Source: Ectothiorhodospira lacustris (GTDB lineage Bacteria; Pseudomonadota; Gammaproteobacteria; Ectothiorhodospirales; Ectothiorhodospiraceae). From it: DNA of 64,000 nt. The stretch lies in assembly GCF_022227845.1 (NCBI RefSeq), contig NZ_JAJNQN010000001.1:62001-126000 (forward strand), given 5' to 3'. A program made the position numbers and the translations under genes. This document shows, piece after piece, positions 1 to 64,000 of the stretch (its first letter is position 1; each line of letters opens with the position of its first letter). The notes under the pieces were generated by a model. The model had not been told where the DNA came from and did no database searches. It was given only the letters and a program-made list of their open reading frames with translations.

Positions 1-681
<681 letters not shown>

Positions 682-776
682 TCAAATGTCTGTCAATGCC
701 GTGAATTCCGGGGTTAACCGCTTGATGGGGGTGGCGTCGGACCTTTTCAAGCCCCGGCCGAAAATCCCCCCGTCGG

Positions 777-1340
777 CTATTCGCCTCCGGCCGCCGGCGC
801 CTTGCTGACGATCACCATGGCAGGGCGCAGCAGGCGGTCGTTGAGGGCGTAGCCCTTCTGCAGCACGGCCATGACGGTGTTGGGCTCCAGCTCGGCATTT
901 TCCTGCATGGACATGGCCTGATGCCGCTCCGGATCGAAGCGCAGGCCGGCGGGATCCACCGTCTCGATGCCCTGCTTGGACATCACCTGCTCCAGCATCT
1001 TCAGGGTCAGCTCGGTACCCTCGCGGATCTTGTTCAGATCGGCCTCGCCCCGGGTGGCGTCCAGCCCCATCTCCAGGCTGTCCTTCACCGGCAGCAGTTC
1101 ACCGGCGAAGCGTTCCAGGGCGAACTTGTGGGCATTCTCCACATCCCGGCTCATGCGCTTGCGCAGGTTTTCCAGCTCGGCCTGGGTACGTACCAGCTTG
1201 TCCCAGTGGTCCTGGGCCTGTTTCTGTGCCTCTTCCAGCTGCTTGAGCAGCGCCCCGGGACTGAATTCCGGCGCCTTCTCTTCAGGGGCCGCGGGCGCCT
1301 GTTCATGCTGGGGGTTTTCGACTTGTTCCTCGTTCGCCAT
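777..1340 (-). CDS. grpE: Nucleotide exchange factor GrpE
   Basis: Co-chaperone that releases ADP from DnaK. The N-terminal part is acidic and disordered. A long helical, coiled-coil stretch (KQAQDHWDKLVRTQAELENLRKR) follows, then the conserved FAGELLPVKDSLEMGLD and the beta domain ending near LNDRLLRPAMVIVSK. I start it at the MANEEQ methionine (1340) because GGAGC lies six bases upstream; an in-frame ATG at 1361 would add seven residues but has a poorer ribosome site. About 187 aa, normal for GrpE. It lies between hrcA and dnaK on the same strand. Confidence 0.95.
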   Translation of the reverse strand: MANEEQVENPQHEQAPAAPEEKAPEFSPGALLKQLEEAQKQAQDHWDKLVRTQAELENLRKRMSRDVENAHKFALERFAGELLPVKDSLEMGLDATRGEADLNKIREGTELTLKMLEQVMSKQGIETVDPAGLRFDPERHQAMSMQENAELEPNTVMAVLQKGYALNDRLLRPAMVIVSKAPAAGGE

Positions 1341-1438
1341 GGAAAGCTCCGATCCGCTCATGTCTTGGTGTGTTCCGGCAAAAGCAATCGCTCACCGGCG
1401 ATGATTCCGATGAGCGCATGCCACATGTATGTGGGACT

Positions 1439-2497
1439 TCAGTTACGGGAATTCAAGGCCGCACCCAGCAGCCTGGCGGTGATATCCACCACCGGGATGA
1501 TGCGCTCGTAGGCCATGCGGGTGGGACCGATCACCCCCAGCACCCCCACAATCCTGCCACCCACGCTGTAGGGGGCCGTCACCACGCTGCAGTCATCCAG
1601 CATCTGGTGCCCCGATTCCTGGCCGATGAAGATCTGAACCCCTTCGGCACTGATGCAATTGTCCAGCAGGGTGAGCAGCTGCCTTTTTTCGTTGAAGGCC
1701 TCGAACAGGTTGCGCAACTTCTCCACGCTGGAGAGTTCCGCGTAGTCCATGAGGTGGATCTGACCGGCAAAGACCAGGTCGTCCGCACCTTCATCGTCGC
1801 AAAAGGCCTTTTCCCCCAGCTCGATGGCGGCCAACATGAGAGTATTCATGTGCTCGCGGACGGCCTTCATCTCCTTGAGGATCTGTTCCCGGGCCTGCCG
1901 CAGATCTCGCCCGATCAGATGCTGGTTGAGATAGTTGGCCATCTGCTGCAATTCGGCATGGGAGTACTCCCGGTCCAGATCCAGGATGCGGTTCTGCACC
2001 TCCCGCTTGTTCATCACCAGGATGGCCAGCACCTGGCGCCCGGACAGCTTGAGAAACTCGATCTGGCTCAGGGCGGCATGATCGCGCCGGGGCACCCGCA
2101 CCATCCCGGCCATCTGGGTCACGGCCGAAAGCAGATCCGATGCAGACTCCACCAGGGCCTTGGTATCCATGTCGGGGGTGAGGCGCTGCTTGAGCGTATG
2201 CACCTCGGCGCTGTCCAGCGGCTTGACCTCCAGCAGGGAATCCACGAACAGGCGATAACCCAGCGAAGTGGGTATCCGTCCCGCCGAGGTATGGGGGGAA
2301 CTGACCAGCCCGAGATCCTCCAGATCCGCCATGACGTTGCGGATGGACGCAGGACTGAGATCCAGCCCGGCCGTGCGGGCCAGGGTACGGGACCCCACCG
2401 GCTGTCCGTCGCGCACATAGCTCTCCACCAGCGCCCGCAGCAGCCGTCGGGCACGTTCGGAAAGGGCCTGCGATGATCTTGTCGAGGATGTCTTCAA
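1439..2497 (-). CDS. hrcA: Heat-inducible transcription repressor HrcA
   Basis: Repressor that binds the CIRCE operator and represses grpE/dnaK-type operons until heat stress. The N-terminal winged helix is clear (LSERARRLLRALVESYVRDG, then GSRTLARTAGLDLSPASIRN and SSPHTSAGRIPT), followed by the GAF-like dimerisation region and the C-terminal VGGRIVGVLGVIGPTRM segment typical of HrcA. The reading frame is open back to 2551, but that extension translates the CIRCE operator. A TTG at 2497 is preceded by GGTGGA and gives a 352-aa protein of usual size (family about 340-350), so I prefer it. First gene of the heat-shock operon; divergent from nadK. Confidence 0.93.
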   Translation of the reverse strand: MKTSSTRSSQALSERARRLLRALVESYVRDGQPVGSRTLARTAGLDLSPASIRNVMADLEDLGLVSSPHTSAGRIPTSLGYRLFVDSLLEVKPLDSAEVHTLKQRLTPDMDTKALVESASDLLSAVTQMAGMVRVPRRDHAALSQIEFLKLSGRQVLAILVMNKREVQNRILDLDREYSHAELQQMANYLNQHLIGRDLRQAREQILKEMKAVREHMNTLMLAAIELGEKAFCDDEGADDLVFAGQIHLMDYAELSSVEKLRNLFEAFNEKRQLLTLLDNCISAEGVQIFIGQESGHQMLDDCSVVTAPYSVGGRIVGVLGVIGPTRMAYERIIPVVDITARLLGAALNSRN

Positions 2498-2506
2498 TGG
2501 TCCACC

Positions 2507-2533
2507 CTGGCACTCGTTGAGTGTGAGTGCCAG
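2507..2533. promoter_or_regulatory. CIRCE operator (HrcA binding site)
   Basis: A perfect inverted repeat: arm CTGGCACTC (2507-2515), nine-base spacer (2516-2524), arm GAGTGCCAG (2525-2533). This matches the CIRCE layout (consensus TTAGCACTC-N9-GAGTGCTAA) except for the outer two bases of each arm. It lies about 10 bp upstream of the proposed hrcA start, as expected for autoregulation. Confidence 0.93.
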
Positions 2534-2621
2534 GGTCAGCATGTTACTCAAGGAAACGGCCAGTGGCTAGTGGCGTGCCGATACTCGCCACTCACCACGT
2601 ATTTCCACCATAATCCCTCCC

Positions 2622-3506
2622 ATGAATCCGTCCTTTCACACCATCGGCATCATTGCCAAGACTCACGAGCAGCGCCTGGGGCACATCCTGGAGGCCCTGA
2701 TCGGGCATCTACAGCACCATCAGCGCCGCATCCTGCTGGATGACACCGTCCTGCCCTGGCTGGAGGACGACACCCTTGGCGGCGAACCGGCGACACGGAC
2801 ACGGATGGCTGCCGAAGCGGACCTGGCCATCGTGGTGGGCGGTGACGGCACCTTTTTGGGTGCGGCCCGCACCCTGGTGGATGCGGAGGTCCCCCTGCTG
2901 GGCATCAACGCCGGCCGCTTGGGCTTTCTGGTGGATGTCTCGCCCCACGAGATGCTGGGGCGACTGGACGAGATCCTCTCCGGGCTCTATGTGGAAGATC
3001 GGCGCAGCATGCTGCATGCCCGCCTGATGCGGGGGGATGACGTGGTGGCGGCCCAGGACGCCTTGAACGACGTGGTCCTGCACATCCGAGATGCCATCCG
3101 CATGATCGAATTCGATACCTGGATCAACGGCCGTTTCGTCAACACCCAGCGGGCTGACGGCATGGTGGTGGCCACCCCCACCGGCTCCACCGCCTATGCC
3201 CTGTCGGGCGGCGGTCCCATCCTCTCCCCCTGCCTGGAGGCCGTGGTCATGGTGCCGATCTGCCCCCATGGCCTGAGCAATCGCCCCCTGGTGGTCCCGG
3301 CCGGCAACCGTATCGAGATCGCGGTCAACGAGCATAGCCGCACCCTGGCCCAAGTGGCCTTCGATGGTCAGGACACCTTCGACATGGAGCCCCTGGACCG
3401 GATCGTGATCGAGCCCAAGCCCCGCAAGCTGCGGCTGATCCACCCCACCGGCTATGACTATCTGCAGATCCTGAGGGTGAAACTGGGCTGGGGGGAACAG
3501 CCCTGA
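2622..3506 (+). CDS. nadK: NAD kinase
   Basis: Phosphorylates NAD to NADP in the cytoplasm using ATP. The protein has the diagnostic GGDGT motif at residues 73-77, the INAGRLGFL segment, LNDVVLHI, and DGMVVATPTGSTAYALSGGG in the C-terminal domain. 294 aa, the normal family length. No Shine-Dalgarno sequence precedes the ATG. A CATAAT hexamer at 2609-2614 ends only seven bases upstream of the start, so the mRNA may be nearly leaderless. Divergent from hrcA, followed by recN. Confidence 0.97.
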   Translation: MNPSFHTIGIIAKTHEQRLGHILEALIGHLQHHQRRILLDDTVLPWLEDDTLGGEPATRTRMAAEADLAIVVGGDGTFLGAARTLVDAEVPLLGINAGRLGFLVDVSPHEMLGRLDEILSGLYVEDRRSMLHARLMRGDDVVAAQDALNDVVLHIRDAIRMIEFDTWINGRFVNTQRADGMVVATPTGSTAYALSGGGPILSPCLEAVVMVPICPHGLSNRPLVVPAGNRIEIAVNEHSRTLAQVAFDGQDTFDMEPLDRIVIEPKPRKLRLIHPTGYDYLQILRVKLGWGEQP

Positions 3507-3519
3507 CCCCAACACAATA

Positions 3520-3535
3520 CTGTTCAAACATACAA
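3520..3535. promoter_or_regulatory. Candidate LexA (SOS) box upstream of recN
   Basis: CTGT-TCAAACAT-ACAA fits the gammaproteobacterial LexA consensus CTGT-N8-ACAG at 7 of 8 defined positions. It overlaps TACAAT (3531-3536), a good -10 hexamer, so bound LexA would block the promoter. recN is a classic SOS gene with LexA boxes in Escherichia coli. It lies about 110 bp upstream of the recN start. Confidence 0.6.
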
Positions 3536-3547
3536 TAAAATGGTCAC

Positions 3548-3576
3548 GCCCTCTTTCTTCGAGGGCATTTTCTCTT
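3548..3576 (+). terminator. Hairpin with T-rich tail between nadK and recN
   Basis: Arms GCCCTC (3548-3553) and GAGGGC (3561-3566) around a seven-base loop, followed by ATTTTCTCTTT. It looks like a weak intrinsic terminator for nadK. If the recN promoter lies at the LexA box just upstream, the hairpin would instead sit in the recN leader. Confidence 0.5.
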
Positions 3577-3645
3577 TAACCTCTCACAGACATCAGGGCC
3601 GCCACCCCGCGACACGCCCACAACCCGCAACCGCGAATCCCGACC

Positions 3646-5316
3646 GTGCTGACCCACATACAGATCCGAGATTTCGCCATCGTCGATGAACTGTCCCTGG
3701 ACCTGTCCGCGGGCATGACCGCGCTGACCGGGGAGACCGGGGCAGGCAAATCCATCCTCGTGGATGCCCTGGGTCTGGTCCTGGGCGACCGGGCCGACAG
3801 CACCACCGTCCGCCACGGCGCGGAACGGGCCGAGATCAGTGCCCATTTCGACATCAGCCGGGAGGCGACCGCCGGTGCCTGGCTGGAGGAGCAGGGTCTG
3901 GCGACGGAAGATTGCCTGATCCGGCGGGTCATCGGCCGGGACGGCAAGAGCCGGGCCTGGATCAATGGTTCGGCGGTCACCCTGCAATCCCTCAAGACCC
4001 TGGGCGAGATGCTGGTGGACATCCATGGTCAGCATGCCCACCAATCCCTGCTGCGCCGGGACGTGCAGCGACGCATCCTCGACGACTACGCCGATCATCT
4101 GGAACTGCTGACCGCCATGGCCCGCGATCACGGCATCTGGCAAAAGGCGGCCCACCGGCTGGCGACGCTGAGCGAGGACGGCGAGGCGCGAGAGGCACGT
4201 CGGGAATTGCTGCGATTCCAAAGCGATGAACTCAAGGCCCTGGACCTGGCGGCGGGGGAACTGGAACGGATCGAGGAAGAACACGGCCGCTTGGCCCATG
4301 CCGGGCGCCTGCTGGAGGTAGCGGAGACCGCCTACCAGAGCCTTTATGAAGCCGACGGCAGTGCCGAATCCCTGGTGGGGCGCTTTTGCAGTGACATTGA
4401 ACATCTGCAGCCCCTGGACAGCCGTCTGGCAGAACCGCGGGAACTGCTGGCAGCCGCCCAGATACAGATCCGCGAGGCCGCCGACTGGCTGCGCCGCTAT
4501 GCCGATGGCCTGGAGATGGACCCGGCGCGGCTGAATTTTCTCGAATCCCGCATGGCCGCCGCTCAGGACCTGGCCCGCAAGCACCGGGTGGAACCCACCA
4601 CCCTGCCCCACCTGCTGCAAACACTGGAAACGGAACTGAATCGGCTGGAAGAAGGCGGCGACAACCTGGAAACCCTGGCAAAAGCGGTAGAACAGGCACT
4701 GCAGACCTGCCTGCGTCAGGCCACCGCACTCTCGGATGCCCGCCGTCGGGCAGCGGATCGGCTATCGCAAGCCGTCACCCAGGCCATGCAGGGCCTGGGT
4801 ATGGAAGGTGGGCGCTTTGCGTGCAGTGTGGAGGATGACGGCAGGGGGCACCCTTCCTCACACGGCATGGATCGGGTGGAGTTCATGGTCAGCGCCAATC
4901 CCGGCCAGCCCCTGCAGCCCCTGACCAAGGTGGTCTCCGGTGGCGAACTCTCCCGCATCAGCCTCGCCATCCAGATGATCGCAGCCCATGCCCTGCCCAT
5001 CGCCACCCTGGTTTTCGACGAGGTGGATACGGGAATAGGCGGCGGGGTGGCCGAAGTGGTGGGGCGCCAGCTACGGAGTCTGGGCCGGCACCGTCAAGTG
5101 TTGTGCGTGACCCATCTGCCTCAGGTGGCGGCCCAGGCCCATCAGCATCTGCAGGTGAAGAAGCACAAGGGCAAGGATCACACCACCACGCGCATCCGCT
5201 CACTGGCGGACGAACACCGGGTCCGGGAACTGGCCAGGATGCTGGGCGGCGTCGAGATCACCGAGCAGAGTCTGGCCCATGCCCGGGAGATGATGACCCG
5301 GGCATCGACCGACTGA
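3646..5316 (+). CDS. recN: DNA repair protein RecN
   Basis: SMC-like ATPase that helps recombinational repair of double-strand breaks. The Walker A motif GETGAGKS is at residues 29-36. The centre is a long alpha-helical coiled-coil with leucine- and glutamate-rich segments. The C-terminus has the signature VVSGGELSRISLAIQMI and Walker B in LVFDEVDTGIGG. 556 aa, as expected. The start is GTG with no strong ribosome site, but the N-terminus LTHIQIRDFAIVDEL matches the family. It ends one base before the fur stop codon, tail to tail. Likely SOS-regulated by the upstream LexA-like site. Confidence 0.96.
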   Translation: MLTHIQIRDFAIVDELSLDLSAGMTALTGETGAGKSILVDALGLVLGDRADSTTVRHGAERAEISAHFDISREATAGAWLEEQGLATEDCLIRRVIGRDGKSRAWINGSAVTLQSLKTLGEMLVDIHGQHAHQSLLRRDVQRRILDDYADHLELLTAMARDHGIWQKAAHRLATLSEDGEAREARRELLRFQSDELKALDLAAGELERIEEEHGRLAHAGRLLEVAETAYQSLYEADGSAESLVGRFCSDIEHLQPLDSRLAEPRELLAAAQIQIREAADWLRRYADGLEMDPARLNFLESRMAAAQDLARKHRVEPTTLPHLLQTLETELNRLEEGGDNLETLAKAVEQALQTCLRQATALSDARRRAADRLSQAVTQAMQGLGMEGGRFACSVEDDGRGHPSSHGMDRVEFMVSANPGQPLQPLTKVVSGGELSRISLAIQMIAAHALPIATLVFDEVDTGIGGGVAEVVGRQLRSLGRHRQVLCVTHLPQVAAQAHQHLQVKKHKGKDHTTTRIRSLADEHRVRELARMLGGVEITEQSLAHAREMMTRASTD

Positions 5317-5757
5317 TCAGTTCCCCAGACCCGGTTCCTGCTTCTTGGGGCAGCCGCCCTGGCTGCACTCACCATAAATGATCAGGGCGTGGTCCTGAAT
5401 GGTGTACCCCAGTTTCTCGGCGATGGCCTTCTGGCGTTCCTCAATGATCGGGTCCACGAACTCATCCACGCGACCACACTTCATGCACACGATATGATCA
5501 TGATGACGCCCGCGCTCCAGTTCAAAGACCGCCTGATTGCCCTCGAAGTGATGACGACTGACCAGACCGGCCGCCTCGAACTGGGTGAGCACCCGATAGA
5601 CTGTTGCCAGACCGATCTCCTCGCCCGCCGACAACAGTTGGCGGTAGATGGTCTCCGCGCTCATATGGTGGTCTTCCGCGGTTTCCAGGATCTGCAGGAT
5701 CTTCACGCGGGGCAGCGTCACCTTGAGTCCGGCCTTCTTGAGCTCTTGGGTTTCCAT
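5317..5757 (-). CDS. fur: Ferric uptake regulator Fur
   Basis: Iron-sensing metal-dependent repressor of iron uptake genes. The N-terminal winged helix includes LKVTLPRVKILQILE and GLATVYRVLTQFEAAGLV. The metal-binding dimer domain has HHDHIVCMKCGRVDEF and a C-terminal CSQGGCPKK. I start at METQELKKAGL (5757), which has GGAG about ten bases upstream and gives 147 aa, the usual size; an in-frame ATG 11 codons further up is less likely. Divergent from bamE and convergent with recN, a common arrangement in gammaproteobacteria. Confidence 0.96.
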   Translation of the reverse strand: METQELKKAGLKVTLPRVKILQILETAEDHHMSAETIYRQLLSAGEEIGLATVYRVLTQFEAAGLVSRHHFEGNQAVFELERGRHHDHIVCMKCGRVDEFVDPIIEERQKAIAEKLGYTIQDHALIIYGECSQGGCPKKQEPGLGN

Positions 5758-5864
5758 GGGATTTGATCTCCATGCGAGATGATCCGACACCTGGTGTAGA
5801 ATCCCGCGCTATTGGTTTTCGGAACGAGGCCCATCTTGCAACTCACGGCCCACAGGACGCAATT

Positions 5865-6194
5865 ATGGCAAGACTGATTCTTTATTCTATCCTCATTGGC
5901 GGATTACTGCAGGGGTGCGGTAGCGGACTGCTGTCCGTGCATCGACCGGACGTGCAGCAGGGCAATGCCATCGAGGAGAGCCGACTGGAACAGGTACAGG
6001 TCGGGATGACCCAGCGGCAGGTCCGATTCCTGCTGGGAGAGCCGGTGCTGAGGGACCCCTTCCAGGGCGAGAGCCGATGGGATTACGTGTACTACCATCG
6101 GCCCGGGAACGGCACGGCAGTGCATCGACGGGCCATTATCTTCTTCGAAGGCGGTCTGGTGTCGGGGATCGAGGACAGCGGGCTGCGGGAGTGA
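5865..6194 (+). CDS. bamE: Outer membrane assembly lipoprotein BamE (SmpA/OmlA)
   Basis: Small lipoprotein of the Bam complex that inserts beta-barrel proteins into the outer membrane. The ATG at 5865 has AGGA seven bases upstream and begins a lipoprotein signal peptide ending in the lipobox LLQGC (Cys at about residue 18). The mature part has the SmpA/OmlA signature VQVGMTQRQVRFLLGEP followed by WDYVYYHRP. 109 aa. An upstream in-frame ATG at 5763 overlaps the fur promoter region and would bury the signal peptide. Confidence 0.94.
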   Translation: MARLILYSILIGGLLQGCGSGLLSVHRPDVQQGNAIEESRLEQVQVGMTQRQVRFLLGEPVLRDPFQGESRWDYVYYHRPGNGTAVHRRAIIFFEGGLVSGIEDSGLRE

Positions 6195-6222
6195 CGCGGG
6201 CGTAGTCGATCCCGGCATGAGG

Positions 6223-6243
6223 GGGGAGGCGTCAGGCCTCCCC
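6223..6243. terminator. Hairpin between convergent bamE and rnfH
   Basis: Arms GGGGAGGC (6223-6230) and GCCTCCCC (6236-6243) with a five-base loop, at the convergent ends of bamE and rnfH. No T-run follows on either strand, so the terminator call is tentative. It overlaps the rnfH stop codon. Confidence 0.45.
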
Positions 6244-6546
6244 TGCGCCTTTCTTCATAGCCTTGCCTTCGGCAGCACGCTTCTTGCGGACCTGTTTGGG
6301 GTCCGCGATCAATGGCCGGTAGATCTCCACCCGGTCACGCTGGTTCAGCACGGCATTGAGCTTGGCGAGCTTGCCGTAGACACCCACCTTGTTCACCGCC
6401 AGGTCGATCTCCGGCACCTTGTCCAGAATACCGGACTCGCGGATGGCGTCTTCCACCGTTGCGCCCTGGGGCAGAGAAACCTCCAGGACCCACTGCCGGT
6501 CGGAGCGGGCATAGGCAACCTCCACCCGGAGCCGTTCATCGGACAC
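6232..6546 (-). CDS. rnfH: RnfH family (UbiH-like fold, UPF0125) protein
   Basis: Small beta-grasp protein of unknown exact role. The family is named after its place in some rnf clusters and is usually found beside ratA, as here. The family N-terminus VEVAYARSDRQWVLEVSLPQGATV is present, as is the core IDLAVNKVGVYGK followed by RDRVEIYRPLIADPK. 104 aa with a lysine-rich tail. Its start overlaps the end of ratA by 11 bases, so the two are translationally coupled. Confidence 0.9.
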   Translation of the reverse strand: MSDERLRVEVAYARSDRQWVLEVSLPQGATVEDAIRESGILDKVPEIDLAVNKVGVYGKLAKLNAVLNQRDRVEIYRPLIADPKQVRKKRAAEGKAMKKGAGEA

Positions 6547-6973
6547 CGTAGACCTCCCGTGCCCGCTTCACGAAGGAGTCCACCAGGGTATTGGCGAGCT
6601 GATGGAATATCGGACCAAAGGCCATGCTCATGATCCGGTTGGAAAATTCGAACTCCAGATCCAGGGACACCCGACTGGCGGTGTCACTCATGGCATCGAA
6701 GCGCCAGAAACCCTCCAGATGCCGGAACGGCCCTTCCACCAGCCGCATCTCGATCATCTTGTTGCGCTGCAGCCGATTACGGGTGGTGAACGACTTGCCC
6801 ACGGCACCCTTGGCCAGCTCGATGCTGGCCTTCACCTCATCCTCATTGGCCGACAGCACAGCCGAGCTGCGGCACCCGGGTAGAAAGCGCGGATAGGCCT
6901 CCACGTCATTCACCAGATCAAACATCTCCTTGGGCGTATAAGGCACCAGCGCATGACGACTTATGGAAGGCAT
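6536..6973 (-). CDS. ratA: RatA-type START-domain protein (Coq10-like)
   Basis: START/SRPBCC-fold protein. Relatives bind ubiquinone (Coq10); in Escherichia coli RatA was described as inhibiting 70S ribosome association. Signature sequences are ALVPYTPKEMFDLVNDVEAYPRFLPGC and a C-terminal MAFGPIFHQLANTLVDSFVKRA. I start at MPSISRH (6973), preceded by GGGGAG, giving 145 aa; the longer open frame to 7057 is low-complexity antisense of the transporter end. A two-gene unit with rnfH, opposite smpB across one gene, matches the usual smpB-ratA-rnfH neighbourhood. Confidence 0.92.
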   Translation of the reverse strand: MPSISRHALVPYTPKEMFDLVNDVEAYPRFLPGCRSSAVLSANEDEVKASIELAKGAVGKSFTTRNRLQRNKMIEMRLVEGPFRHLEGFWRFDAMSDTASRVSLDLEFEFSNRIMSMAFGPIFHQLANTLVDSFVKRAREVYGVR

Positions 6974-6989
6974 GAAGCTCCCCTGGATA

Positions 6990-8381
6990 TCAGATGAGAT
7001 TGACCGCCTTGAGGAAGACCAGCAGGATGCCGATCGGGGCGGCGAAGCGCAGGACATAATACCATGCCCTGAAAAAGGCCCGGCTGTGCAGACCCAGTTC
7101 GTCCTCCACGGAACGCTGGGTCATGCGCCAGCCCACGAACAGGGCGATCAGCAGGCCGCCCAGGGGCAGCATGATATTGGAGGTCAGGTAATCCGCCATC
7201 TCGAACAGGGTGCCGCCGATGAACAGGGCTTCACCCCCGAGGGTCAGATTGAAGCCGATGGGGTTGGACCACAGGCTGAAGGAGAGGATCGTACCCAACC
7301 CCAGGAACCAGGCGATCCCGCCCACGATCACCGCGGCCATGGGCCGGTCAAGGCCCCGATTTTCCACCAGCCAGGCCACCGCCGGCTCCATCAGGGAAAT
7401 GGATGAGGTCCAGGCCGCCGTGACCAGCAACAGGAAGAACAAGGTGCCGAAGACCAACCCGCCCGGCATCTCCGCAAAGGCCATGGGCAGGGTGATGAAG
7501 ATCAGCCCGGGGCCTTCACCGGGTGCCAGACCGCCGGCAAAAACGATGGGGAAAATGGCCAGACCTGCCAGCAGGGCGACGGCGGTATCCGCCGACACCA
7601 CCATGGCAGAGGTCTTGAAGATGGAGGCCCTGGAGCTCAGATAGGAGCCGTAGATCATGATGGCGCCCATGCCCAGGCTAAGGGTGAAGAAGGCCTGCCC
7701 CATGGCCAACAGGATGGTGTCGCCGGTCACTTCGCTCCAGTCCGGCTTGAACAGGAAGCTGACCCCCTCCATGAAATGCCCCTGACTCATGGAATAGCCG
7801 ACCAGGAGCAGCAGCAATCCGAGCAGCGCCGGCATGAGGAACTTGACGGCCTTCTCAAGGCCGGAGCGCACCCCCCTGGCCACCACCAGGACATTCATGA
7901 TCATGAACAGGGTATGCCAGGCCAGCAGCCGTTCGGGATCGCTCACCAACGACTCGAACATGCCCCTGACCCCGTCCGCGTCCAGGCCGGTGAAGGCACC
8001 GCCGCCGGCCCTGAAGACATAGGAAAGCGACCAGCCGGCGATCACGCTGTAGTAAGAGAGGATGATGAAACCCGCCGCCACGCCGAGCCAGCCGACGAAC
8101 CCCCAGGCCCGATGCAGCCCTTCTTCCCGGGACAGGGTGGCCATGGTGTTGATGGGGCTTTGCCGCCCGCGCCTGCCCAGCGCGATTTCCGCCATCATGA
8201 TCGGCAGGCCGATCAGCAGGATGCAGGCCAGATAGATGAGCACGAAAGCGCCGCCGCCGTTCTCTCCGGCGATATAGGGAAAGCGCCAAATATTACCCAG
8301 ACCGACCGCCGACCCGGTGGCCGCCAGCACGAACACCAGCTTCGAGGACCACTGGCCATGAATCGAGCTTTCTCTTCTCAT
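6990..8381 (-). CDS. Sodium-dependent transporter, SNF/NSS family
   Basis: Probable Na+-coupled symporter of amino acids or related small molecules in the inner membrane (substrate unknown). The family N-terminus [20 protein letters not shown] with [20 protein letters not shown] is the sodium and substrate site of LeuT-like proteins. About twelve hydrophobic helices follow. I choose [10 protein letters not shown] (8381), which has GGGGGAG eight bases upstream; a longer frame to 8432 runs into the smpB upstream region. 463 aa. It sits between ratA and smpB without obvious functional link. Confidence 0.93.
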
Positions 8382-8539
8382 TGATGGTCTCCCCCCCACG
8401 CGATCGACGCATTTTGCGGAATTTACCGCCACGGCTCAACAGCCTACCTCCCCCGGATCGTCAATTTTCCGCCTGTCGCAGGCGGCGAAGCGTGCGTGGG
8501 AAAATGAGGATGACAGTCCATTGGATGAAACAGCTCGTT

Positions 8540-8545
8540 TATAAT
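8540..8545 (+). promoter_or_regulatory. Perfect -10 hexamer just before smpB
   Basis: TATAAT at 8540-8545 ends six bases before the smpB ATG (8552), which would put the transcription start at or next to the start codon. I see no well-spaced -35 hexamer and no Shine-Dalgarno sequence. Confidence 0.45.
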
Positions 8546-8551
8546 CGCCCG

Positions 8552-9034
8552 ATGAGCAAAAAATCAAAAAATGCCCCGGGCGGCAGCACCATCGCCCTGA
8601 ACAAGAAGGCCAAGCACGAATACTTCATCGAGGAGCGTTTCGAGGCCGGTCTGGCCCTGCAGGGCTGGGAGGCCAAGAGCCTGCGGGCCGGACGGGTGCA
8701 GCTCAGCGAGAGCTATGTCCTGATCAAGGCCGGAGAGGCCTGGCTGTTCGGTGCCCATCTCACCCCGCTGACCACGGCATCCACCCATATCCACCCGGAC
8801 CCCATGCGCACCCGCAAGCTGCTGCTGCACCGGGCGGAGCTCAACAAGCTCATCGGGCAGGTGGAGCGCAAGGGCTATACCCTGGTGCCGCTGGCAATGT
8901 ACTGGAAACGCGGCCGCGCCAAGCTGGAAATCGGCCTGGCCAAGGGCAAGAAGGAACACGACAAGCGGGCCGTTTCCAAGGAACGGGACTGGCAGCGGGA
9001 GAAGGCGCGGGTGGTCAAGACCGTGACGCGCTAG
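8552..9034 (+). CDS. smpB: SsrA-binding protein SmpB
   Basis: Binds tmRNA and carries it to stalled ribosomes for trans-translation. The sequence shows the family core [20 protein letters not shown], then [19 protein letters not shown] and the lysine/arginine-rich C-terminal tail [20 protein letters not shown] that folds in the decoding site. 160 aa, the standard length. The upstream open frame to 8381 overlaps the transporter start and is not real. The ssrA gene is not in this window. Confidence 0.97.
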
Positions 9035-9063
9035 CGCCGTGACCGATCCTCCACCGAGGGGAG

Positions 9064-9783
9064 TTACCAGTTCGGGAGCTCCCCAGCCTTGGCCAGCACC
9101 TTGAGATAGGCCTCATGGGCCTCCAGCTCCCCCTGACCGGGACGGATGACCGCCAGCGGCGGCCGATCGGCCGGGAGGCGGCGGATGCGCGTGTCTGCGG
9201 TCCGGGTCCCCTGCCCCTCCGACTCCACGCCCAGGGACAGGCTTTTCTGCCCGCCGGTCATGGCCAGGTAGACCTCCGCCAGGATGCGGGCGTCCAACAG
9301 TGCGCCGTGGAGTTCCCGGCCCGAGTTGTCGATCTGGTAGCGCTTGCACAGGGCATCCAGGCTGTTGCGCTGGCCTGGATGCATCTTGCGCGCCATCACC
9401 AGGGAGTCGGTGATGGTGCAGTAATCTTCCAGCCGCCCCCGGTCACCCTCCAGTCGCGACAGCTCGTGGTTGATGAAGCCCACGTCAAAGGGGGCATTGT
9501 GGATGATCAGCTCCGCCCCGCGCACGAACTCGATGAAGTCCTCCACCACGTCGGCAAAGCGCGGCTTATCGACGAGAAACTCATTGGTGATGCCATGGAC
9601 TTCCACCGCACCGGCATCCACTTCCCGGTCCGGCTGCAGGTACTGATGATAGTGGCACGAGGTATGACGACGCCGCACCATCTCCACGCAGCCGATCTCG
9701 ATGATGCGATGACCATCGGACGGATCCAGGCCGGTGGTCTCCGTATCCAGGATCACGATCCGGTCATTGGCTTGCAGACTCAC
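9064..9783 (-). CDS. dnaQ: DNA polymerase III epsilon subunit (proofreading exonuclease)
   Basis: 3'-5' exonuclease that proofreads replication inside the Pol III core. Exo I motif DTETTGLDP (catalytic D13 and E15), Exo II around IIHNAPFDVGFINHEL, and Exo III HGALLDARILAEVYL are all present. The C-terminal tail that binds the alpha subunit ends HEAYLKVLAKAGELPNW. 239 aa. It follows rnhA by nine bases on the same strand; in enterobacteria the two are neighbours but divergent, so here they look like an operon. Confidence 0.96.
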   Translation of the reverse strand: MSLQANDRIVILDTETTGLDPSDGHRIIEIGCVEMVRRRHTSCHYHQYLQPDREVDAGAVEVHGITNEFLVDKPRFADVVEDFIEFVRGAELIIHNAPFDVGFINHELSRLEGDRGRLEDYCTITDSLVMARKMHPGQRNSLDALCKRYQIDNSGRELHGALLDARILAEVYLAMTGGQKSLSLGVESEGQGTRTADTRIRRLPADRPPLAVIRPGQGELEAHEAYLKVLAKAGELPNW

Positions 9784-9792
9784 GATCTTTCC

Positions 9793-10236
9793 TCACTTCA
9801 CCCGCAGGGCATCAATGGCTTCGTTGGCCAGGCGGTCGGCCTGCTCGTTCTCGGGATGTCCGGTATGCCCCCGCACCCAGTGCCAGCGCACCTGATGCCG
9901 TGAGGCCGCCTCATCCAGGCGCTGCCAAAGGTCCTGATTCTTCACCGGCTCACCGGCCGCGGTACGCCAGCCGCGCCGCTTCCAGTTGGGCAGCCACTGA
10001 TTGATCCCGTTTTTGACATACTGGGAATCGGTGGTCAGATCCACCACGCAAGGGCGCTTGAGCAATTCCAGCGCAGCGATGGCGGCCATCAGCTCCATGC
10101 GATTATTGGTGGTCTGGGGCTCGTTCCCATTGAGCCGTTTTTCATGGCCCCCGAAACGCAGCAATGCCCCCCAGCCGCCGGGCCCCGGGTTCCCACGACA
10201 AGCACCATCGGTAAAGATTTCCACCACATCAGTCAC
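9793..10236 (-). CDS. rnhA: Ribonuclease HI
   Basis: Degrades the RNA strand of RNA-DNA hybrids. Sequence [20 protein letters not shown] carries the first catalytic aspartate; [13 protein letters not shown] supplies the glutamate, [10 protein letters not shown] the second aspartate and [17 protein letters not shown] the last histidine/aspartate pair. The GTG at 10236 has GGAG about nine bases upstream and gives 147 aa. An ATG at 10272 would add 12 residues and overlap the upstream methyltransferase more. Overlapping starts and stops suggest co-transcription methyltransferase-rnhA-dnaQ. Confidence 0.96.
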
Positions 10237-10993
10237 GATCCGTTCTCCGACAAAAGGGACTGGCCAGGCCACTGGGCACCATGCTTCGGGACGGCCGCCA
10301 GCGTGTCCGCAAGTGCATCACATTGGCCACGCGCTTACGGGCCAGGATCACGTAGGCGCCACCCAGGTAGGGCAGGTGACGCCCCCCCAGAGACTCTACC
10401 ACCCGCAGGCGAACCCGGAACCCGGAACGCCCCTCCGGGGGGCGAAAGCCCGCGTAGGCACGCGCCAGGACTTCGAAACCCAGCAGGGACAGCCAGTCCC
10501 TCACCCGCCCCGTCGCATGACAATGACCGGACCAAGGCCCTCCCTTGCTGCCGGAGCGCCCGGGCAGCTGCCCCCACAGTCCCGGCAGGCTCAGGGGATT
10601 GCAACCGATAATCAGGACATGCCCCTCGGGCACCAGGATGCGGTCCGTTTCACGCAGAACCTGATAGGGATCTTCCACCTGCTCCAGGCAATGCACCAGC
10701 AACACCAGATCCATGCTGTCCGTAAGAATGGGCAGGGCGTCGGCCAGGGCACTGAGATCCCCCTGGCCGGGCTCACACTCCAGGCGCACCCTATGATTGA
10801 TCCGGCTGGTGCTCAGCAGATCATGATCCGGGCTCAAGTGCCCTATCTGCAGAGCATGATAGCCGAACAGTTGCGGCACAAAGCGGTCCAGGTGGGACTG
10901 CAAGGCAGCCTGCATGGCTTGCCCCGGCGCAGACCCATACCAGACTCGCAGGCATTCCCGCTGCCGGGCACATGAAGTTCTGGGTAACGACAT
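10229..10993 (-). CDS. YafS-like SAM-dependent methyltransferase
   Basis: Class I methyltransferase-fold protein, substrate unknown. It fits the uncharacterised methyltransferase found next to rnhA/dnaQ in gammaproteobacteria (YafS in Escherichia coli). Visible are a glycine-poor motif I region [12 protein letters not shown], the post-motif [23 protein letters not shown] and [20 protein letters not shown] start at [11 protein letters not shown] (10993). A longer frame to 11062 overlaps the mltD upstream region. About 254 aa. The C-terminal tail is arginine-rich and overlaps the rnhA start. Confidence 0.82.
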
Positions 10994-11090
10994 GAGTGGA
11001 GCATAGAGTTTTCCGGGGGGACATGGCCAGTGATAATAAGTGTCCCGCAGGGTTGAGGGCACGGGGATGCCCCGCTATCCTAGCTCCCCT

Positions 11091-12746
11091 ATGAAAAAGA
11101 ACAAGCCGAAAGGTCTTGGGGGCGCCCTGCTGGGGGCAGCGGCGCTGTTACTGTCGGCCTGTGCCAGCATGGATGGAGGACCCTCCGCTCAGGACGGCCC
11201 GGTTCTCACCGGGGCAGACCCTGCCGCCAAGACCAGTCAGACAACCACGGCCACCCCTTCCCGGGGGGCGGCCACCAAGCCCAAGCCCCGTATCGAGGTT
11301 GCAAGGCCGCTTACCCACACCTCGCCGGCGCCGGCCGTGGACGAAGGGCTTTGGGGCCGGGTGCGTCAAGGCTTTGCCCTGCCGGATGAGCGGGACCACG
11401 AACGGGTGCTGCATTACATCCAGTGGCACCAAGCCAACTCCGACTATCTGGGCCAGGTCCTGGCCAGAGCTGAACCCTACCTCCACTATATCCTGGAAGA
11501 AATCGAGGCCAGGGATCTGCCTGCCGAACTGCTGCTGCTGCCGGTGGTGGAAAGTGCCTATCGCCCCGATGTCTATTCCTCGGGGCAGGCAGCGGGCATC
11601 TGGCAGTTCATCCCCTCAACGGGCAGTCACTTCGGTCTCCATCAGAACTGGTGGTATGACGGCCGCAAGGACATTCATGCCTCCACCCACGCGGCCCTGA
11701 ACTACCTCACCCAACTGCACGAGCGCTTCAACGGCGACTGGCTGCTGGCCCTGGCGGCCTACAATGCCGGACAAGGCACCGTCAGCCGGGCCATCACCCG
11801 CAATGAATCACTCGGACAGCCCACCGACTACTGGAATCTGGACCTGCCGCGGGAGACCCAGCACTACGTCCCCAGACTGCTGGCCCTGCAGGCCATCGTG
11901 ACCGACCCGGAGCACTACCAGGTCGGCCTCTGGCCCGTGCCGGACGAGCCACGTCTGGGACTGGTGGAACTGGGCGGACAACTGGAACTGAGCATCGCCG
12001 CGGAACTGGCTGACTTGTCCCTGGATGACATCACGCAACTCAACCCCGGGTTCCACCGCTGGGCCACGGACCCGGAAGGCCCCCATCACCTGCTCCTGCC
12101 GCTGGATCGCGTGGAGCCCTTCCAGATCGCCCTCGCCGCCCTGCCCCGGGAACAGCGCGTATCCTGGCTGCGGCACCGGGTTCAGCCCGGTGAGACACTG
12201 GGACACATCGCCGCCCGCTACAACACCACCATCGCGCTCCTGCAACGGACCAATGAACTGCGGAGCCACATAATCCGGGTCGGGGATCATCTCCTCATCC
12301 CCACCGCAGAGCCCTCCCCCGAGACTGTTACGGCCCGGCAGGACGAGGGCCGGTCGGTTTCACGGACCCACAACACCCTCCATCACCGGGTACAACCGGG
12401 TGACACCCTCTGGGCCCTCGCCAGGACCTATGACGTTTCTTTGCAGGAGCTGGCGGCCTGGAACCGCATCAGCAGTGACGCCACCCTGCGCCCGGGCCAG
12501 ACCCTGCTGATACGGCAGGCGGGGACGACCACGGCGGCAGCGCAACCCGCAGCGATGGCAACCGGCGCCGCCCGCGGAAACACCCTGACCTATGCGGTTC
12601 GTCCCGGCGATTCACTGTCCTCCATTTCCCGGCGCTTCGGGGTTCGGGTCAGCGATATCCAGGTCTGGAACCAACTGGATGGGCATCTGATTCGCCCCGG
12701 TCAGCAGCTTCATCTCCACCTGGATGGCCATCCGCAGGAAAGCTGA
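11091..12746 (+). CDS. mltD: Membrane-bound lytic murein transglycosylase D with three LysM repeats
   Basis: Periplasmic lipoprotein that cleaves peptidoglycan glycan strands. A signal peptide ends at the lipobox LSAC (Cys about residue 24). The SLT domain has the catalytic glutamate in LLPVVESAYRPDVYS, then AAGIWQFIPSTG and LLALAAYNAGQGTV. Three C-terminal LysM cell-wall binding repeats begin HRVQPGETLGHIA, HRVQPGDTLWALA and YAVRPGDSLSSIS. 551 aa from the ATG at 11091. Divergent from the yafS-like gene, as in enterobacteria. Confidence 0.95.
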   Translation: MKKNKPKGLGGALLGAAALLLSACASMDGGPSAQDGPVLTGADPAAKTSQTTTATPSRGAATKPKPRIEVARPLTHTSPAPAVDEGLWGRVRQGFALPDERDHERVLHYIQWHQANSDYLGQVLARAEPYLHYILEEIEARDLPAELLLLPVVESAYRPDVYSSGQAAGIWQFIPSTGSHFGLHQNWWYDGRKDIHASTHAALNYLTQLHERFNGDWLLALAAYNAGQGTVSRAITRNESLGQPTDYWNLDLPRETQHYVPRLLALQAIVTDPEHYQVGLWPVPDEPRLGLVELGGQLELSIAAELADLSLDDITQLNPGFHRWATDPEGPHHLLLPLDRVEPFQIALAALPREQRVSWLRHRVQPGETLGHIAARYNTTIALLQRTNELRSHIIRVGDHLLIPTAEPSPETVTARQDEGRSVSRTHNTLHHRVQPGDTLWALARTYDVSLQELAAWNRISSDATLRPGQTLLIRQAGTTTAAAQPAAMATGAARGNTLTYAVRPGDSLSSISRRFGVRVSDIQVWNQLDGHLIRPGQQLHLHLDGHPQES

Positions 12747-12750
12747 CGAC

Positions 12751-12768
12751 GCCGCCCGCCGAGGCGGC
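12751..12768 (+). terminator. Possible weak terminator hairpin after mltD
   Basis: Arms GCCGCC (12751-12756) and GGCGGC (12763-12768) with a six-base loop just after the mltD stop; only two T follow, so it is a marginal intrinsic terminator. Confidence 0.3.
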
Positions 12769-12863
12769 TTCAGCGGCATGCCGATACCTTTCGGAGCAAG
12801 ACACATAGCATCTGGAAGCGCGCCCGCCTATGATCTGGGGACACGGACTTCCCCCTTTGCCCG

Positions 12864-13706
12864 ATGCACCCAGCAGCCGCCATGCACTCTTCCGAAACCC
12901 TCCAGATCGTCGGCCGCACCCATCCCGGGAAAATCCGGCCCCATAACGAGGACTGCATCGGAGAAGACCCTCAACTGGGTATCGTCGTGGTCGCCGACGG
13001 CATGGGTGGCCACCTGGCGGGCGAGGTCGCCAGCCGTCTGGCGGTGGACACGGTGCTGCAGAATCTCAAGCAGTGCCTCAAAAAAACCGCCCCCGACCAC
13101 CGAACCGGGGATACTGTCGCTCTGGATCGCAGCCTCGCCGTCCGGCGGGCCATCATCAATGCCAACATGGCCATCCAGCAGGCGGGCAGGGACCATGCCG
13201 GTCATGCCGGCATGGGCACCACTCTGGTCATGGCCCTGTTCAATCACCACCGGGTGATCCTGGCCCACGTCGGTGACTCAAGAATCTATCGTTTTCGGGA
13301 AGATCGCCTGGAGCAGATGACCACGGACCACACCCTGATCCAGGAAATGGTGGATCGGGGTTTCTATTCCCATCAGGAGGCACGGGTATCGGTCAACCGC
13401 AACCTGGTCACCCGTGCGCTGGGCATCGACAGCACCGTGGCCGTGGATATCCGGGATGAAATGGTGCTACCCGGTGATATTTACCTGCTGTGCTCCGACG
13501 GCCTGAACGACATGCTGGAAGATGCTTTCATCGAGGATGTCCTGCGCCAGCACCCTTCCGACCTGGGGCAGGCGGCCGACCTGCTGGTGCAAAAGGCCAA
13601 CGAACACGGCGGGCGGGACAACATCTCCGTCGTACTGGCAAAACCCGCCTTGCCGCTCACCCGTCGGATGCCCTGGTACCGACGCGTGATCAAATTCTGG
13701 CGTTGA
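12864..13706 (+). CDS. PP2C-family serine/threonine phosphatase
   Basis: Metal-dependent protein phosphatase. Motifs include RPHNEDCIGE (metal-binding Asp), VVVADGMGGHLAGEVAS, GMGTTLVMALF, LAHVGDSRIYRF, MTTDHTLIQEMV, LLCSDGLNDML and GGRDNISVVL, the full PP2C set. 280 aa from the first ATG; a second ATG at 12882 is possible and neither has a strong ribosome site. Followed within 26 bp by two FHA proteins, so it probably belongs to a phosphothreonine signalling module whose kinase is not visible here. Confidence 0.93.
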   Translation: MHPAAAMHSSETLQIVGRTHPGKIRPHNEDCIGEDPQLGIVVVADGMGGHLAGEVASRLAVDTVLQNLKQCLKKTAPDHRTGDTVALDRSLAVRRAIINANMAIQQAGRDHAGHAGMGTTLVMALFNHHRVILAHVGDSRIYRFREDRLEQMTTDHTLIQEMVDRGFYSHQEARVSVNRNLVTRALGIDSTVAVDIRDEMVLPGDIYLLCSDGLNDMLEDAFIEDVLRQHPSDLGQAADLLVQKANEHGGRDNISVVLAKPALPLTRRMPWYRRVIKFWR

Positions 13707-13731
13707 TTTGCAGGAGGCGCAGGCGTCAACC

Positions 13732-14439
13732 ATGTCCAGACTCTGTCTTTCCTGTGGCGATACGTTGATCGGTGAGTATCCCATGGGACAGAAAACCCTC
13801 AGCATCGGCCGTCGACCGGACAACGACATACGGCTCAATAACCTGGCCGTCAGCGGCTACCATGCCCAGGTGATCAGCCTGCTCAATGATGCCTTGGTGG
13901 AAGACCTCGGCAGCACCAACGGCACCCTGGTCAATGGCATCCGGATTCGCAAGCGGGTACTGCAGGAAGGGGACGTCATCGCCATCGGGAACTACCAGAT
14001 CCGTTTTACCCAGGTCAGCGCGCCCAGGGAAGACAACCGCCATAGCGGTGACGAGACACTGATCCTTACCTCGGCCCCCCTCCCATCCCCGACCCCTGTC
14101 AACCAGGCTACGGCCGACGCCCCCGTCGCCGGCCGGAAAGCGCTCGTCACGCATCCCACCCTGACCCTGTGCAAGGCCAGGGTTCAGATACTCAGCGGCG
14201 CCAACGCAGGCCGTGAACTGCCCATTACCAAGTCCGTGACCACCCTGGGTCATCCCGGCGTGCAAGTCGCAGCGATCCTGCGTCGCGGCACGGACTACTA
14301 CATCACGCACGTTGAGGGCGGCTCCAGAAAAACCCCTCCCCGGCTCAATGGTACCGATTTCACCACCCAGGCGCGCCCGCTCAGAAACCATGACATCATC
14401 GACGTCGCGGGAGTACGCATGGAATTCATGATGAATTAG
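13732..14439 (+). CDS. FHA-domain protein with second FHA-like C-terminal domain
   Basis: The N-terminal FHA domain (about residues 13-100) reads TLSIGRRPDNDIRL, then AVSGYHAQV and DLGSTNGTLVNG, so phosphothreonine-binding residues are intact. After a proline/threonine-rich linker a second region (VQILSGANAGRELPITK, VTTLGHPGVQVAAI, IIDVAGVRMEFM) resembles a degenerate FHA fold. The very N-terminus has CLSCG, half of a zinc ribbon. 235 aa from the ATG at 13732; the AGGAGG 14 bases upstream is far for a ribosome site. Downstream of the phosphatase and upstream of a paralogue. Confidence 0.85.
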   Translation: MSRLCLSCGDTLIGEYPMGQKTLSIGRRPDNDIRLNNLAVSGYHAQVISLLNDALVEDLGSTNGTLVNGIRIRKRVLQEGDVIAIGNYQIRFTQVSAPREDNRHSGDETLILTSAPLPSPTPVNQATADAPVAGRKALVTHPTLTLCKARVQILSGANAGRELPITKSVTTLGHPGVQVAAILRRGTDYYITHVEGGSRKTPPRLNGTDFTTQARPLRNHDIIDVAGVRMEFMMN

Positions 14440-14458
14440 GGAAGTTCTGAAAAAGCCC
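14439..14458. repeat. Isolated 20-bp repeat end between the FHA genes
   Basis: Twenty bases starting GGGAAGTTCTGAA occur again, inverted and without mismatch, at 49464-49483, at the edge of the repeat island in the sHdr cluster. Here only the end is present, starting on the last base of the upstream stop codon. Confidence 0.6.
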
Positions 14459-14498
14459 CTGGCCATCATCTGGACGGGGGATCTGCGAGGAGGATTCC

Positions 14499-15245
14499 TT
14501 GGCTTATCTACAGGCATACATCAACCGCCGGCCCGCCGGCGAATATCCGCTGCAGGAAGGCACCACGACCATCGGTCGCCGGCAGGGCAATCTGATCCGC
14601 CTGGATGACCGTTCGGTCAGCGGCCACCACGCCCGCCTCCGGTTTTACCGAGGCATCGCCACCCTGCACGATCTTGAAAGCACCAACGGTACCTTCGTCA
14701 ACGGCGAAAAGATCCGGGAAGCCACGATCCAGGATGGTGATTTCATCATCATCGGCAAATATCGTCTCCGTTTCCGGCTGAGCCGGCAGGCCTCGCAACA
14801 GGAACCGGAGGCGCAATCCCCGGATGACGGCACCTATATCCTGCGCCTGGCGACACCGGGGATGCCGCCCATCCTGGCAGGCCGTGAGATCAGTCACCAG
14901 ATCCGCGGCACCCGGGCACAGGCGGCGGCCTCATCGTCCGACGACGAGCACATGGACATGGCGGCGCCACGCGTCACCCTGCGCATCCTCAGTGGACGCA
15001 ACCAAGGCAGACATCTGGATCTGCTGTCGGCCGTGAATGCCCTGGGTGAACCGGGACGACAGGTGGTCGCACTGATCCGCGATGAAGGACAGCTATTCCT
15101 GCAGCCCCTGGAAGCCGAACTGGGCCCGCCTCTGATCAATCACCGGCCGGTCGAGGGCCATGGTCGGCACCCGCTGCAACAGGACGACCTGCTGGAAGTG
15201 GCGGGTGTCCGCATGGTGGTCAACATCGAGATGCCGACCCGGTAA
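14499..15245 (+). CDS. FHA-domain protein, paralogue of the preceding gene
   Basis: The N-terminal FHA domain shows TTIGRRQGNLIRLDD, RSVSGHHARLRF and DLESTNGTFVNGEK, the phosphothreonine pocket. The C-terminal half (TLRILSGRNQGRHLDLL, ALGEPGRQVVALI, LLEVAGVRMVV) matches the C-terminal half of the upstream FHA protein, so the pair arose by duplication. Start is TTG at 14499 with a perfect AGGAGG seven bases upstream; no in-frame ATG fits the FHA N-terminus. 248 aa. No signal peptide or membrane segment, so cytoplasmic. Confidence 0.88.
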   Translation: MAYLQAYINRRPAGEYPLQEGTTTIGRRQGNLIRLDDRSVSGHHARLRFYRGIATLHDLESTNGTFVNGEKIREATIQDGDFIIIGKYRLRFRLSRQASQQEPEAQSPDDGTYILRLATPGMPPILAGREISHQIRGTRAQAAASSSDDEHMDMAAPRVTLRILSGRNQGRHLDLLSAVNALGEPGRQVVALIRDEGQLFLQPLEAELGPPLINHRPVEGHGRHPLQQDDLLEVAGVRMVVNIEMPTR

Positions 15246-15287
15246 GCGCGCACGTCCTCAGTGGCAGGCACACCTCGTTCGCCCGCC

Positions 15288-16949
15288 TCAGTCCAGGGTT
15301 ACCCGCGGCACCGCCGACAGCAGCTTCTTTGTGTATTCATGCTCGGGTTGCCGACAGATCCGGCGGGCCTCCCCTTGCTCCACCACCCGCCCCTGATACA
15401 TCACCGCCATGGTATCCGCCAGGTATTCCACCACCCCGATATTGTGGGTGATGAACAGCAGGGTCAGCCCCCGCTCCCGGGTAAGGCGGCTCAGGATCTG
15501 CAGCACCTCCGCCTGCACGGAGACATCCAGGGCACTGGTCACCTCGTCACAGACGATGAAGGACGGCTCCAGTACCAGGGCGCGGGCAATGCCGATACGC
15601 TGGCGCTGCCCCCCGGAAAACTCATGGGGATAACGCCACAGGCTTTCCACCGGCAGTTGTACCTGCTCCAGCACCTGGGCCGCCATGGCCAGCCGCTCCT
15701 CCCGATCCTTGCCGATCCCGTGCACGGCCATGGGTTCGGTCAGGGTGGCCGCCACGGTCAGGCGGGGATTGAGGGACGACATGGGGTCCTGAAAGATGAT
15801 CTGCATGCGCCGGCGGTAGGGCTTCATAGCCGAGGCCGGCAGACGAGTGATGTCCTCCCCGGCAAACAGGATGCGTCCGCCGGTGGGTTCCAGCAACCGG
15901 ATGATCGCCCGACCCAGGGTGGTCTTGCCGCAGCCTGACTCCCCCACCAGGGCCAGTACCTGCCCTTTGGGGATATCCAGGCTCACCCCGTCCACCGCCC
16001 GCACATGATCCACCACCCGACGCATGAGTCCCTTGCGCACCGGGAAATGGATCTGCAGGTCCTGCAGACGGATCAGCGGCGCCTCCGGCGTTTTCCCGGC
16101 AGCCCGGGCCGGCCCCTGAGCAGCCCGGCGCCGGCTGAGGTTCTCCGGCAGGGCATCGATGAGTTGCCGGGTATAGGCATGCTGCGGCCGGTGCAGGACC
16201 TGCTGCACGGTCCCCTCTTCCACCAGCCGGCCCAGACGCATCACGCCCAGCCGGTGCCCCATCCGGGCCACCACGCCGAAATCATGAGTGATGAAGAGCA
16301 TGGCCATGCCGTTACGATCCTGCAGTTCCCGCATCAGACGCAGGATCTCCGCCTGCACCGTCACATCCAGGGCTGTGGTCGGCTCGTCGGCGATCAGCAG
16401 ATCCGGCTCACAGGCCATGGCCATGGCGATCATCACCCGCTGGCGCTGCCCGCCGGAAAGACGATGGGGAAACTCATCCACCCGTTCGGCAGGATGGGGG
16501 ATCTGCACCTGGGCCAGGGCCTCGATGGCCCGCTCCCGCGTCTCGGCCTCCGACAGGTCCGAACGGTGCAGCCTGAGCACTTCCATGATCTGCTCGCCCA
16601 CCGTGAACACCGGATTCAGGGAGGTCATGGGCTCCTGGAAGATCATGCTCATGCGGGCACCGCGGATGCGGCGGCGTTCTGCCTCGGGCAGACGCAGCAT
16701 GTCCACGGTCCTTTGGCTGCCGTCCGCACGGCGCTCCTGGAACAGGATCTGCCCGCCGGGGTGATGACTGATATCCCGGGGCAGCAACTGGATCACCGAC
16801 AGGGCCGTGACCGACTTGCCGCTGCCCGACTCCCCCACCAGGCAGAAGGTCTCCCCCCGCTCGATACCGAAGCTGATCTCATCCACGGCCGTCACGGTCC
16901 GGCCGCCGGCCTGGAGATGGGTCTGCAGGTTTTTGACCTCCAGCAGCAT
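15288..16949 (-). CDS. yejF: Peptide ABC transporter ATP-binding protein, two ATPase domains (YejF-like)
   Basis: Two fused nucleotide-binding domains energise uptake of peptides, as in the Yej (microcin C) and oligopeptide systems. Domain 1 has GESGSGKSVTA, LSGGQRQRVMIAMA and LLIADEPTTALDV. Domain 2 has GESGCGKTTLG, FSGGQRQRIGIARA and FIVCDEVTSALDV. The sequence after each ATPase fits the oligopeptide C-terminal extension. 553 aa. Last gene of the four-gene minus-strand operon binding protein-permease-permease-ATPase; two bases after the permease stop. Confidence 0.92.
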   Translation of the reverse strand: MLLEVKNLQTHLQAGGRTVTAVDEISFGIERGETFCLVGESGSGKSVTALSVIQLLPRDISHHPGGQILFQERRADGSQRTVDMLRLPEAERRRIRGARMSMIFQEPMTSLNPVFTVGEQIMEVLRLHRSDLSEAETRERAIEALAQVQIPHPAERVDEFPHRLSGGQRQRVMIAMAMACEPDLLIADEPTTALDVTVQAEILRLMRELQDRNGMAMLFITHDFGVVARMGHRLGVMRLGRLVEEGTVQQVLHRPQHAYTRQLIDALPENLSRRRAAQGPARAAGKTPEAPLIRLQDLQIHFPVRKGLMRRVVDHVRAVDGVSLDIPKGQVLALVGESGCGKTTLGRAIIRLLEPTGGRILFAGEDITRLPASAMKPYRRRMQIIFQDPMSSLNPRLTVAATLTEPMAVHGIGKDREERLAMAAQVLEQVQLPVESLWRYPHEFSGGQRQRIGIARALVLEPSFIVCDEVTSALDVSVQAEVLQILSRLTRERGLTLLFITHNIGVVEYLADTMAVMYQGRVVEQGEARRICRQPEHEYTKKLLSAVPRVTLD

Positions 16950-16951
16950 GT

Positions 16952-18151
16952 TCAGGCCTTCTTCTTCAGATAGGGATCAAGGGCATCCCGCAAGGACTCG
17001 CCCACCAGGTTGTAGGCAAACACGGTGAGGAAGATGGCCCCGCCGGGGAAGGCGGCCATCCACCAGTTGAAGGAAGAGGACTGCACCGCCTGGTTGAGCA
17101 TCTGCCCCCAGGAGGGGTCATCCACCAGCCCCAGCCCCAGGAAGCTCAGGGTGGCCTCCGCCAGGATCGCCGAGGCCACCCCGAAGCTGGCCGCCACCAG
17201 GATGGGGGCCACGCCGTTGGGCAGCATGTGTCGGAACAGCACGGAGCGCAGCGGCAGGCCACAGGCCACCGCCGCCTGCACATAGTCCTGCTCCCGCAGC
17301 TTGAGGAACTCGGCGCGCACGTAACGGGCATACCCGGACCAGGAGGTAATGCCGATGATGATCATCATCATGTAGAGACTGCGGCCGAAAAAGGCGACAA
17401 AGGTGAGCAGTAGGAACAGGGTGGGGATGGCCTCGAAGATCTCAACGATACGCATCCCGATCATGTCCACGATGCCGGAGAAGTACCCCATCAGACCGCC
17501 CACGATGACGCCGATCACCAGGGCGATGCCGGTGGCGATGAAGCCGATGGCCAGGGCAATGCGTGAGGCATGGACCATCCGCGACAGCACATCGGCGCCG
17601 TTTTCCTCCGTACCCAGCCAGTGTCGGCGTCGCTCATCGGCCAGGGGCGACTCCAGACCCGTATCGCCAAAGTCCCGCAAATAGTCCTTGGGCGAATACG
17701 GGATCGGGGCACGCAGCACCCGGTCGTACTGCCCGGCCGCCTCCGCCTCCCGGTACTGCTCATAGATCACCAGCTTGGGTGGCGAAACGGTGAAGGCGCT
17801 GAGTCCGCCACTGAGCACCAGCACCCCCGACAGGATCAGCAGCTTCCGTGACAGGGACATACTCAGAAACAACAGCACCAGGCCGGTGCAGAAGCCCGCC
17901 ATCAAGGTCACGTCGGTGGCGGTCAGATAGCGCAGCACCGGGCTGGACCAGGTGCCCTGCTCCAGGATCAGCCAGGGATGGCTGCTGGCCAGGAAGGGGG
18001 CAAACACCGCCGCCGCCGCCAGGATGCCGATCCAGGCCAGCCCCACCCGGGCACCCCAGCGCAGCAGGACCTCCCTGGCCACCTGGGCCCCGTAGCTGCG
18101 GGAGCGGCGGGCGGGGGGCGTCAGCATCTTGTCCGGCACCGTGTCAGTCAT
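16952..18151 (-). CDS. yejE: Peptide ABC transporter permease (YejE-like), enlarged
   Basis: Inner-membrane permease of the Yej/Opp family. The C-terminal half carries the normal BPD_transp_1 domain with HWLGTEENGADVLSRMVH, IALVIGVIVGGLMGYFSG and the EAA loop VQAAVACGLPLRSVLFRHMLPNG. Between the first helix (about 33-52) and that domain an inserted region (about 87-125) adds two more hydrophobic helices. 399 aa versus roughly 340 in Escherichia coli YejE. The start overlaps the upstream permease stop by eight bases. Confidence 0.9.
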   Translation of the reverse strand: MTDTVPDKMLTPPARRSRSYGAQVAREVLLRWGARVGLAWIGILAAAAVFAPFLASSHPWLILEQGTWSSPVLRYLTATDVTLMAGFCTGLVLLFLSMSLSRKLLILSGVLVLSGGLSAFTVSPPKLVIYEQYREAEAAGQYDRVLRAPIPYSPKDYLRDFGDTGLESPLADERRRHWLGTEENGADVLSRMVHASRIALAIGFIATGIALVIGVIVGGLMGYFSGIVDMIGMRIVEIFEAIPTLFLLLTFVAFFGRSLYMMMIIIGITSWSGYARYVRAEFLKLREQDYVQAAVACGLPLRSVLFRHMLPNGVAPILVAASFGVASAILAEATLSFLGLGLVDDPSWGQMLNQAVQSSSFNWWMAAFPGGAIFLTVFAYNLVGESLRDALDPYLKKKA

Positions 18152-19526
18152 AGCTCACCCGCGGGTCCGCAATGGCGTAGCACAGATCCGCCAGCAGATA
18201 GCCCACCAGCGTCAGCACGCCGCTGATCAGGGTGACCGACAACACCAGTTCCCGGTCACGGGTCTGTACCGCCTCCACCGCCAGCTTGCCCATACCGTCA
18301 ATGGAGAAGATGGTCTCGACGATTACCGATCCCGCCAGCAGGCTGGGCAGCAGGGTGGCTGAGACGGTGATCAGGGGCAGCAGGGAATTGCGAAACACAT
18401 GGCGCCAGAGCACATCCTTTTCCGCCACGCCCTTGGCCCGGGCGGTGCGGGCATAGTCGGACAGCAGGTTTTCCAGCACCGCCGCGCGGGTCAACTTGGC
18501 CAGAAAGGCGAAACCGCCGTAAGACAGACAGAGCACCGGCAGGATCAGGTGCCAGGCCCGATCCAGCAGGAACCCCCGGACAAACTCCCCCTGGGCCAGC
18601 TCCGCCGCCAGACCGATCCCCACGCCCATACCCAGCAGACCCAGGATGCCGACCCGCAAACCGGTGAAACCGGAAGCCGCCACCAGGCCTACCAGCCCCC
18701 CCACCAGCACCATCATGACCAGATGCGGCAGGCCGAAGCCGGAGGCCGACACCCCGGCGGCCATCAGCACGCCCAGCCCACCGCCGAGGATCGCCCCGGC
18801 CGGGATGCGCCAGTGACGGGCCGACTTCAGGGCCACCCAGATCATCAATGCGGCACACAGCCCGGCCAGCAGGAACAGCAGGAGCAGGTCGGTCGCCACC
18901 GTCCAGTGCGGCAGGAACGGCATGTCCAGGGCCTCGCGACGATTGATGCCGCCGGTGGGAAACCAGCGCCAGAACTGTTCCGAGGCAAAGAACCCGATCA
19001 GCAGCACCCCAGCCAACATGGTGGGCACGGACCACAGACCCAGAAGGACCATCCCGGAGCCGGTATCAAAGCTGCTCCCGCGGCGGGTGGCCGCCTGCAC
19101 CCCCACGGCGATGGCGATCACGTAGATGATGGGGATGGACAGGATATTGAGCAGCAGGGTGATGGGTAGACGCTCGGCGATCAGATCCCCCACCGGGCGC
19201 CCGTAGCGGAAACTGGTCCCCAGTTCGGAACCCTTGAACAGGGAAAAGCCGCTCACCGCGCCCTCCCCATCAAAGGTGAAACCCGCCGGAGAGACATTGT
19301 TGAGCCAGCGTAGATACTGCACCGGCGCCGGCTGATCCAGGCCGTACATGCGGTTGTAATAGTCCTCCAGGGCCTTCTTGGCCTGAGGTTCCAGGTTCAT
19401 GCCGTCTACCAGGGACTGGGCACTGATGCCGCCGGGGGCGGCCGCCATGACCACGAACACCACCACGGTGATCCCGATCAGGGTGGGAAACATGAGCAGT
19501 AGGCGACGGACGATATAGGTCAGCAT
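18144..19526 (-). CDS. yejB: Peptide ABC transporter permease (YejB-like), with extra membrane helices
   Basis: Partner permease. The N-terminus MLTYIVRRLLLMFPTLIGITVVVF and the C-terminal EAA loop YARTARAKGVAEKDVLWRHVFRN, SIDGMGKLAVEAV and ADLCYAIADPRVSY are typical of DppB/YejB proteins. A segment of about 120 residues between the LPHWTV region and the WHLILPVLCLSYGG motif is very hydrophobic and would add about four helices. 460 aa versus about 364 in Escherichia coli. It follows the binding-protein gene by 40 bp. Confidence 0.9.
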   Translation of the reverse strand: MLTYIVRRLLLMFPTLIGITVVVFVVMAAAPGGISAQSLVDGMNLEPQAKKALEDYYNRMYGLDQPAPVQYLRWLNNVSPAGFTFDGEGAVSGFSLFKGSELGTSFRYGRPVGDLIAERLPITLLLNILSIPIIYVIAIAVGVQAATRRGSSFDTGSGMVLLGLWSVPTMLAGVLLIGFFASEQFWRWFPTGGINRREALDMPFLPHWTVATDLLLLFLLAGLCAALMIWVALKSARHWRIPAGAILGGGLGVLMAAGVSASGFGLPHLVMMVLVGGLVGLVAASGFTGLRVGILGLLGMGVGIGLAAELAQGEFVRGFLLDRAWHLILPVLCLSYGGFAFLAKLTRAAVLENLLSDYARTARAKGVAEKDVLWRHVFRNSLLPLITVSATLLPSLLAGSVIVETIFSIDGMGKLAVEAVQTRDRELVLSVTLISGVLTLVGYLLADLCYAIADPRVSYD

Positions 19527-19566
19527 GGCCGGGCCCCGGGGTCTGCGTGGATGCCGCGGGGCATGG

Positions 19567-21438
19567 TCAGCGGGCGTACTTCTGCTGGATCGCCGGCACG
19601 TAGATCTCCACCGGGATGCTGGTCAGGTTCAGGCCCAGCCGGGTCTCCTGGAGGTTGGTGATACGCTCGTCGATGAAGGCCAGGGTCATGCGGCGCATGA
19701 GGAAGGTATAGGGCTGATCCTCGTGCAGGATGCGCTCCGCCTCGTGCCAGATGGCCATGCGTTCCTCGTCATCCACCGAGGCCCGGGCCCGCTCGATCAC
19801 CGCATCCAGCACCGGGTTGCGATAGTTGATGAAGTTGTCCCCCCCGGACACGGTCTGGCTGGAATGGAGCATCTGGTAGATATCCGTCTCCACCCCGCTG
19901 GTCCAGCCCAGGGTAATGGCATCGAAGTCCTTGCGGTTGAGCAGGTCCAGCATCACCGACCACTCGGTGGGCCGGGGCCGCATCAAGATGCCGGCACGGG
20001 CATAGAGATCCCGCAGGAACAGCACCATGCGGCGGGTATCCTCGTTGTCCTGAAAAAACACCAGGTCGAACTCGAAGGCCTTGCCATCCGTATCCTGCAG
20101 GATGCCGTCCCCGTTGCGGTCCTCGTAGCCCGCCTCCCGCAGCAGGGCGCGTGCCCGCTCCAGATCGAAGGTATAGGGCTCAAGGTTGGGGTCATGCTGG
20201 GGGCTGCGGGGATTGAAGGGGCTCACCGCCGGCTCGGCATAGCCCAGCATGATCTCGTCGATAACCCGCTGGATGTCCGTCAGATGGCTCATGGCCCGGC
20301 GTACCCTTTGATCGGCAAACCGGGTGGGCAGGCCGTCCCGCTCCTGGTTCCAGCCAATGTAGGAATAGCCGGCGGTGGGGCTCATGTACTCGAAGTGGTG
20401 GGTGCGCTGGCGCAGGCGGGTATCATTGAGCAGTTGCTCATATTCCCGCGGCCGGGCGCCATAGACATCCAGTTCCTGATTGCGGAAGGTGGTCAGACGG
20501 GCGCTGTCGTTCTCGATCACCCGCCACAGCAGGCGGTTGAAGGGCGGGTCCACCGGTCCCCAGTAGCGGGGATTGCGTTCCAGCTCCACCAGGCCCTGGT
20601 CCGGAGTCCAGCCCCTGGGGTCCGCCAACCGATAGGGACCGGAGCCCATCAGCAGGCCACGGGACTGATTGAACCGCTGGGGATTCTCCAGGAAAGGGGC
20701 GTAGAAATGCCGGGGCAGGATCTGCAGGCCGCCCGCCAGGGACAGGCTGTTGAAATAGGGCTCGGAAAAGGTGAAGGCCACCTCATGGGGTCCCAGGGCT
20801 TCCACCTTCTCCAGCTTTTCCAGGAAGGCCCGCGCCCGGGGGGCGGCGATGGCATCGGTCATGATGAAATCGTAGGTGAACACCACGTCCGCTGCGGTCA
20901 GCGGCTCACCGTCGGAGAACTCGATCCCCTCCCGAAGTTGGAACGTGATGGTCAGGCCGTCCTCGCTGAAGGACCAGTCCCGGGCCAGCAGCCCCTGCCA
21001 TTCCAGCGTGTCCGGGTCACGGACCAGCAGGGACTCCAGGACATAGCTCTGCACCTCTGCGGAATAGGCGTCGGAGGACACCAGCGGGGTCAGCGTGGCC
21101 AGGCCGGTGCCGAAGGCCCGTACCAGCCAGTCGCCTTGGGCATAGTCCGGCTGCCGGGCGGCGGCCAAGGCCCGCTCGAAGGCGGGCGGCACTTCTGCGT
21201 GGGCATCCGGACCGCCGTCCTGGGCGGCAATGACCCCTGCCCTGAGCCGTGCATCCAGGGACTGCATCACTGCTCGCATGCGCCGCATGTCGTCGGCCTG
21301 CTCCTGCATGGACCGCTGCATTTCGGACAGCCGGTTCCACTGCCGATCCACCTGGTACATGAGCAGCACCACCAGCAAGGTGATCCCCAGCAGGAAGGCC
21401 ATCAGGACGACATCTTTGGACGTGAAGCGCTTTTCCAT
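19567..21438 (-). CDS. yejA: Peptide ABC transporter substrate-binding protein, membrane-anchored
   Basis: Extracellular solute-binding protein family 5. Family segments are TFQLREGIEFSDGEPLTAADVVFTYDF (split over the domain), NPRYWGPVDPPFNRLLWRVI and AVSPFNPRSPQHDPNLEPYTFDLERARALL. Unlike secreted relatives it has no cleavable signal: residues 9-28 form a hydrophobic anchor, followed by a charged heptad-like coiled coil (about 30-66) rich in Met, Arg and Gln. I start at MEKRFTSK (21438), giving 623 aa. First gene of the transporter operon, divergent from fabI. Confidence 0.88.
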   Translation of the reverse strand: MEKRFTSKDVVLMAFLLGITLLVVLLMYQVDRQWNRLSEMQRSMQEQADDMRRMRAVMQSLDARLRAGVIAAQDGGPDAHAEVPPAFERALAAARQPDYAQGDWLVRAFGTGLATLTPLVSSDAYSAEVQSYVLESLLVRDPDTLEWQGLLARDWSFSEDGLTITFQLREGIEFSDGEPLTAADVVFTYDFIMTDAIAAPRARAFLEKLEKVEALGPHEVAFTFSEPYFNSLSLAGGLQILPRHFYAPFLENPQRFNQSRGLLMGSGPYRLADPRGWTPDQGLVELERNPRYWGPVDPPFNRLLWRVIENDSARLTTFRNQELDVYGARPREYEQLLNDTRLRQRTHHFEYMSPTAGYSYIGWNQERDGLPTRFADQRVRRAMSHLTDIQRVIDEIMLGYAEPAVSPFNPRSPQHDPNLEPYTFDLERARALLREAGYEDRNGDGILQDTDGKAFEFDLVFFQDNEDTRRMVLFLRDLYARAGILMRPRPTEWSVMLDLLNRKDFDAITLGWTSGVETDIYQMLHSSQTVSGGDNFINYRNPVLDAVIERARASVDDEERMAIWHEAERILHEDQPYTFLMRRMTLAFIDERITNLQETRLGLNLTSIPVEIYVPAIQQKYAR

Positions 21439-21593
21439 GGATCGAGGTTTCTTCTCGGGGTGCGTGACCGGTCCAGAGTATAGAGATTGCGGTGGGTCCC
21501 ACAAGTTTCCCGATCAGGACCCGGCGGGCACGCAGTCGTAGTATCATGCCCGCCTTGAAAAACCTAATCACAACATCATCAGGAGACCACAGC

Positions 21594-22382
21594 ATGGGCT
21601 TCATGACAGGCAAGCGTGTACTGATCGTCGGCCTCGCCAGCAATCGCTCCATCGCCTACGGCATTGCCAAGGCCATGGCCCGTCAGGGTGCCGAGCTCGC
21701 CTTCAGTTATCAGAATGATCGCCTGAAGGAGCGGGTCGAGAAGATGGCGGCGGAATTCAATTCCAGCATCGTGCTGCCCTGCGACGTATCCAGCGACGAA
21801 GAGATCACCGGTCTGTTCGAGGCACTGGGCAAGCACTGGGACGGGCTGGACGGGCTGGTACACTCGGTGGCCTTCGCACCCAAGGAAGCCCTGGAAGGCG
21901 ATTTCCTGGAAGGCATGTCCCGAGAGGCCTTCCGCATCGCCCATGACATCAGCAGCTACAGCCTGGCCGCCCTGGCCAAGGCCGCCCGCCCCATGATGCA
22001 GGGTCGTGAAGGGGCTATTCTCACCCTGTCCTACCTGGGCGCCGTGCGTTCCATGCCCAACTACAACATGATGGGCCTGGCCAAGGCCAGCCTGGAGGCC
22101 AATGTGCGCTTCCTGGCCTACACCCTGGGTCCGGAAGGCATCCGGGTGAACGGCATCTCCGCCGGCCCCATCCGCACCCTGGCGGCCGCCGGCATCGGCG
22201 ACTTCCGCAAGATCCTGGACCACGTGGAAAAGAACGCGCCGCTGCGACGTAACGTGACCATCGAGCAGGTGGGCAATGCCGCTGCGTTCCTGTGCTCGGA
22301 CCTGGCATCAGGCATCACGGCCGAGATCACCTACGTGGATTCCGGCTACAGCACCCTGGGCCTGGGTCCGGCGGAGGTCTGA
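21594..22382 (+). CDS. fabI: Enoyl-[acyl-carrier-protein] reductase (NADH) FabI
   Basis: Catalyses the last reduction step of each fatty-acid elongation cycle. Short-chain dehydrogenase fold with [20 protein letters not shown] as cofactor site and the FabI-specific catalytic pair in the Y-x6-K form ([24 protein letters not shown]). The C-terminal [16 protein letters not shown] matches the substrate-binding loop. The ATG at 21594 has AGGAGA nine bases upstream and gives 262 aa; the upstream frame to 21492 is discarded. Single-gene unit closed by a strong palindrome. Confidence 0.96.
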
Positions 22383-22390
22383 TCCACCCA

Positions 22391-22422
22391 CCCCTGTTCG
22401 CCGGCTTGCCGGCGAACAGGGG
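22391..22422. terminator. Long perfect palindrome between convergent fabI and ppiD
   Basis: Fifteen-base arms CCCCTGTTCGCCGGC (22391-22405) and its exact complement (22408-22422) separated by TT, placed between the two convergent stop codons. Likely a bidirectional terminator, though no T-run follows. Confidence 0.65.
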
Positions 22423-22428
22423 TCAGAC

Positions 22429-24315
22429 TCACAGATTGTCTCGATGGATCTTGATCTTGGCCTCGGCCTCCATGGCGTTCAACACGGCCTCGAAGTCCAG
22501 CGCCCCATACAGCCCTTCCAGATGACTCCGGGCCCGTGCCAGTTCGGCACGTCCAGGTTCCACATCCCTCACTGCATGCAATTTCACCAGGGCATAATCC
22601 CCGCTATCCAGGGACATACCCGCCGCGCCCGAGGCCGATAGACCGAAGGCTGCCGTGATGATCCCTCCCGGCACATCGGTACTGTCCCGTGTGATGGTGC
22701 GATGCTGCTCCAGGCTACCCGGCAGTCCTTCCACCACCGTGGTCAGATCCCCACCATCACGCAAGGCTTCCAGCACCCGCTCACCGGCCTCCCGGGACAG
22801 ACGGCCTGACTGTTCACGCCGGATCAGCGCCCGGATCTCGTTTGCTACCTCAGCCAGGGCACGGGGTGCAGCCGGCTCATGCGCCGACACGCGCACCACG
22901 ACGGAACGGCCATCGGGCAGATCGATCAGATCGCTGTTACGCCCTTCCTGCAGCACCTCCTGGCTGAAGGCGGCCTGCCGCACCATGGGGAAGCTGCCCA
23001 GCTCCTGCCCTTGGTCACGGGTCATCCAGTCGGAACGACGGATCTCCAGACCCGTGGCATCGGCGGCCGCATCCAGGCTGCGAGGGTGCTCATAGCTCTC
23101 GGTCAGCAGGCGCTCCATCAGCTCAATCTGACGAGACTCCACCTGCCGGGCACGCAGCTCCTCCGCCACCTGCTCGCGCACATTCTCAAACGGCTCCGAA
23201 TAGGCCCGTTCGATATCGCTCAGCAGGATCAGATGAAAGCCTTCGCTGGTTCGCACCGGCTGACTCAGGTCACCGACGGATTGGGTGAACAGCACCCCGT
23301 CCAGGGCCGGCCCCAGATCACCCCGCTGGACATAACCCAGATCCCCTCCCCGCGCTGCCGTCAGGCGGTCTTCCGAGGCATCCGCGGCCACCCGAGCAAA
23401 ATCCTCACCACCGCTCACCCGGGCGCGCAGTGCCTGGGCACGGGCACGGGCATCGGCCACCGCATCGGCGTCGGCGTCGGCGCCGACCCGGACCAGGATA
23501 TGGGCGGCACGCCGCTCCTCGGGGGTCGTGAAGCGGTCGATCTGCTGCTGATAGTGGCGGCGCAGTTCAGACTCGCTGGGCGTGATACGGGCCTCCAACT
23601 GCTCCAGATCCAGCAGCAGATACTCCAGACGCACCCGCTCCGGCGTCCGGAAGCGGTCACCATGGGCCGCATAGTAGGCCTGAACGTCCTCGTCGCTGAT
23701 CTCCACGCCCGCGGCATATTCCGCCGCCGGGATGACGAAATAGCTCAGATCCCGTTCCTGATCCCGCAGACGCAGATATTCGCGCACCTCGGCATCGGTC
23801 ACAAAGGCGGAGATCCTGACCCCGCCCTCGAACTGTTCCATCAGCAACCCCATGGCCACATCCTGCTCGAAAGCACCACGGCTGATGCGCTGGGCCTCCA
23901 GGAGTTGGGTATACCGGACCGGGTCAAAGACACCGTCCCGCTGGAATGCCTCAAAGCCCGCCAGTTCACGGGCGACGGCCTGCTGGCTGACCCGGAAACC
24001 CTGAGCGGCCACTGCCTGCTGCATCAGCTCCCTACGAATCAGGGTCTGCAGGGCATTTTCCCTGAGGCGTTCGTCATCCACCAACTCCGGCGGCAGTCGC
24101 CCGCCGAAGAACTGAGCCACCTGCTGCCTTTGCTGCTGTACCTCTCGCTGGAGGGCCCGGGTGGTGATCTCCACCCCGTTCACCTCCACGGCCACCAGAC
24201 GGGCGCCACCGCCGAAGTATTCATGCACACCCCAAAGGGCGAAGGGAATAGCGATCATGATGATGATCGCATAGGCCAACCAGCCGCTGGCTTTGTCGCG
24301 AATTTTCAGGAGCAT
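22429..24315 (-). CDS. ppiD: Periplasmic folding chaperone PpiD (SurA N-terminal and parvulin domains)
   Basis: Inner-membrane-anchored periplasmic chaperone at the Sec translocon. The N-terminus has one anchor helix (about 12-30, GWLAYAIIIMIAIPFALWGV), followed by a SurA-like chaperone domain and a parvulin domain (about 265-365: RRAAHILVRVG, GGEDFARVAADASED, GGDLGYVQRGDLGPALD). 628 aa, normal. The region after the parvulin domain is a second helical chaperone part. Gene order lon-hupB-(tRNAs)-ppiD on one strand is the classic gammaproteobacterial arrangement. Confidence 0.93.
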   Translation of the reverse strand: MLLKIRDKASGWLAYAIIIMIAIPFALWGVHEYFGGGARLVAVEVNGVEITTRALQREVQQQRQQVAQFFGGRLPPELVDDERLRENALQTLIRRELMQQAVAAQGFRVSQQAVARELAGFEAFQRDGVFDPVRYTQLLEAQRISRGAFEQDVAMGLLMEQFEGGVRISAFVTDAEVREYLRLRDQERDLSYFVIPAAEYAAGVEISDEDVQAYYAAHGDRFRTPERVRLEYLLLDLEQLEARITPSESELRRHYQQQIDRFTTPEERRAAHILVRVGADADADAVADARARAQALRARVSGGEDFARVAADASEDRLTAARGGDLGYVQRGDLGPALDGVLFTQSVGDLSQPVRTSEGFHLILLSDIERAYSEPFENVREQVAEELRARQVESRQIELMERLLTESYEHPRSLDAAADATGLEIRRSDWMTRDQGQELGSFPMVRQAAFSQEVLQEGRNSDLIDLPDGRSVVVRVSAHEPAAPRALAEVANEIRALIRREQSGRLSREAGERVLEALRDGGDLTTVVEGLPGSLEQHRTITRDSTDVPGGIITAAFGLSASGAAGMSLDSGDYALVKLHAVRDVEPGRAELARARSHLEGLYGALDFEAVLNAMEAEAKIKIHRDNL

Positions 24316-24395
24316 GAGAAGAAGCTATCAGTCTGCCATTGGGAAAATGACCGACATGATACCGGATAAGCGGGGCGGACATGCAGAGACGGGGC

Positions 24396-24426
24396 AATAA
24401 AAAAGGGCGCCCTGAGGCGCCCTTTT
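24396..24426 (-). terminator. Intrinsic terminator after tRNA-Asp
   Basis: On the minus strand a GGGCGCC stem (24405-24411 pairing with 24416-24422) with a four-base loop is followed by a run of T (A-run at 24397-24404 on the plus strand). It ends the hupB-tRNA-Val-tRNA-Asp transcript before ppiD. Confidence 0.85.
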
Positions 24427-24433
24427 CGATAGA

Positions 24434-24510
24434 TGGCGGAGCGGACGGGACTCGAACCCGCGACCCCCGGCGTGACAGGCCGGTATTCTAACCAACTGAA
24501 CTACCGCTCC
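24434..24510 (-). tRNA. tRNA-Asp (anticodon GTC)
   Basis: 77-nt cloverleaf on the minus strand starting GGAGCGGTAGTTCAG, anticodon loop CTGTCAC, T-loop GGTTCGAGTCC, acceptor CGCTCC with encoded CCA. It lies between tRNA-Val and ppiD. Confidence 0.97.
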
Positions 24511-24531
24511 AGATACTGCTGTAAAGAACCT

Positions 24532-24607
24532 TGGTGGGTGCTGAGGGGATCGAACCCCCGACATTCGCCTTGTAAGGGCGACGCTCTACCAGCTGAGCTA
24601 AGCACCC
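24532..24607 (-). tRNA. tRNA-Val (anticodon TAC)
   Basis: 76-nt cloverleaf on the minus strand starting GGGTGCTTAGCTCAG, anticodon loop CTTACAA, T-loop GGTTCGATCCC, encoded CCA. Only 12 bp after the hupB stop, so probably cut from the hupB transcript. Confidence 0.97.
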
Positions 24608-24619
24608 ATCTAAAGCACG

Positions 24620-24892
24620 CTAGTTTACAGCATCCTTCAGCGCTTTACCAGCCTTAAAACTCGGAACGTTGGAAGCCGCGATCTCGATGGTCTCGCCGGT
24701 GCGGGGATTGCGGCCGCTACGGGCTTCACGCTTGCGCACCAGGAAGGTCCCGAATCCGACGATCGTCACCTGATCACCCTGACGCAGGGTGGCAGAAATC
24801 ACGTCGATCATGGAATCCACCGCGCGCGCAGCCGCTGCCTTGGGAAGATCGGCGGAGCTGGCTACGGCGTCAATCAGTTCGGATTTATTCAT
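24620..24892 (-). CDS. hupB: DNA-binding protein HU-beta
   Basis: Small dimeric nucleoid protein. [19 protein letters not shown] is the family N-terminus, [20 protein letters not shown] leads into the DNA-binding arm with [12 protein letters not shown], and the end is [15 protein letters not shown]. 90 aa exactly as expected. It follows lon and precedes two tRNA genes, with its own promoter upstream. Confidence 0.98.
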
Positions 24893-25056
24893 TCAGTTTT
24901 ACCTTCGCTTGGGCAGAGGGTGGAGAAGTGGTGTGAGAGTCGCGCGAGTCTGGAGAAAAACACGTACGGATGCGCCTGACTCTCGTGGTCGGCGCCATGA
25001 CTCGGGCAATGAAAGGTTCTAGGTATAGTTATGGGTGCTGCGACAAGAACGCGGAC

Positions 25057-25086
25057 TTTATACCAAGCGGATTTCGGACCTGTCAA
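25057..25086 (-). promoter_or_regulatory. Sigma-70 promoter for hupB
   Basis: On the minus strand a perfect -35 TTGACA (25081-25086) and -10 TATAAA (25057-25062) are separated by 18 bases, about 165 bp upstream of the hupB start. The 337-bp space between lon and hupB holds this promoter, a hairpin near the lon end, and no gene that I can see. Confidence 0.75.
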
Positions 25087-25150
25087 CAAGGCTTCATCCT
25101 GCGCTGAAACGGTCGGCAGACGGCGCTCCAGAAGGTTCCGGAACGGAAAC

Positions 25151-25185
25151 CGGCGGCCGGAAGAACATGACTCTTCCAGCCGCCG
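25151..25185 (-). terminator. Hairpin downstream of lon
   Basis: Fourteen-base arms at 25151-25164 and 25172-25185 pair with one mismatch around a seven-base loop; the minus strand continues with a short pyrimidine tract (GGTTTCC). It lies 45 bp beyond the lon stop codon. Confidence 0.6.
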
Positions 25186-25229
25186 CGCCTTATGACCTGC
25201 CTGCCGTGCCCTCCATCAGTCGGACGGAC

Positions 25230-27671
25230 TCAATGGTGGGGCACCCCTCCTCGCTTCGTGGCCTCCTCCGCCCCCTTGGAGACCACCTCAGGCTTTTTCG
25301 GCTTATCCCCTTCATCTGCCGTCGGGCGCTCCTTGAGGGCAATGGCCAGCACCTCATCGATCCAGCGTACCGCGCGGATCTCCAGCTTGCTCTTGATATT
25401 CTTGGGGATATCCACCAGGTCCTTCTCATTCTCCCTGGGAATGATCACCGTCTCGATACCACCCCGATGGGCGGCCAGCAGCTTCTCCTTGAGACCGCCG
25501 ATGGGCAGGACTTCACCCCGCAGCGTGATCTCGCCGGTCATCGCCACGTCGGACCGCACCGGGACACCCGACAGGGCCGAGACGATGGCCGTGCACATGC
25601 CGATACCGGCACTGGGACCATCTTTGGGTGTCGCCCCTTCCGGCACGTGGATATGGATATCCTTCTTCTCGTAGAAATCCTCGGCGATGCCCAGGGTACG
25701 GCAACGACTGCGTACCACGGTCATGGCGGCCTGGATGGACTCCTGCATCACATCACCCAGCTTGCCGGTATGCAGGCACTTGCCCTTGCCGGGGACCACG
25801 GCGGCCTCGATGGTCAGCAACTCACCACCCACCTCGGTCCAGGCCAGGCCGGTGACTTGACCCACTTGGTCATGCTCCTCGGCCAGACCGTAACGGAAGC
25901 GCCGCACACCCAGATATTTATCCAGATTCTTCGGCGTCACCTGGGTCTTGCGCTCGGTACCCTTGAGCAGATGCTCCTTGACCACCTTGCGGCAGATCTT
26001 GGAAATCTCCCGCTCCAGGTTACGCACCCCCGCCTCCCGGGTGTAGAAGCGGATGATGTCACGAATGCTGCCCTCATTGACCACCAGTTCCCCATCCTTG
26101 AGGCCATTGTTCTTCATCTGCTTGGGCAACAGATAGTTATGGGCGATATTGGTCTTCTCGTCCTCGGTATAGCCGGGCAGTCGAATGACTTCCATGCGAT
26201 CGAGCAGGGGGCCGGGGATGTTCAGGCTGTTGGCCGTGGCCACGAACATGGTATCCGATAGATCGAAATCCACTTCCAGATAATGATCCGCAAAGGTACT
26301 GTTCTGTTCCGGGTCCAGCACCTCCAACAGAGCCGAGGCCGGATCGCCGCGAAAATCCATGGCCATCTTGTCGATCTCGTCCAGCAGGAACAGGGGGTTA
26401 CGGGTGCCCACCTTGGAGAGGTTCTGCACAATCTTGCCGGGTAAAGCGCCAATATAGGTGCGACGATGGCCGCGGATCTCGGCTTCGTCACGCACCCCGC
26501 CCAGGGACATGCGGGTGAACTTGCGATTGGTGGCCCGGGCGATGGAGCGCCCCAGGGAGGTCTTGCCCACCCCCGGCGGCCCCACCAGGCACAAGATCGG
26601 GCCCTTGAGCTTGCGCACCCGCTGCTGCACGGCCAGGTATTCCAGAATCCGTTCCTTGACCTTTTCCAGACCGTAGTGATCCTCATCCAGCACCCGCTGG
26701 GCCTCAGCCAGATCATTGCGCACCTTGCTGCGCTTCTTCCAGGGCATGTTGGCCAGCCACTCCACGTAGTTGCGCACCACGGTGGCTTCGGCGGACATGG
26801 GGGACATCATCTTGAGCTTGTTGAGCTCGTTCTGGGCCTTCTGTTTGGCCTCCTTGGGCATACCGGCGTCATCGATACGCCGCTGCAGGTCCTCCAGCTC
26901 GTTGGGGGCATCCTCCATGTCACCCAGCTCCTTCTGGATCGCCTTCATCTGCTCATTGAGGTAATACTCCCGCTGGCTCTTCTCCATCTGCTGCTTCACG
27001 CGACCGCGGATGCGCTTCTCGATCTGGAGGATGTCGATCTCGCCCTCGATCATGGACATGAGGTGTTCCAGGCGGGCACGCACGTCATCGATCTCGAGGA
27101 TCTTCTGCTTCTCCTCGATCTTCAGCGACATATGAGCGGCGATGGTATCCGCCAGCCGTGCTGCGTCATCAATGCCGGCCAGGGAGGTCAGGATCTCCGG
27201 CGGGATCTTCTTGTTCAGTTTCACATACTGATCAAAGAGGTTCAGGACCGAACGGGTCAGCACTTCCATCTCCCGCTCATCCCCGCCCGGCAACTGTGCC
27301 ACCCGAGTGATCTGGGCGGTGAAGTGTTCCTCGGCATCCGTCAGTTCGATCACACGGGCACGCTCGGAGCCCTCCACCAGCACCTTGATGGTGCCGTCGG
27401 GCAGCTTGAGCAATTGCAGGATGGAGGACAGGGTTCCTACGCGATGGATCTCCTCTGCCGAAGGCTCATCCACCTCGGCACTCTTCTGGGCCACCAGAAG
27501 GATCTGCTTGTTCGCAGCCATGGCCGTATCCAAGGCCCGGATGGACTTCTCCCGACCGACGAACAGGGGGATGACCATGTGGGGATAGACCACCACATCA
27601 CGCAAGGGCAGCACGGGAACGGTCTGAATCGGGTCGTCCATGGCTGCCTGGGGTTTTTGATCATTATCCAT
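25230..27671 (-). CDS. lon: ATP-dependent protease Lon
   Basis: Cytoplasmic AAA+ serine protease that removes damaged and regulatory proteins. N-terminal LON substrate domain ([24 protein letters not shown]), a central coiled-coil, Walker [12 protein letters not shown], Walker [12 protein letters not shown], and the protease domain with the catalytic serine in [11 protein letters not shown] and the lysine in [14 protein letters not shown]. 813 aa, full length. A sigma-32-like promoter lies upstream. The C-terminal tail is longer and more polar than the Escherichia coli one. Confidence 0.98.
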
Positions 27672-27755
27672 GGTGTTCGTCTCTCAATAAGGATTTGGTG
27701 ATAGATTTCACCAAGACCGGGGCCGACCCGGGATTGGCAATCCGCCATAACCTAT

Positions 27756-27784
27756 TTGATGGGTATGTTCCCCGGGAAATCAAG
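27756..27784 (-). promoter_or_regulatory. Sigma-32-like heat-shock promoter for lon
   Basis: On the minus strand CTTGATT (27778-27784) and ACCCATCA (about 27757-27764) are separated by 13 bases, close to the sigma-32 consensus CTTGAA-N13/14-CCCCATNT. It lies about 90 bp upstream of lon, a known heat-shock gene. Confidence 0.6.
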
Positions 27785-27856
27785 GCGCCGGGCGACAAAA
27801 GGCTGCAAATCGAGTAAAGGGAGGGAGAAACAATCAAGACAGGCTAGCAACCGACA

Positions 27857-27888
27857 CAGCGCCACGCCGGGAGTGGGGCATGGCGCTG
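27857..27888 (-). terminator. Inverted repeat between clpX and lon
   Basis: Arms CAGCGCCA (27857-27864) and TGGCGCTG (27881-27888) with a 16-base loop, about 70 bp beyond the clpX stop. A possible terminator without an obvious T-run. Confidence 0.4.
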
Positions 27889-27957
27889 CGTCATAGTCCG
27901 GATACCACCCTGACATCCGTCGGAAAGCAACGCATCCGAGGACCAGGGGGCGGGCAC

Positions 27958-29232
27958 TCAGTCCGAGGCGGCCTTCTGATAATCGGAATTTTCGTAAATC
28001 AGATAGGGGTTGGCATCACCCATGATCACGGCATCATCGACCACCACCTTGGAAACACCTTCCACCGAAGGGATCTCGTACATGGTGTCCAGCAGCACCT
28101 GCTCCAGGATGGTCCGCAGGCCACGGGCACCGGTCTTGCGTTCCATGGCCTTGCGTGCCACGGCGCGCAGGGCATCTTCCCGGAACTCGATCTCCACCCC
28201 TTCCATATCGAACAGCTTGCGATACTGTTTGGTCAGGGCATTCTTGGGCTCGGTGAGGATGCGCACCAGGGCGTCCTCATCCAGTTCTTCCAGCGTCGCC
28301 ACCAGAGGCAGACGGCCCACGAACTCGGGGATCAGCCCGAACTTGATCAGGTCTTCCGGCTCCACACCGAACAGCAGCTGATTGGAAGACTGGGCGTCGT
28401 TGCGGCTCTTGACCTCGGCGGAAAAACCGATGCCGCCCTTCTCGGTGCGGTCGCGAATGACCTTCTCCAACCCCGCAAAGGCACCGCCCACGATGAAAAG
28501 GATGTTGCGGGTATCCACCTGCAGGAACTCCTGCTGGGGGTGCTTGCGGCCACCCTGGGGCGGGACCGAAGCGACGGTGCCTTCGATCAACTTGAGCAGG
28601 GCCTGCTGCACACCCTCGCCGGAGACATCCCGGGTGATGGAGGGGTTATCGGACTTGCGGGAAATCTTGTCGATCTCGTCGATGTAGACGATGCCGGTCT
28701 GGGCCTTCTCCACGTCGTAGTCGCATTTCTGCAGCAACTTCTGGATGATGTTTTCCACATCCTCGCCCACGTAGCCCGCCTCGGTGAGGGTGGTGGCATC
28801 GGCGATGGTGAAGGGCACGTTCAGCAGGCGTGCCAGGGTCTCGGCCAGCAGGGTTTTGCCGGAACCGGTGGGACCGATGAGCAGGATGTTGCTCTTGGCC
28901 AGCTCGACTTCATCCTTGCCCCCACGAGCCTCCAGGCGCTTGTAGTGGTTGTACACCGCTACGGACAGGATCTTCTTGGCCCGCTCCTGCCCAATGACGT
29001 ATTCATCCAGGATCTGCTTGATCTCATGAGGACGAGGCAACTTGCTGCCCGCGACCGCGCCCTGCTCCTGCATCTCCTCGCGGATGATGTCGTTGCACAG
29101 CTCCACGCACTCATCGCAGATGAATACCGACGGACCGGCAATCAGCTTGCGCACCTCATGCTGGCTCTTGCCGCAGAAGGAACAGTAGAGCAGTTTGCCG
29201 CTGTCCGAATCCTTGCCTTTCTTGTCGCTCAT
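27958..29232 (-). CDS. clpX: ClpX, ATPase subunit of ClpXP protease
   Basis: AAA+ unfoldase that feeds substrates, including SsrA-tagged chains, into ClpP. The N-terminal zinc-binding domain has CSFCGK and [10 protein letters not shown]. Walker A is [11 protein letters not shown] and Walker [11 protein letters not shown], with sensor 2 in [12 protein letters not shown]. The loop that docks on ClpP (IGF motif) appears as [12 protein letters not shown]. 424 aa. It follows clpP by about 100 bp on the same strand and precedes lon. Confidence 0.98.
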
Positions 29233-29336
29233 GAGCGGACCTCAAGTAATACCATTCGGTTACACCTTGCCCCTTTTCGGGACAAGATGCAAGCCGCAGC
29301 CGGACGCGGTTTCCCTGCCGTCCGGAACCTTCCGGA

Positions 29337-29987
29337 TCAGGAACCCTGGAGCAGACTCCGGGTCTCCAGGACCTTGTCGATGATGCCGTATTCCTGGGCA
29401 TCAGTGGCGCTCAGGAAGCGGTCACGCTCGGTATCCTGCTCAATGCGCTCCACCGGCTGGCCGGTGTGATGGGAGAGGATGCCGTTGAGCTGGTCACGAA
29501 CCTTGAGGATCTCGCGGGCATGGATGTCGATATCCGTCGCCTGCCCCTGAAATCCGCCCAGGGGCTGGTGAATCATGATCCGGGAATGGGGCAGGCAGTA
29601 TCTCTTGCCCGCAGCCCCGCCGGCCAGCAGGACGGCGCCCATGCTGGCGGCCTGACCGATGCAAAGGGTGCTGACATCGGGTTTGATGAACTGCATGGTG
29701 TCGTAGATGGCCAGCCCGGCGGTGACCACACCGCCGGGGGAATTGATGTAGAGACTGATGTCCTTGTCGGGGTTTTCAGACTCCAGGAACAGGAGCTGCG
29801 CCACGATCACGTTCGCCATGTAGTCCTCCACCGGACCCACGACGAAGATCACCCGCTCCTTGAGGAGTCGGGAATAGATGTCATACGCACGCTCCCCCCG
29901 GGCGGTCTGCTCGACCACCATGGGGACCAGATTCAGTGCCCGGGTATCCAGGGCACCGCCCGTTGCTGCAAACCCACGATCGCTCAT
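29337..29987 (-). CDS. clpP: ClpP protease subunit
   Basis: Serine peptidase that forms the two-ring proteolytic chamber. Catalytic Ser in [15 protein letters not shown], His in [14 protein letters not shown] and Asp in [21 protein letters not shown]. 216 aa. The N-terminal residues [16 protein letters not shown] are longer than the mature family start and may be a processed propeptide. It starts immediately after the trigger-factor stop codon, so tig-clpP are translationally close. Confidence 0.98.
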
Positions 29988-31298
29988 TTAGACTTCAGTC
30001 TCCTGCGATGGGTTCATGAGACGGTCGAAGCTGATGGACTCATCCTTGGCCTGGCACTGTTCCAGCACCTGATCCACCACCTGTTGCTCAAGAACCATGG
30101 CTTCCAGGCCACTCATGGCCTGCTTGTTACTGCGATAGTACTTCACCACTTGTTCCGGGTCTTCATAACCGGCGGACATGGCGTCCAGCTCTGCCGTGAC
30201 ACGGGCCTGATCCACGCGGATCTCATCGCGACGGATGATCTCGCGGATCACCAGCCCCAGGGCCACCCGACGGCGGGCCTCTTCCTCGAACAGCTCGTCC
30301 GCCAGGTCCGGCACCCCCTGGGCGCTACGACCGAAGCGGGAGATGGCCTGCTCCCGCAGACGGTTGATCTCGTCCTTGACCACGGCCTTGGGCAGATCCA
30401 CCGGATTGCGGTCGAACAGCGCCTGCATCACCTGCTCTTTGACCTTGGCCTTGACAGCCTGTTCCATTTCGCGGGTCATGTTCTTGCGCACTTCTTCACG
30501 CAATTTTTCCACACCACCGTCTTCGACACCGAAATCCTTGGCAAATTCGTCATTGACTTCAGGCAGCACGGATTCCTGCACGGCCTTGACCTTGACGGCA
30601 AACTCAGCCGGACGACCGGCCAGATGCTCCGCCGGGTAGTCTTCGGGGAAGGTCACGGAAATGGTCTTCTCATCACCGGTCTTGAGTCCTTCCAGTTGCT
30701 CTTCGAAACCGGGGATCATGCGGCCTTCGCCCAGTTCCAGATTGGCATCCTCAGCGCTGCCGCCTTCAAAGGCCTCGCCGTCCAGGGTGCCGGTGAAGTC
30801 GATGACGATGCGGTCGCCCTTGGCCGACTCGCGCTCCACGTCGGACCACTGACGGCGCTGCTTGCGCAGGGAGTCAATGACCTTGTCCACATCCGCATCG
30901 GCAATGTCCACCTGAGGGCGAGCAATCTCCACGCCGCTCATGTCGGCGGGCACCACGTCGGGGAAGACTTCGAAAACAGCCACGTATTCCAGCGCCTCAC
31001 CCGCCTCGACGGACTTGGGTTCGATATCCGGCGGGCCGGCGGGAATCAGGCTTTCCTGGTTCAGGGCGTCCTGGTAGGAGGACTGCATCAGTTCACCCAG
31101 GACCTCCTGGTACACCCCGTCACCATAACGCTGCTGGACCACCTTGAGCGGCACCTTGCCGGGGCGGAAGCCATCAATCTTCACCCGCTTCACCAGGGAT
31201 TTGAGACGACGATCCACTTCTTCCTGAATCCGCTCGGCAGGCACCTGAACCGTCATGCGCCGTTCCAGGCTGCTCAAGGACTCCACTGATACTTGCAT
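29988..31298 (-). CDS. tig: Trigger factor (ribosome-associated chaperone)
   Basis: First chaperone to meet nascent chains at the ribosome exit. The N-terminal ribosome-binding domain includes the signature loop GFRPGKVPLKVVQQRYG. A central FKBP-type peptidyl-prolyl isomerase domain (about residues 150-245) carries AKGDRIVIDFTGTLDGE and PGFEEQLEGLKTGDEKTISVTFPEDY. The C-terminal helical arms follow. 436 aa, full length. First gene of the tig-clpP-clpX group, preceded by the tRNA cluster. Confidence 0.98.
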   Translation of the reverse strand: MQVSVESLSSLERRMTVQVPAERIQEEVDRRLKSLVKRVKIDGFRPGKVPLKVVQQRYGDGVYQEVLGELMQSSYQDALNQESLIPAGPPDIEPKSVEAGEALEYVAVFEVFPDVVPADMSGVEIARPQVDIADADVDKVIDSLRKQRRQWSDVERESAKGDRIVIDFTGTLDGEAFEGGSAEDANLELGEGRMIPGFEEQLEGLKTGDEKTISVTFPEDYPAEHLAGRPAEFAVKVKAVQESVLPEVNDEFAKDFGVEDGGVEKLREEVRKNMTREMEQAVKAKVKEQVMQALFDRNPVDLPKAVVKDEINRLREQAISRFGRSAQGVPDLADELFEEEARRRVALGLVIREIIRRDEIRVDQARVTAELDAMSAGYEDPEQVVKYYRSNKQAMSGLEAMVLEQQVVDQVLEQCQAKDESISFDRLMNPSQETEV

Positions 31299-31461
31299 GG
31301 ACTGAAAACCTCTTCGCGTCGTTCGCGTCTATTTCAGAATTCTTGGACCGGGCAAGATCCGGGGACCGAGAGCGCCGTGTGTGCGCCCGCCATGTCTCCC
31401 GGCACATCGCCGAGTCCCTGAGAGTGTGTCTGCCGGACACGCATTGCCGATGGCTTGAACA

Positions 31462-31546
<85 letters not shown>

Positions 31547-31622
31547 CAAACACCGCCACTGCCGGATGTAGCAGGGCATTATACAGGCACGCCCGCAGGT
31601 TCATAACCCTGCCCCACAATGC

Positions 31623-31648
31623 AAAAAGGCCCGACAATCGTCGGGCCT
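31623..31648 (-). terminator. Intrinsic terminator after the four-tRNA unit
   Basis: On the minus strand AGGCCCGAC pairs with GTCGGGCCT (31627-31635 and 31640-31648) around a four-base loop and is followed by TTTTTG. It ends the Pro-Arg-His-Lys tRNA transcript and separates it from tRNA-Leu. Confidence 0.88.
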
Positions 31649-31667
31649 CCTGCATATCCGGACACAT

Positions 31668-31743
31668 TGGTGGGCCGTGTAGGAATCGAACCTACAACCA
31701 ATGGATTAAGAGTCCACTGCTCTACCAATTGAGCTAACGGCCC
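31668..31743 (-). tRNA. tRNA-Lys (anticodon CTT)
   Basis: 76-nt cloverleaf on the minus strand, GGGCCGTTAGCTCAATTGG start, anticodon loop CTCTTAA, T-loop GGTTCGATTCC, encoded CCA. Reading the loop as C-T-CTT-A-A gives a lysine AAG decoder. Confidence 0.95.
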
Positions 31744-31818
31744 AGGAACACGACTTTTCGCTTTACGCTTCCCTGACGCGGCATCCTGAGAATGCCTGCA
31801 CGGTCATCCTTGGTAATC

Positions 31819-31895
31819 TGGGGTGGCCGACGGGGCTCGAACCCGCGACAACCGGAATCACAATCCGGGACTCTACCATCTGAGCTACGGCCACC
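31819..31895 (-). tRNA. tRNA-His (anticodon GTG)
   Basis: 77-nt cloverleaf on the minus strand, starts GGTGGCCGTAGCTCAG, anticodon loop TTGTGAT, ends GGCCACCCCA. The extra 5' G that pairs with C73, needed by histidyl-tRNA synthetase, is encoded. Confidence 0.96.
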
Positions 31896-31930
31896 ATAAA
31901 CAAAACAGCTACTGCATCAAACCATACAAT

Positions 31931-32007
31931 TGGCGCGCCCGGCAGGACTCGAACCTGCAACCCTCGGCTTAGAAGGCCGATGCTCTATCCGGTTGAGCTA
32001 CGGGCGC
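31931..32007 (-). tRNA. tRNA-Arg (anticodon TCT)
   Basis: 77-nt cloverleaf on the minus strand, starts GCGCCCGTAGCTCAAC, anticodon loop CTTCTAA, T-loop GGTTCGAGTCC, encoded CCA. Decodes AGA/AGG. Confidence 0.96.
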
Positions 32008-32035
32008 CTGGATCCTGCCGCCTGGCGGTTTCAAA

Positions 32036-32112
32036 TGGTCGGGGTAGAGGGATTCGAACCCCCGACATCCTGCTCCCAAAGCAGGCGCGCTACCAGACTG
32101 CGCTATACCCCG
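32036..32112 (-). tRNA. tRNA-Pro (anticodon TGG)
   Basis: 77-nt cloverleaf on the minus strand, starts CGGGGTATAGCGCAG, anticodon loop TTTGGGA, T-loop GGTTCGAATCC, encoded CCA. First gene of the Pro-Arg-His-Lys unit. Confidence 0.96.
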
Positions 32113-32243
32113 GATTTCCCGAGCATCGCGTGCAGTCAATGGCGATGCCGAAGGCGCACATATTACGCATAAGCGGTGACACCGTCAATCCCGTATTTAA
32201 CTTTACGCCACACGCCCACACCCCGTTGGCCCGGGGCAAGAGA

Positions 32244-33002
32244 TCAGTCCTCCCCCGACACCCGCTGCAGACGCCGACGCCGCCAGCGGAACAGCATCAA
32301 CGCGGGCCCCGACAAGGCATAAACGACAAAACCGAGCCATAACACCTTCGGCGGATCGATGGCCGTGAGCATCACCGCCAGCAGCACCGCGATGACCACG
32401 AAAAAGGGGACCCGATGGCGAAAATCCATGTCCTTGAAACTGAAGTAGGTGAGATTGCTCACCATGGCCGCACCACAGAGGACGGTGATCAGCAATGCGG
32501 GCAGCATCATGCCGGCACCGGAAAACTCAAGGTCGTTCCAAACCCAGACCAGGCCCATCATGACGGCCGCGGAAGCCGGACTGGGCAATCCCTGGAAAAA
32601 CCGCTTGTCCGCCACGCCCAGCTTGGTATTGAACCGGGCCAGGCGCAGGGCCGCGGCAGCGGTATAGAAGAAAGTGGCCACCAACCCCAGCTGGCCGAGT
32701 CCGTTCAGGACCCACAGATACATGACCACTGCCGGCGCCACCCCAAAGGACACCATGTCGGCCAGGGAATCATACTCAGCGCCGAAGGCGCTTTGGGTAT
32801 GGGTCAATCGCGCCACACGCCCATCCACGCCATCCAGCACCATGGCGATGAAAACCGACACTGCTGCCGCGATGAAATCCCCATTAATGGCCGCCATGAT
32901 GGCGAAAAAGCCGGCGAACAGCGCCGCCGTGGTAAACAGATTGGGCAGGAGATAAATCCCCTTGCGCCCTTTGGGATGTTCCGGCTGCCCCTCCATGATC
33001 AT
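32244..33002 (-). CDS. pssA: CDP-diacylglycerol--serine O-phosphatidyltransferase
   Basis: Makes phosphatidylserine from CDP-diacylglycerol and serine in the inner membrane. The CDP-alcohol phosphotransferase motif DG-x2-AR-x8-G-x3-D-x3-D is readable (DGVDGRVARL ... GAEYDSLAD). About seven to eight hydrophobic helices; N-terminal YLLPNLFTTAALFAGFFAI matches the type II (Bacillus-like) enzyme. 252 aa from the ATG at 33002; a second methionine two codons later is an alternative. It overlaps the PSD-like gene by four bases. Confidence 0.93.
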   Translation of the reverse strand: MIMEGQPEHPKGRKGIYLLPNLFTTAALFAGFFAIMAAINGDFIAAAVSVFIAMVLDGVDGRVARLTHTQSAFGAEYDSLADMVSFGVAPAVVMYLWVLNGLGQLGLVATFFYTAAAALRLARFNTKLGVADKRFFQGLPSPASAAVMMGLVWVWNDLEFSGAGMMLPALLITVLCGAAMVSNLTYFSFKDMDFRHRVPFFVVIAVLLAVMLTAIDPPKVLWLGFVVYALSGPALMLFRWRRRRLQRVSGED

Positions 33003-33634
33003 GAACCTCCCGTCGGCTCTTTTCTATGCAGCAGAGTGGCAATCACGTCGGTCCCCGCCAGGACCGTCTGACCGGGCTTCACGTCCACTCTGGCATTGTG
33101 CGGCAGATAGAGTTCCATCGGGCGCCAGAAGCCCAGGAACCCGCAGCGCCGCCCCTGCCCTAATCGCTCACCGGCCTGCGCCAGGATGCTCAGGCGATGG
33201 GGCCAGCGGCGACGGTCCGTGGCCAGCACCACGTCCTCCTTCTCGTCGGTCTGCAGCCAGATGGCAAAACGGCCTTCGGCTTCCGCCACTGCCTGCCCTT
33301 CGCCACCCGCCCAGTATTGCTGAAACTTGCCCTCTACCGGGCTATGGATATTGAACTCCCCGAAACGACGCTGATGCAAGATGACCCGGGTGGTCCGGCG
33401 ATCCAGAAAGGGGTCATGGCATTCACGCACATCGGCCACCACCCCATCCACGGGGCTCACCACCGCCAACGGATTGGGCGGCGTCTTGCGCGGCATGTCA
33501 CGGAACATCACCAGTGCGGCGATCAGCAATAACCAGGTCGGGAAGGCCCAGAAACCCAGAAAAAAATGCGCCAGGGCCACCAGGACGGCGACCTGGGCCA
33601 GATAGGGACGTCCTTCCGGAGCGATGGGGAGCAT
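32999..33634 (-). CDS. Phosphatidylserine-decarboxylase-like protein lacking the self-cleavage site
   Basis: Homologue of the short (archaeal-type) phosphatidylserine decarboxylase, coupled to pssA. Two N-terminal membrane helices (about 12-46), then SPVDGVVADV, FNIHSPVEGKF and a C-terminal MELYLPHNARVDVKPGQTVLAGTDVIATL resembling the swivelling C-terminal part of the family. Active enzymes cleave themselves at Gly-Ser in a FGSRVDVYLP-type motif; here the matching stretch reads FWRPMELYLP (residues 169-178), so the serine that becomes pyruvoyl is gone. 211 aa from MLPIAPEG; a longer frame to 33730 is unlikely. Automated annotation would probably call it psd; catalysis is doubtful. Confidence 0.8.
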   Translation of the reverse strand: MLPIAPEGRPYLAQVAVLVALAHFFLGFWAFPTWLLLIAALVMFRDMPRKTPPNPLAVVSPVDGVVADVRECHDPFLDRRTTRVILHQRRFGEFNIHSPVEGKFQQYWAGGEGQAVAEAEGRFAIWLQTDEKEDVVLATDRRRWPHRLSILAQAGERLGQGRRCGFLGFWRPMELYLPHNARVDVKPGQTVLAGTDVIATLLHRKEPTGGS

Positions 33635-33694
33635 GGATGTATCCCGGACGACAGGCCCGAAAGGCGGTTCACTCTCGGGCTGGATTGCACACAA

Positions 33695-33725
33695 GACAGG
33701 GGCTGCGCCAGGCGCAGCCCCTGTC
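33695..33725 (-). terminator. Strong hairpin after ilvC
   Basis: Perfect 15-base arms GACAGGGGCTGCGCC (33695-33709) and complement (33711-33725) just beyond the ilvC stop; the minus strand continues TTGTGTG. It probably ends the ilvB-ilvH-ilvC transcript. Confidence 0.75.
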
Positions 33726-33744
33726 ATCACAACACCATGAAAGA

Positions 33745-35320
<1,576 letters not shown>

Positions 35321-35327
35321 GGTCGCA

Positions 35328-37043
35328 TCACAGGAGGATCATTTCGTTCTGGCCTGCACCGGCCGGAACCATGGGGTAGACGTTCTCGCTCTGGTCGGTG
35401 ATAAAGTCCATGAACACCAGGCGATCCTTCATCTTCAGGGCTTCCTGGATGGCACCTTCCACGTCACCCGGCTGCTCGATGCGCATGCCCACGTGACCGT
35501 AGGCCTCGGCGAGCTGCACGAAATCAGGCAGTGCATCCATATAGGACATGGCATAGCGCCCCTGATAGAAGAACTCCTGCCACTGGCGCACCATACCCAT
35601 GTAGCGATTGTTCAGAGTCACCACCTTGATGGGCAGATGATATTGCAGGGCGGTGGACAACTCCTGGATGCACATCTGGATACTGGCTTCGCCGGTGACG
35701 CAGACCACAGTCTCGTCCGGATGGGCGATCTGGGTCCCGATGGCCGCCGGCAGACCGAAGCCCATGGTGCCCAGGCCGCCGGAATTGATCCAGCGGTTGG
35801 GCTTGTCAAAGCCGTAGAACTGGGCCGTCCACATCTGGTGCTGACCCACGTCGGAGCAGACGAAGGCATCCCCCTTGGTCAGGCGCCAGAGGGTCTCCAG
35901 CACGTACTGGGGCTTGATCAGTTCGCTGGTCTTGTCGTATTTGAGACAGTCCATGGCCCGCCATTCGTCGATCTGCTTCCACCAATCGGCCAGGGCATCC
36001 GGATCGGGCCGAGCCCCGCTAGCCTTGATCTCCTTGATCATGGTCTTGAGCACCTGATCCACCTGGCCGACGATGGGCACGTCCACCTTCACGTTCTTGG
36101 AGATGGAGGCCGGGTCCACGTCCACATGGACGATGCGGGCATGGGGGCAGAACTTCTCGATGTTGCCGGTGACCCGGTCATCGAAGCGGGCACCGATGGC
36201 GATGAGCACATCCGCATGGTGCATGGCCATGTTGGCCTCATAGGTGCCGTGCATGCCCAGCATACCCAGGAACTGACGATCGGAGGCCGGATAGCCGCCC
36301 AGCCCCATGAGGGTATTGGTAATGGGGTAGTTCAGCAGCCGGGTCAGTTCGGTCAGGGACTTGGCCGCATTGCCCAGGATCACGCCGCCACCGGTGTAGA
36401 GCATGGGCTTTTTCGCGGACAGGATCAGGTCCACCGCCTTGCGGATCTGTCCCGGATGCCCCTTCACCGTGGGGTTGTAGGAGCGCATCTTGATGCTCTT
36501 GGGGTAGCTGAACTCAAAGCGCGCGGCGGTGATGTCCTTGGGGATGTCCACCACCACAGGTCCCGGGCGACCGGTGGTAGCCACGTAGAAGGCCTTCTTG
36601 ATGGTGGTGGCCAGATCCTTGACGTCCTTGACCAGGAAGTTGTGCTTCACGCAGGGGCGGGTGATACCCACGGTGTCCACTTCTTGGAAGGCATCGTTGC
36701 CGATCAGGCTGGTGGGTACCTGGCCGGTGAAGATCACCATAGGCACGGAATCCATGTACGCATCGGCGATACCGGTGACGGCGTTGGTGGCACCGGGGCC
36801 GGAAGTCACCAGGACCACACCGGGCTTGCCGGTGGACTTGGCAAACCCTTCGGCGGCGTGCACCGCCCCCTGCTCATGTCGCACGAGGATATGCTTGACC
36901 TTATCCTGTCGGTACAGGGCGTCGTAGATATGGAGTACGGAGCCGCCGGGGTACCCGAATATCAGATCAGCACCTTCCTCCTGCAGACAGCGGACGAAAA
37001 TCTCGGCACCGGTCAATTCCACGGTCTTGGTCTCCTGCTGCAT
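35328..37043 (-). CDS. ilvB: Acetolactate synthase large (catalytic) subunit
   Basis: Thiamine-diphosphate enzyme that condenses pyruvate (or pyruvate and 2-oxobutyrate). N-terminal [15 protein letters not shown] with the catalytic glutamate in [19 protein letters not shown]-terminal TPP motif region [19 protein letters not shown] to [15 protein letters not shown]. 571 aa. First gene of ilvB-ilvH-ilvC. The roughly 330-bp space upstream holds no gene I can support; I looked for a branched-chain leader peptide and found none convincing. Confidence 0.97.
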
Positions 37044-37370
37044 AAGAAGCTTGCCTGCTCTGGGCTAACTACGCCCCGGGACAACCCCCTGAAGAGTTTG
37101 ACCGCGGAACGAAGGGGAAAAGGCTCGATCATAATATGTCGGGGCATGAATTTCACCATTCGGATCGTTTTCCCCCGCCGAAGTTGCCGATGTCGAAACC
37201 GGAAAGCCGCAGTCGGGTGGACCCGGGCACACGCCGGGACCACCCGCGCTTGGTACAGGGGACATGGAAAGGTTTTGTTACGCGCAACGCAGACCCGGGG
37301 GCGTGCCCCGCCGTTCGGCCGGGATATCCGCCTGAACGTCCGGGAACAGACCGGGTGGGGTGATTGCGCC

Positions 37371-37796
37371 CTACCCGCCCCAGCCGTATTGCTCGAAGAA
37401 GTCGGGCAGCATGTCCAGCATCTCATCCCGGGTAAAGAATCGATCAGCCCGGGCCAGACGCATCTGGTCCTGCAGATCCTCGTCCCCGCCGAAGCAGAAT
37501 ACCGGGATGTTGATCTGATACTCCGTCCTCAGCATCCGGATCACGTCCAGGGGATCGAAGGCGTCGCCCCCTTCCAGGTCCAGCAGCACGAAGCGATGGA
37601 GCAGGATGTCGTTCCAGTCTCCCAGTTCCGCCAGCTCCGTGGCCACCACCCGGGTCCAGCCGATGGGGGCCACCATGTCCAGATCGGACAGCAGCGACTC
37701 CCGAGCGGTCATGACGATGAACCTGCGATCCAGACGGGATTGAATGGTAGGCCGGCGGCTACCGGTCTGTTCACGAAAAGTACCTGAAGTAGACAT
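37371..37796 (-). CDS. Unknown protein with receiver-like fold, end of sHdr cluster
   Basis: I do not recognise a named family. The sequence alternates hydrophobic strands and helices like a CheY receiver: RRFIVMTARESLLSDL, then HRFVLLDLEGGDAF (an acidic residue at the phospho-acceptor strand), IRMLRTEYQINIPVFCFGGDED, and a final ADRFFTRDEMLDMLPDFFEQ. Conserved receiver Thr/Ser and Lys positions are not obvious, so it may be a pseudo-receiver. About 141 aa from MSTSGTFREQ (37796); GAGGAG lies about 13 bases upstream. Last gene of the long minus-strand sulfur cluster, 140 bp after the radical SAM gene. Confidence 0.6.
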   Translation of the reverse strand: MSTSGTFREQTGSRRPTIQSRLDRRFIVMTARESLLSDLDMVAPIGWTRVVATELAELGDWNDILLHRFVLLDLEGGDAFDPLDVIRMLRTEYQINIPVFCFGGDEDLQDQMRLARADRFFTRDEMLDMLPDFFEQYGWGG

Positions 37797-37936
37797 CACT
37801 GTGCGCCGACTCCTCGCGGATATCACTGACCGGGACAATCCTGACTCCCCTCATAGCCTTTAACTCTAGACTTATTCCATGAAAGGTCAAGTCTCCCATG
37901 CATCTCCCCCCGCGGGCGCCTCAACACAGGTCACAC

Positions 37937-39088
37937 CTATGCGTCACCTTCATGGTCGAAGGTACCGATATCCTCCCCCGCCATCTGACGTCGCACGAAG
38001 GCCACATCCTGGTCCGACAAGGCAAACGGGAAGGACATGATGTCCGTGGGACTCGAATCCCCATACGGACGGTTGCAGGCCGAGATCTCGTCATCGGAAT
38101 GCCCGGGGCAACCGGAGGTCTGAAACGGACGACCGGAAGCGATCAGGGCCTCCAGTTCCTGGCGATCCAGACCGAAATCCACCACCCGCCCCTGCCCGTT
38201 GAAACCCATGTCCTGCACCCGCACCCCGCGATAGTCGATCAGGAAACGGGCCAGCTGCACCCGCCGCCACTGGTCCCGGGGCGCCGGCGACCAGTCCTCC
38301 ATCAGGGAACCCTGTTCCGGGAAGAAGGCAAACAGATGATTGTGCCCACCCATGTCGCAGATGCGCTGGCAGACCTCCAGCATCTCCCGCTCCGTCTCCC
38401 CCATGCCGCAGATGAGATGGGCACCGAAACGCTCCGGGCCGTAGATCTCGGCGGCCCATTCCAGGGCCTGCCAGTAGGTCCCCCAACGATGGGGGCTGTC
38501 CACCGACGCCCCCCGGGTGCGCTCGAAGACTTCGGGCGTGACGGCGTCCAGGGCGACGGTGAAGATCTGGGCGCCGATGTCCCGCAGTCGCACCAGGTCG
38601 TCGTAGCCCATGGTGGTGGGGTTGGACAGGATGGAGGCCGGGATATGGGGCACCGCCTGCACCCACTTATCCAGCAGGATGGCGGTGTCCTCGTCCGAAT
38701 CCGGATGGGTGATCATGGAGATGCACATGCGCTCGAACCGTCCCTGGTCGGCCCCGTTGCGAATGCGCTCGATCACGTCATCATAGCGAGCCGTGGGCCA
38801 GTCCACCCGGATGAAGTTACGGTCGGCATAGTCGCGGGATTCCTCCCGGTGACGGGCCAGGCCGCAGTAACTACAGTTGGCCCGACAGCCTTCCGGATAG
38901 GTGACCAGCAGATTGAGGCAATGGGTGCAGCGGGTACGGTGCATCCAGCCCTTGACCAGTCCCAGGGTGATGGCGGCGGCAGTGGACATCTGCACATATT
39001 CCGGGGAACGCATCCGGGGCGTCTTGATGTACGGATCCGGACGATAGAAATTGACCGGGATGTCCCGGGCATCGGCGGGGGTGCTCAT
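37937..39088 (-). CDS. Radical SAM protein, lipoyl synthase component (LipS1/LipS2 type)
   Basis: Radical SAM enzyme of biotin/lipoyl synthase type. The SAM cluster is CRANCSYCG (CxxxCxxC); further cysteines in CTHCL and a C-terminal CPGHSDDEISACNRP could hold an auxiliary iron-sulfur cluster as sulfur donor. In sHdr-bearing organisms two such proteins (LipS1 and LipS2) replace LipA and insert the two lipoyl sulfurs; I cannot say from sequence alone which of the two this is. 383 aa. It starts on the last four bases (ATGA overlap) of the FAD oxidoreductase gene. Confidence 0.82.
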   Translation of the reverse strand: MSTPADARDIPVNFYRPDPYIKTPRMRSPEYVQMSTAAAITLGLVKGWMHRTRCTHCLNLLVTYPEGCRANCSYCGLARHREESRDYADRNFIRVDWPTARYDDVIERIRNGADQGRFERMCISMITHPDSDEDTAILLDKWVQAVPHIPASILSNPTTMGYDDLVRLRDIGAQIFTVALDAVTPEVFERTRGASVDSPHRWGTYWQALEWAAEIYGPERFGAHLICGMGETEREMLEVCQRICDMGGHNHLFAFFPEQGSLMEDWSPAPRDQWRRVQLARFLIDYRGVRVQDMGFNGQGRVVDFGLDRQELEALIASGRPFQTSGCPGHSDDEISACNRPYGDSSPTDIMSFPFALSDQDVAFVRRQMAGEDIGTFDHEGDA

Positions 39089-40239
39089 ATGGGTATCCGC
39101 TCCTCGGTGGTCGGTGCTGGTGTGTGTGATCCCGGCTCGCGGGCAGGAGGGTCCTGCAGGTATTCGGGGAAGGCGATCCAGCCGCGACGGTGGGGGGCAT
39201 CCTGATCCAGCGCCGACACCCGCCAGGCGGCGATCAGCTCGCGACGCCGGGCCACGGCGCGGTCCAGGCCGGGCTGATACAGGTCGCGGATCTCCTCGTC
39301 ATAGTCGACCAGGGCCCCATCCTCGCCCTGCAAATATGCCACAGCGGCCCCCCCGGCCCGTTCGCCGGAGATCACTGCCGGGGCGATGCCGCCGCCGGTA
39401 ATGGGATGGGTCAGGCCCGCCGCATCGCCCACGAACAGCACCTCACCATGGACCAGGACACCTCGCAGGCCGCCCACGGGAATGGCCCCGCCGGTACGGC
39501 GCAAAATCTTTGCCCCGACCCGCCCTTCCCGCACCAAGGTGCGATGCAGGGCATCCAGGGGTGCCTTCAGATCCGGGGTCAGGCGCTTATCGATCCCCAG
39601 ACCCAGATTGGCTTCGCCCTTCTTGGGAAAGAGCCATGCGTAGCCGCCGGGATAGTCCCCGGACAACCAGATGTCCGTCTCTGCATGAACCTTGAGCAGT
39701 GGCACGGTGTACTGTCGGGTCTGCACCAACTCCAGGGCCGGCAGCCCCAGATGGGCCGCCACCGAAGAATGGGGGCCATCCGCCGCCACCAGCAATCGGT
39801 AGGTGACGGATGTCATCCCGCCTCTTTGCCGAACCCGGGCCACCCGGGCCACCGGGTCCAGTCCCACCAGGGTCGTGCCGGTCCAGAGCCTTGCGCCGGC
39901 CCGCTCGGCCTGCCGGGCAATGGCCCGGTCAAAGGCACCCCGATGAATCATGATCCCGGGAAAGTCACTGTCGTGGCGAACGCCCGAGGGTAGATAGGTG
40001 CTCATCCCGGTGATGGGCTGACAGTACACGGCCGCATCCCGGGCATGACACCCCATGGGCAGCGGAATGAACTCGGCGCACTGCACCGGCTCTCCCACCG
40101 CGGCCCGACGCTCCACCGCCAGCACCCGGGCGCCGCCCTCGGCCGCGATCCGGGCGGCGCTGCCCCCCCCCGGCCCCAACCCCACCACCAGCACGTCAAC
40201 CGGAAACACGGGGCTCTGCCCTTGCAGACGCCGGGTCAC
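39085..40239 (-). CDS. FAD-dependent oxidoreductase, geranylgeranyl-reductase-like (LipT candidate)
   Basis: Flavoprotein with an N-terminal FAD site VDVLVVGLGPGGGSAARIA and a second FAD motif VLFVGDAAGLTHPITGGGIAPAVISGE, as in the geranylgeranyl reductase family. GYAWLFPKKGEANLGLGI is also typical of that family. Genes of this kind sit between the two lipoyl-synthase radical SAM genes in sHdr clusters and have been proposed (as LipT) to supply electrons. Its start (GTG at 40239) overlaps the ligase by 44 bases; a GTG at 40209 preceded by AAGGGCAGAG is an alternative. 384 aa. Confidence 0.8.
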   Translation of the reverse strand: MTRRLQGQSPVFPVDVLVVGLGPGGGSAARIAAEGGARVLAVERRAAVGEPVQCAEFIPLPMGCHARDAAVYCQPITGMSTYLPSGVRHDSDFPGIMIHRGAFDRAIARQAERAGARLWTGTTLVGLDPVARVARVRQRGGMTSVTYRLLVAADGPHSSVAAHLGLPALELVQTRQYTVPLLKVHAETDIWLSGDYPGGYAWLFPKKGEANLGLGIDKRLTPDLKAPLDALHRTLVREGRVGAKILRRTGGAIPVGGLRGVLVHGEVLFVGDAAGLTHPITGGGIAPAVISGERAGGAAVAYLQGEDGALVDYDEEIRDLYQPGLDRAVARRRELIAAWRVSALDQDAPHRRGWIAFPEYLQDPPAREPGSHTPAPTTEERIPI

Positions 40240-41302
40240 GGGAGTCCAGGGACTTGCGCAGGACCTGCAGGAAATCCTCCCGGGAGAGCATCAGCATCTC
40301 CACCCGATAGGCATCGAAGAAGCGGTGGATATTCGCCTCCAACTCCGCCACCGGCGTCTCCTTGAGAGACGCCTCCAGATCCACCAGCATGCGCCGGGGG
40401 TTCATGAAAAAGTCCCCGGTGATCCAGACCTGACGGATGATGCCCCGGGCCTCATCCAGCATCACCCCGGCACGCATGAGACCACCTTGGCAGCGATGCA
40501 CCGCCTCCAGCAGGGGCATGCCCCCTTCCGGGCGATTGCGCTGGTAAACCCATTCTTCGCTGTCGATCTCCGCCAGGGCCTGGGCAAAGTGGTTCTGCTC
40601 CCGCGAATTCAGGTTATCCGCCGGTACCAGATCCACCTGGAAGGCCTCGGCAAAGGCCTCGGCCAAAGCGGACTGGACCCGCGCCAGGGGCGGCGGCTCG
40701 CCCAGCAGTTCCCGCAGGTTCGTTACCCGCTCCCGGGCCGAGGCAATGGCCTTGTCGGAGAGTTTTTCTGCCGGGATGCGCAAAACCCTCAGCATGCGTT
40801 CCACATCGAAGTCGATGAGCAGGGTGCCCTGGTACATGATGGAGTTGCCGTCAAAGGCCCCGCCGGTGCCGGAGATCTTGCGTCCCGCCACCTCGATGTC
40901 GTTGCGGGGGCGGTAGCGGGCGTCCACGCCCAGACGGCGGATGCCGTCCGCCGCCGCCTCGCAGATGCGACGGGCGATCTTCCCCATGTCGGCGGTGCCC
41001 AGAAAGCGCCGATCCACGTACAGCTCCCAGCCGATCTGACCGGGATCGAAATAGATGGCACCACCGCCGGTGATGCGGCGCTGGATGTCGATCCCCTCGG
41101 CAAGACAGCGATCGATCCGCAGTTCCTGCGCCACGTTCTGGTGGAAGCCCACCAGGGCACAGGGCTCAAAGCGCAAAAAACGCAAGGTATGGGGGCTATG
41201 CCCCGCCTGATGACACTCCAACAGAGTCCGGTTCAGGGCCATATTCTCGGCGGCCCGGCGCAGACCGGTGTCCAGGACTCTGAGATTGATCTTTTCCGAC
41301 AT
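40196..41302 (-). CDS. Lipoate-protein ligase of the sHdr system (sLpl(AB) type)
   Basis: Biotin/lipoate ligase fold: RFEPCALVGFHQN, RRITGGGAIYFDPGQIGWEL (lipoyl-AMP site) and RNDIEVAGRKISGTGGAFDGNSIMYQGTLLIDFD with the catalytic lysine, then an accessory LplB-like C-terminal domain (about residues 240-350). It should load octanoate or lipoate onto the lipoate-binding proteins nearby. I start at MSEKINLR (41302), preceded by GGGAG; six residues shorter than the longest frame. 368 aa. Followed by the FAD oxidoreductase with overlap. Confidence 0.85.
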   Translation of the reverse strand: MSEKINLRVLDTGLRRAAENMALNRTLLECHQAGHSPHTLRFLRFEPCALVGFHQNVAQELRIDRCLAEGIDIQRRITGGGAIYFDPGQIGWELYVDRRFLGTADMGKIARRICEAAADGIRRLGVDARYRPRNDIEVAGRKISGTGGAFDGNSIMYQGTLLIDFDVERMLRVLRIPAEKLSDKAIASARERVTNLRELLGEPPPLARVQSALAEAFAEAFQVDLVPADNLNSREQNHFAQALAEIDSEEWVYQRNRPEGGMPLLEAVHRCQGGLMRAGVMLDEARGIIRQVWITGDFFMNPRRMLVDLEASLKETPVAELEANIHRFFDAYRVEMLMLSREDFLQVLRKSLDSRDPASARAEPRVSG

Positions 41303-41337
41303 CGGTCCACTCCCATTCATGCTTGATATTCACCCGG

Positions 41338-41370
41338 CACCCCAACCCCTCTCCCACAAGGGGTGAGGGG
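41338..41370. repeat. Short intergenic repeat, copy 1
   Basis: CACCCCAACCCCTCTCCC followed by an inverted CCCCT/AGGGG pair lies in the 79-bp gap between the radical SAM gene and the ligase. The same core occurs at 42597-42614 on the other side of the radical SAM gene. This motif type is common between genes in many GC-rich proteobacteria. Confidence 0.55.
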
Positions 41371-41381
41371 CTTAACCGGGA

Positions 41382-42533
41382 TCATGAACGCGCCATGGCG
41401 GCCGGTGCCTGGGCGACGACGGGGATGCCGGCTAGCCCCCGAGGTGTCCGGCGCCGGTGCTCGTCCGCCAGGATGGCTTCCAGATCCAGTTCCAGACCGG
41501 CCTGGTCATCGCCCAGCACCTCCTCGCCCACGGCCATGGAGCAGCAGGAAGGAATGACCCGAACCCGATACCCCAGCCGTGCCGCCAGTTCCACGGTGCC
41601 TTCGGCCGGGTGGGCCAGTCCGTTGATACCCGCCATCACCGCATAGGTATCGATCATCGCCTTCACCTCCCCCGGGGGGCGGGCGCACCCCAGCAACAGC
41701 GGTGTCCCGGGCAGGGCCTGGCGGGCATCCAGAAAGAACCTGCCCACCGCATCCGGGCTCGGCGTTTCGAAAGGCCGTTTCGGATTGGCATGAAAAGGCA
41801 TCACCACCACCAGCACCACCGCATCGGGAGTGTGACGCCGGAGCATCGCCAGGGCATCCCATTCTCCCAGAAAGCGTCCGTAGTGCAGCCCCATGACGAT
41901 ATGAGGCACCACCTTCATGGGGGTCTTCACCAGGTGTTCCAGGGTGGCCTCGAAATCTTCCACGCGGCGGCGCAGGTGATAGACCTGGGTGATGGTTTCC
42001 TGGGCACCGATCACATCCATCATGGCGGCATCGATGCCCGAATCGGCCATGCAGCGGGCGCCATCCTCGTCCACCAGGGCCGTGTGCAGGGCGATGCGAA
42101 ATTGGGGAAATTCATCCTTGATGCGGCGGATGATGTCGTAATAGGGGCCGTACTCCACCTCATTGCGGTGGTTGGAACCGCCGGTCAGCAGCATCCCCTG
42201 CCCCCCCTCCTCCAGCAATCGGTTCACCAGCGCCCACAGGGCCTCCGGGGATCGGGCAGGGATCATGGGCTCCAGCAGCTTGGCCTTGCAGTGGTCGCAC
42301 TGCAGCTTGCAATCGCCCCCGGTGATGGACACCGCGGGCCAGGCATGGCCGGCACAGCGGCTGATCTCGGTGGTCTGGTAGGACTTGAAGCTGGGGGTGT
42401 AGAAGTCGATGCGGGCATCCGAAGCCAACCCGTCGGCCGGATGCCGGGCCTGGAGACGGCGCACCAGATCAGGATTCAGGGACAGCTCTTCCAGGGCCTC
42501 GATACGGGCGGCCAGCGGGTACCAGTCGGTCAT
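41382..42533 (-). CDS. Radical SAM protein, lipoyl synthase component (LipS1/LipS2 type)
   Basis: Second radical SAM protein of the cluster. The SAM-cluster motif is CKLQCDHCKAK; other cysteines are in EISRCAGHAW, LGCARP and the C-terminal VIPSCCSM, enough for an auxiliary cluster. GGDC and GGSNHRNEVEYGPYYDII fit the radical SAM barrel. Works presumably with the other radical SAM protein to make lipoate on LbpA. The ATG at 42533 has AAGGA six bases upstream; 383 aa. It is bracketed by two copies of a short repeat. Confidence 0.82.
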   Translation of the reverse strand: MTDWYPLAARIEALEELSLNPDLVRRLQARHPADGLASDARIDFYTPSFKSYQTTEISRCAGHAWPAVSITGGDCKLQCDHCKAKLLEPMIPARSPEALWALVNRLLEEGGQGMLLTGGSNHRNEVEYGPYYDIIRRIKDEFPQFRIALHTALVDEDGARCMADSGIDAAMMDVIGAQETITQVYHLRRRVEDFEATLEHLVKTPMKVVPHIVMGLHYGRFLGEWDALAMLRRHTPDAVVLVVVMPFHANPKRPFETPSPDAVGRFFLDARQALPGTPLLLGCARPPGEVKAMIDTYAVMAGINGLAHPAEGTVELAARLGYRVRVIPSCCSMAVGEEVLGDDQAGLELDLEAILADEHRRRTPRGLAGIPVVAQAPAAMARS

Positions 42534-42589
42534 GGGAATCCTTGCTTGACGGTGGTTCTGTTGGCACGTTTTGCGGCGAACATCCCGCA

Positions 42590-42627
42590 CTCCCCTCACC
42601 CCAACCCCTCTCCCCGAGGGAGAGGGG
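42590..42627. repeat. Short intergenic repeat, copy 2
   Basis: Second copy of the CACCCCAACCCCTCTCCC motif, here with a longer palindrome (CCCCTCTCCC ... GGGAGAGGGG). It fills most of the gap between the lipoate-binding protein gene and the radical SAM gene. Confidence 0.6.
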
Positions 42628-42648
42628 CACTGGGTCAGCCGCCGCCGA

Positions 42649-43089
42649 TCAGGCACAGCCCTTGAAGCCGTCCGCGTCCATCTTGGCCTGGAAGGCCGCC
42701 AGCGCATCGGCGCCGGTCTTGAGGTCGACGGCATCGCCATCCCAGTCGGCGGGCTTGATCTTCACCAGCCAGCCTTCGCCGTAGGGATCCTGGTTGATCA
42801 GACCCGGACTGGCGGAGACGGCATCATTGACGGCCACCACCTCGCCGCTGATCGGGGTCTTGGCGGGACCCACCCACTTGCCGGATTCCACGGTGGCGCA
42901 GGACTTGTCCTTCTTCACATCCTTGCCGGCCTTCTTCGGGGTATAGGACACCACCTGCCCCGCCAGGGCACAAGCGTAGGCGGTCATGCCCACGGTCACG
43001 TTGCCGTCGTCGCCCCGGCGCACCCAGACGTTGTTGTCGATGCTGTACTGAAGCTCTTCCGGCAGATCACAGCCCTTGACTGCGCCCAT
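42649..43089 (-). CDS. lbpA: Lipoate-binding protein LbpA (GcvH-like), sHdr type
   Basis: GcvH-fold carrier whose lysine takes the lipoyl group; in the sHdr pathway it is thought to carry sulfur for oxidation. The lipoylation site is ATVESGKWVGPAK with Lys 71. Residues VKGCDLPEELQYSIDNNVWVRR and GQVVSYTPKKAGKDV match the sulfur-oxidation LbpA group rather than glycine cleavage. 146 aa from the ATG at 43089 with GGAG upstream. Second of two such carriers here; 110 bp after the dsrE gene. Confidence 0.9.
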   Translation of the reverse strand: MGAVKGCDLPEELQYSIDNNVWVRRGDDGNVTVGMTAYACALAGQVVSYTPKKAGKDVKKDKSCATVESGKWVGPAKTPISGEVVAVNDAVSASPGLINQDPYGEGWLVKIKPADWDGDAVDLKTGADALAAFQAKMDADGFKGCA

Positions 43090-43199
43090 GATTATCTCCT
43101 TTTCGAGTATTTGAATATTACCCATTGCAGTATATCGAGTCTCCCGGCGACGGCGATGGCCCCGAGGTGATGCAGGTCAAGACCTGCCACCCTGCCCGT

Positions 43200-43610
43200 T
43201 CAGAAGGTGATCAGCTTGTCACAGTCCAGCACCAGATCCGCCAGATCACTGGCACGGGCCACGTGATCCACCTCCGGGATCAGGTCGGCATCCGGGTCCA
43301 TGTCATAGCCGGGCATCGCCGGCTCACAGACGTGCAGCACTACCCCGGCCCGCTTGGCGTCCCGGATGAATTCGATGATGCGACGCCCACCCGGCATGGC
43401 ACACAGCGACTCCGCCACCCCCGTCTGCATCAGTCTCACCCCCTCCATGGTGAAAAAGATGTGTACCCGGGCATCCATGGCAGCCAGCACCGACCCCAGA
43501 TAGAAAGGGGTGGCACAGCGCGCCGGGGAGGAAGGACCGCTGGTCATGATGAAGACCACGGTCTGGTCTGCCTCCACATCATCCGGTGTTGCCGATGGTG
43601 TCTGCACCAT
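43200..43610 (-). CDS. DsrE-family protein between the two lipoate-binding proteins
   Basis: DsrE/F-like sulfurtransferase fold: TVVFIMTSGPSSPARCATPFYLGSVL (Cys 32), ARVHIFFTMEGVRLM, and a C-terminal CEPAMPGYDMDPD. Cysteines at 32, 70, 95 and 131; which carries persulfide is not clear. It differs in sequence from the DsrE protein at the other end of the cluster. 136 aa, AAGGA ribosome site. Five bases after one lipoate-binding gene and 110 bp before the other, so it may pass sulfur to those carriers. Confidence 0.82.
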   Translation of the reverse strand: MVQTPSATPDDVEADQTVVFIMTSGPSSPARCATPFYLGSVLAAMDARVHIFFTMEGVRLMQTGVAESLCAMPGGRRIIEFIRDAKRAGVVLHVCEPAMPGYDMDPDADLIPEVDHVARASDLADLVLDCDKLITF

Positions 43611-43615
43611 GTTCC

Positions 43616-44056
43616 TTACTCACGCCCGCAGTGGATGTCGTCCCGTTCGGCGCGGGCACAATAACCCGCCCTCGCCGCCTCCCCGGTCACGAAACGCCGC
43701 AGGGCGGCATCCAGGGGCTCATGCACCGCCACCCGGGCAATCCAGGCCCCGAAGGGGTCCTGGTTCAGCAGGGCCGGGGTCGCCATCACCGCCTCGTTGA
43801 TCTCCAAAATGGTGCAGTCCACAAAGTTGGGGACAGGCCCCGCCCACTTGCCGCTCTCGATGGTGGCCACCGGCTTGCCGGGGGGACGCCGGCTGCCCGG
43901 CCGACGCACCCGCACGTGCAGGATTTTGCCGGCGATGGCCTGGGACAGGTCGGTCATGCCGACGGTCAGGATATCTCCCGGTTCCCGGCGCAGCCAGACC
44001 TGGTACTCATCGTCGTAGTAAAGATCCGGATGGAACTCGCAGCCATTGCAATCCAT
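43616..44056 (-). CDS. Second lipoate-binding protein (LbpA paralogue)
   Basis: GcvH-fold protein with lipoylation motif ATIESGKWAGPV (Lys 70). The N-terminus MDCNGCEFHPDLYYDDEYQVWLRR has two extra cysteines. Unlike the neighbouring LbpA it carries an arginine/proline-rich insertion (HVRVRRPGSRRPPGKP, about residues 47-62) where the other has a lysine-rich loop, so its partner surface differs. 146 aa. Six bases separate it from hdrB2, tight enough for one operon. Confidence 0.87.
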   Translation of the reverse strand: MDCNGCEFHPDLYYDDEYQVWLRREPGDILTVGMTDLSQAIAGKILHVRVRRPGSRRPPGKPVATIESGKWAGPVPNFVDCTILEINEAVMATPALLNQDPFGAWIARVAVHEPLDAALRRFVTGEAARAGYCARAERDDIHCGRE

Positions 44057-44061
44057 AAACC

Positions 44062-44979
44062 CTAAATGACTCCCTTGTCCTTCAGAAAACCGATGGAATC
44101 ACTGACATTCTCGTGAATCCCCAGCTTGCGCGGGGACAGCCCCATGGACAGGCCCAGCAGCTGGGTGAAGTAGACGATCTTCACATGGGTCTTGATACCA
44201 AACTCGGTCTCCGCGCGCACCTGGTGCATCTCCAGGCCCGAGTGACAGGTGGGACATTCAGTGGCGATCACCTCGGCCCCCGAATCCTCCGCCGCCTGCA
44301 AGAGATTCAGCACCAACTGGGTGGAGGTGTCGGAATCCGACAAGGTATGCGCACCGCCGCAACAGGCCGTCTTCAGCGGAAAATCCATGTTCGCCCCACC
44401 AACGGCCTCCAGCAGGTCATCCATGAAATGCGGCTTGTAGGTGGACTCGGAACCCGGCCCCTGATCCTTCTCCGGAAAGATCTGCCGGGGACGGGTGTAC
44501 ATGCAGCCGTAGTAGTTGGCGATGCGAATGCCGTTCAGGCTCTTCTTCATCCGGTCCTTGATGCCTTCAGGCCCTTTCTCTTCCATCAGCCACTCCAACA
44601 GATGCACCGTGCGAACATCTCCCTTGTACACCGGGTCGCCCGCCTTGCGGGCCAGGTCCTGCACCGTCTCCATGGTTTTTTCGGAGGTAGCAGTCTCGTA
44701 CTCGGCCTTCTTCAGGTTGTGGTAACAGCCGTTGCAGGGGGCCATCACCGTGTTCAGCCCCATCTGCTCGGTGGCGATGGCCAGATTGCGGGCGGACAGA
44801 TAGGTCTGCAGCATGGGATGGATGTTCTTCACCTCCATGGCACCGCAGCAGTTGTAGTCCTTGAGGTTGACCATCTCCATGTCCAGCGCCTTCACCAGCA
44901 CCCGGGTGGACTTGTCATAGGGGCCGGCGGAGCCTTCCAGGGCGCAGCCGGGATAGTACGCAACCTTAGCCTTAGCCAT
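44062..44979 (-). CDS. hdrB2: sHdr complex subunit HdrB2
   Basis: CCG-domain subunit of the sulfur-oxidising heterodisulfide-reductase-like complex. MAKAKVAYYPGCALEG is the usual start; two cysteine-rich CCG regions are visible (YNCCGAM with CNGCYHNLKKA upstream half, and TACCGGAHTLSD with ATECPTCHSGLEMHQ). These bind the noncubane iron-sulfur clusters in true HdrB. I start at MAKAK (44979), with GGAGG upstream; 305 aa. The longer frame to 45075 overlaps hdrC2. Start overlaps hdrC2 end by eight bases. Confidence 0.92.
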   Translation of the reverse strand: MAKAKVAYYPGCALEGSAGPYDKSTRVLVKALDMEMVNLKDYNCCGAMEVKNIHPMLQTYLSARNLAIATEQMGLNTVMAPCNGCYHNLKKAEYETATSEKTMETVQDLARKAGDPVYKGDVRTVHLLEWLMEEKGPEGIKDRMKKSLNGIRIANYYGCMYTRPRQIFPEKDQGPGSESTYKPHFMDDLLEAVGGANMDFPLKTACCGGAHTLSDSDTSTQLVLNLLQAAEDSGAEVIATECPTCHSGLEMHQVRAETEFGIKTHVKIVYFTQLLGLSMGLSPRKLGIHENVSDSIGFLKDKGVI

Positions 44980-45688
44980 GGGTGGCCTCCTTCTGTTCAC
45001 GCACATACTGCTTGAGCACCTCGCCGGTGCGTCCCCAGGACCGAGTTCTGGGGGCAAAGAAGAAATTGCGCGCAAAGCGCATCCCCAGACCTACCGGCAG
45101 ATGCTGCATCAGACGCACACCGAACACACGCAGCCACTGGGGCACCAGGGGTTGGCCGGTTTTCCTGAAGAAATTCAGCAACACCAGACTGTCCTCGATG
45201 CGGCCACGGGCATAGATCTGCTCGGTGAACTCCTCGTCGAAGACCCGGGACGGTGACTTGGGCGTGTGGCCCTCGTCCTCCAGCCAGTGTGACAGGGCCT
45301 TCATCACCCCTTCCGGGCGTACGTCCTTGGGGCAGATGCTCGTACACTTGTTGCAGGATACGCACTGCCAGATGATGTCCTTGTCCTTGATGATCTCCTC
45401 CTTGAGTCCGGTACGCACCGCATAGATCCAGTAGCGGGGATTAAACTGCACGTTCTGGGCGTACATGGTGCAGGAATTGGTGCAGGAACCGCACTGCCAG
45501 CAGCGGTGTACGTTCTCGGCACCCGGGTAGCGCTGGATGACGGCCTCGAAGTCATCATCGTAATCGGTGATGGTCCGGGGCGTGATCATAGTATTCCAGT
45601 GACCGGAAACATCCACACCGTCCACCACCAGGGTATCGTGGCGGAGCAGCCGCTCCGGTTCGATCAGGGATTTTTCGTGAATCGCCAT
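44972..45688 (-). CDS. hdrC2: sHdr complex subunit HdrC2
   Basis: Iron-sulfur subunit with two 4Fe-4S motifs: HRCWQCGSCTNSCT (Cys 63, 66, 69, 73) and WQCVSCNKCTSICP (Cys 109, 112, 115, 119), passing electrons between HdrA and HdrB. A C-terminal helical part follows. 238 aa. No membrane anchor. It lies 32 bp after the hyp gene and overlaps hdrB2. Confidence 0.92.
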   Translation of the reverse strand: MAIHEKSLIEPERLLRHDTLVVDGVDVSGHWNTMITPRTITDYDDDFEAVIQRYPGAENVHRCWQCGSCTNSCTMYAQNVQFNPRYWIYAVRTGLKEEIIKDKDIIWQCVSCNKCTSICPKDVRPEGVMKALSHWLEDEGHTPKSPSRVFDEEFTEQIYARGRIEDSLVLLNFFRKTGQPLVPQWLRVFGVRLMQHLPVGLGMRFARNFFFAPRTRSWGRTGEVLKQYVREQKEATHG

Positions 45689-45720
45689 GCTTTTCTCCGC
45701 AACACTTCATGCATCATGGG

Positions 45721-46542
45721 TCAGGCCGGACCCGCCTGATGCCAAGTCTCTTGACCCGCGGCGGCCATCGCGCCGCGCCGCTCGTCGATACCCAGCAGTT
45801 TGACCACCAGTTCCATCGGGTCCTGTCTGGCGCCGAAGTCCCCCTGCAGGATGCCCAGCCCCCCGGAAACGGAACGCACGTAGTCCGCGTAGGCCCGAGC
45901 CAGGATCAGGTCCGTGATGAAGGGTAGATCCCGGTAGAAACCGCTGGCGGAGAGGTGTGCGGCAAACCACTGACGCACCCCCTCCAGGGCCTCCGGTGTC
46001 ATCGCCAGGGGCAGGGTCTGCAGACTGTCGCTGCCCGGCACGAACTCCCGCACCGCACCGCTCATGGTCTGGGTGTCCCAGACCCAGCGGGTCATGAGGG
46101 GGATCGTTTCCGGTTCCCGGAAATGCAGCAGTTCCGCCCCCAGGTCCCAGGCCGCCCGCCGCAGCTTGCGCTCCGGCACCGGCAGACGGTCACAGAAGCC
46201 CTCCAGGCGCCTGAGCAAACCGCCTCGGCCGTAAACCAGCTCCAGCACGGCCTCGGCCAGGGCCTCCCGAGGCATCTGCCGCAACACTGGCCCCAGTCGC
46301 CGCCGGGCCGGAAAGACACATTCCAACAACAGCAGGGGCAGCTCCGGAACCAGGGCCGCGGGACGGACCCGGGGCAGGGCCTGGGCGAACAGGGCATGCT
46401 TGCTGCCCAGGGCGGTCAGGTAGTTCTCCACCCCGCCCCGCTCGCTCATGTCCTCCAGCAGGGCCGCCAGCTTGACGGCCGCCACCTTCTCATCCAGGCG
46501 GATGGACAGGGGCGCCGGGGTGATGGACTGATTCATCAGCAC
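45721..46542 (-). CDS. Conserved sHdr-cluster protein (Hyp)
   Basis: The hypothetical protein that sits between hdrA and hdrC2 in sHdr clusters; function unknown. Mostly alpha-helical, leucine-rich and poor in cysteine (VFP and GFCDRL regions), with no cofactor motif. 273 aa. One base separates it from hdrA, which supports a structural or assembly role in the same complex. Confidence 0.85.
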   Translation of the reverse strand: MLMNQSITPAPLSIRLDEKVAAVKLAALLEDMSERGGVENYLTALGSKHALFAQALPRVRPAALVPELPLLLLECVFPARRRLGPVLRQMPREALAEAVLELVYGRGGLLRRLEGFCDRLPVPERKLRRAAWDLGAELLHFREPETIPLMTRWVWDTQTMSGAVREFVPGSDSLQTLPLAMTPEALEGVRQWFAAHLSASGFYRDLPFITDLILARAYADYVRSVSGGLGILQGDFGARQDPMELVVKLLGIDERRGAMAAAGQETWHQAGPA

Positions 46543-46543
46543 C

Positions 46544-47596
46544 TCAGCCCGCCTTGCGCGTCAGACCATGCAGGTCCGCAATGGCGCGGGCACCGGCGGC
46601 CATGCCCTGGGAGATGGAGTCATCGATGGTCTCCGGTCCGTAGGCGGCCCCGCAGGAATAGATGCCGGGACGGGTGGTGCCGCAGGTATTGGTGTAATGC
46701 TCGCCGCGTTCGATAAAGCCGTGATTCTCCAGACTCACGCCGAACACCTCCGCGATCTCCGGATTGTCCATGTTGGGGTCCATGCCCACCGCATGCACCA
46801 CCATGTCGAAGGGAATGACGATGGGGCGCTTCACCAGGGTGTCCTCTCCCTTCAACAGCAGCCGGCCATCGGGCGCGGCGGTGACTTCGGCAATACGGGC
46901 CTTGATGAACTTGGTGCGGAATTCCTCCTGGGATTTCCAGTAGAAGCGGTCCTCGTAAAGGCCGAAGGTGCGGATGTCCATGTAATAAACGAACACCTGG
47001 GTCTTGGGCGAGAGCTCCTTGATCTCCATGGCCAGATTGGTCGAGACGGTACAACAGATCTTGGAACACCACTCGCGCCCGATCTGCCGGTCGCGGGAGC
47101 CCACGCACAGCAAGATGGCCACCCGCTCCGGGGTACGGCCATCGGAGGGACAGGCGATCTTGCCGGCGGTTACCATCTGCTCCACTTGGGTGGTGGTGAC
47201 CACGTCCGGGAAGGTGCCGAAGCCCCACTCGGGCTTGTTCACGGAATCAAAGTGGGTGAAACCGGTGGCCAGCACCACGGCACCGGCCTTGACGCTCTTG
47301 CCGTTGCTCAGCTTGGCAGTGAACTTGCCCGGCTCCCCGTTCAACTCCGTCACCTTGGTGCCCTTGTGGATGGCGACGTTGGCATCATCTTCCACCCGCT
47401 TGACCATGCGCCCGATGGCGTCCTTGGCCCATTCACCGGAGGGGACCAGCCGGGCATAGCCGGAGATGATAGGGGCGCCGCCCAGCACGTCTTCCTTTTC
47501 CACCAGCACGGCCTTGTAACCGACACCGGCCACCTGGGCCGCCGCGGACAGGCCGGCCGGTCCCGCACCGACGATCAGAACGGTATCCTGCATCAC
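46544..47596 (-). CDS. hdrA: sHdr complex subunit HdrA (FAD flavoprotein)
   Basis: Flavin-binding core subunit. VLIVGAGPAGLSAAAQVAG is the FAD site (GxGxxG at 10-15). The iron-sulfur region has CVGSRD (Cys 164) and CSKICC (177, 181, 182). The C-terminus GIYSCGAAYGPETIDDSISQG closes the flavin site. At 350 aa it is the short sulfur-oxidiser form that lacks the ferredoxin domains of methanogen HdrA. ATGA overlap of four bases with hdrB1, one base before hyp. Confidence 0.93.
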   Translation of the reverse strand: MMQDTVLIVGAGPAGLSAAAQVAGVGYKAVLVEKEDVLGGAPIISGYARLVPSGEWAKDAIGRMVKRVEDDANVAIHKGTKVTELNGEPGKFTAKLSNGKSVKAGAVVLATGFTHFDSVNKPEWGFGTFPDVVTTTQVEQMVTAGKIACPSDGRTPERVAILLCVGSRDRQIGREWCSKICCTVSTNLAMEIKELSPKTQVFVYYMDIRTFGLYEDRFYWKSQEEFRTKFIKARIAEVTAAPDGRLLLKGEDTLVKRPIVIPFDMVVHAVGMDPNMDNPEIAEVFGVSLENHGFIERGEHYTNTCGTTRPGIYSCGAAYGPETIDDSISQGMAAGARAIADLHGLTRKAG

Positions 47597-49011
47597 GCAT
47601 TACCCCCATAAGCGAGTTCGGGTTTGTAGAGATATTCGATATTGCCCTGCTCGACTTCCTTCAAATAGGCCTGGAAATTCTTCTTGGCCTCGGACCAGGA
47701 AATGCCCATCTTCTCCACCAGGTCCTCACAGGGTGAGGCATGCCACTGCAGCTGCACGATCTTGAGGGGGTCCGCCCCGCAGGCCAAGGCGGCGAACTGC
47801 ACCTCGGCCATGATGGGGATCTGGAAGTCCTGATCATGGGCCTTGCCGATCCACTGGTTCTTGTCCATGGTGGTGACACAACCGGTGTCGTTGGCCAGCA
47901 TGACATCGGCATTGGCCTCTTCCCGGGCCACGCGGATCTTGCGGTTCATGGTGAAGGAACGGGTGAACTCCCGCTCGGAGATGATGTGCCGAAAGCCAAA
48001 GCCGCAACAGTCGTACCAGGTGGAATAGTCGATTACCTGGGCGCCCAGGGCCTGGGCCATGGAAGTGATGATGGCGGTACGATTGCCGCCCAGGACGTCG
48101 GCGTCGTAGACGGCATCCTCGTGGATCATCTTGTAATAATGGCAGGCCACATGGGCGGTGGTGCGGATATGTGAGACATCAATCTTCTGCAGCTCCGAGG
48201 CGATGCGATGACGCATCACGTGTACCCATTCCGAGTAGTGGATGATCTCCTCGGGGATCACCAGCTTGCCGTCCACCAGCCGCCCCAGCTTGTCCAGGAT
48301 CTTCGTGACCTTCTCCCGCAACTGGGGGGATTCGACCAGGTACTTGCGGATCTCCTTGTAATTGCCGAAGGAAGTCCCGCAGTGGACCAGGGGATAGAAA
48401 TGACCCGGCCCGTGACCATGCGGCTTGCCGGAGACATAGGCTTGGTGGAAATTGCGTAGGAACACCGCCGCCAGGGACTCCACGTTGCCGATGCCGGAAC
48501 CGTGGTAGTTCCAAGCGGTGCAGGAGGTCTGGTCGGTCTCGTCCAGGTAGTCCTTGCCGGGCACGAAGCCGAACTCGTTCATGAACCACAGCAGGGAGGT
48601 GGGATAGCCGGGGATGTTGCCGCACTGGCCGCAGGACTTGTGGTGCCAGAGCTGGCGGGTAGGAATCTTCTTGTCCCAGCCGAACAGGGTCTTGACCATC
48701 TTGGGGTCATGCTGGTCCTCCACCCGGTGGATGATGATGTGGCCTTCCTTTTCCAACTCATACATGTGCTCGCGCACATCGTCCATGCGATCACCCAGGT
48801 CGACGGTGCGACGGTCCACGTGCTTGCGGACCCAGTCGGTGGCCTGGACGGCCTCATCGCGGGACAGCTGGGTCTGCTGGAAGAAGGCGCCGTGGCCGGC
48901 CACGCCCTGGCCGTCGGTATTGTGAAACCCGGGCTTCATGGCCCCGGGGCCGGTCCCCTCGGCGGAGGCATTATGCCCGCCGGGGGTATGATCTTTCTTC
49001 TTGGAAGTCAT
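47593..49011 (-). CDS. hdrB1: sHdr complex subunit HdrB1
   Basis: Large HdrB-like subunit. Cysteine-rich parts include HKSCGQCGNIPGYPTS, DQTSCTAWNYHG, AHVACHYYKMIH, YDCCGFGFRHI and LANDTGCVTTMDKNQW; compared with HdrB2 several CCG cysteines are missing, as is usual for the HdrB1 of this system. Residues 1-60 are a low-complexity Gly/His-rich leader. The ATG at 49011 is preceded by GAGGAG at good spacing; a GTG three codons earlier would overlap that site. 472 aa. Upstream of it lies a repeat island instead of hdrC1 directly. Confidence 0.9.
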   Translation of the reverse strand: MTSKKKDHTPGGHNASAEGTGPGAMKPGFHNTDGQGVAGHGAFFQQTQLSRDEAVQATDWVRKHVDRRTVDLGDRMDDVREHMYELEKEGHIIIHRVEDQHDPKMVKTLFGWDKKIPTRQLWHHKSCGQCGNIPGYPTSLLWFMNEFGFVPGKDYLDETDQTSCTAWNYHGSGIGNVESLAAVFLRNFHQAYVSGKPHGHGPGHFYPLVHCGTSFGNYKEIRKYLVESPQLREKVTKILDKLGRLVDGKLVIPEEIIHYSEWVHVMRHRIASELQKIDVSHIRTTAHVACHYYKMIHEDAVYDADVLGGNRTAIITSMAQALGAQVIDYSTWYDCCGFGFRHIISEREFTRSFTMNRKIRVAREEANADVMLANDTGCVTTMDKNQWIGKAHDQDFQIPIMAEVQFAALACGADPLKIVQLQWHASPCEDLVEKMGISWSEAKKNFQAYLKEVEQGNIEYLYKPELAYGGNA

Positions 49012-49055
49012 GTGTGCCACTCCTCTACTACGCTCGACTTTGGTACTTAGGCAAG

Positions 49056-49484
49056 GGATATTCCGAATAAGTCATTCGCATAAACTCCGCATAGGTCACC
49101 CTCGCAAATCCTCCGCCCGTCATCCCCGCAAATTCCCCGCCCGTCATTCCCGCACCCTCCCGCACGTCATTCCCGCGAAAGCGGGAATCCAGTGACAAAC
49201 TGAAAACCCTGGACTCCCGCCTTCGCGGGAGTGACGCTGAAGACGTCATCCTCGCAAATCCTCTGCCCGTCATTCCCGCAACCCCCCGCCCGTCATTCCA
49301 GCAACCCCTCGCCCGTCATTCCCGCGAAAGCGGGAATCCAGTGACAAACTGAAAACCCTGGACTCCCGCCTTCGCGGGAGTGACGGTAAAAGGCCTTCGC
49401 GGGAGTGACGGTAAAGGGCCTTCACGGGAATCACGGCAAGAAACCTTGACGGAATCACGGCGAGGGCTTTTTCAGAACTTCCCA
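49056..49484. repeat. Repeat island interrupting hdrC1-hdrB1
   Basis: The 483-bp gap between hdrC1 and hdrB1 is almost all repeat. It holds two identical 72-bp palindromic units (49165-49236 and 49314-49385), partial copies of their CGTCATTCCCGC arm, and edges resembling terminal inverted repeats (GGATATTCCGAATAAGTC from about 49056; CTTTTTCAGAACTTCC ending about 49482). The open frames through it are periodic translations of the repeat, not genes. Confidence 0.85.
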
Positions 49485-49494
49485 CCGGTCCGGC

Positions 49495-50178
49495 TCAGTC
49501 TTCTTCTTGTTCTTCGAGCCATTCCTCGTATTCCTCCCTCTTCTCTTCGATAAAGTCCTCAATCACGTCAAACAGGTTCTCATCCATCAGTTCCAGGGAC
49601 TTGAGTACCCCGGTCATCTCCCAAATGGTGTACATCTCCACCGAGGTCTTCAGGGAGATTTCCCAGGCGGTGTCCGTGGTCTGCAGGGTCTTCATGGGGA
49701 TGGCCTTGCGCAGGATGCGCAGGTCGCCGTCCACCTTCTGGATGTTCGGACCCCAGTCGGGAAAGTGATCCGGCTGGATCATGTCCGGGGAGAGCTGGTT
49801 GCCGGTGGTGATGAGCTTGAGCATCACCCGACCGAAGGGCCTCAGTACGTCCTTGGCGGACTGCATCTCGTGCTTGATGGCCACCTCCCGCATGATGGCC
49901 ACCAGGCCACCGGGAGAATTCTTGAAGGGACAGCGGGCGGCGCAGGTCATGCACTGAGCACAGGCCCAGATCTTCTCCTGCATGGCGTCGTACACCTGCT
50001 CCACGTTCTCGGTCCACAGAAGCTGCACGATCTCCCGGGGGCTGTAGTCGTAGAACTGTGCCGACGGGCAGGTGGCGGTGCAGATCCCGCAGTTCAGACA
50101 CCCGTTGAGCTCATGGTCGTAGCGAAAATCGCTGCGGATGTCGTCGAATACCTGTTGCATTTCGGCGTAAGTAGCCAT
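49495..50178 (-). CDS. hdrC1: sHdr complex subunit HdrC1
   Basis: Iron-sulfur subunit with 4Fe-4S motifs NGCLNCGICTATCP (Cys 27, 30, 33, 37) and WACAQCMTCAARCP (Cys 73, 76, 79, 83). The tail is very acidic (EEKREEYEEWLEEQEED). 227 aa. First hdr gene in the direction of transcription. In related clusters it is directly followed by hdrB1; here a 483-bp repeat island intervenes. Confidence 0.92.
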   Translation of the reverse strand: MATYAEMQQVFDDIRSDFRYDHELNGCLNCGICTATCPSAQFYDYSPREIVQLLWTENVEQVYDAMQEKIWACAQCMTCAARCPFKNSPGGLVAIMREVAIKHEMQSAKDVLRPFGRVMLKLITTGNQLSPDMIQPDHFPDWGPNIQKVDGDLRILRKAIPMKTLQTTDTAWEISLKTSVEMYTIWEMTGVLKSLELMDENLFDVIEDFIEEKREEYEEWLEEQEED

Positions 50179-50397
50179 GGCATACCTCGTCTTTCATTGC
50201 CCGGAGAGATATCCTTACACCCAAGCAAAATTGTCAACCATTAACGTTCAGCGAGTGTAGTTCATTTTCTCGTTGACGCGCCGATCACGGGCCTCCGGTG
50301 CGGGAACCCGACCCACCGACGTCAATGGATTCGGTTCAGTGTCCCGCCCCCGCCTGCGGCCGAGGACCGCGCCCACAGGGAGTACAAAGGATCGCGG

Positions 50398-50865
50398 CTA
50401 GACGAACAGACAGATGTCGGACTCGCCCGCAAACTCGAAGAAGGTGGCGGCACCGCCGTATTCCACGCCATCAATGAAGTCATCCCGAGACATGTCGAAC
50501 AGATCCACCGTCATCTGGCAGGCGATCATCTTGACGTCCGCCTCCTGACACATCGCGCGCAGTTCTTCCACGCCGGCCACGCCCTTGGACTTCATCTTCT
50601 GCTTCATCATGTAGGTCATCATGGCCTGCATACCGGGCAGGGCCTGCAGCAAGACCGGCATCGGCAACGGCATGGGCATGCCGGGATTACCCAATGAGGT
50701 CACTTTCAGATCGGGGCTCTTTTTGAGCAGTTGTAGGCCATAAAAGGTGAAGAACACCTGCACCTGGTAACCCAGGGCGGCTGCGGTGGAAGCCAGGATG
50801 AAAGGCGGGTAGGCCCAGTCCAGGGTCCCCTTGGTGGCGATGATGGCCAACTTCTTCTCAGACAC
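50398..50865 (-). CDS. dsrE3A: DsrE3A-like sulfur carrier
   Basis: DsrE/DsrF-family sulfurtransferase paired with TusA. MSEKKLAIIATKGTLDWAYPPFILASTAAALG is the family start, VQVFFTFYGLQLLKK the second strand, and ADVKMIACQMTVDLFDM contains the persulfide cysteine (Cys 116); Cys 106 and 152 are also present. A methionine/proline-rich central loop is typical of the DsrE3A group. 155 aa. 83 bp downstream of tusA. Confidence 0.88.
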   Translation of the reverse strand: MSEKKLAIIATKGTLDWAYPPFILASTAAALGYQVQVFFTFYGLQLLKKSPDLKVTSLGNPGMPMPLPMPVLLQALPGMQAMMTYMMKQKMKSKGVAGVEELRAMCQEADVKMIACQMTVDLFDMSRDDFIDGVEYGGAATFFEFAGESDICLFV

Positions 50866-50948
50866 GAGGCATCCCCTCCGTTATGCCTTGATAAAGCCCG
50901 AGGTGTACGTCCTGCCGCAGCCGGGGCGCGGCAGGACGGCGCCGCGGA

Positions 50949-51179
50949 TCAGGACTTACGTATCAGGAACAGGAACTTGCCGCCCTCATCCCGGTGTTCA
51001 AGCAATTCATTGCCGGTCTGCTTGGCAAAGGCCTCGAAATCCTTCACGGAACCCGGATCGGTGGCGATGATCCGCAATACCTGGCCGCTGTCCATGGATG
51101 CCAGGGATTTCTTGGCACGCAGGATGGGCAGGGGGCAGTTCAGCCCGGAGGCATCCAGTTCCTGGTCAAAATCGGACAT
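50949..51179 (-). CDS. tusA: Sulfurtransferase TusA
   Basis: Small sulfur carrier. The active cysteine is Cys 15 in ASGLNCPLPILRAKKSL, the TusA signature; GQVLRIIATDPGSVKDFEAF follows. The ATG at 51179 has GAGGAG nine bases upstream and gives 76 aa. First gene of the sulfur cluster on this strand, next to dsrE3A, so sulfane sulfur probably moves TusA-DsrE-sHdr/LbpA. Confidence 0.94.
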   Translation of the reverse strand: MSDFDQELDASGLNCPLPILRAKKSLASMDSGQVLRIIATDPGSVKDFEAFAKQTGNELLEHRDEGGKFLFLIRKS

Positions 51180-51341
51180 CTCGATTTTCTCCTCGTCTAT
51201 CAAGTGGTCTGGGGTCTCTTCGCCGACGCCCCCGATGGGGTCCTGCCGGCGCCCGCCCCGATCATCTCACGAAATTTCCCGTTATCGGACAGGGAAAACT
51301 TCAGTATTTTTTATCCGCCTACCAGAACGACTTGGGGAAGT

Positions 51342-51523
51342 TCCTCCTCTGCCGTCACTCCCGCGAAAGTCCACGCCACTCCCGCCCCTACCGCGCCACT
51401 CCCGCGAAAATCCACGCCGCTCCCGCCCCTCCTACCTCGTCACTCCCGCGAAAGCGGGAGTCCAGGGCTTCTAGTCCGCCGCTGGATTCCCGCTTACACG
51501 GGAATGGCCAGTTCAAGCCGTCC
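51342..51523. repeat. Palindromic repeat copy upstream of tusA
   Basis: Degenerate copies of the CGTCACTCCCGCGAAAGCGG palindrome with one complete unit near 51438-51505, ending near GTTCAAGCCGTCCC. The 445-bp gap between tusA and the next gene holds this repeat and, at about 51550-51600, an AT-rich stretch that probably carries a promoter for the downstream plus-strand gene; no specific hexamers stand out. Confidence 0.75.
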
Positions 51524-51624
51524 CTTGATAGGACACCCCGGGGCGGACATAAAATTATTTGCTTATCATCAATAACAATATAGCTATATTCTTCTAAACT
51601 TCCAGCTTATGCGAAAAGAAGAAT

Positions 51625-52053
51625 ATGAGAACAATTCCCACAACCACTGAACGAAGAAATCAGGCCGCTGTCTCACCGGAAACACGCATGATAGTGTTCC
51701 CCAACACCAGCCCGGACGCCCAAAGCGGAGGAGCCCTCATCGTGGACAAGAAGCATTTTGCCGCCGATACCCAGTATGCTGTCACCTTGCGTGACGAACA
51801 TCGGCGCCTGCGCCCCGCCAACCTCTACGTGCATCGGCTCTTTGATGACAGCATGATCGCGCGCCGGACTGACGGCCCCCACTCAGGGCAGTTGTTCAAG
51901 ATCCGCTATGGGGATGTGGTTCGGATTGCACGGACCATCCCGGTGGACCAGTCCAAGCGTTTCATGCTGCCGGAGGCCATGCTTATGCCGAAACTATGGG
52001 AAAACCGCACCACCATGAACGCCTACGCCTCGGCCCCCGGCCTGGGCAAGTAG
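51625..52053 (+). CDS. Unknown protein beside sulfur genes
   Basis: I do not recognise this 142-aa protein. It has no signal peptide, membrane helix or cysteine. The centre (GALIVDKKHFAADTQYAVTL, FKIRYGDVVRIARTIP) predicts beta strands; charged residues are common. The ATG at 51625 has a purine-rich GAAGAAT upstream and follows an AT-rich promoter-like stretch; MIVFPNTS is a possible later start. It precedes the metalloprotease by 14 bp and may share its transcript. Confidence 0.6.
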   Translation: MRTIPTTTERRNQAAVSPETRMIVFPNTSPDAQSGGALIVDKKHFAADTQYAVTLRDEHRRLRPANLYVHRLFDDSMIARRTDGPHSGQLFKIRYGDVVRIARTIPVDQSKRFMLPEAMLMPKLWENRTTMNAYASAPGLGK

Positions 52054-52067
52054 CAGGCTCGCCCCCC

Positions 52068-53537
52068 ATGCCGGACCGATCGGCCCCCAACCGCAAATCG
52101 GGAGCCGACGGCTGGCGTGGGCTCATGGCCGCGGGGCTCTGCCTGCTCCTGCTCATCATCATCGCCCCGGTCCGGGCGGGCATCAATCTGCCGGAGATCG
52201 GGGATCCCTCATCCGCCCTGCTCTCACCCTCCCAGGAACAGCAACTGGGACGCACCCTGCTCAGGGAAGTGCGCCGCACCCTGCCTCTGAGCAAAGACCC
52301 GGTCCTGCTGGGCTATGTGGAAGCCCTCGGGCAACGTCTGGTCTCCAGTGCCCCCGATGCCCACCCCAATTTCACCTTCCTGGTGGTGGAAGATCCGCGC
52401 ATCAACGCCTTCGCGATGCCGGGGGGCATCATCGGCGTCAACACCGGGCTGATCGACGCCGCCCGCAACGAAGGGGAACTGGCCGCGGTCATCGCCCATG
52501 AAATCGCCCATGTCACCCAGCGCCATATCGCCCGGGCCTATGCGGGCAGCACCCGTATCGACCTGGCCACGGGGTTAGCGATTCTGGCCGGCATCATCGC
52601 CAGTGCCTATGCCCCGGAAGTGGGCCAGGCGGCCATCATCGGCGGCATGGCCGGCGGCGTTCAGGCCCGGATCAACTTCACCCGAGCCAACGAACAAGAA
52701 GCGGACCGGATCGGCATCGGCATTCTGGCGGCGGCAGACTACGACCCCCAGGCCATGCCCGGCTTCTTCGAACGCATGCTGCAACTCAGCGGCGGTGCCG
52801 GAGAGGCGGTACCGGAGTATCTGCGCACCCACCCCGTCACCAGCAATCGCATCACCGACAGTCGGCTCAGGGCCGACCAATATGAAGGCGACTTTCGCAC
52901 CGATGCCCAGGCCTTTCGCATGATCCGTGCCCGGGTCCAGGCCCTGCAGGACCCGGGTCGGATCATTGATCTCTACACCCGCGATCGGAACGGTAACAGC
53001 AGTGATGCAGCCAGGGTCTACGGCCATGCCATCGCGCTCATCCAGCGCGGCCAGACCGAACAGGCCATCAAGGCACTCCAGGATGTATCAGGACAGGAAG
53101 GCGCGGATCTCTTTCTGGAACTGGCCCGGGCAGAGGCACACATGGCGGCCAGACCCGCGAACCACCGTGCTGCCCTGGAGATCCTGAAAAGACTGGACGA
53201 CATCTACCCCAGGCACCTGCCGATCACCCAGACCTATGTGCAGGCCCTGATCGGGGCCGAAGAGTACAGCCGGGCCGTACAGGTGGCCGATGGCCTGCTA
53301 TCGGCCGAGGCCAAGGCCCCCGAGCTGCTGCGCCTCAAGGCCGATGCCGCCTCACGCCTGGGCCGGGATGCGGTCAGTCATGAAAGTATGGCGGAATATT
53401 ATTTCCATCATGGTCAATATCGTGAGACCGTCAGGCAACTGGACATGGCCCTGACTGCGCGGGATCTGACCCCCCACGCGGAAGAGCGGGTCAGGAGCAA
53501 ACGCACCATCGCGTTACGGTTTGTGGACGATCGCTGA
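52068..53537 (+). CDS. bepA: Periplasmic M48 metalloprotease with TPR tail (BepA-like)
   Basis: Zinc protease and chaperone for outer-membrane protein assembly. A hydrophobic signal segment (about 17-36) ends near PVRAG. The zinc motif is HEIAH (144-148) in VIAHEIAHVTQRHIARAY, with the third ligand in RANEQEADRIGI. The C-terminal half (about 290-489) is made of helical TPR-like repeats. The ATG at 52068 is chosen from the signal peptide; 489 aa. The upstream ATG at 51996 overlaps the previous gene. Confidence 0.9.
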   Translation: MPDRSAPNRKSGADGWRGLMAAGLCLLLLIIIAPVRAGINLPEIGDPSSALLSPSQEQQLGRTLLREVRRTLPLSKDPVLLGYVEALGQRLVSSAPDAHPNFTFLVVEDPRINAFAMPGGIIGVNTGLIDAARNEGELAAVIAHEIAHVTQRHIARAYAGSTRIDLATGLAILAGIIASAYAPEVGQAAIIGGMAGGVQARINFTRANEQEADRIGIGILAAADYDPQAMPGFFERMLQLSGGAGEAVPEYLRTHPVTSNRITDSRLRADQYEGDFRTDAQAFRMIRARVQALQDPGRIIDLYTRDRNGNSSDAARVYGHAIALIQRGQTEQAIKALQDVSGQEGADLFLELARAEAHMAARPANHRAALEILKRLDDIYPRHLPITQTYVQALIGAEEYSRAVQVADGLLSAEAKAPELLRLKADAASRLGRDAVSHESMAEYYFHHGQYRETVRQLDMALTARDLTPHAEERVRSKRTIALRFVDDR

Positions 53538-53540
53538 GCC

Positions 53541-53571
53541 GGGGCTTGAGCATTGAGGCACATCAAGCCCC
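53541..53571 (+). terminator. Hairpin after the metalloprotease gene
   Basis: GGGGCTTGA (53541-53549) pairs with TCAAGCCCC (53563-53571), 13-base loop, directly after the stop codon. It separates the protease gene from soxYZ. Confidence 0.5.
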
Positions 53572-53707
53572 ATATAACCAAAAAGTACTTGTAAAAAAGA
53601 TTTAGTTAGGTAGGCTGTATCCCCAGAGAGCCCGCGGCAAGACCCCGCGTCGAAACAGGGCATCTCCAACCATGTAAAGAGTCGTGAGTGTGAGTGGAGG
53701 AGACCGC

Positions 53708-54175
53708 ATGAACAGCAAGCGTCGAGTGTTTCTCAAGGGCACCCTCGCGGCGGGCACCGTGGGTGTCGCCGTGGGCGCCGGCCTGCTGACCCCAAGTACC
53801 GTACTCGCCGACTGGCCCAAGGCCGCCTTTCAGGCCAACTCCCTGAGCGATGCCCTGAAATCCGCCCTAGGCTCGGACAGTCACAGCAGTGGTGACATCA
53901 CCATCCGTGCACCGGATATCGCCGAAAACGGTGCGGTGGTCCCGATCACCGTAGAATCCAGCCTGACCGGTGTCACCGACATTGCCATCCTGGCGGTCGC
54001 CAACAATGCCCCCCTGACCTCCAGCTACAAGCTGGGTGAAGGCACCAGGGCCTTCGTCGCCACCCGGATCAAGATGGGCGAAACCTCCGATATCGTCGCA
54101 GTACTCAAGGCCAACGGCCAGCTCTACAGCGGCACCAAAGAGGTCAAGGTCACCATCGGCGGTTGCGGCGGCTAA
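53708..54175 (+). CDS. soxY: SoxY, thiosulfate-oxidation carrier subunit
   Basis: Periplasmic carrier to whose C-terminal cysteine sulfur intermediates are bound. Twin-arginine signal SKRRVFLKGTLAAG precedes the cleavage region TVLADWP. The C-terminus ends KVTIGGCGG, the invariant swinging arm with Cys 153. 155 aa from the ATG at 53708, which has GGAGG eight bases upstream. soxZ follows after 49 bp. Confidence 0.96.
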   Translation: MNSKRRVFLKGTLAAGTVGVAVGAGLLTPSTVLADWPKAAFQANSLSDALKSALGSDSHSSGDITIRAPDIAENGAVVPITVESSLTGVTDIAILAVANNAPLTSSYKLGEGTRAFVATRIKMGETSDIVAVLKANGQLYSGTKEVKVTIGGCGG

Positions 54176-54224
54176 GAGCGCCCGACAACCGCGGCATCAA
54201 GGCGAATTCGCAGGAGAAAGCACC

Positions 54225-54533
54225 ATGTCCAGCATCCGAGTCCGAGCTCAGATCGAAGGCGGCGTCACCAATGTACGCGCCCTCATCAGTCACCCCATGG
54301 AAACCGGCCAGCGCCGCGACCAGGGGGGCAACACGATTCCGGCCCATTTCATTACCGAGGTCAAGGCCGAGTGCAACGGCAAGCACGTACTGACCGCCAA
54401 CTGGGGTCCGGCCATTTCCCGCAATCCCTATCTGTCCTTCCAGTTCGAAGGAGCCGCCGCCGGCGATACCCTGACGCTGTCCTGGGTAGACAACAACGGC
54501 GAATCGGATACCACCGAAGTCCGCATCAGCTGA
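54225..54533 (+). CDS. soxZ: SoxZ, partner of SoxY
   Basis: Forms the SoxYZ heterodimer; no signal of its own, exported with SoxY through the Tat system. MSSIRVRAQIEGGVTNVRALISHPMETGQRRD is the family N-terminus, and NPYLSFQFEGAAAGDTLTLSWVDNNGES the Ig-like core. 102 aa; AGGAGA ribosome site. The next 370 bp contain a repeat copy and a terminator but no gene. Confidence 0.96.
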   Translation: MSSIRVRAQIEGGVTNVRALISHPMETGQRRDQGGNTIPAHFITEVKAECNGKHVLTANWGPAISRNPYLSFQFEGAAAGDTLTLSWVDNNGESDTTEVRIS

Positions 54534-54678
54534 TACACAGAATATCAGCCATAAAAAAACGCAGTACGCAGGAGGTTTGTCGCGCCAAGGGTCCCGGTCT
54601 GATCGGGACCACCACCAAAGAGGAGCAGTAGAGACCAGACCCGGGTGACCGGCACAGGTCCAAGCAGGAACACCTAAA

Positions 54679-54808
54679 GATGTTCTGAATAGGTCATTCC
54701 CGCGCAAGCGGGAATCCAGCCGCAGGGTGACGAGCCCTGGACTCCCGCTTTCGCGGGAGTGACGTGGAGAGCGGGAGTGACGGAAGGGAACTTGTTCAGT
54801 GCGTCCTT
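54679..54808. repeat. Complete palindromic repeat element between soxZ and soxB
   Basis: About 130 bp bounded by GATGTTCTGAATAGGTCATT on the left and GTTCAGTGCGTCC on the right, which are imperfect inverted repeats. Inside are two palindromes of the TTCCCGCG..CGGGAA type. This is the clearest full-length copy of the repeat family in the window. Confidence 0.75.
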
Positions 54809-54833
54809 AAACAACACCTGCCAGATTCAGCAT

Positions 54834-54858
54834 GCCCGGTTAAGCCGGGCTTTCTTTT
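54834..54858 (+). terminator. Intrinsic terminator or attenuator upstream of soxB
   Basis: GCCCGG (54834-54839) pairs with CCGGGC (54845-54850), five-base loop, then TTTCTTTT. It lies 48 bp before the soxB start. It would end transcripts coming from soxYZ, or attenuate a promoter inside the repeat element. Confidence 0.7.
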
Positions 54859-54905
54859 GGCCGGGACCCGCCGGCCCACGTTCAATCATCGTGTGAGGAG
54901 AAGGC

Positions 54906-56693
54906 ATGAACCTGACCCGCAGAGAATTTCTCCAGATACTGAGTGCCGCGGGCATGGCCGGCTTCGCCCTGACCGCGTGCGGCCGCGGCAACGGCAACGG
55001 CGCCGCCCTGCCGCAAGCGGATACCACCGGCAACCCCTATGAGCTGCGCCCCTACGGTAATGTCTCGCTGCTGCACTACACCGACTGCCACGGCCAGTTG
55101 CTGCCCGTGTACTTTCGCGAGCCCCACGTCAACCTGGGCATCGGCGAAATGCAGGGCCGCCCCCCTCACCTGGTGGGCCGGCATCTGCTGAATCACTACG
55201 GCCTGGAACACCCCAACCTCTGGTCCCATGCCTATACCCACCTGGATTTTACCCGTCTGGCGGAACAGTACGGGCGCGTCGGCGGATTCGCCCATCTGGC
55301 CACCCTGGTCAAGCACATCCGCGCCCAGCGTCCCGGCACCCTGCTGCTGGATGGCGGCGATACCTGGGGCGGCGGCTCAGGCACCGGAGTCTGGACCCGA
55401 GCCCAGGACATGGTGGACGCCCAACTGCTGCTTGGGGTGGACATCATGACCGGTCACTGGGAATACACCTTCGGTGCCGAGCGAGTCCAGGAGATCCTGC
55501 GGAACGACTTTGCCGGCCGCATCGACTTCGTAGCCCAGAACGTGGTGGACGTGGACTGGGAGGAGCGGGTCTTCAAACCCTATGTGATCCGCGAGATCAA
55601 CGGTGTCAACGTGGCGGTGATCGGTCAGGCCTTCCCCTACACCCCCATCGCCAACCCCAGACACCTGATACCGGAGTGGTCCTTCGGCATCCGGCACCGG
55701 GAGATGCAGGACAGCGTCGATCAGGCACGCGCCGAGGGGGCCGAGGTGGTGGTGGTGCTGTCCCACAACGGCATGGACGTGGACATCAAGATGGCCGGCC
55801 TGGTCAACGGCATCGACGCCATCATGGGCGGCCACACCCATGACGCGGTCCCCGCCCCCCTGGAGGTCAGAACCCCCGACGGCGGCACCTGCCTGGTCAC
55901 CAACGGCGGCTCCAACGGCAAATTCCTCGCCATCCTGGACCTGAACTTCGCCAACGGCCGGATCGAGGGTTACCGCTACCACCTGCTGCCGGTGTTCGCC
56001 GACCTGATCGACCCCGACCCGGAAATGGGCCGGTATATCGACAACCTGCGCAACCGCACCGTCACCTACGACGGCGACACCTTCCGCATGGCGGACAAGC
56101 TCGGCGAGACACTGGCCGTCAGCGACGATCTGCTCTACCGCCGGGGCAACTTCAACGGCACCTTCGACCAGCTCATCTGCGATGCCCTGATGGAACAGGT
56201 GGATGCCCAGATCTCGTTTTCTCCCGGCTTCCGCTGGGGCACCACCGTGCTGCCGGGCATGCCCATCACCTTCGAACACGTGATGGACCAGACCGGCCTC
56301 ACCTACCCGGCGGTGACCCGCAACGAGATGAGCGGCGAGATGATCAAGACCATCCTGGAAGACGTGGCCGACAACCTGTTCAACAAGGATCCGTTCTACC
56401 AACAGGGCGGGGACATGGTGCGCGTGGGCGGGCTGCGCTACGCCATCGACCCCACCCGGGAGATCGGCGAACGCATCACGGCCATGGAACTGGACGGCAA
56501 GCCCGTCGACCCGAACGGCACCTACGTGGTGGCGGGCTGGGCCAGCGTGCAGGAACAGCCGATGGGTGACACCGGCCGCAAGATCTGGGACGTGGTGGCC
56601 GATTATCTGCGGGATCATCAGACCGTGCGCATCACCGACCTCAATGCACCGGTACTCAAGGGTGTGGACGGCAATCCCGGTATTGCCGCGTAA
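54906..56693 (+). CDS. soxB: SoxB, sulfate thiohydrolase
   Basis: Di-manganese enzyme of the 5'-nucleotidase fold that releases sulfate from SoxY-bound thiosulfonate. A twin-arginine signal TRREFLQILSAAGMAGFAL is followed by LTAC (Cys 25), which also fits a lipobox. Metal-ligand motifs: HYTDCHGQLLPVYF (Asp 60, His 62), LLLDGGDTWGGGSGTG, VVVLSHNGMDVD and IMGGHTHDAVP. 595 aa. GAGGAG ribosome site. No soxAX or soxCD in this window. It ends five bases before the chemotaxis gene on the other strand. Confidence 0.96.
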   Translation: MNLTRREFLQILSAAGMAGFALTACGRGNGNGAALPQADTTGNPYELRPYGNVSLLHYTDCHGQLLPVYFREPHVNLGIGEMQGRPPHLVGRHLLNHYGLEHPNLWSHAYTHLDFTRLAEQYGRVGGFAHLATLVKHIRAQRPGTLLLDGGDTWGGGSGTGVWTRAQDMVDAQLLLGVDIMTGHWEYTFGAERVQEILRNDFAGRIDFVAQNVVDVDWEERVFKPYVIREINGVNVAVIGQAFPYTPIANPRHLIPEWSFGIRHREMQDSVDQARAEGAEVVVVLSHNGMDVDIKMAGLVNGIDAIMGGHTHDAVPAPLEVRTPDGGTCLVTNGGSNGKFLAILDLNFANGRIEGYRYHLLPVFADLIDPDPEMGRYIDNLRNRTVTYDGDTFRMADKLGETLAVSDDLLYRRGNFNGTFDQLICDALMEQVDAQISFSPGFRWGTTVLPGMPITFEHVMDQTGLTYPAVTRNEMSGEMIKTILEDVADNLFNKDPFYQQGGDMVRVGGLRYAIDPTREIGERITAMELDGKPVDPNGTYVVAGWASVQEQPMGDTGRKIWDVVADYLRDHQTVRITDLNAPVLKGVDGNPGIAA

Positions 56694-56697
56694 ATGA

Positions 56698-58353
56698 TCA
56701 AACCTTGAAACGCCCCACCAGGCTCTGCAGTTCCGCCGCCAGCCTGGCCAACTCGTCGCTGGCCAGGGCGATCTGATCGGAACCGGACGAAGTCTGTTCC
56801 ACGGCCTGGGCGATATTGGTGATATTGCGGTTGATCTCCTCGGTCACCGCCGACTGCTCCTCGGCGGCACTGGCGATCTGGGCATTCATGTCATTGATGT
56901 TATTGACGGCGCCGCTGATGGCCTTGAGCGACTCACCGGCCCGGGCGGCCTGGGTCACGCTCTGACGCGCCTTGCCCCGGCCATCCTCCATGGCTTTCAC
57001 GGCACCCGAGGCGCCCGACTGCAGCCGCTCGATCATGGCCTGGATCTCCGTGGTGGAGGTCTGGGTACGACTGGCCAGGGTTCTCACTTCATCGGCCACC
57101 ACCGCAAAGCCCCTACCCTGCTCACCGGCCCGGGCAGCCTCAATGGCTGCATTCAGGGCCAGCAGATTGGTCTGTTCGGCAATGTCCCGAATCACTTCCA
57201 GCACCTTGCCGATATCATCACTGTCCTCGGACAATCGGGTAATGACCTGGGAGGCATTCTCCACCTCCCTGGCCAGGGCCTCGATGGCGCGGATCGTCTC
57301 CTTGACCTCCCTTTCCCCCGCGACAGCCTCCTGACGCGTGGAAGCGGCCGCATGCGCCGCTTCGGAAGCATTGCGGGACACCTCATGCACCGTGGCGGTC
57401 ATCTGGTTCATGGCAGTGGCCACCTGATCGGTTTCAGAATGCTGCCGACGCACCTGCCCACGGGTCTCTTCCGTGGTGCTGGACAGTTGCTCTGCTGCCG
57501 CCGCCAACTGGCTGGAGGCGGCGCCTGCCTGCCGGACCAGGTCGCGGATCTTGCCGACAAATTCATTGAAGGCCCTGGCAAGGTCGGACAACTCATCCCG
57601 CCCTCTCGCCTCCAGCTGCCGGGTCAGATCACCCTCCCCCCGGGAAATATCGTGCAGGGCATCGGATAATCGGACAATGGGGCCGACGATGAGCCGGGCC
57701 AGGAAGACAGCGACCACCACGCCCCCCGCCACCAGCAACAAGATGCCCAGCACCAGGCGAGCTACCATCTGGTTCACGCCCTGACTGACGATGGCATCGA
57801 TTTGCTGTCGCGGAATGCCCAGGAACAGGATGCCGATGACCTGATTGGAGGCATCCTTGATCGGTTCATAGACCGTAAGATGGGCCGCCCCCAGGATCTG
57901 CGCCTCACCGATATAGCGTTGACCTGCCGAAACCGGTGCGAACGCCGAACTGGCCTGTCCCAGTTGCGTACCCACCGCACGGCGCCCATCGGGCAGACGA
58001 ACGCTGGTAGTCACCCGGGTAAAGTCCCTGCCGTCCCGGGCAAATACCGTCGCCAGTACACCCAACTCCTGACTCAGCCTGTCCACCACCTCAAGGCGAT
58101 CGTTGATCGGCTGGCCCTGGGCATCCACCAGCTTTCCGTCCACCAGACGCAGCGCGCCCCACTCACTGGCAACGTGGTTGCCCGCAGACCAGATGTCCCC
58201 CTCGATCTTCATCCTCAGGGTATGGTCCACCAACGTGTATCCCATGCTGCCGGCACCCTGACTGGAGATGAACAAGACAGCGACACCGATCAGAATCAGA
58301 AGGATCACCGTAACACTGATCAAGCGCGTGCGGATGGTCAGGTTGTTCCACAT
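56698..58353 (-). CDS. Methyl-accepting chemotaxis protein with Cache-type sensor
   Basis: Transmembrane chemoreceptor. Helix 1 (about 10-29), a periplasmic single-Cache-like domain ([62 protein letters not shown]), helix 2 (about 199-221), HAMP ([24 protein letters not shown], split) and the signalling tip [19 protein letters not shown]. No C-terminal CheR-tethering pentapeptide. 551 aa from [10 protein letters not shown] (58353); the longer frame to 58443 runs into the repeat. Ligand unknown; convergent with soxB. Confidence 0.93.
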
Positions 58354-58436
58354 GGGATAGGCTCTTCTCGGCAAGTATCGGGTATTCTTTGCGGGCTTCA
58401 TTGGCCCAAAAAGGGAAATACTGAACAACCCTCCTG

Positions 58437-58508
58437 GCGTCACTCCCGCGAAGGCGGGAGTCCAGAACTTTCAGCCCGTGACCGGATCCCCGCTGGTGCG
58501 GGAGTGAC
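58437..58508. repeat. Palindromic repeat copy upstream of the chemoreceptor
   Basis: GCGTCACTCCCGCGAAGGCG and a second half ending CGCTGGTGCGGGAGTGAC form one unit of the dispersed repeat family, in the 286-bp gap between the chemoreceptor and the large signalling gene. The rest of the gap (about 58565-58610) is AT-rich. Confidence 0.75.
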
Positions 58509-58639
58509 TCACTCAAAACACCCCAGGCAGGAAACCGTCCACTGTCGTCATCATGCACGCATAGCAACCGTTTGACATTAAAATTTATATCTATTCTAAA
58601 CATTCCTCCTCTGGCTAAGCGAGTGCAACACTCCCTTGG

Positions 58640-61600
58640 TCATGATGTTTCCGCATCCGTCGGAGACCCTCCCTCCACACCGGTATCGGCCTTGCCGGCA
58701 AACGCTGATATATAGGCATAGCAGGTATGGGCATCCTCGGCCAGTTCCAGCAGGCTGATGGTGCGCCGCTGCCACTGGCTGAAATCCGGTTCCCCGCTTG
58801 ACCGGGACATGTCCTGAAACCCCATGCTCCAGTCCGAGAAGACCCGTGTACGGATATCTCCCTCCGCCACGATGTGGACATCTTCATGCCGAGGATCCAG
58901 ACGGATTCGTGCCATCGTCGCCTCCACCTGTGCCCTGGGCCCCTCCAGCATCTGCATGAACTGGCCATCCTGATAGATCAGAAATCCGGTCACGCCGGAC
59001 CGGGCGTTGGCTATGCGCGCAGTCCGCAAAATTGCCTGCAAGGACTCGTCACCCAACGGTTCGACGGTACGGCTGACATACAGCACGAAACTTTCCGTAC
59101 CCTGATCCTCCCCATGCTCAAAATCGGACTGCGCATCCATCAGACGGACGAAATCCTCCGGCCTCATGGGAGGATGAAACAGATATCCCTGAAACAGCCC
59201 GCATCCCCCGTTCAGCAGCTCCAGATGCTGCCCCTGGGTTTCCACTCCTTCCGCCACCAGCGCCAACCCCAGGGATCGTCCCAGGCCGATGACGGCCCTG
59301 ACCACGGCGCGGCTCTCATGACGGGTCTCGATCCCATCCACAAAGGCACGATCAATCTTCAGAATGCTCACCGGCAGACGGGTGAGCTGGGCCAAAGAGG
59401 AATAACCCGTGCCGAAATCATCCACGGCCAGCCGCAACCCCAGTTCCGCCAACCGGCGAAGCACCCGAAGATTGGCGTCGATATCCGCCATCAACGCCGT
59501 CTCCGTCACTTCCAGGACGATGCGCACCGGATCGGCCTCGGTTTCCTGAAGCACGCAGCGCATGTCATCCACCAGCGACTCATCGCTCAACTGACGGGCG
59601 GAGAGGTTGATGGAGACATACGGGGCCGCCGTCCCCCAGCGACGGCGCCACTCCACCTCGGCCAGACACCCGGTCCGAAATACCCAAAGACCGATGGGCA
59701 GAATGACACCGCTCATCTCGGCGATGGGAATGAAGACCGCCGGAGAGACCTCCCCTTGCGGAGGAAACCAGCGCAGCAACAACTCGGCACCGACGATCCG
59801 TCCACGATCCGACGACAGGATGGGCTGAAACCGGGCCTGCAACTCCTGATTGTCGATAGCCATCCGCAATCCCAGGGTCACATTCAGCCGCTGCAGGGCC
59901 TGATGATGCTGGTAGTCATTGAAAAACTGCCAACCATCACGCCCCTGTTGCTTGAGGGCATGCAGCGCCGTCTCCGCGCAACGCATCACGTCGTCGGCAC
60001 TGTGGGTGCTGCCCTGCCCCGTGGCCACCCCGATGCTGGCGGTCACGACCACCGGCACCCCGTTGAGCTCGAACGGCTGACGCATCGCCTCATTGAGACG
60101 CTCCGCCAGACCGGCAATGGCCGCCGGCTGCCCCACCTGTTCCGCCAGGATCGCAAACTCATCCCCGGCCAGCCGAGCCACCGTATCGCCGGGACGGACC
60201 TGGTCCAGCAAGCGGCGACTGACCGCCATCAGCAGGGCATCTCCGGTCTGCCGGTCATGGCTGTCATTGATCAGCTTGAACCCATCCAGCCCCAGATGCA
60301 GCATGGCCACATTCAGGCCATGGCGGCGAGAGCGTTCCAGTGCATTTCCCACACGCTCATGCATCAGGGACCGGTTGGGAAGGCCGGTAAGTACGTCATG
60401 GGTGGCACGCCAGAGCAGCTCTTTCTCCGCCCGCTTGCGGGCCGAGATATCCAGTACGGTCACTACCAGATTCCAGACACCATGCTCATGGAACTTGGCG
60501 ATGGAAGCCTCCAGGGAAAGGAAACTGCCATCCTTGTGGTATCCCGTGATTTCCGCACGTTCCGACATGCGACGTTCTTCCTCGGGACCATCAAGGAACT
60601 GCTGGTAAAACTGCGCATGCCGCTCCCGCATATGCGGCGGTACCAGCAGATGCACCGACTGCCCGACCAGCTCTCCCTCCTCATAGCCGAACAGTTCACA
60701 GGCCCGCCGGTTGACGTGGGTCAGCATCCCCTGCGCATCCGCCGTCAGGATGGCGATATCCGCCCAGGCAAGGATGTGTTGTGCCAATCCGGTATCTGCA
60801 TGGCCATCAGGTGCCGGGGCGGAGATAAACTGCCCAAGCAGTGTCTGCGGCTGCGAACCGAGCAGCCGGGAAGATGTCTGGTAGCGTTCAGGAATCAACG
60901 GTGATATCCCGCCAAAGCTTTCAATGACGCTGAAGCCGCCATTGGCGTTGCAGCGCGCCAGGTAGCTGTTGACCTGGGCATGGCGAAGCTCCGGGTCCAT
61001 ACTCACGTCACCCTGGGGCGCCGATACCCGCACCCGCCCCAGGGCTGCGCACAATGCCTCGGGCGTCAGTCCGCCGGCTCGCTGCACCGCCTGAGCGAAG
61101 GCATGCACGCAAACGTAGACACCTTCGCCAAAGTGGGTCAGCACACCATTACCCCGAGGCCAGATGCCGGTCACATCCGGCAAGTCAGACAGGCGTTGGA
61201 GGACGTCACGGTTGGCTTGGGTATCCACCGACATGAAATAACTGTTGACGGCATAAATCCCCTGGCGTGCCTCCCGGGAAAGCTGGCCTGCCATGATTTC
61301 ATCGAAATGGCCGGAGACCAGGGCCATGCGCCGATTCAGACCGATGGCCGCGCAACGTCGGAACAGCCTGACCTGATCCTGGCCGGCAAAATAGGGCACG
61401 AACACATCGGCACCTGAGCGGCTGACCTGCTCCAGCAAAATCGCCAGTTCCTGCTCACTCACGTCGAAGGGGAGGTACTCCTCCCCCACCACATCCCCAC
61501 CCAATGCGAGCAGGACCTGCTTGGCAGCATCGATGGAGCCACGGGGCCACTCATAATTATGGCCCGCAAAAAACATCTTCGAACCATGGCGCCGGGCCAT

Positions 61601-62008
61601 GAAGGGAACCATCGGCTCGATCTGTTGATTGGGCAGGACGGAAAAACTGAAGAAAAAGGGCTCGCAAATACTCCCCTCGTAGAAGGAAAAGTTCAGCAAG
61701 GGCACGCGTCGGGGCGTGGCCACCCGGCAGGCCACGGCAATACGGGAATTGGACAGGAGATTGCCGATCATGGCCACACAGCCATGTTCATCCACCAGAC
61801 GCTCGGCCGCGGGCACCGCCGTTTCAGGCAGGCTACCGTCGTCCTCGATCACCAGTTCCAGAGGACGACCGAAGACACCTCCAGCCCTGTTGACCTCATC
61901 TACGGCAATCCTGGCCGCCCGGCAGATTTCCTCGCCATAAAGACCGGCAATCCCGGTCAGGGGGGCCATCAGACCCAGACGGATGGGACCAGACAGTGGT
62001 AGGGACAT
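58640..62008 (-). CDS. Multidomain c-di-GMP signalling protein: ligand-binding, PAS, GGDEF, EAL and C-terminal BLUF
   Basis: Residues counted from MSLPLSGPIRLG (62008), 1122 aa. Residues 8-390 are a type I periplasmic-binding fold (GLMAPLTGIAGLYGEEICRA) without signal peptide or membrane helix, so probably cytoplasmic like AmiC. PAS is about 405-525. GGDEF (530-690) is degenerate: AGDEF at 614-618 and DRQTGD instead of GHxxGD. EAL (700-950) keeps E742, N801, E833, D863-D864, K884 and E920, so phosphodiesterase activity is likely. The C-terminus (about 970-1070) is a BLUF blue-light flavin domain with Y977, N1001, Q1019, W1060 and M1062, spaced as in AppA. Head-to-head with a sigma-54 activator gene. 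Confidence 0.88.
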   Translation of the reverse strand: MSLPLSGPIRLGLMAPLTGIAGLYGEEICRAARIAVDEVNRAGGVFGRPLELVIEDDGSLPETAVPAAERLVDEHGCVAMIGNLLSNSRIAVACRVATPRRVPLLNFSFYEGSICEPFFFSFSVLPNQQIEPMVPFMARRHGSKMFFAGHNYEWPRGSIDAAKQVLLALGGDVVGEEYLPFDVSEQELAILLEQVSRSGADVFVPYFAGQDQVRLFRRCAAIGLNRRMALVSGHFDEIMAGQLSREARQGIYAVNSYFMSVDTQANRDVLQRLSDLPDVTGIWPRGNGVLTHFGEGVYVCVHAFAQAVQRAGGLTPEALCAALGRVRVSAPQGDVSMDPELRHAQVNSYLARCNANGGFSVIESFGGISPLIPERYQTSSRLLGSQPQTLLGQFISAPAPDGHADTGLAQHILAWADIAILTADAQGMLTHVNRRACELFGYEEGELVGQSVHLLVPPHMRERHAQFYQQFLDGPEEERRMSERAEITGYHKDGSFLSLEASIAKFHEHGVWNLVVTVLDISARKRAEKELLWRATHDVLTGLPNRSLMHERVGNALERSRRHGLNVAMLHLGLDGFKLINDSHDRQTGDALLMAVSRRLLDQVRPGDTVARLAGDEFAILAEQVGQPAAIAGLAERLNEAMRQPFELNGVPVVVTASIGVATGQGSTHSADDVMRCAETALHALKQQGRDGWQFFNDYQHHQALQRLNVTLGLRMAIDNQELQARFQPILSSDRGRIVGAELLLRWFPPQGEVSPAVFIPIAEMSGVILPIGLWVFRTGCLAEVEWRRRWGTAAPYVSINLSARQLSDESLVDDMRCVLQETEADPVRIVLEVTETALMADIDANLRVLRRLAELGLRLAVDDFGTGYSSLAQLTRLPVSILKIDRAFVDGIETRHESRAVVRAVIGLGRSLGLALVAEGVETQGQHLELLNGGCGLFQGYLFHPPMRPEDFVRLMDAQSDFEHGEDQGTESFVLYVSRTVEPLGDESLQAILRTARIANARSGVTGFLIYQDGQFMQMLEGPRAQVEATMARIRLDPRHEDVHIVAEGDIRTRVFSDWSMGFQDMSRSSGEPDFSQWQRRTISLLELAEDAHTCYAYISAFAGKADTGVEGGSPTDAETS

Positions 62009-62156
62009 GGCGGATATACCACGTGATGCGCCATTACGGCAGGTACGCGCCGATGATAACCGATTCTGCCTACAATACCCGCCCAGCCATGGTTCGACCT
62101 TGACTCTCTTGGCACAGAACCTACACTCGGTAAAAGGTTGATCTCCGAGGTGGGTC

Positions 62157-63194
62157 ATGGCGGCTGCATGTCATGTCGATCCGGCCGACCGGTTCCGGCA
62201 CCTTCATCTGGTGGGAGACTCACCCCCCTTTCGCAATTTGCTGAGGGCGATGGAGCAGGTAATGCGTTCGGACATACCGGTCCTGATCCAGGGGGAGACA
62301 GGAACCGGCAAGGAACTGGTTGCCCGTGCCCTGCATTACCTTGGGCCGCGCAGGGGCGCGGGATTCATCCCCATGAATTGCGGCGCCCTGCCAACCGATC
62401 TAGTGGAATCCGAACTCTTTGGTCACGAACGGGGCGCCTTCACCGGCGCACATCAACGTCAGCCGGGGCTGGTGGAACTGGCTCACCATGGAACCTTGTT
62501 CCTAGACGAAGTCGACGCCCTGGACTTGCGCGCTCAGGTCAGTTTGCTGCGCTTTCTGCAAAACCAGGAATACCGCTTGGTGGGTGGACGGGAATTTCGC
62601 CACGCGGACGTCAGGATCATCGCCGCCGGCAATCGCTCTCTGAGTGGCCAGATCCAGGCTCATCAGTTCAGGGAAGACCTGTACTACCGGCTCAACCTGC
62701 TCACCCTATGCGTTCCTCCCCTGCGCGAGCGGGGTGACGACATCCTGCTTCTGGCAAATTATTTCCTCACCCATTTTGACGCCCAATACGAGCGACCCAG
62801 CCGCGGCATTACCCCTGAGGGCATCGAGTGGCTCAAGGGTCATACATGGCCCGGCAACGTGCGGGAACTGGAAAACGCCATGCATCGGGCCAGCCTGCTG
62901 TGCCATGAGGGTCCGATTCATATTGAAGCCTTGTGCTTCAGCAACCCGACGGCACCACCCGCCGGAGCCGCAATGCTGAGCACAAGCAATGGCAACCTGA
63001 TGTCCTTCACCCAAGCCAAAAAACAGGCAATCGATCGCTTTGAAAAAGGCTATCTGCGGGACATGCTGCAGCAGGCGGGGGGCAACGTCACCCTGGCGGC
63101 GAGAATGGCAGGCAAGGAGCGACGAGCGTTTGGCAAACTGCTCAAGAAACACGGCATCTGCGGTGACCGGGTCAAGATTGCCCCAGTGGGTTAA
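62157..63194 (+). CDS. Sigma-54-dependent transcriptional activator without receiver domain
   Basis: Enhancer-binding AAA+ protein that activates sigma-54 promoters. Walker A GETGTGKE (46-53), the sigma-54 contact loop GAFTGA (93-98), Walker B GTLFLDEVDALD and the arginine-finger region FREDLYYRLNLL are intact. The C-terminal Fis-like helix-turn-helix is LQQAGGNVTLAARMAGKERRAF. Only about 15 residues precede the AAA+ domain, so there is no built-in sensor; a partner protein must regulate it, as for PspF. 345 aa; GAGG six bases upstream. Divergent from the BLUF protein gene. Confidence 0.92.
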   Translation: MAAACHVDPADRFRHLHLVGDSPPFRNLLRAMEQVMRSDIPVLIQGETGTGKELVARALHYLGPRRGAGFIPMNCGALPTDLVESELFGHERGAFTGAHQRQPGLVELAHHGTLFLDEVDALDLRAQVSLLRFLQNQEYRLVGGREFRHADVRIIAAGNRSLSGQIQAHQFREDLYYRLNLLTLCVPPLRERGDDILLLANYFLTHFDAQYERPSRGITPEGIEWLKGHTWPGNVRELENAMHRASLLCHEGPIHIEALCFSNPTAPPAGAAMLSTSNGNLMSFTQAKKQAIDRFEKGYLRDMLQQAGGNVTLAARMAGKERRAFGKLLKKHGICGDRVKIAPVG

Positions 63195-63323
63195 GTTCGA
63201 CCCGAGGGCTGACCGACCTGCGCGCTTCCTGGCACCCAGCTCTCCCACAGGATCAAGGCCAGGCGGAAGCTGGTGTGGCTGTTGCTTGATATCAAAGCCC
63301 ATGCCCCCGAGAGGACTGCCCCC

Positions 63324-63587
63324 TTGAACTCATCAAGCCGTCTCTCACCCCAACTCATTGCAAAAGTCATAGAAAACTACCTGGCAGCCCATCCGGGGGC
63401 CGCCGACAACCTCCAGGGCATCATCAGCTGCTGGCTGCCACCGGAGTATCGTCATGTCTCTCCGGAGGTGGCGGAACAAGCCGTGGACATGCTCTGCAAC
63501 CGGGGCATTCTCAGGGCCGAGCCACACCTCGCCGGACAAGTGGTGTTTCGCAGACCCCCGCGGGACCCGACAGACGATACCTCCTGA
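63324..63587 (+). CDS. Small unknown protein, possible winged-helix fold
   Basis: I do not recognise this family. From a TTG at 63324, preceded by GAGAGGA eight bases upstream, the frame gives 87 aa; a GTG at 63273 would add 17. LSPQLIAKVIENYLAAHPGA, PEVAEQAVDMLCNRGILRAE and a final GQVVFRRP have the helix-helix-strand pattern of a winged helix. It is 129 bp after the sigma-54 activator in the same direction. Confidence 0.5.
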   Translation: MNSSSRLSPQLIAKVIENYLAAHPGAADNLQGIISCWLPPEYRHVSPEVAEQAVDMLCNRGILRAEPHLAGQVVFRRPPRDPTDDTS

Positions 63588-63780
63588 TGGATCAAAACCC
63601 TCCTGCCCTCCCTCTCCGCATCCATTGTGCAACCGGGACAAAGTTGCCCCACCCCCCTGAACATCGATCCCATACCCAAACCAACCACATGATCTAAAAA
63701 GGTTTAAAAATTCCGGCCTGAAATTTGCTTTTCCCCTTTGGACGCGGCACCAGGGTCATCGACCAACTCCGGATCGGTCC

Positions 63781-63858
63781 GACTGGATTCCCGCATTCGC
63801 GGGAATGACGAGGGAGTGACGCGGGAATAACGCGGGAATAACTTGTTCAGAACATCCT
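63781..63858. repeat. Palindromic repeat copy near the right end
   Basis: GACTGGATTCCCGC plus GCGGGAATGACG form the palindrome, followed by shortened tandem GCGGGAATAA units and the terminal TTGTTCAGAACATCC. The right edge matches the inverted-repeat end of the copy at 54679-54808. The 324-bp stretch from 63588 to 63911 otherwise shows no gene; a poly-A/T patch lies near 63690-63735. Confidence 0.75.
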
Positions 63859-63911
63859 TGACTAAGCCGCACACTTGGATCAACCGTCATCCCCCACATG
63901 GAGGGCGAGCG

Positions 63912-64000
63912 ATGCGCCGAGGATCATCATTTGAAGCTCCCTGGTACGACCGATTGCTGGGTAAGTTGACCACCCGCCTGGCCCGCCGTCGACCCTGGTT
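63912..64000 (+). CDS. Start of an unidentified gene, cut by window edge
   Basis: ATG at 63912 preceded by GAGGGCGAG opens a frame to the window end (about 29 codons): an arginine-rich start MRRGSSFEAPWYDRLLGKL, then TTRLARRRPW. Too little to identify. Confidence 0.4.
   Translation, partial: MRRGSSFEAPWYDRLLGKLTTRLARRRPW

Follow-up and report, generated by a model that had tools for sequence, protein, structure and literature searches.

A predicted group I sHdr-LbpA operon with dedicated lipoate-assembly genes in Ectothiorhodospira, and its less expected downstream end

Results

An sHdr-LbpA cluster with its own maturation genes

The locus described here is almost certainly a group I sHdr-LbpA operon of Ectothiorhodospira with dedicated sLpl(AB), LipS1/LipS2 and LipT genes for lipoate assembly, its expression and activity being predicted from sequence. 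We read it as group I sHdr-LbpA because of its gene content, motifs, gene order, lack of a dsrA match and low dN/dS. It occupies positions 51203 to 37371 on the minus strand of the window, the whole 64,000-nucleotide stretch of DNA that was analysed, and its host belongs to Ectothiorhodospira, close to E. shaposhnikovii. The preliminary description had proposed a complete sHdr cluster with its own lipoate assembly genes, and domains, motifs and order bore this out. ORF calls recovered all 15 genes that it had named, in a single direction and in the order tusA, dsrE, hdrC1, hdrB1, hdrA, hyp, hdrC2, hdrB2, lbpA1, dsrE, lbpA2, lipS1, sLpl, lipT and lipS2. Neighboring genes share the strand and overlap or lie at most 219 bp apart, the sole exception being a 474-bp gap between hdrC1 and hdrB1. 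A 16th ORF, here called term (37838-37371), lies downstream of lipS2. This ORF, a 27-codon remnant of a gene that we call c0 and the repeat-filled 474-bp gap were absent from the earlier gene list. Pfam matches above the curated cut-off were obtained for 14 of the 16 products (the 15 genes and the last ORF), while hyp and the last ORF had no Pfam match at an E value of 0.01. NCBIfam models were run on 10 of the 16 products, and matches below the cut-offs for LipS1, LipS2, the ligase, HdrA and HdrB1 were counted against the main reading.

Group I is defined by maturation genes in one operon with hdr and lbpA (PMC6067878, section 5). Here the maturation genes lie beside hdr and lbpA on one strand in a predicted operon, and hdrC1-B1-A-hyp-C2-B2 share one cluster with at least one lbpA. 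The cluster is adjoined by soxY, a soxZ-like frame and soxB. The genome also carries lipA, lipB and gcvH elsewhere, all of which had been proposed for checking. A dsr pathway elsewhere in the genome, together with silent or degenerate cluster genes, had been named as what would refute the proposal; dsrA had no match in this genome (99.93% complete; one model; both candidates scored), and reverse Dsr was rejected as the actual pathway on this result. No cluster gene looked degenerate, the other point raised earlier: dN/dS ranged from 0.011 to 0.287 for all 16 genes tested against two E. shaposhnikovii records.

Sulfur carriers and hdr core

Coordinates are on the minus strand unless noted. The sulfur carrier gene tusA (50949..51203; likely ATG start at 51179) matched Pfam TusA at 88 bits and has its Cys in NCPLP. 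The adjacent dsrE2-type sulfur carrier gene (50398..50865) matched the NCBIfam model NF047629 'DsrE2' at 294.7 bits (cut-off 210), and 32 of the 60 named loci have a homologue in the interval from tusA to hdrC1. Two 4-Cys motifs are present in each of hdrC1 (49495..50178; 4Fe-4S dicluster domains) and hdrC2 (44972..45688; 4Fe-4S domains). The product of hdrB1 (47593..49020) has one CCG domain and matched the HdrB model NF041780 at 115 bits, below the cut-off of 450, and that of hdrB2 (44062..44982) has two CCG stretches and 96% identity to E. shaposhnikovii. The FAD protein gene hdrA (46544..47596) matched Pyr_redox_2, and the HdrA2 model at 227 bits (cut-off 1100). The conserved sHdr-cluster gene hyp (45721..46542) was placed by its position in the published order. 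The motif check used lipoyl, radical SAM, ligase, 4-Cys and CCG patterns that we take to be the accepted ones. Among named loci reaching at least 6 kb upstream of the hdrB2 start, 58 of 60 had the same order hdrC1-B1-A-hyp-C2-B2.

LbpA proteins and lipoate assembly genes

Both lipoate-binding protein genes, lbpA1 (43616..44056) and lbpA2 (42649..43125), encode GCV_H domains (90 and 126 bits), and LbpA2 has a C-terminal Cys. ESGKW, with the lipoyl lysine, is intact in both. Phylogeny, which had been proposed for each gene, was applied to LbpA; for the remaining genes, sequence identity and gene order served as the comparison. In the LbpA tree (43 rows) the LbpA1 rows separated from the others at 97/95, the branch of the GcvH row being very long, and the two proteins of the window fell on opposite sides, one of each type.

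The gene between them (43200..43610) matched DsrE at 61 bits. The preliminary description had counted unexplained extra genes, and this second dsrE was rejected as one of them since it is part of the Thioalkalivibrio order hdrC1B1A-hyp-hdrC2B2-lbpA1-dsrE-lbpA2 given in an excerpt of PMC6382920. The FAD oxidoreductase gene (39085..40239; FAD_binding_3; GG-reductase superfamily model at 180 bits, above cut-off) is likewise accounted for: it is taken as lipT because its position matches PMC10332631, where the Thioalkalivibrio lip order is lipS1-slpl(AB)-lipT-lipS2. The phrase holds for the last ORF, which had not been singled out.

The radical SAM lipoyl synthase subunit genes lipS1 (41382..42533) and lipS2 (37937..39088) both carry CxxxCxxC. 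Their products scored above cut-off for Radical_SAM, and their best NCBIfam models were LipS1 (NF053742, 194.8 bits, cut-off 230) and LipS2 (NF053743, 192 bits, cut-off 270), both sub-cut-off. The lipoate:protein ligase sLpl(AB) (40196..41320) matched LplA-B_cat at 175 bits, above cut-off, and contains RRITGGG and GRK; it matched TIGR00545 at 166.9 bits (cut-off 280). Residues 275-358 matched the LplB model as an LplB-like C-terminus (56.8 bits, NCBIfam cut-off 65), and the protein was read as combining the LplA catalytic and LplB-like domains. Where named loci extended at least 7.5 kb past the hdrB2 start, 54 of 56 showed the lbpA-lip block in the same order.

A repeat stretch between hdrC1 and hdrB1

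Genome matches, RNA folding and gap lengths characterized the 474-bp intergenic stretch (49021..49494, no strand assigned) as dispersed palindromic repeats. Counting itself, it had 82 matches in the genome, many of them at places that matched in both orientations, and its RNA fold gave a z of -9.4. Its length exceeds the hdrC1-hdrB1 gap of all 61 named loci measured; two E. shaposhnikovii records have about 43 bp there. No promoter was recognized in the stretch, and the region scanned for terminators contained a single terminator-like site (plus strand, inside hdrB1), which did not rise above shuffles. By splitting hdrC1 from hdrB1 the repeats could reduce expression of the downstream genes, a further point against the main reading.

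term and the c0 remnant

The stand-alone receiver-like protein term (37371..37796) was evaluated using AlphaFold, Foldseek and dN/dS; its frame is open from 37838, and the ATG at 37796 was our choice of start. The AlphaFold model (pLDDT 88.7) matched receiver domains in Foldseek at an E value of 1.4e-5, and a profile match to 3lte was found at 1.9e-4. dN/dS was 0.16-0.20 against two E. shaposhnikovii records. On the predicted model, term has the (beta-alpha)5 fold of response-regulator receiver domains, with an acidic residue closing strand 3; unlike response-regulator receivers it lacks an output domain. We take the receiver active-site positions to be an acidic pair, Asp, Thr/Ser and Lys. 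At least 90% of the 20 rows compared had Asp60, but conservation was lacking at the acidic pair after strand 1, at Thr/Ser after strand 4 and at Lys after strand 5, and a canonical phosphorylation site was not recognized.

c0 is a conserved protein of about 130 aa that usually precedes term; its relative at the Ectothiorhodospira locus L099 is 122-134 aa long. An in-frame internal deletion has left 27 codons in the window (37771..37854), found as two tblastn pieces of 70% and 79% identity with no other significant pieces in the window. The ATG that precedes term in L099 is replaced here. No c0 match was found in the genome among the best 11 of 19 candidates scored. Foldseek returned no PDB match for c0 at E <=0.001, and a second look at its 1000 top chains gave an uninformative best Z of 4.2 (rmsd 5.0, 77 residues). 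The best hit of a PDB profile search (E 0.016) was not accepted as real. Open-licence papers yielded no description of c0 or term, a search that other gene names would escape, and word look-ups in PMC10332631, PMC6382920 and PMC12423496 found no gene like either.

Distribution of c0, term and a divergent ligase

The distribution was assessed in genome samples that are subsets of the class and phylum, with 'true sHdrB2' set in this analysis at a line of 64% identity. Among 369 class genomes, term was found in 20/22 with sHdrB2 vs 2/347 without and c0 in 19/22 vs 1/347, counts that are uncorrected for relatedness; c0 was searched by scoring at most the best 10-11 candidates per genome, for the host genome 11 of 19 in one search and 10 of 19 in another. 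Beyond the class, one of six sHdr genomes searched, a set without Hyphomicrobium, carried c0. c0 directly follows lipS2 in the four named Ectothiorhodospira loci L099-L102, in L134, L139 and L097, and in several Burkholderiales or Betaproteobacteria loci. Of the 40 loci with term, 29 have a divergent lipoate ligase immediately before it. The divergent ligase was not recognized among the three LplA-B_cat matches of the host genome, the third of which, a ligase of 523 aa, carries a DUF116 domain.

Discussion

The content and order of the main cluster are already known, and the second dsrE and lipT are standard parts. Thioalkalivibrio sp. K90mix (sLpl TK90_0642), a group I organism (PMC6067878, eLife 2018; PMC10332631, PLoS Biol 2023), likewise has lbpA1 (TK90_0638) and, two locus tags on, lbpA2 (TK90_0640), two LbpA types and the lipS1-slpl-lipT-lipS2 order. 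Compared with K90mix as given in these papers, the window differs in its genus, Ectothiorhodospira, its 474-bp repeat stretch within the operon, its internally deleted c0 and the lack of a ligase between c0 and term. The shdr-lip locus of Hyphomicrobium denitrificans, in which LbpA2 and sLpl(AB) were shown to be required (PMC10332631), encodes the same enzymes as the window (PMC10332631, PMC6067878, PMC10451225) but has one lbpA (LbpA2) rather than two, the order lipS1-lipT-lipS2-slpl(AB)-lipX and ArsR-type regulators.

By analogy with Hyphomicrobium, Thioalkalivibrio and Thermococcus, sulfane sulfur would come from the periplasmic Sox system, and TusA and the DsrE-type carriers would hand it in the cytoplasm to the lipoyl arms of LbpA1 and LbpA2. 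The sHdr complex would then oxidize the bound sulfur to sulfite, replacing the reverse Dsr pathway. For maturation, sLpl would load octanoate or lipoate onto LbpA, and LipS2, then LipS1, would insert two sulfurs with electrons probably from LipT.

It is very improbable that the operon is decaying or silent, with the repeat insertion and the c0 deletion as first signs. The 474-bp stretch where the two E. shaposhnikovii records have about 43 bp, the reduction of c0 to 27 codons and the replaced ATG before term would fit such decay, but all 16 genes are open with intact motifs and the low dN/dS given above, on which degeneration was rejected, and two E. mobilis records keep the remaining cluster while c0 and term are missing at the locus.

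These E. mobilis records indicate that the pair is therefore not essential everywhere, and they bear also on the less expected part of the locus, the downstream end with term, c0 and, often, the divergent ligase. We consider it rather doubtful that c0 and term serve another chemolithoautotrophic function, for example in a cbbQ neighborhood, and are tied to sHdr through shared organisms. Besides E. mobilis, such a function is suggested by an ORF of the group with CbbQ (L086 member) downstream in 11 of 40 term loci, by a c0/term pair about 36 kb from hdrB2 in G005 and by G412, where c0 and the sHdr genes are on different contigs with no term within the 19 kb read. It is opposed by the loci with c0 right after lipS2, by the frequency of the divergent ligase just upstream of term and by the near-absence of both genes from non-sHdr genomes in the class sample.

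There is about an even chance that c0 and term, often flanking the second divergent lipoate ligase, are accessory parts, so far undescribed, of gamma- and betaproteobacterial sHdr-LbpA systems that act in or regulate LbpA lipoylation or sHdr function. In the accessory reading, term would stand alone as a receiver-like protein whose site is degenerate, and c0 would be a highly conserved protein of no recognized family. Ectothiorhodospira provides natural knock-outs, of c0 alone in the window and of both genes in E. mobilis.

With the main cluster, a member of a phototrophic purple sulfur genus, its genome lacking a dsrA match, joins the organisms that probably rely on sHdr and private lipoate assembly to oxidize sulfur in the cytoplasm. 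If the association of c0 and term is functional, an experimentally studied system would have components that were not found described in the papers searched, and these could be tested by simple gene removals.

Gene content of the sHdr cluster

The sHdr cluster was located on the minus strand, where from 51203 down to 37371 it reads tusA, dsrE2, hdrC1, hdrB1, hdrA, hyp, hdrC2, hdrB2, lbpA1, dsrE, lbpA2, lipS1, sLpl(AB), lipT, lipS2 and a last ORF, here called term. Pfam cut-offs were exceeded by 14 of the 16 products and the active-site motifs of the cluster proteins were intact, bearing out the preliminary description of an sHdr cluster with its own lipoate assembly genes. Hyp and term had no Pfam match at E 0.01. 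Ten of the 16 products were submitted to NCBIfam; DsrE2 scored above the cut-off, and models for LipS1, LipS2 and the lipoate ligase were indicated with scores below theirs. The dN/dS ratios against two E. shaposhnikovii records, calculated by the Nei-Gojobori method with our own script and excluding codons with gaps, were 0.011-0.287 across all 16 genes. A degenerate operon, which the preliminary description had named, together with a Dsr pathway elsewhere, as counting against its reading, was rejected on these ratios, and judged by its sequence the operon is not degenerate. The aligned region of hyp contained one stop codon in one E. shaposhnikovii record (L099) and none in the other (L100).

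On the opposite strand, an ORF with no family above cut-off (51625-52053, plus) lies upstream of tusA, followed by an M48 peptidase gene, soxY, a soxZ-like frame called by sequence only, and soxB (51996-56693, plus). In the window, genes for periplasmic sulfur oxidation lie beside those for the cytoplasmic pathway. Of the named loci, 57 contain tusA preceded by 2.5 kb or more; 49 of them have a homologue of the upstream ORF in divergent orientation to the cluster, and 40 have an M48 peptidase homologue.

HdrB2 was 96% identical to that of the two E. shaposhnikovii records, which aligned over about 20 kb at 89.5-89.9% nucleotide identity; three other Ectothiorhodospira records aligned over 16-19 kb at 77-78%. 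PMC8877833 gives an ANI of 90% for Ect. vacuolata and Ect. shaposhnikovii, so the window probably comes from a species next to E. shaposhnikovii. The genome also holds lipA, lipB and a gcvH apart from the two lbpA genes, all three separate from the cluster, and the cluster enzymes are therefore an additional lipoate system. Section 5 of PMC6067878 reports canonical lipoate enzymes in virtually all sHdr organisms analysed. A 523-aa protein with a lipoate-ligase catalytic domain and DUF116 is encoded outside the window on contig C16 (L181, 574-2145, minus), adjoining a U32 peptidase gene. A Dsr pathway elsewhere, which the preliminary description had held would count against its reading, was not detected: one dsrA model had no match in the genome (3.28 Mb, 49 contigs, completeness rated 99.93%), although among 14 control genomes this model gave matches under its cut-off in 8.

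Gene order among relatives

Gene order was compared in named loci, the best 80 of 408 relatives. The order lbpA1-dsrE-lbpA2-lipS1-slpl-lipT-lipS2 was identical in 54 of the 56 loci that extend 7.5 kb or more beyond the hdrB2 start (exceptions L170 and L178), and hdr gene order in 58 of the 60 with 6 kb or more ahead of it (exceptions L173 and L178). The position of dsrE2 varied more: it lay between tusA and hdrC1 in 32 of 60. In a tree of 43 LbpA/GcvH rows, LbpA1 separated from the rest at 97/95, and the two LbpA proteins of the window fell on opposite sides, each adjoining E. shaposhnikovii; this tree, which covers LbpA among the genes whose phylogeny the preliminary description had suggested, resolved the pair into two types. 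By gene order and tree the cluster is of the already known sHdr kind. In L042 (genome G005) and L046 (G031) hdr and lbpA1-dsrE-lbpA2 were kept and lipS1-sLpl-lipT-lipS2 was not found within 18.9 kb (about 7.5 kb after lbpA2). No lipS genes were found within the stretch covered in L054 (G029), where a divergent lipoate ligase and then term follow some kilobases past lbpA2.

Within the operon, a 474 bp stretch (49021-49494) runs from hdrC1 to hdrB1. With the stop codon added, as our script does, these genes are 478 apart in the window and 47 apart in each of the two E. shaposhnikovii records. The distance did not exceed 196 among the 61 named loci measured; the value for L178 was negative and meaningless. 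The stretch had at least 82 matches in its own genome including itself, at many places on both strands (40 of 194 candidates scored), and its RNA fold was far better than shuffles (z -9.4). It is a dispersed palindromic repeat, probably inserted into the operon.

Co-occurrence of term and c0 with sHdr

A conserved gene of about 130 aa, c0, was found near term on the same strand in 39 of 40 term loci, which include at least two genomes counted twice (L091/L134 and L095/L177); the lone exception, L080, starts at a contig end. A divergent lipoate ligase lies immediately upstream of term in 29 of the 40 and between c0 and term in 28, the L170 match in this survey being partial only. All three ligases given to Pfam matched LplA-B_cat.

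Among 369 class genomes hdrB2 was found in 81, term in 22 and c0 in 20. We took as true sHdr the 22 genomes with hdrB2 at 64-100% identity, a threshold of our own; the other 59 matches were at most 35% identical, and the two of them that were inspected (L055, L056) showed HdrA/B/C-like genes with no lbpA or lip genes within 19 kb. Of the 22 sHdr genomes, 20 carried term (G001 and G212 did not), versus 2 of 347 others. One of these two, G380, is 75% complete and shares its genus with sHdr-positive G172; in the other, G158, the match is weak (E 4e-4) and has an in-frame stop. The sHdr genomes span 13 families, 12 with term. c0 was present in 19 of the 22, missing from the window's own genome, G001 and G212, versus 1 of 347 (G380), so that its set equals that of term minus G158 and the window genome. 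Fisher tests, which ignore relatedness, gave p near 1e-28 (term) and 1e-27 (c0). Within the class sample, both genes are nearly restricted to sHdr genomes.

Among 388 phylum genomes c0 was found only in G412, outside the class (L183, near 9446, 38% identity), on a different contig from the sHdr cluster and with no term or divergent ligase detected within 19 kb. HdrB2 reached at least 62% in seven of these genomes: the window's own, G412 (71%) and five at 62-66% with no c0 match. From this pattern the pair seems to belong to a single branch of sHdr organisms.

State of c0 and term in Ectothiorhodospira

Records of E. shaposhnikovii, E. haloalkaliphila and E. marina (L099-L102) carry lipS2-c0-term. 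In the window the corresponding region (37371-37854, minus) holds term (37371-37796) and a c0 remnant of 27 codons (37854-37771) with both ends kept and the middle lost in frame; a search of the whole genome, in which 11 of 19 candidates were scored, gave no match to c0. The deletion may be an assembly error. Term is open (dN/dS 0.16-0.20); the ATG directly before it in L099 is replaced, and an in-frame ATG is usable at 37796. In both E. mobilis records (L148, L152) ilvI follows lipS2, and c0 and term are missing at the locus. Neither was found in a whole-genome search of G001. Some members of the genus can therefore do without the pair.

Predicted products and possible role

Term encodes about 127 aa, predicted with good confidence to form a (beta-alpha)5 receiver domain (pLDDT 88.7, pTM 0.84). 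Its best Foldseek match was 3lte (E 1.4e-5), also matched by profile (E 1.9e-4). Asp60, after strand 3, was conserved in 90% or more of 20 sequences; what we take to be the other receiver catalytic positions were not conserved in this set. c0 was modelled with confidence (pLDDT 90.0), yet it matched no family in Pfam or NCBIfam and nothing convincingly in the PDB. No such gene as c0 or term was found described in the literature searched, including word look-ups in individual papers, which is not proof of absence.

Hyphomicrobium needs LbpA2 and sLpl(AB) to oxidise thiosulfate, and in E. coli the lip genes of Thioalkalivibrio sp. K90mix modify LbpA, though no further than the mercaptooctanoyl stage in that host (PMC10332631). 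The main cluster would work as in these studies, from which its mechanism is taken. A universal and essential role of c0 and term is opposed by several observations: copies are separated in G005 and G412, losses are seen within Ectothiorhodospira, and 11 of the 40 loci have CbbQ-group ORFs close to term. Because they co-occur with sHdr and adjoin lipoate genes, the comparison suggests that c0 and term may act in or around lipoylation, or in sHdr control.
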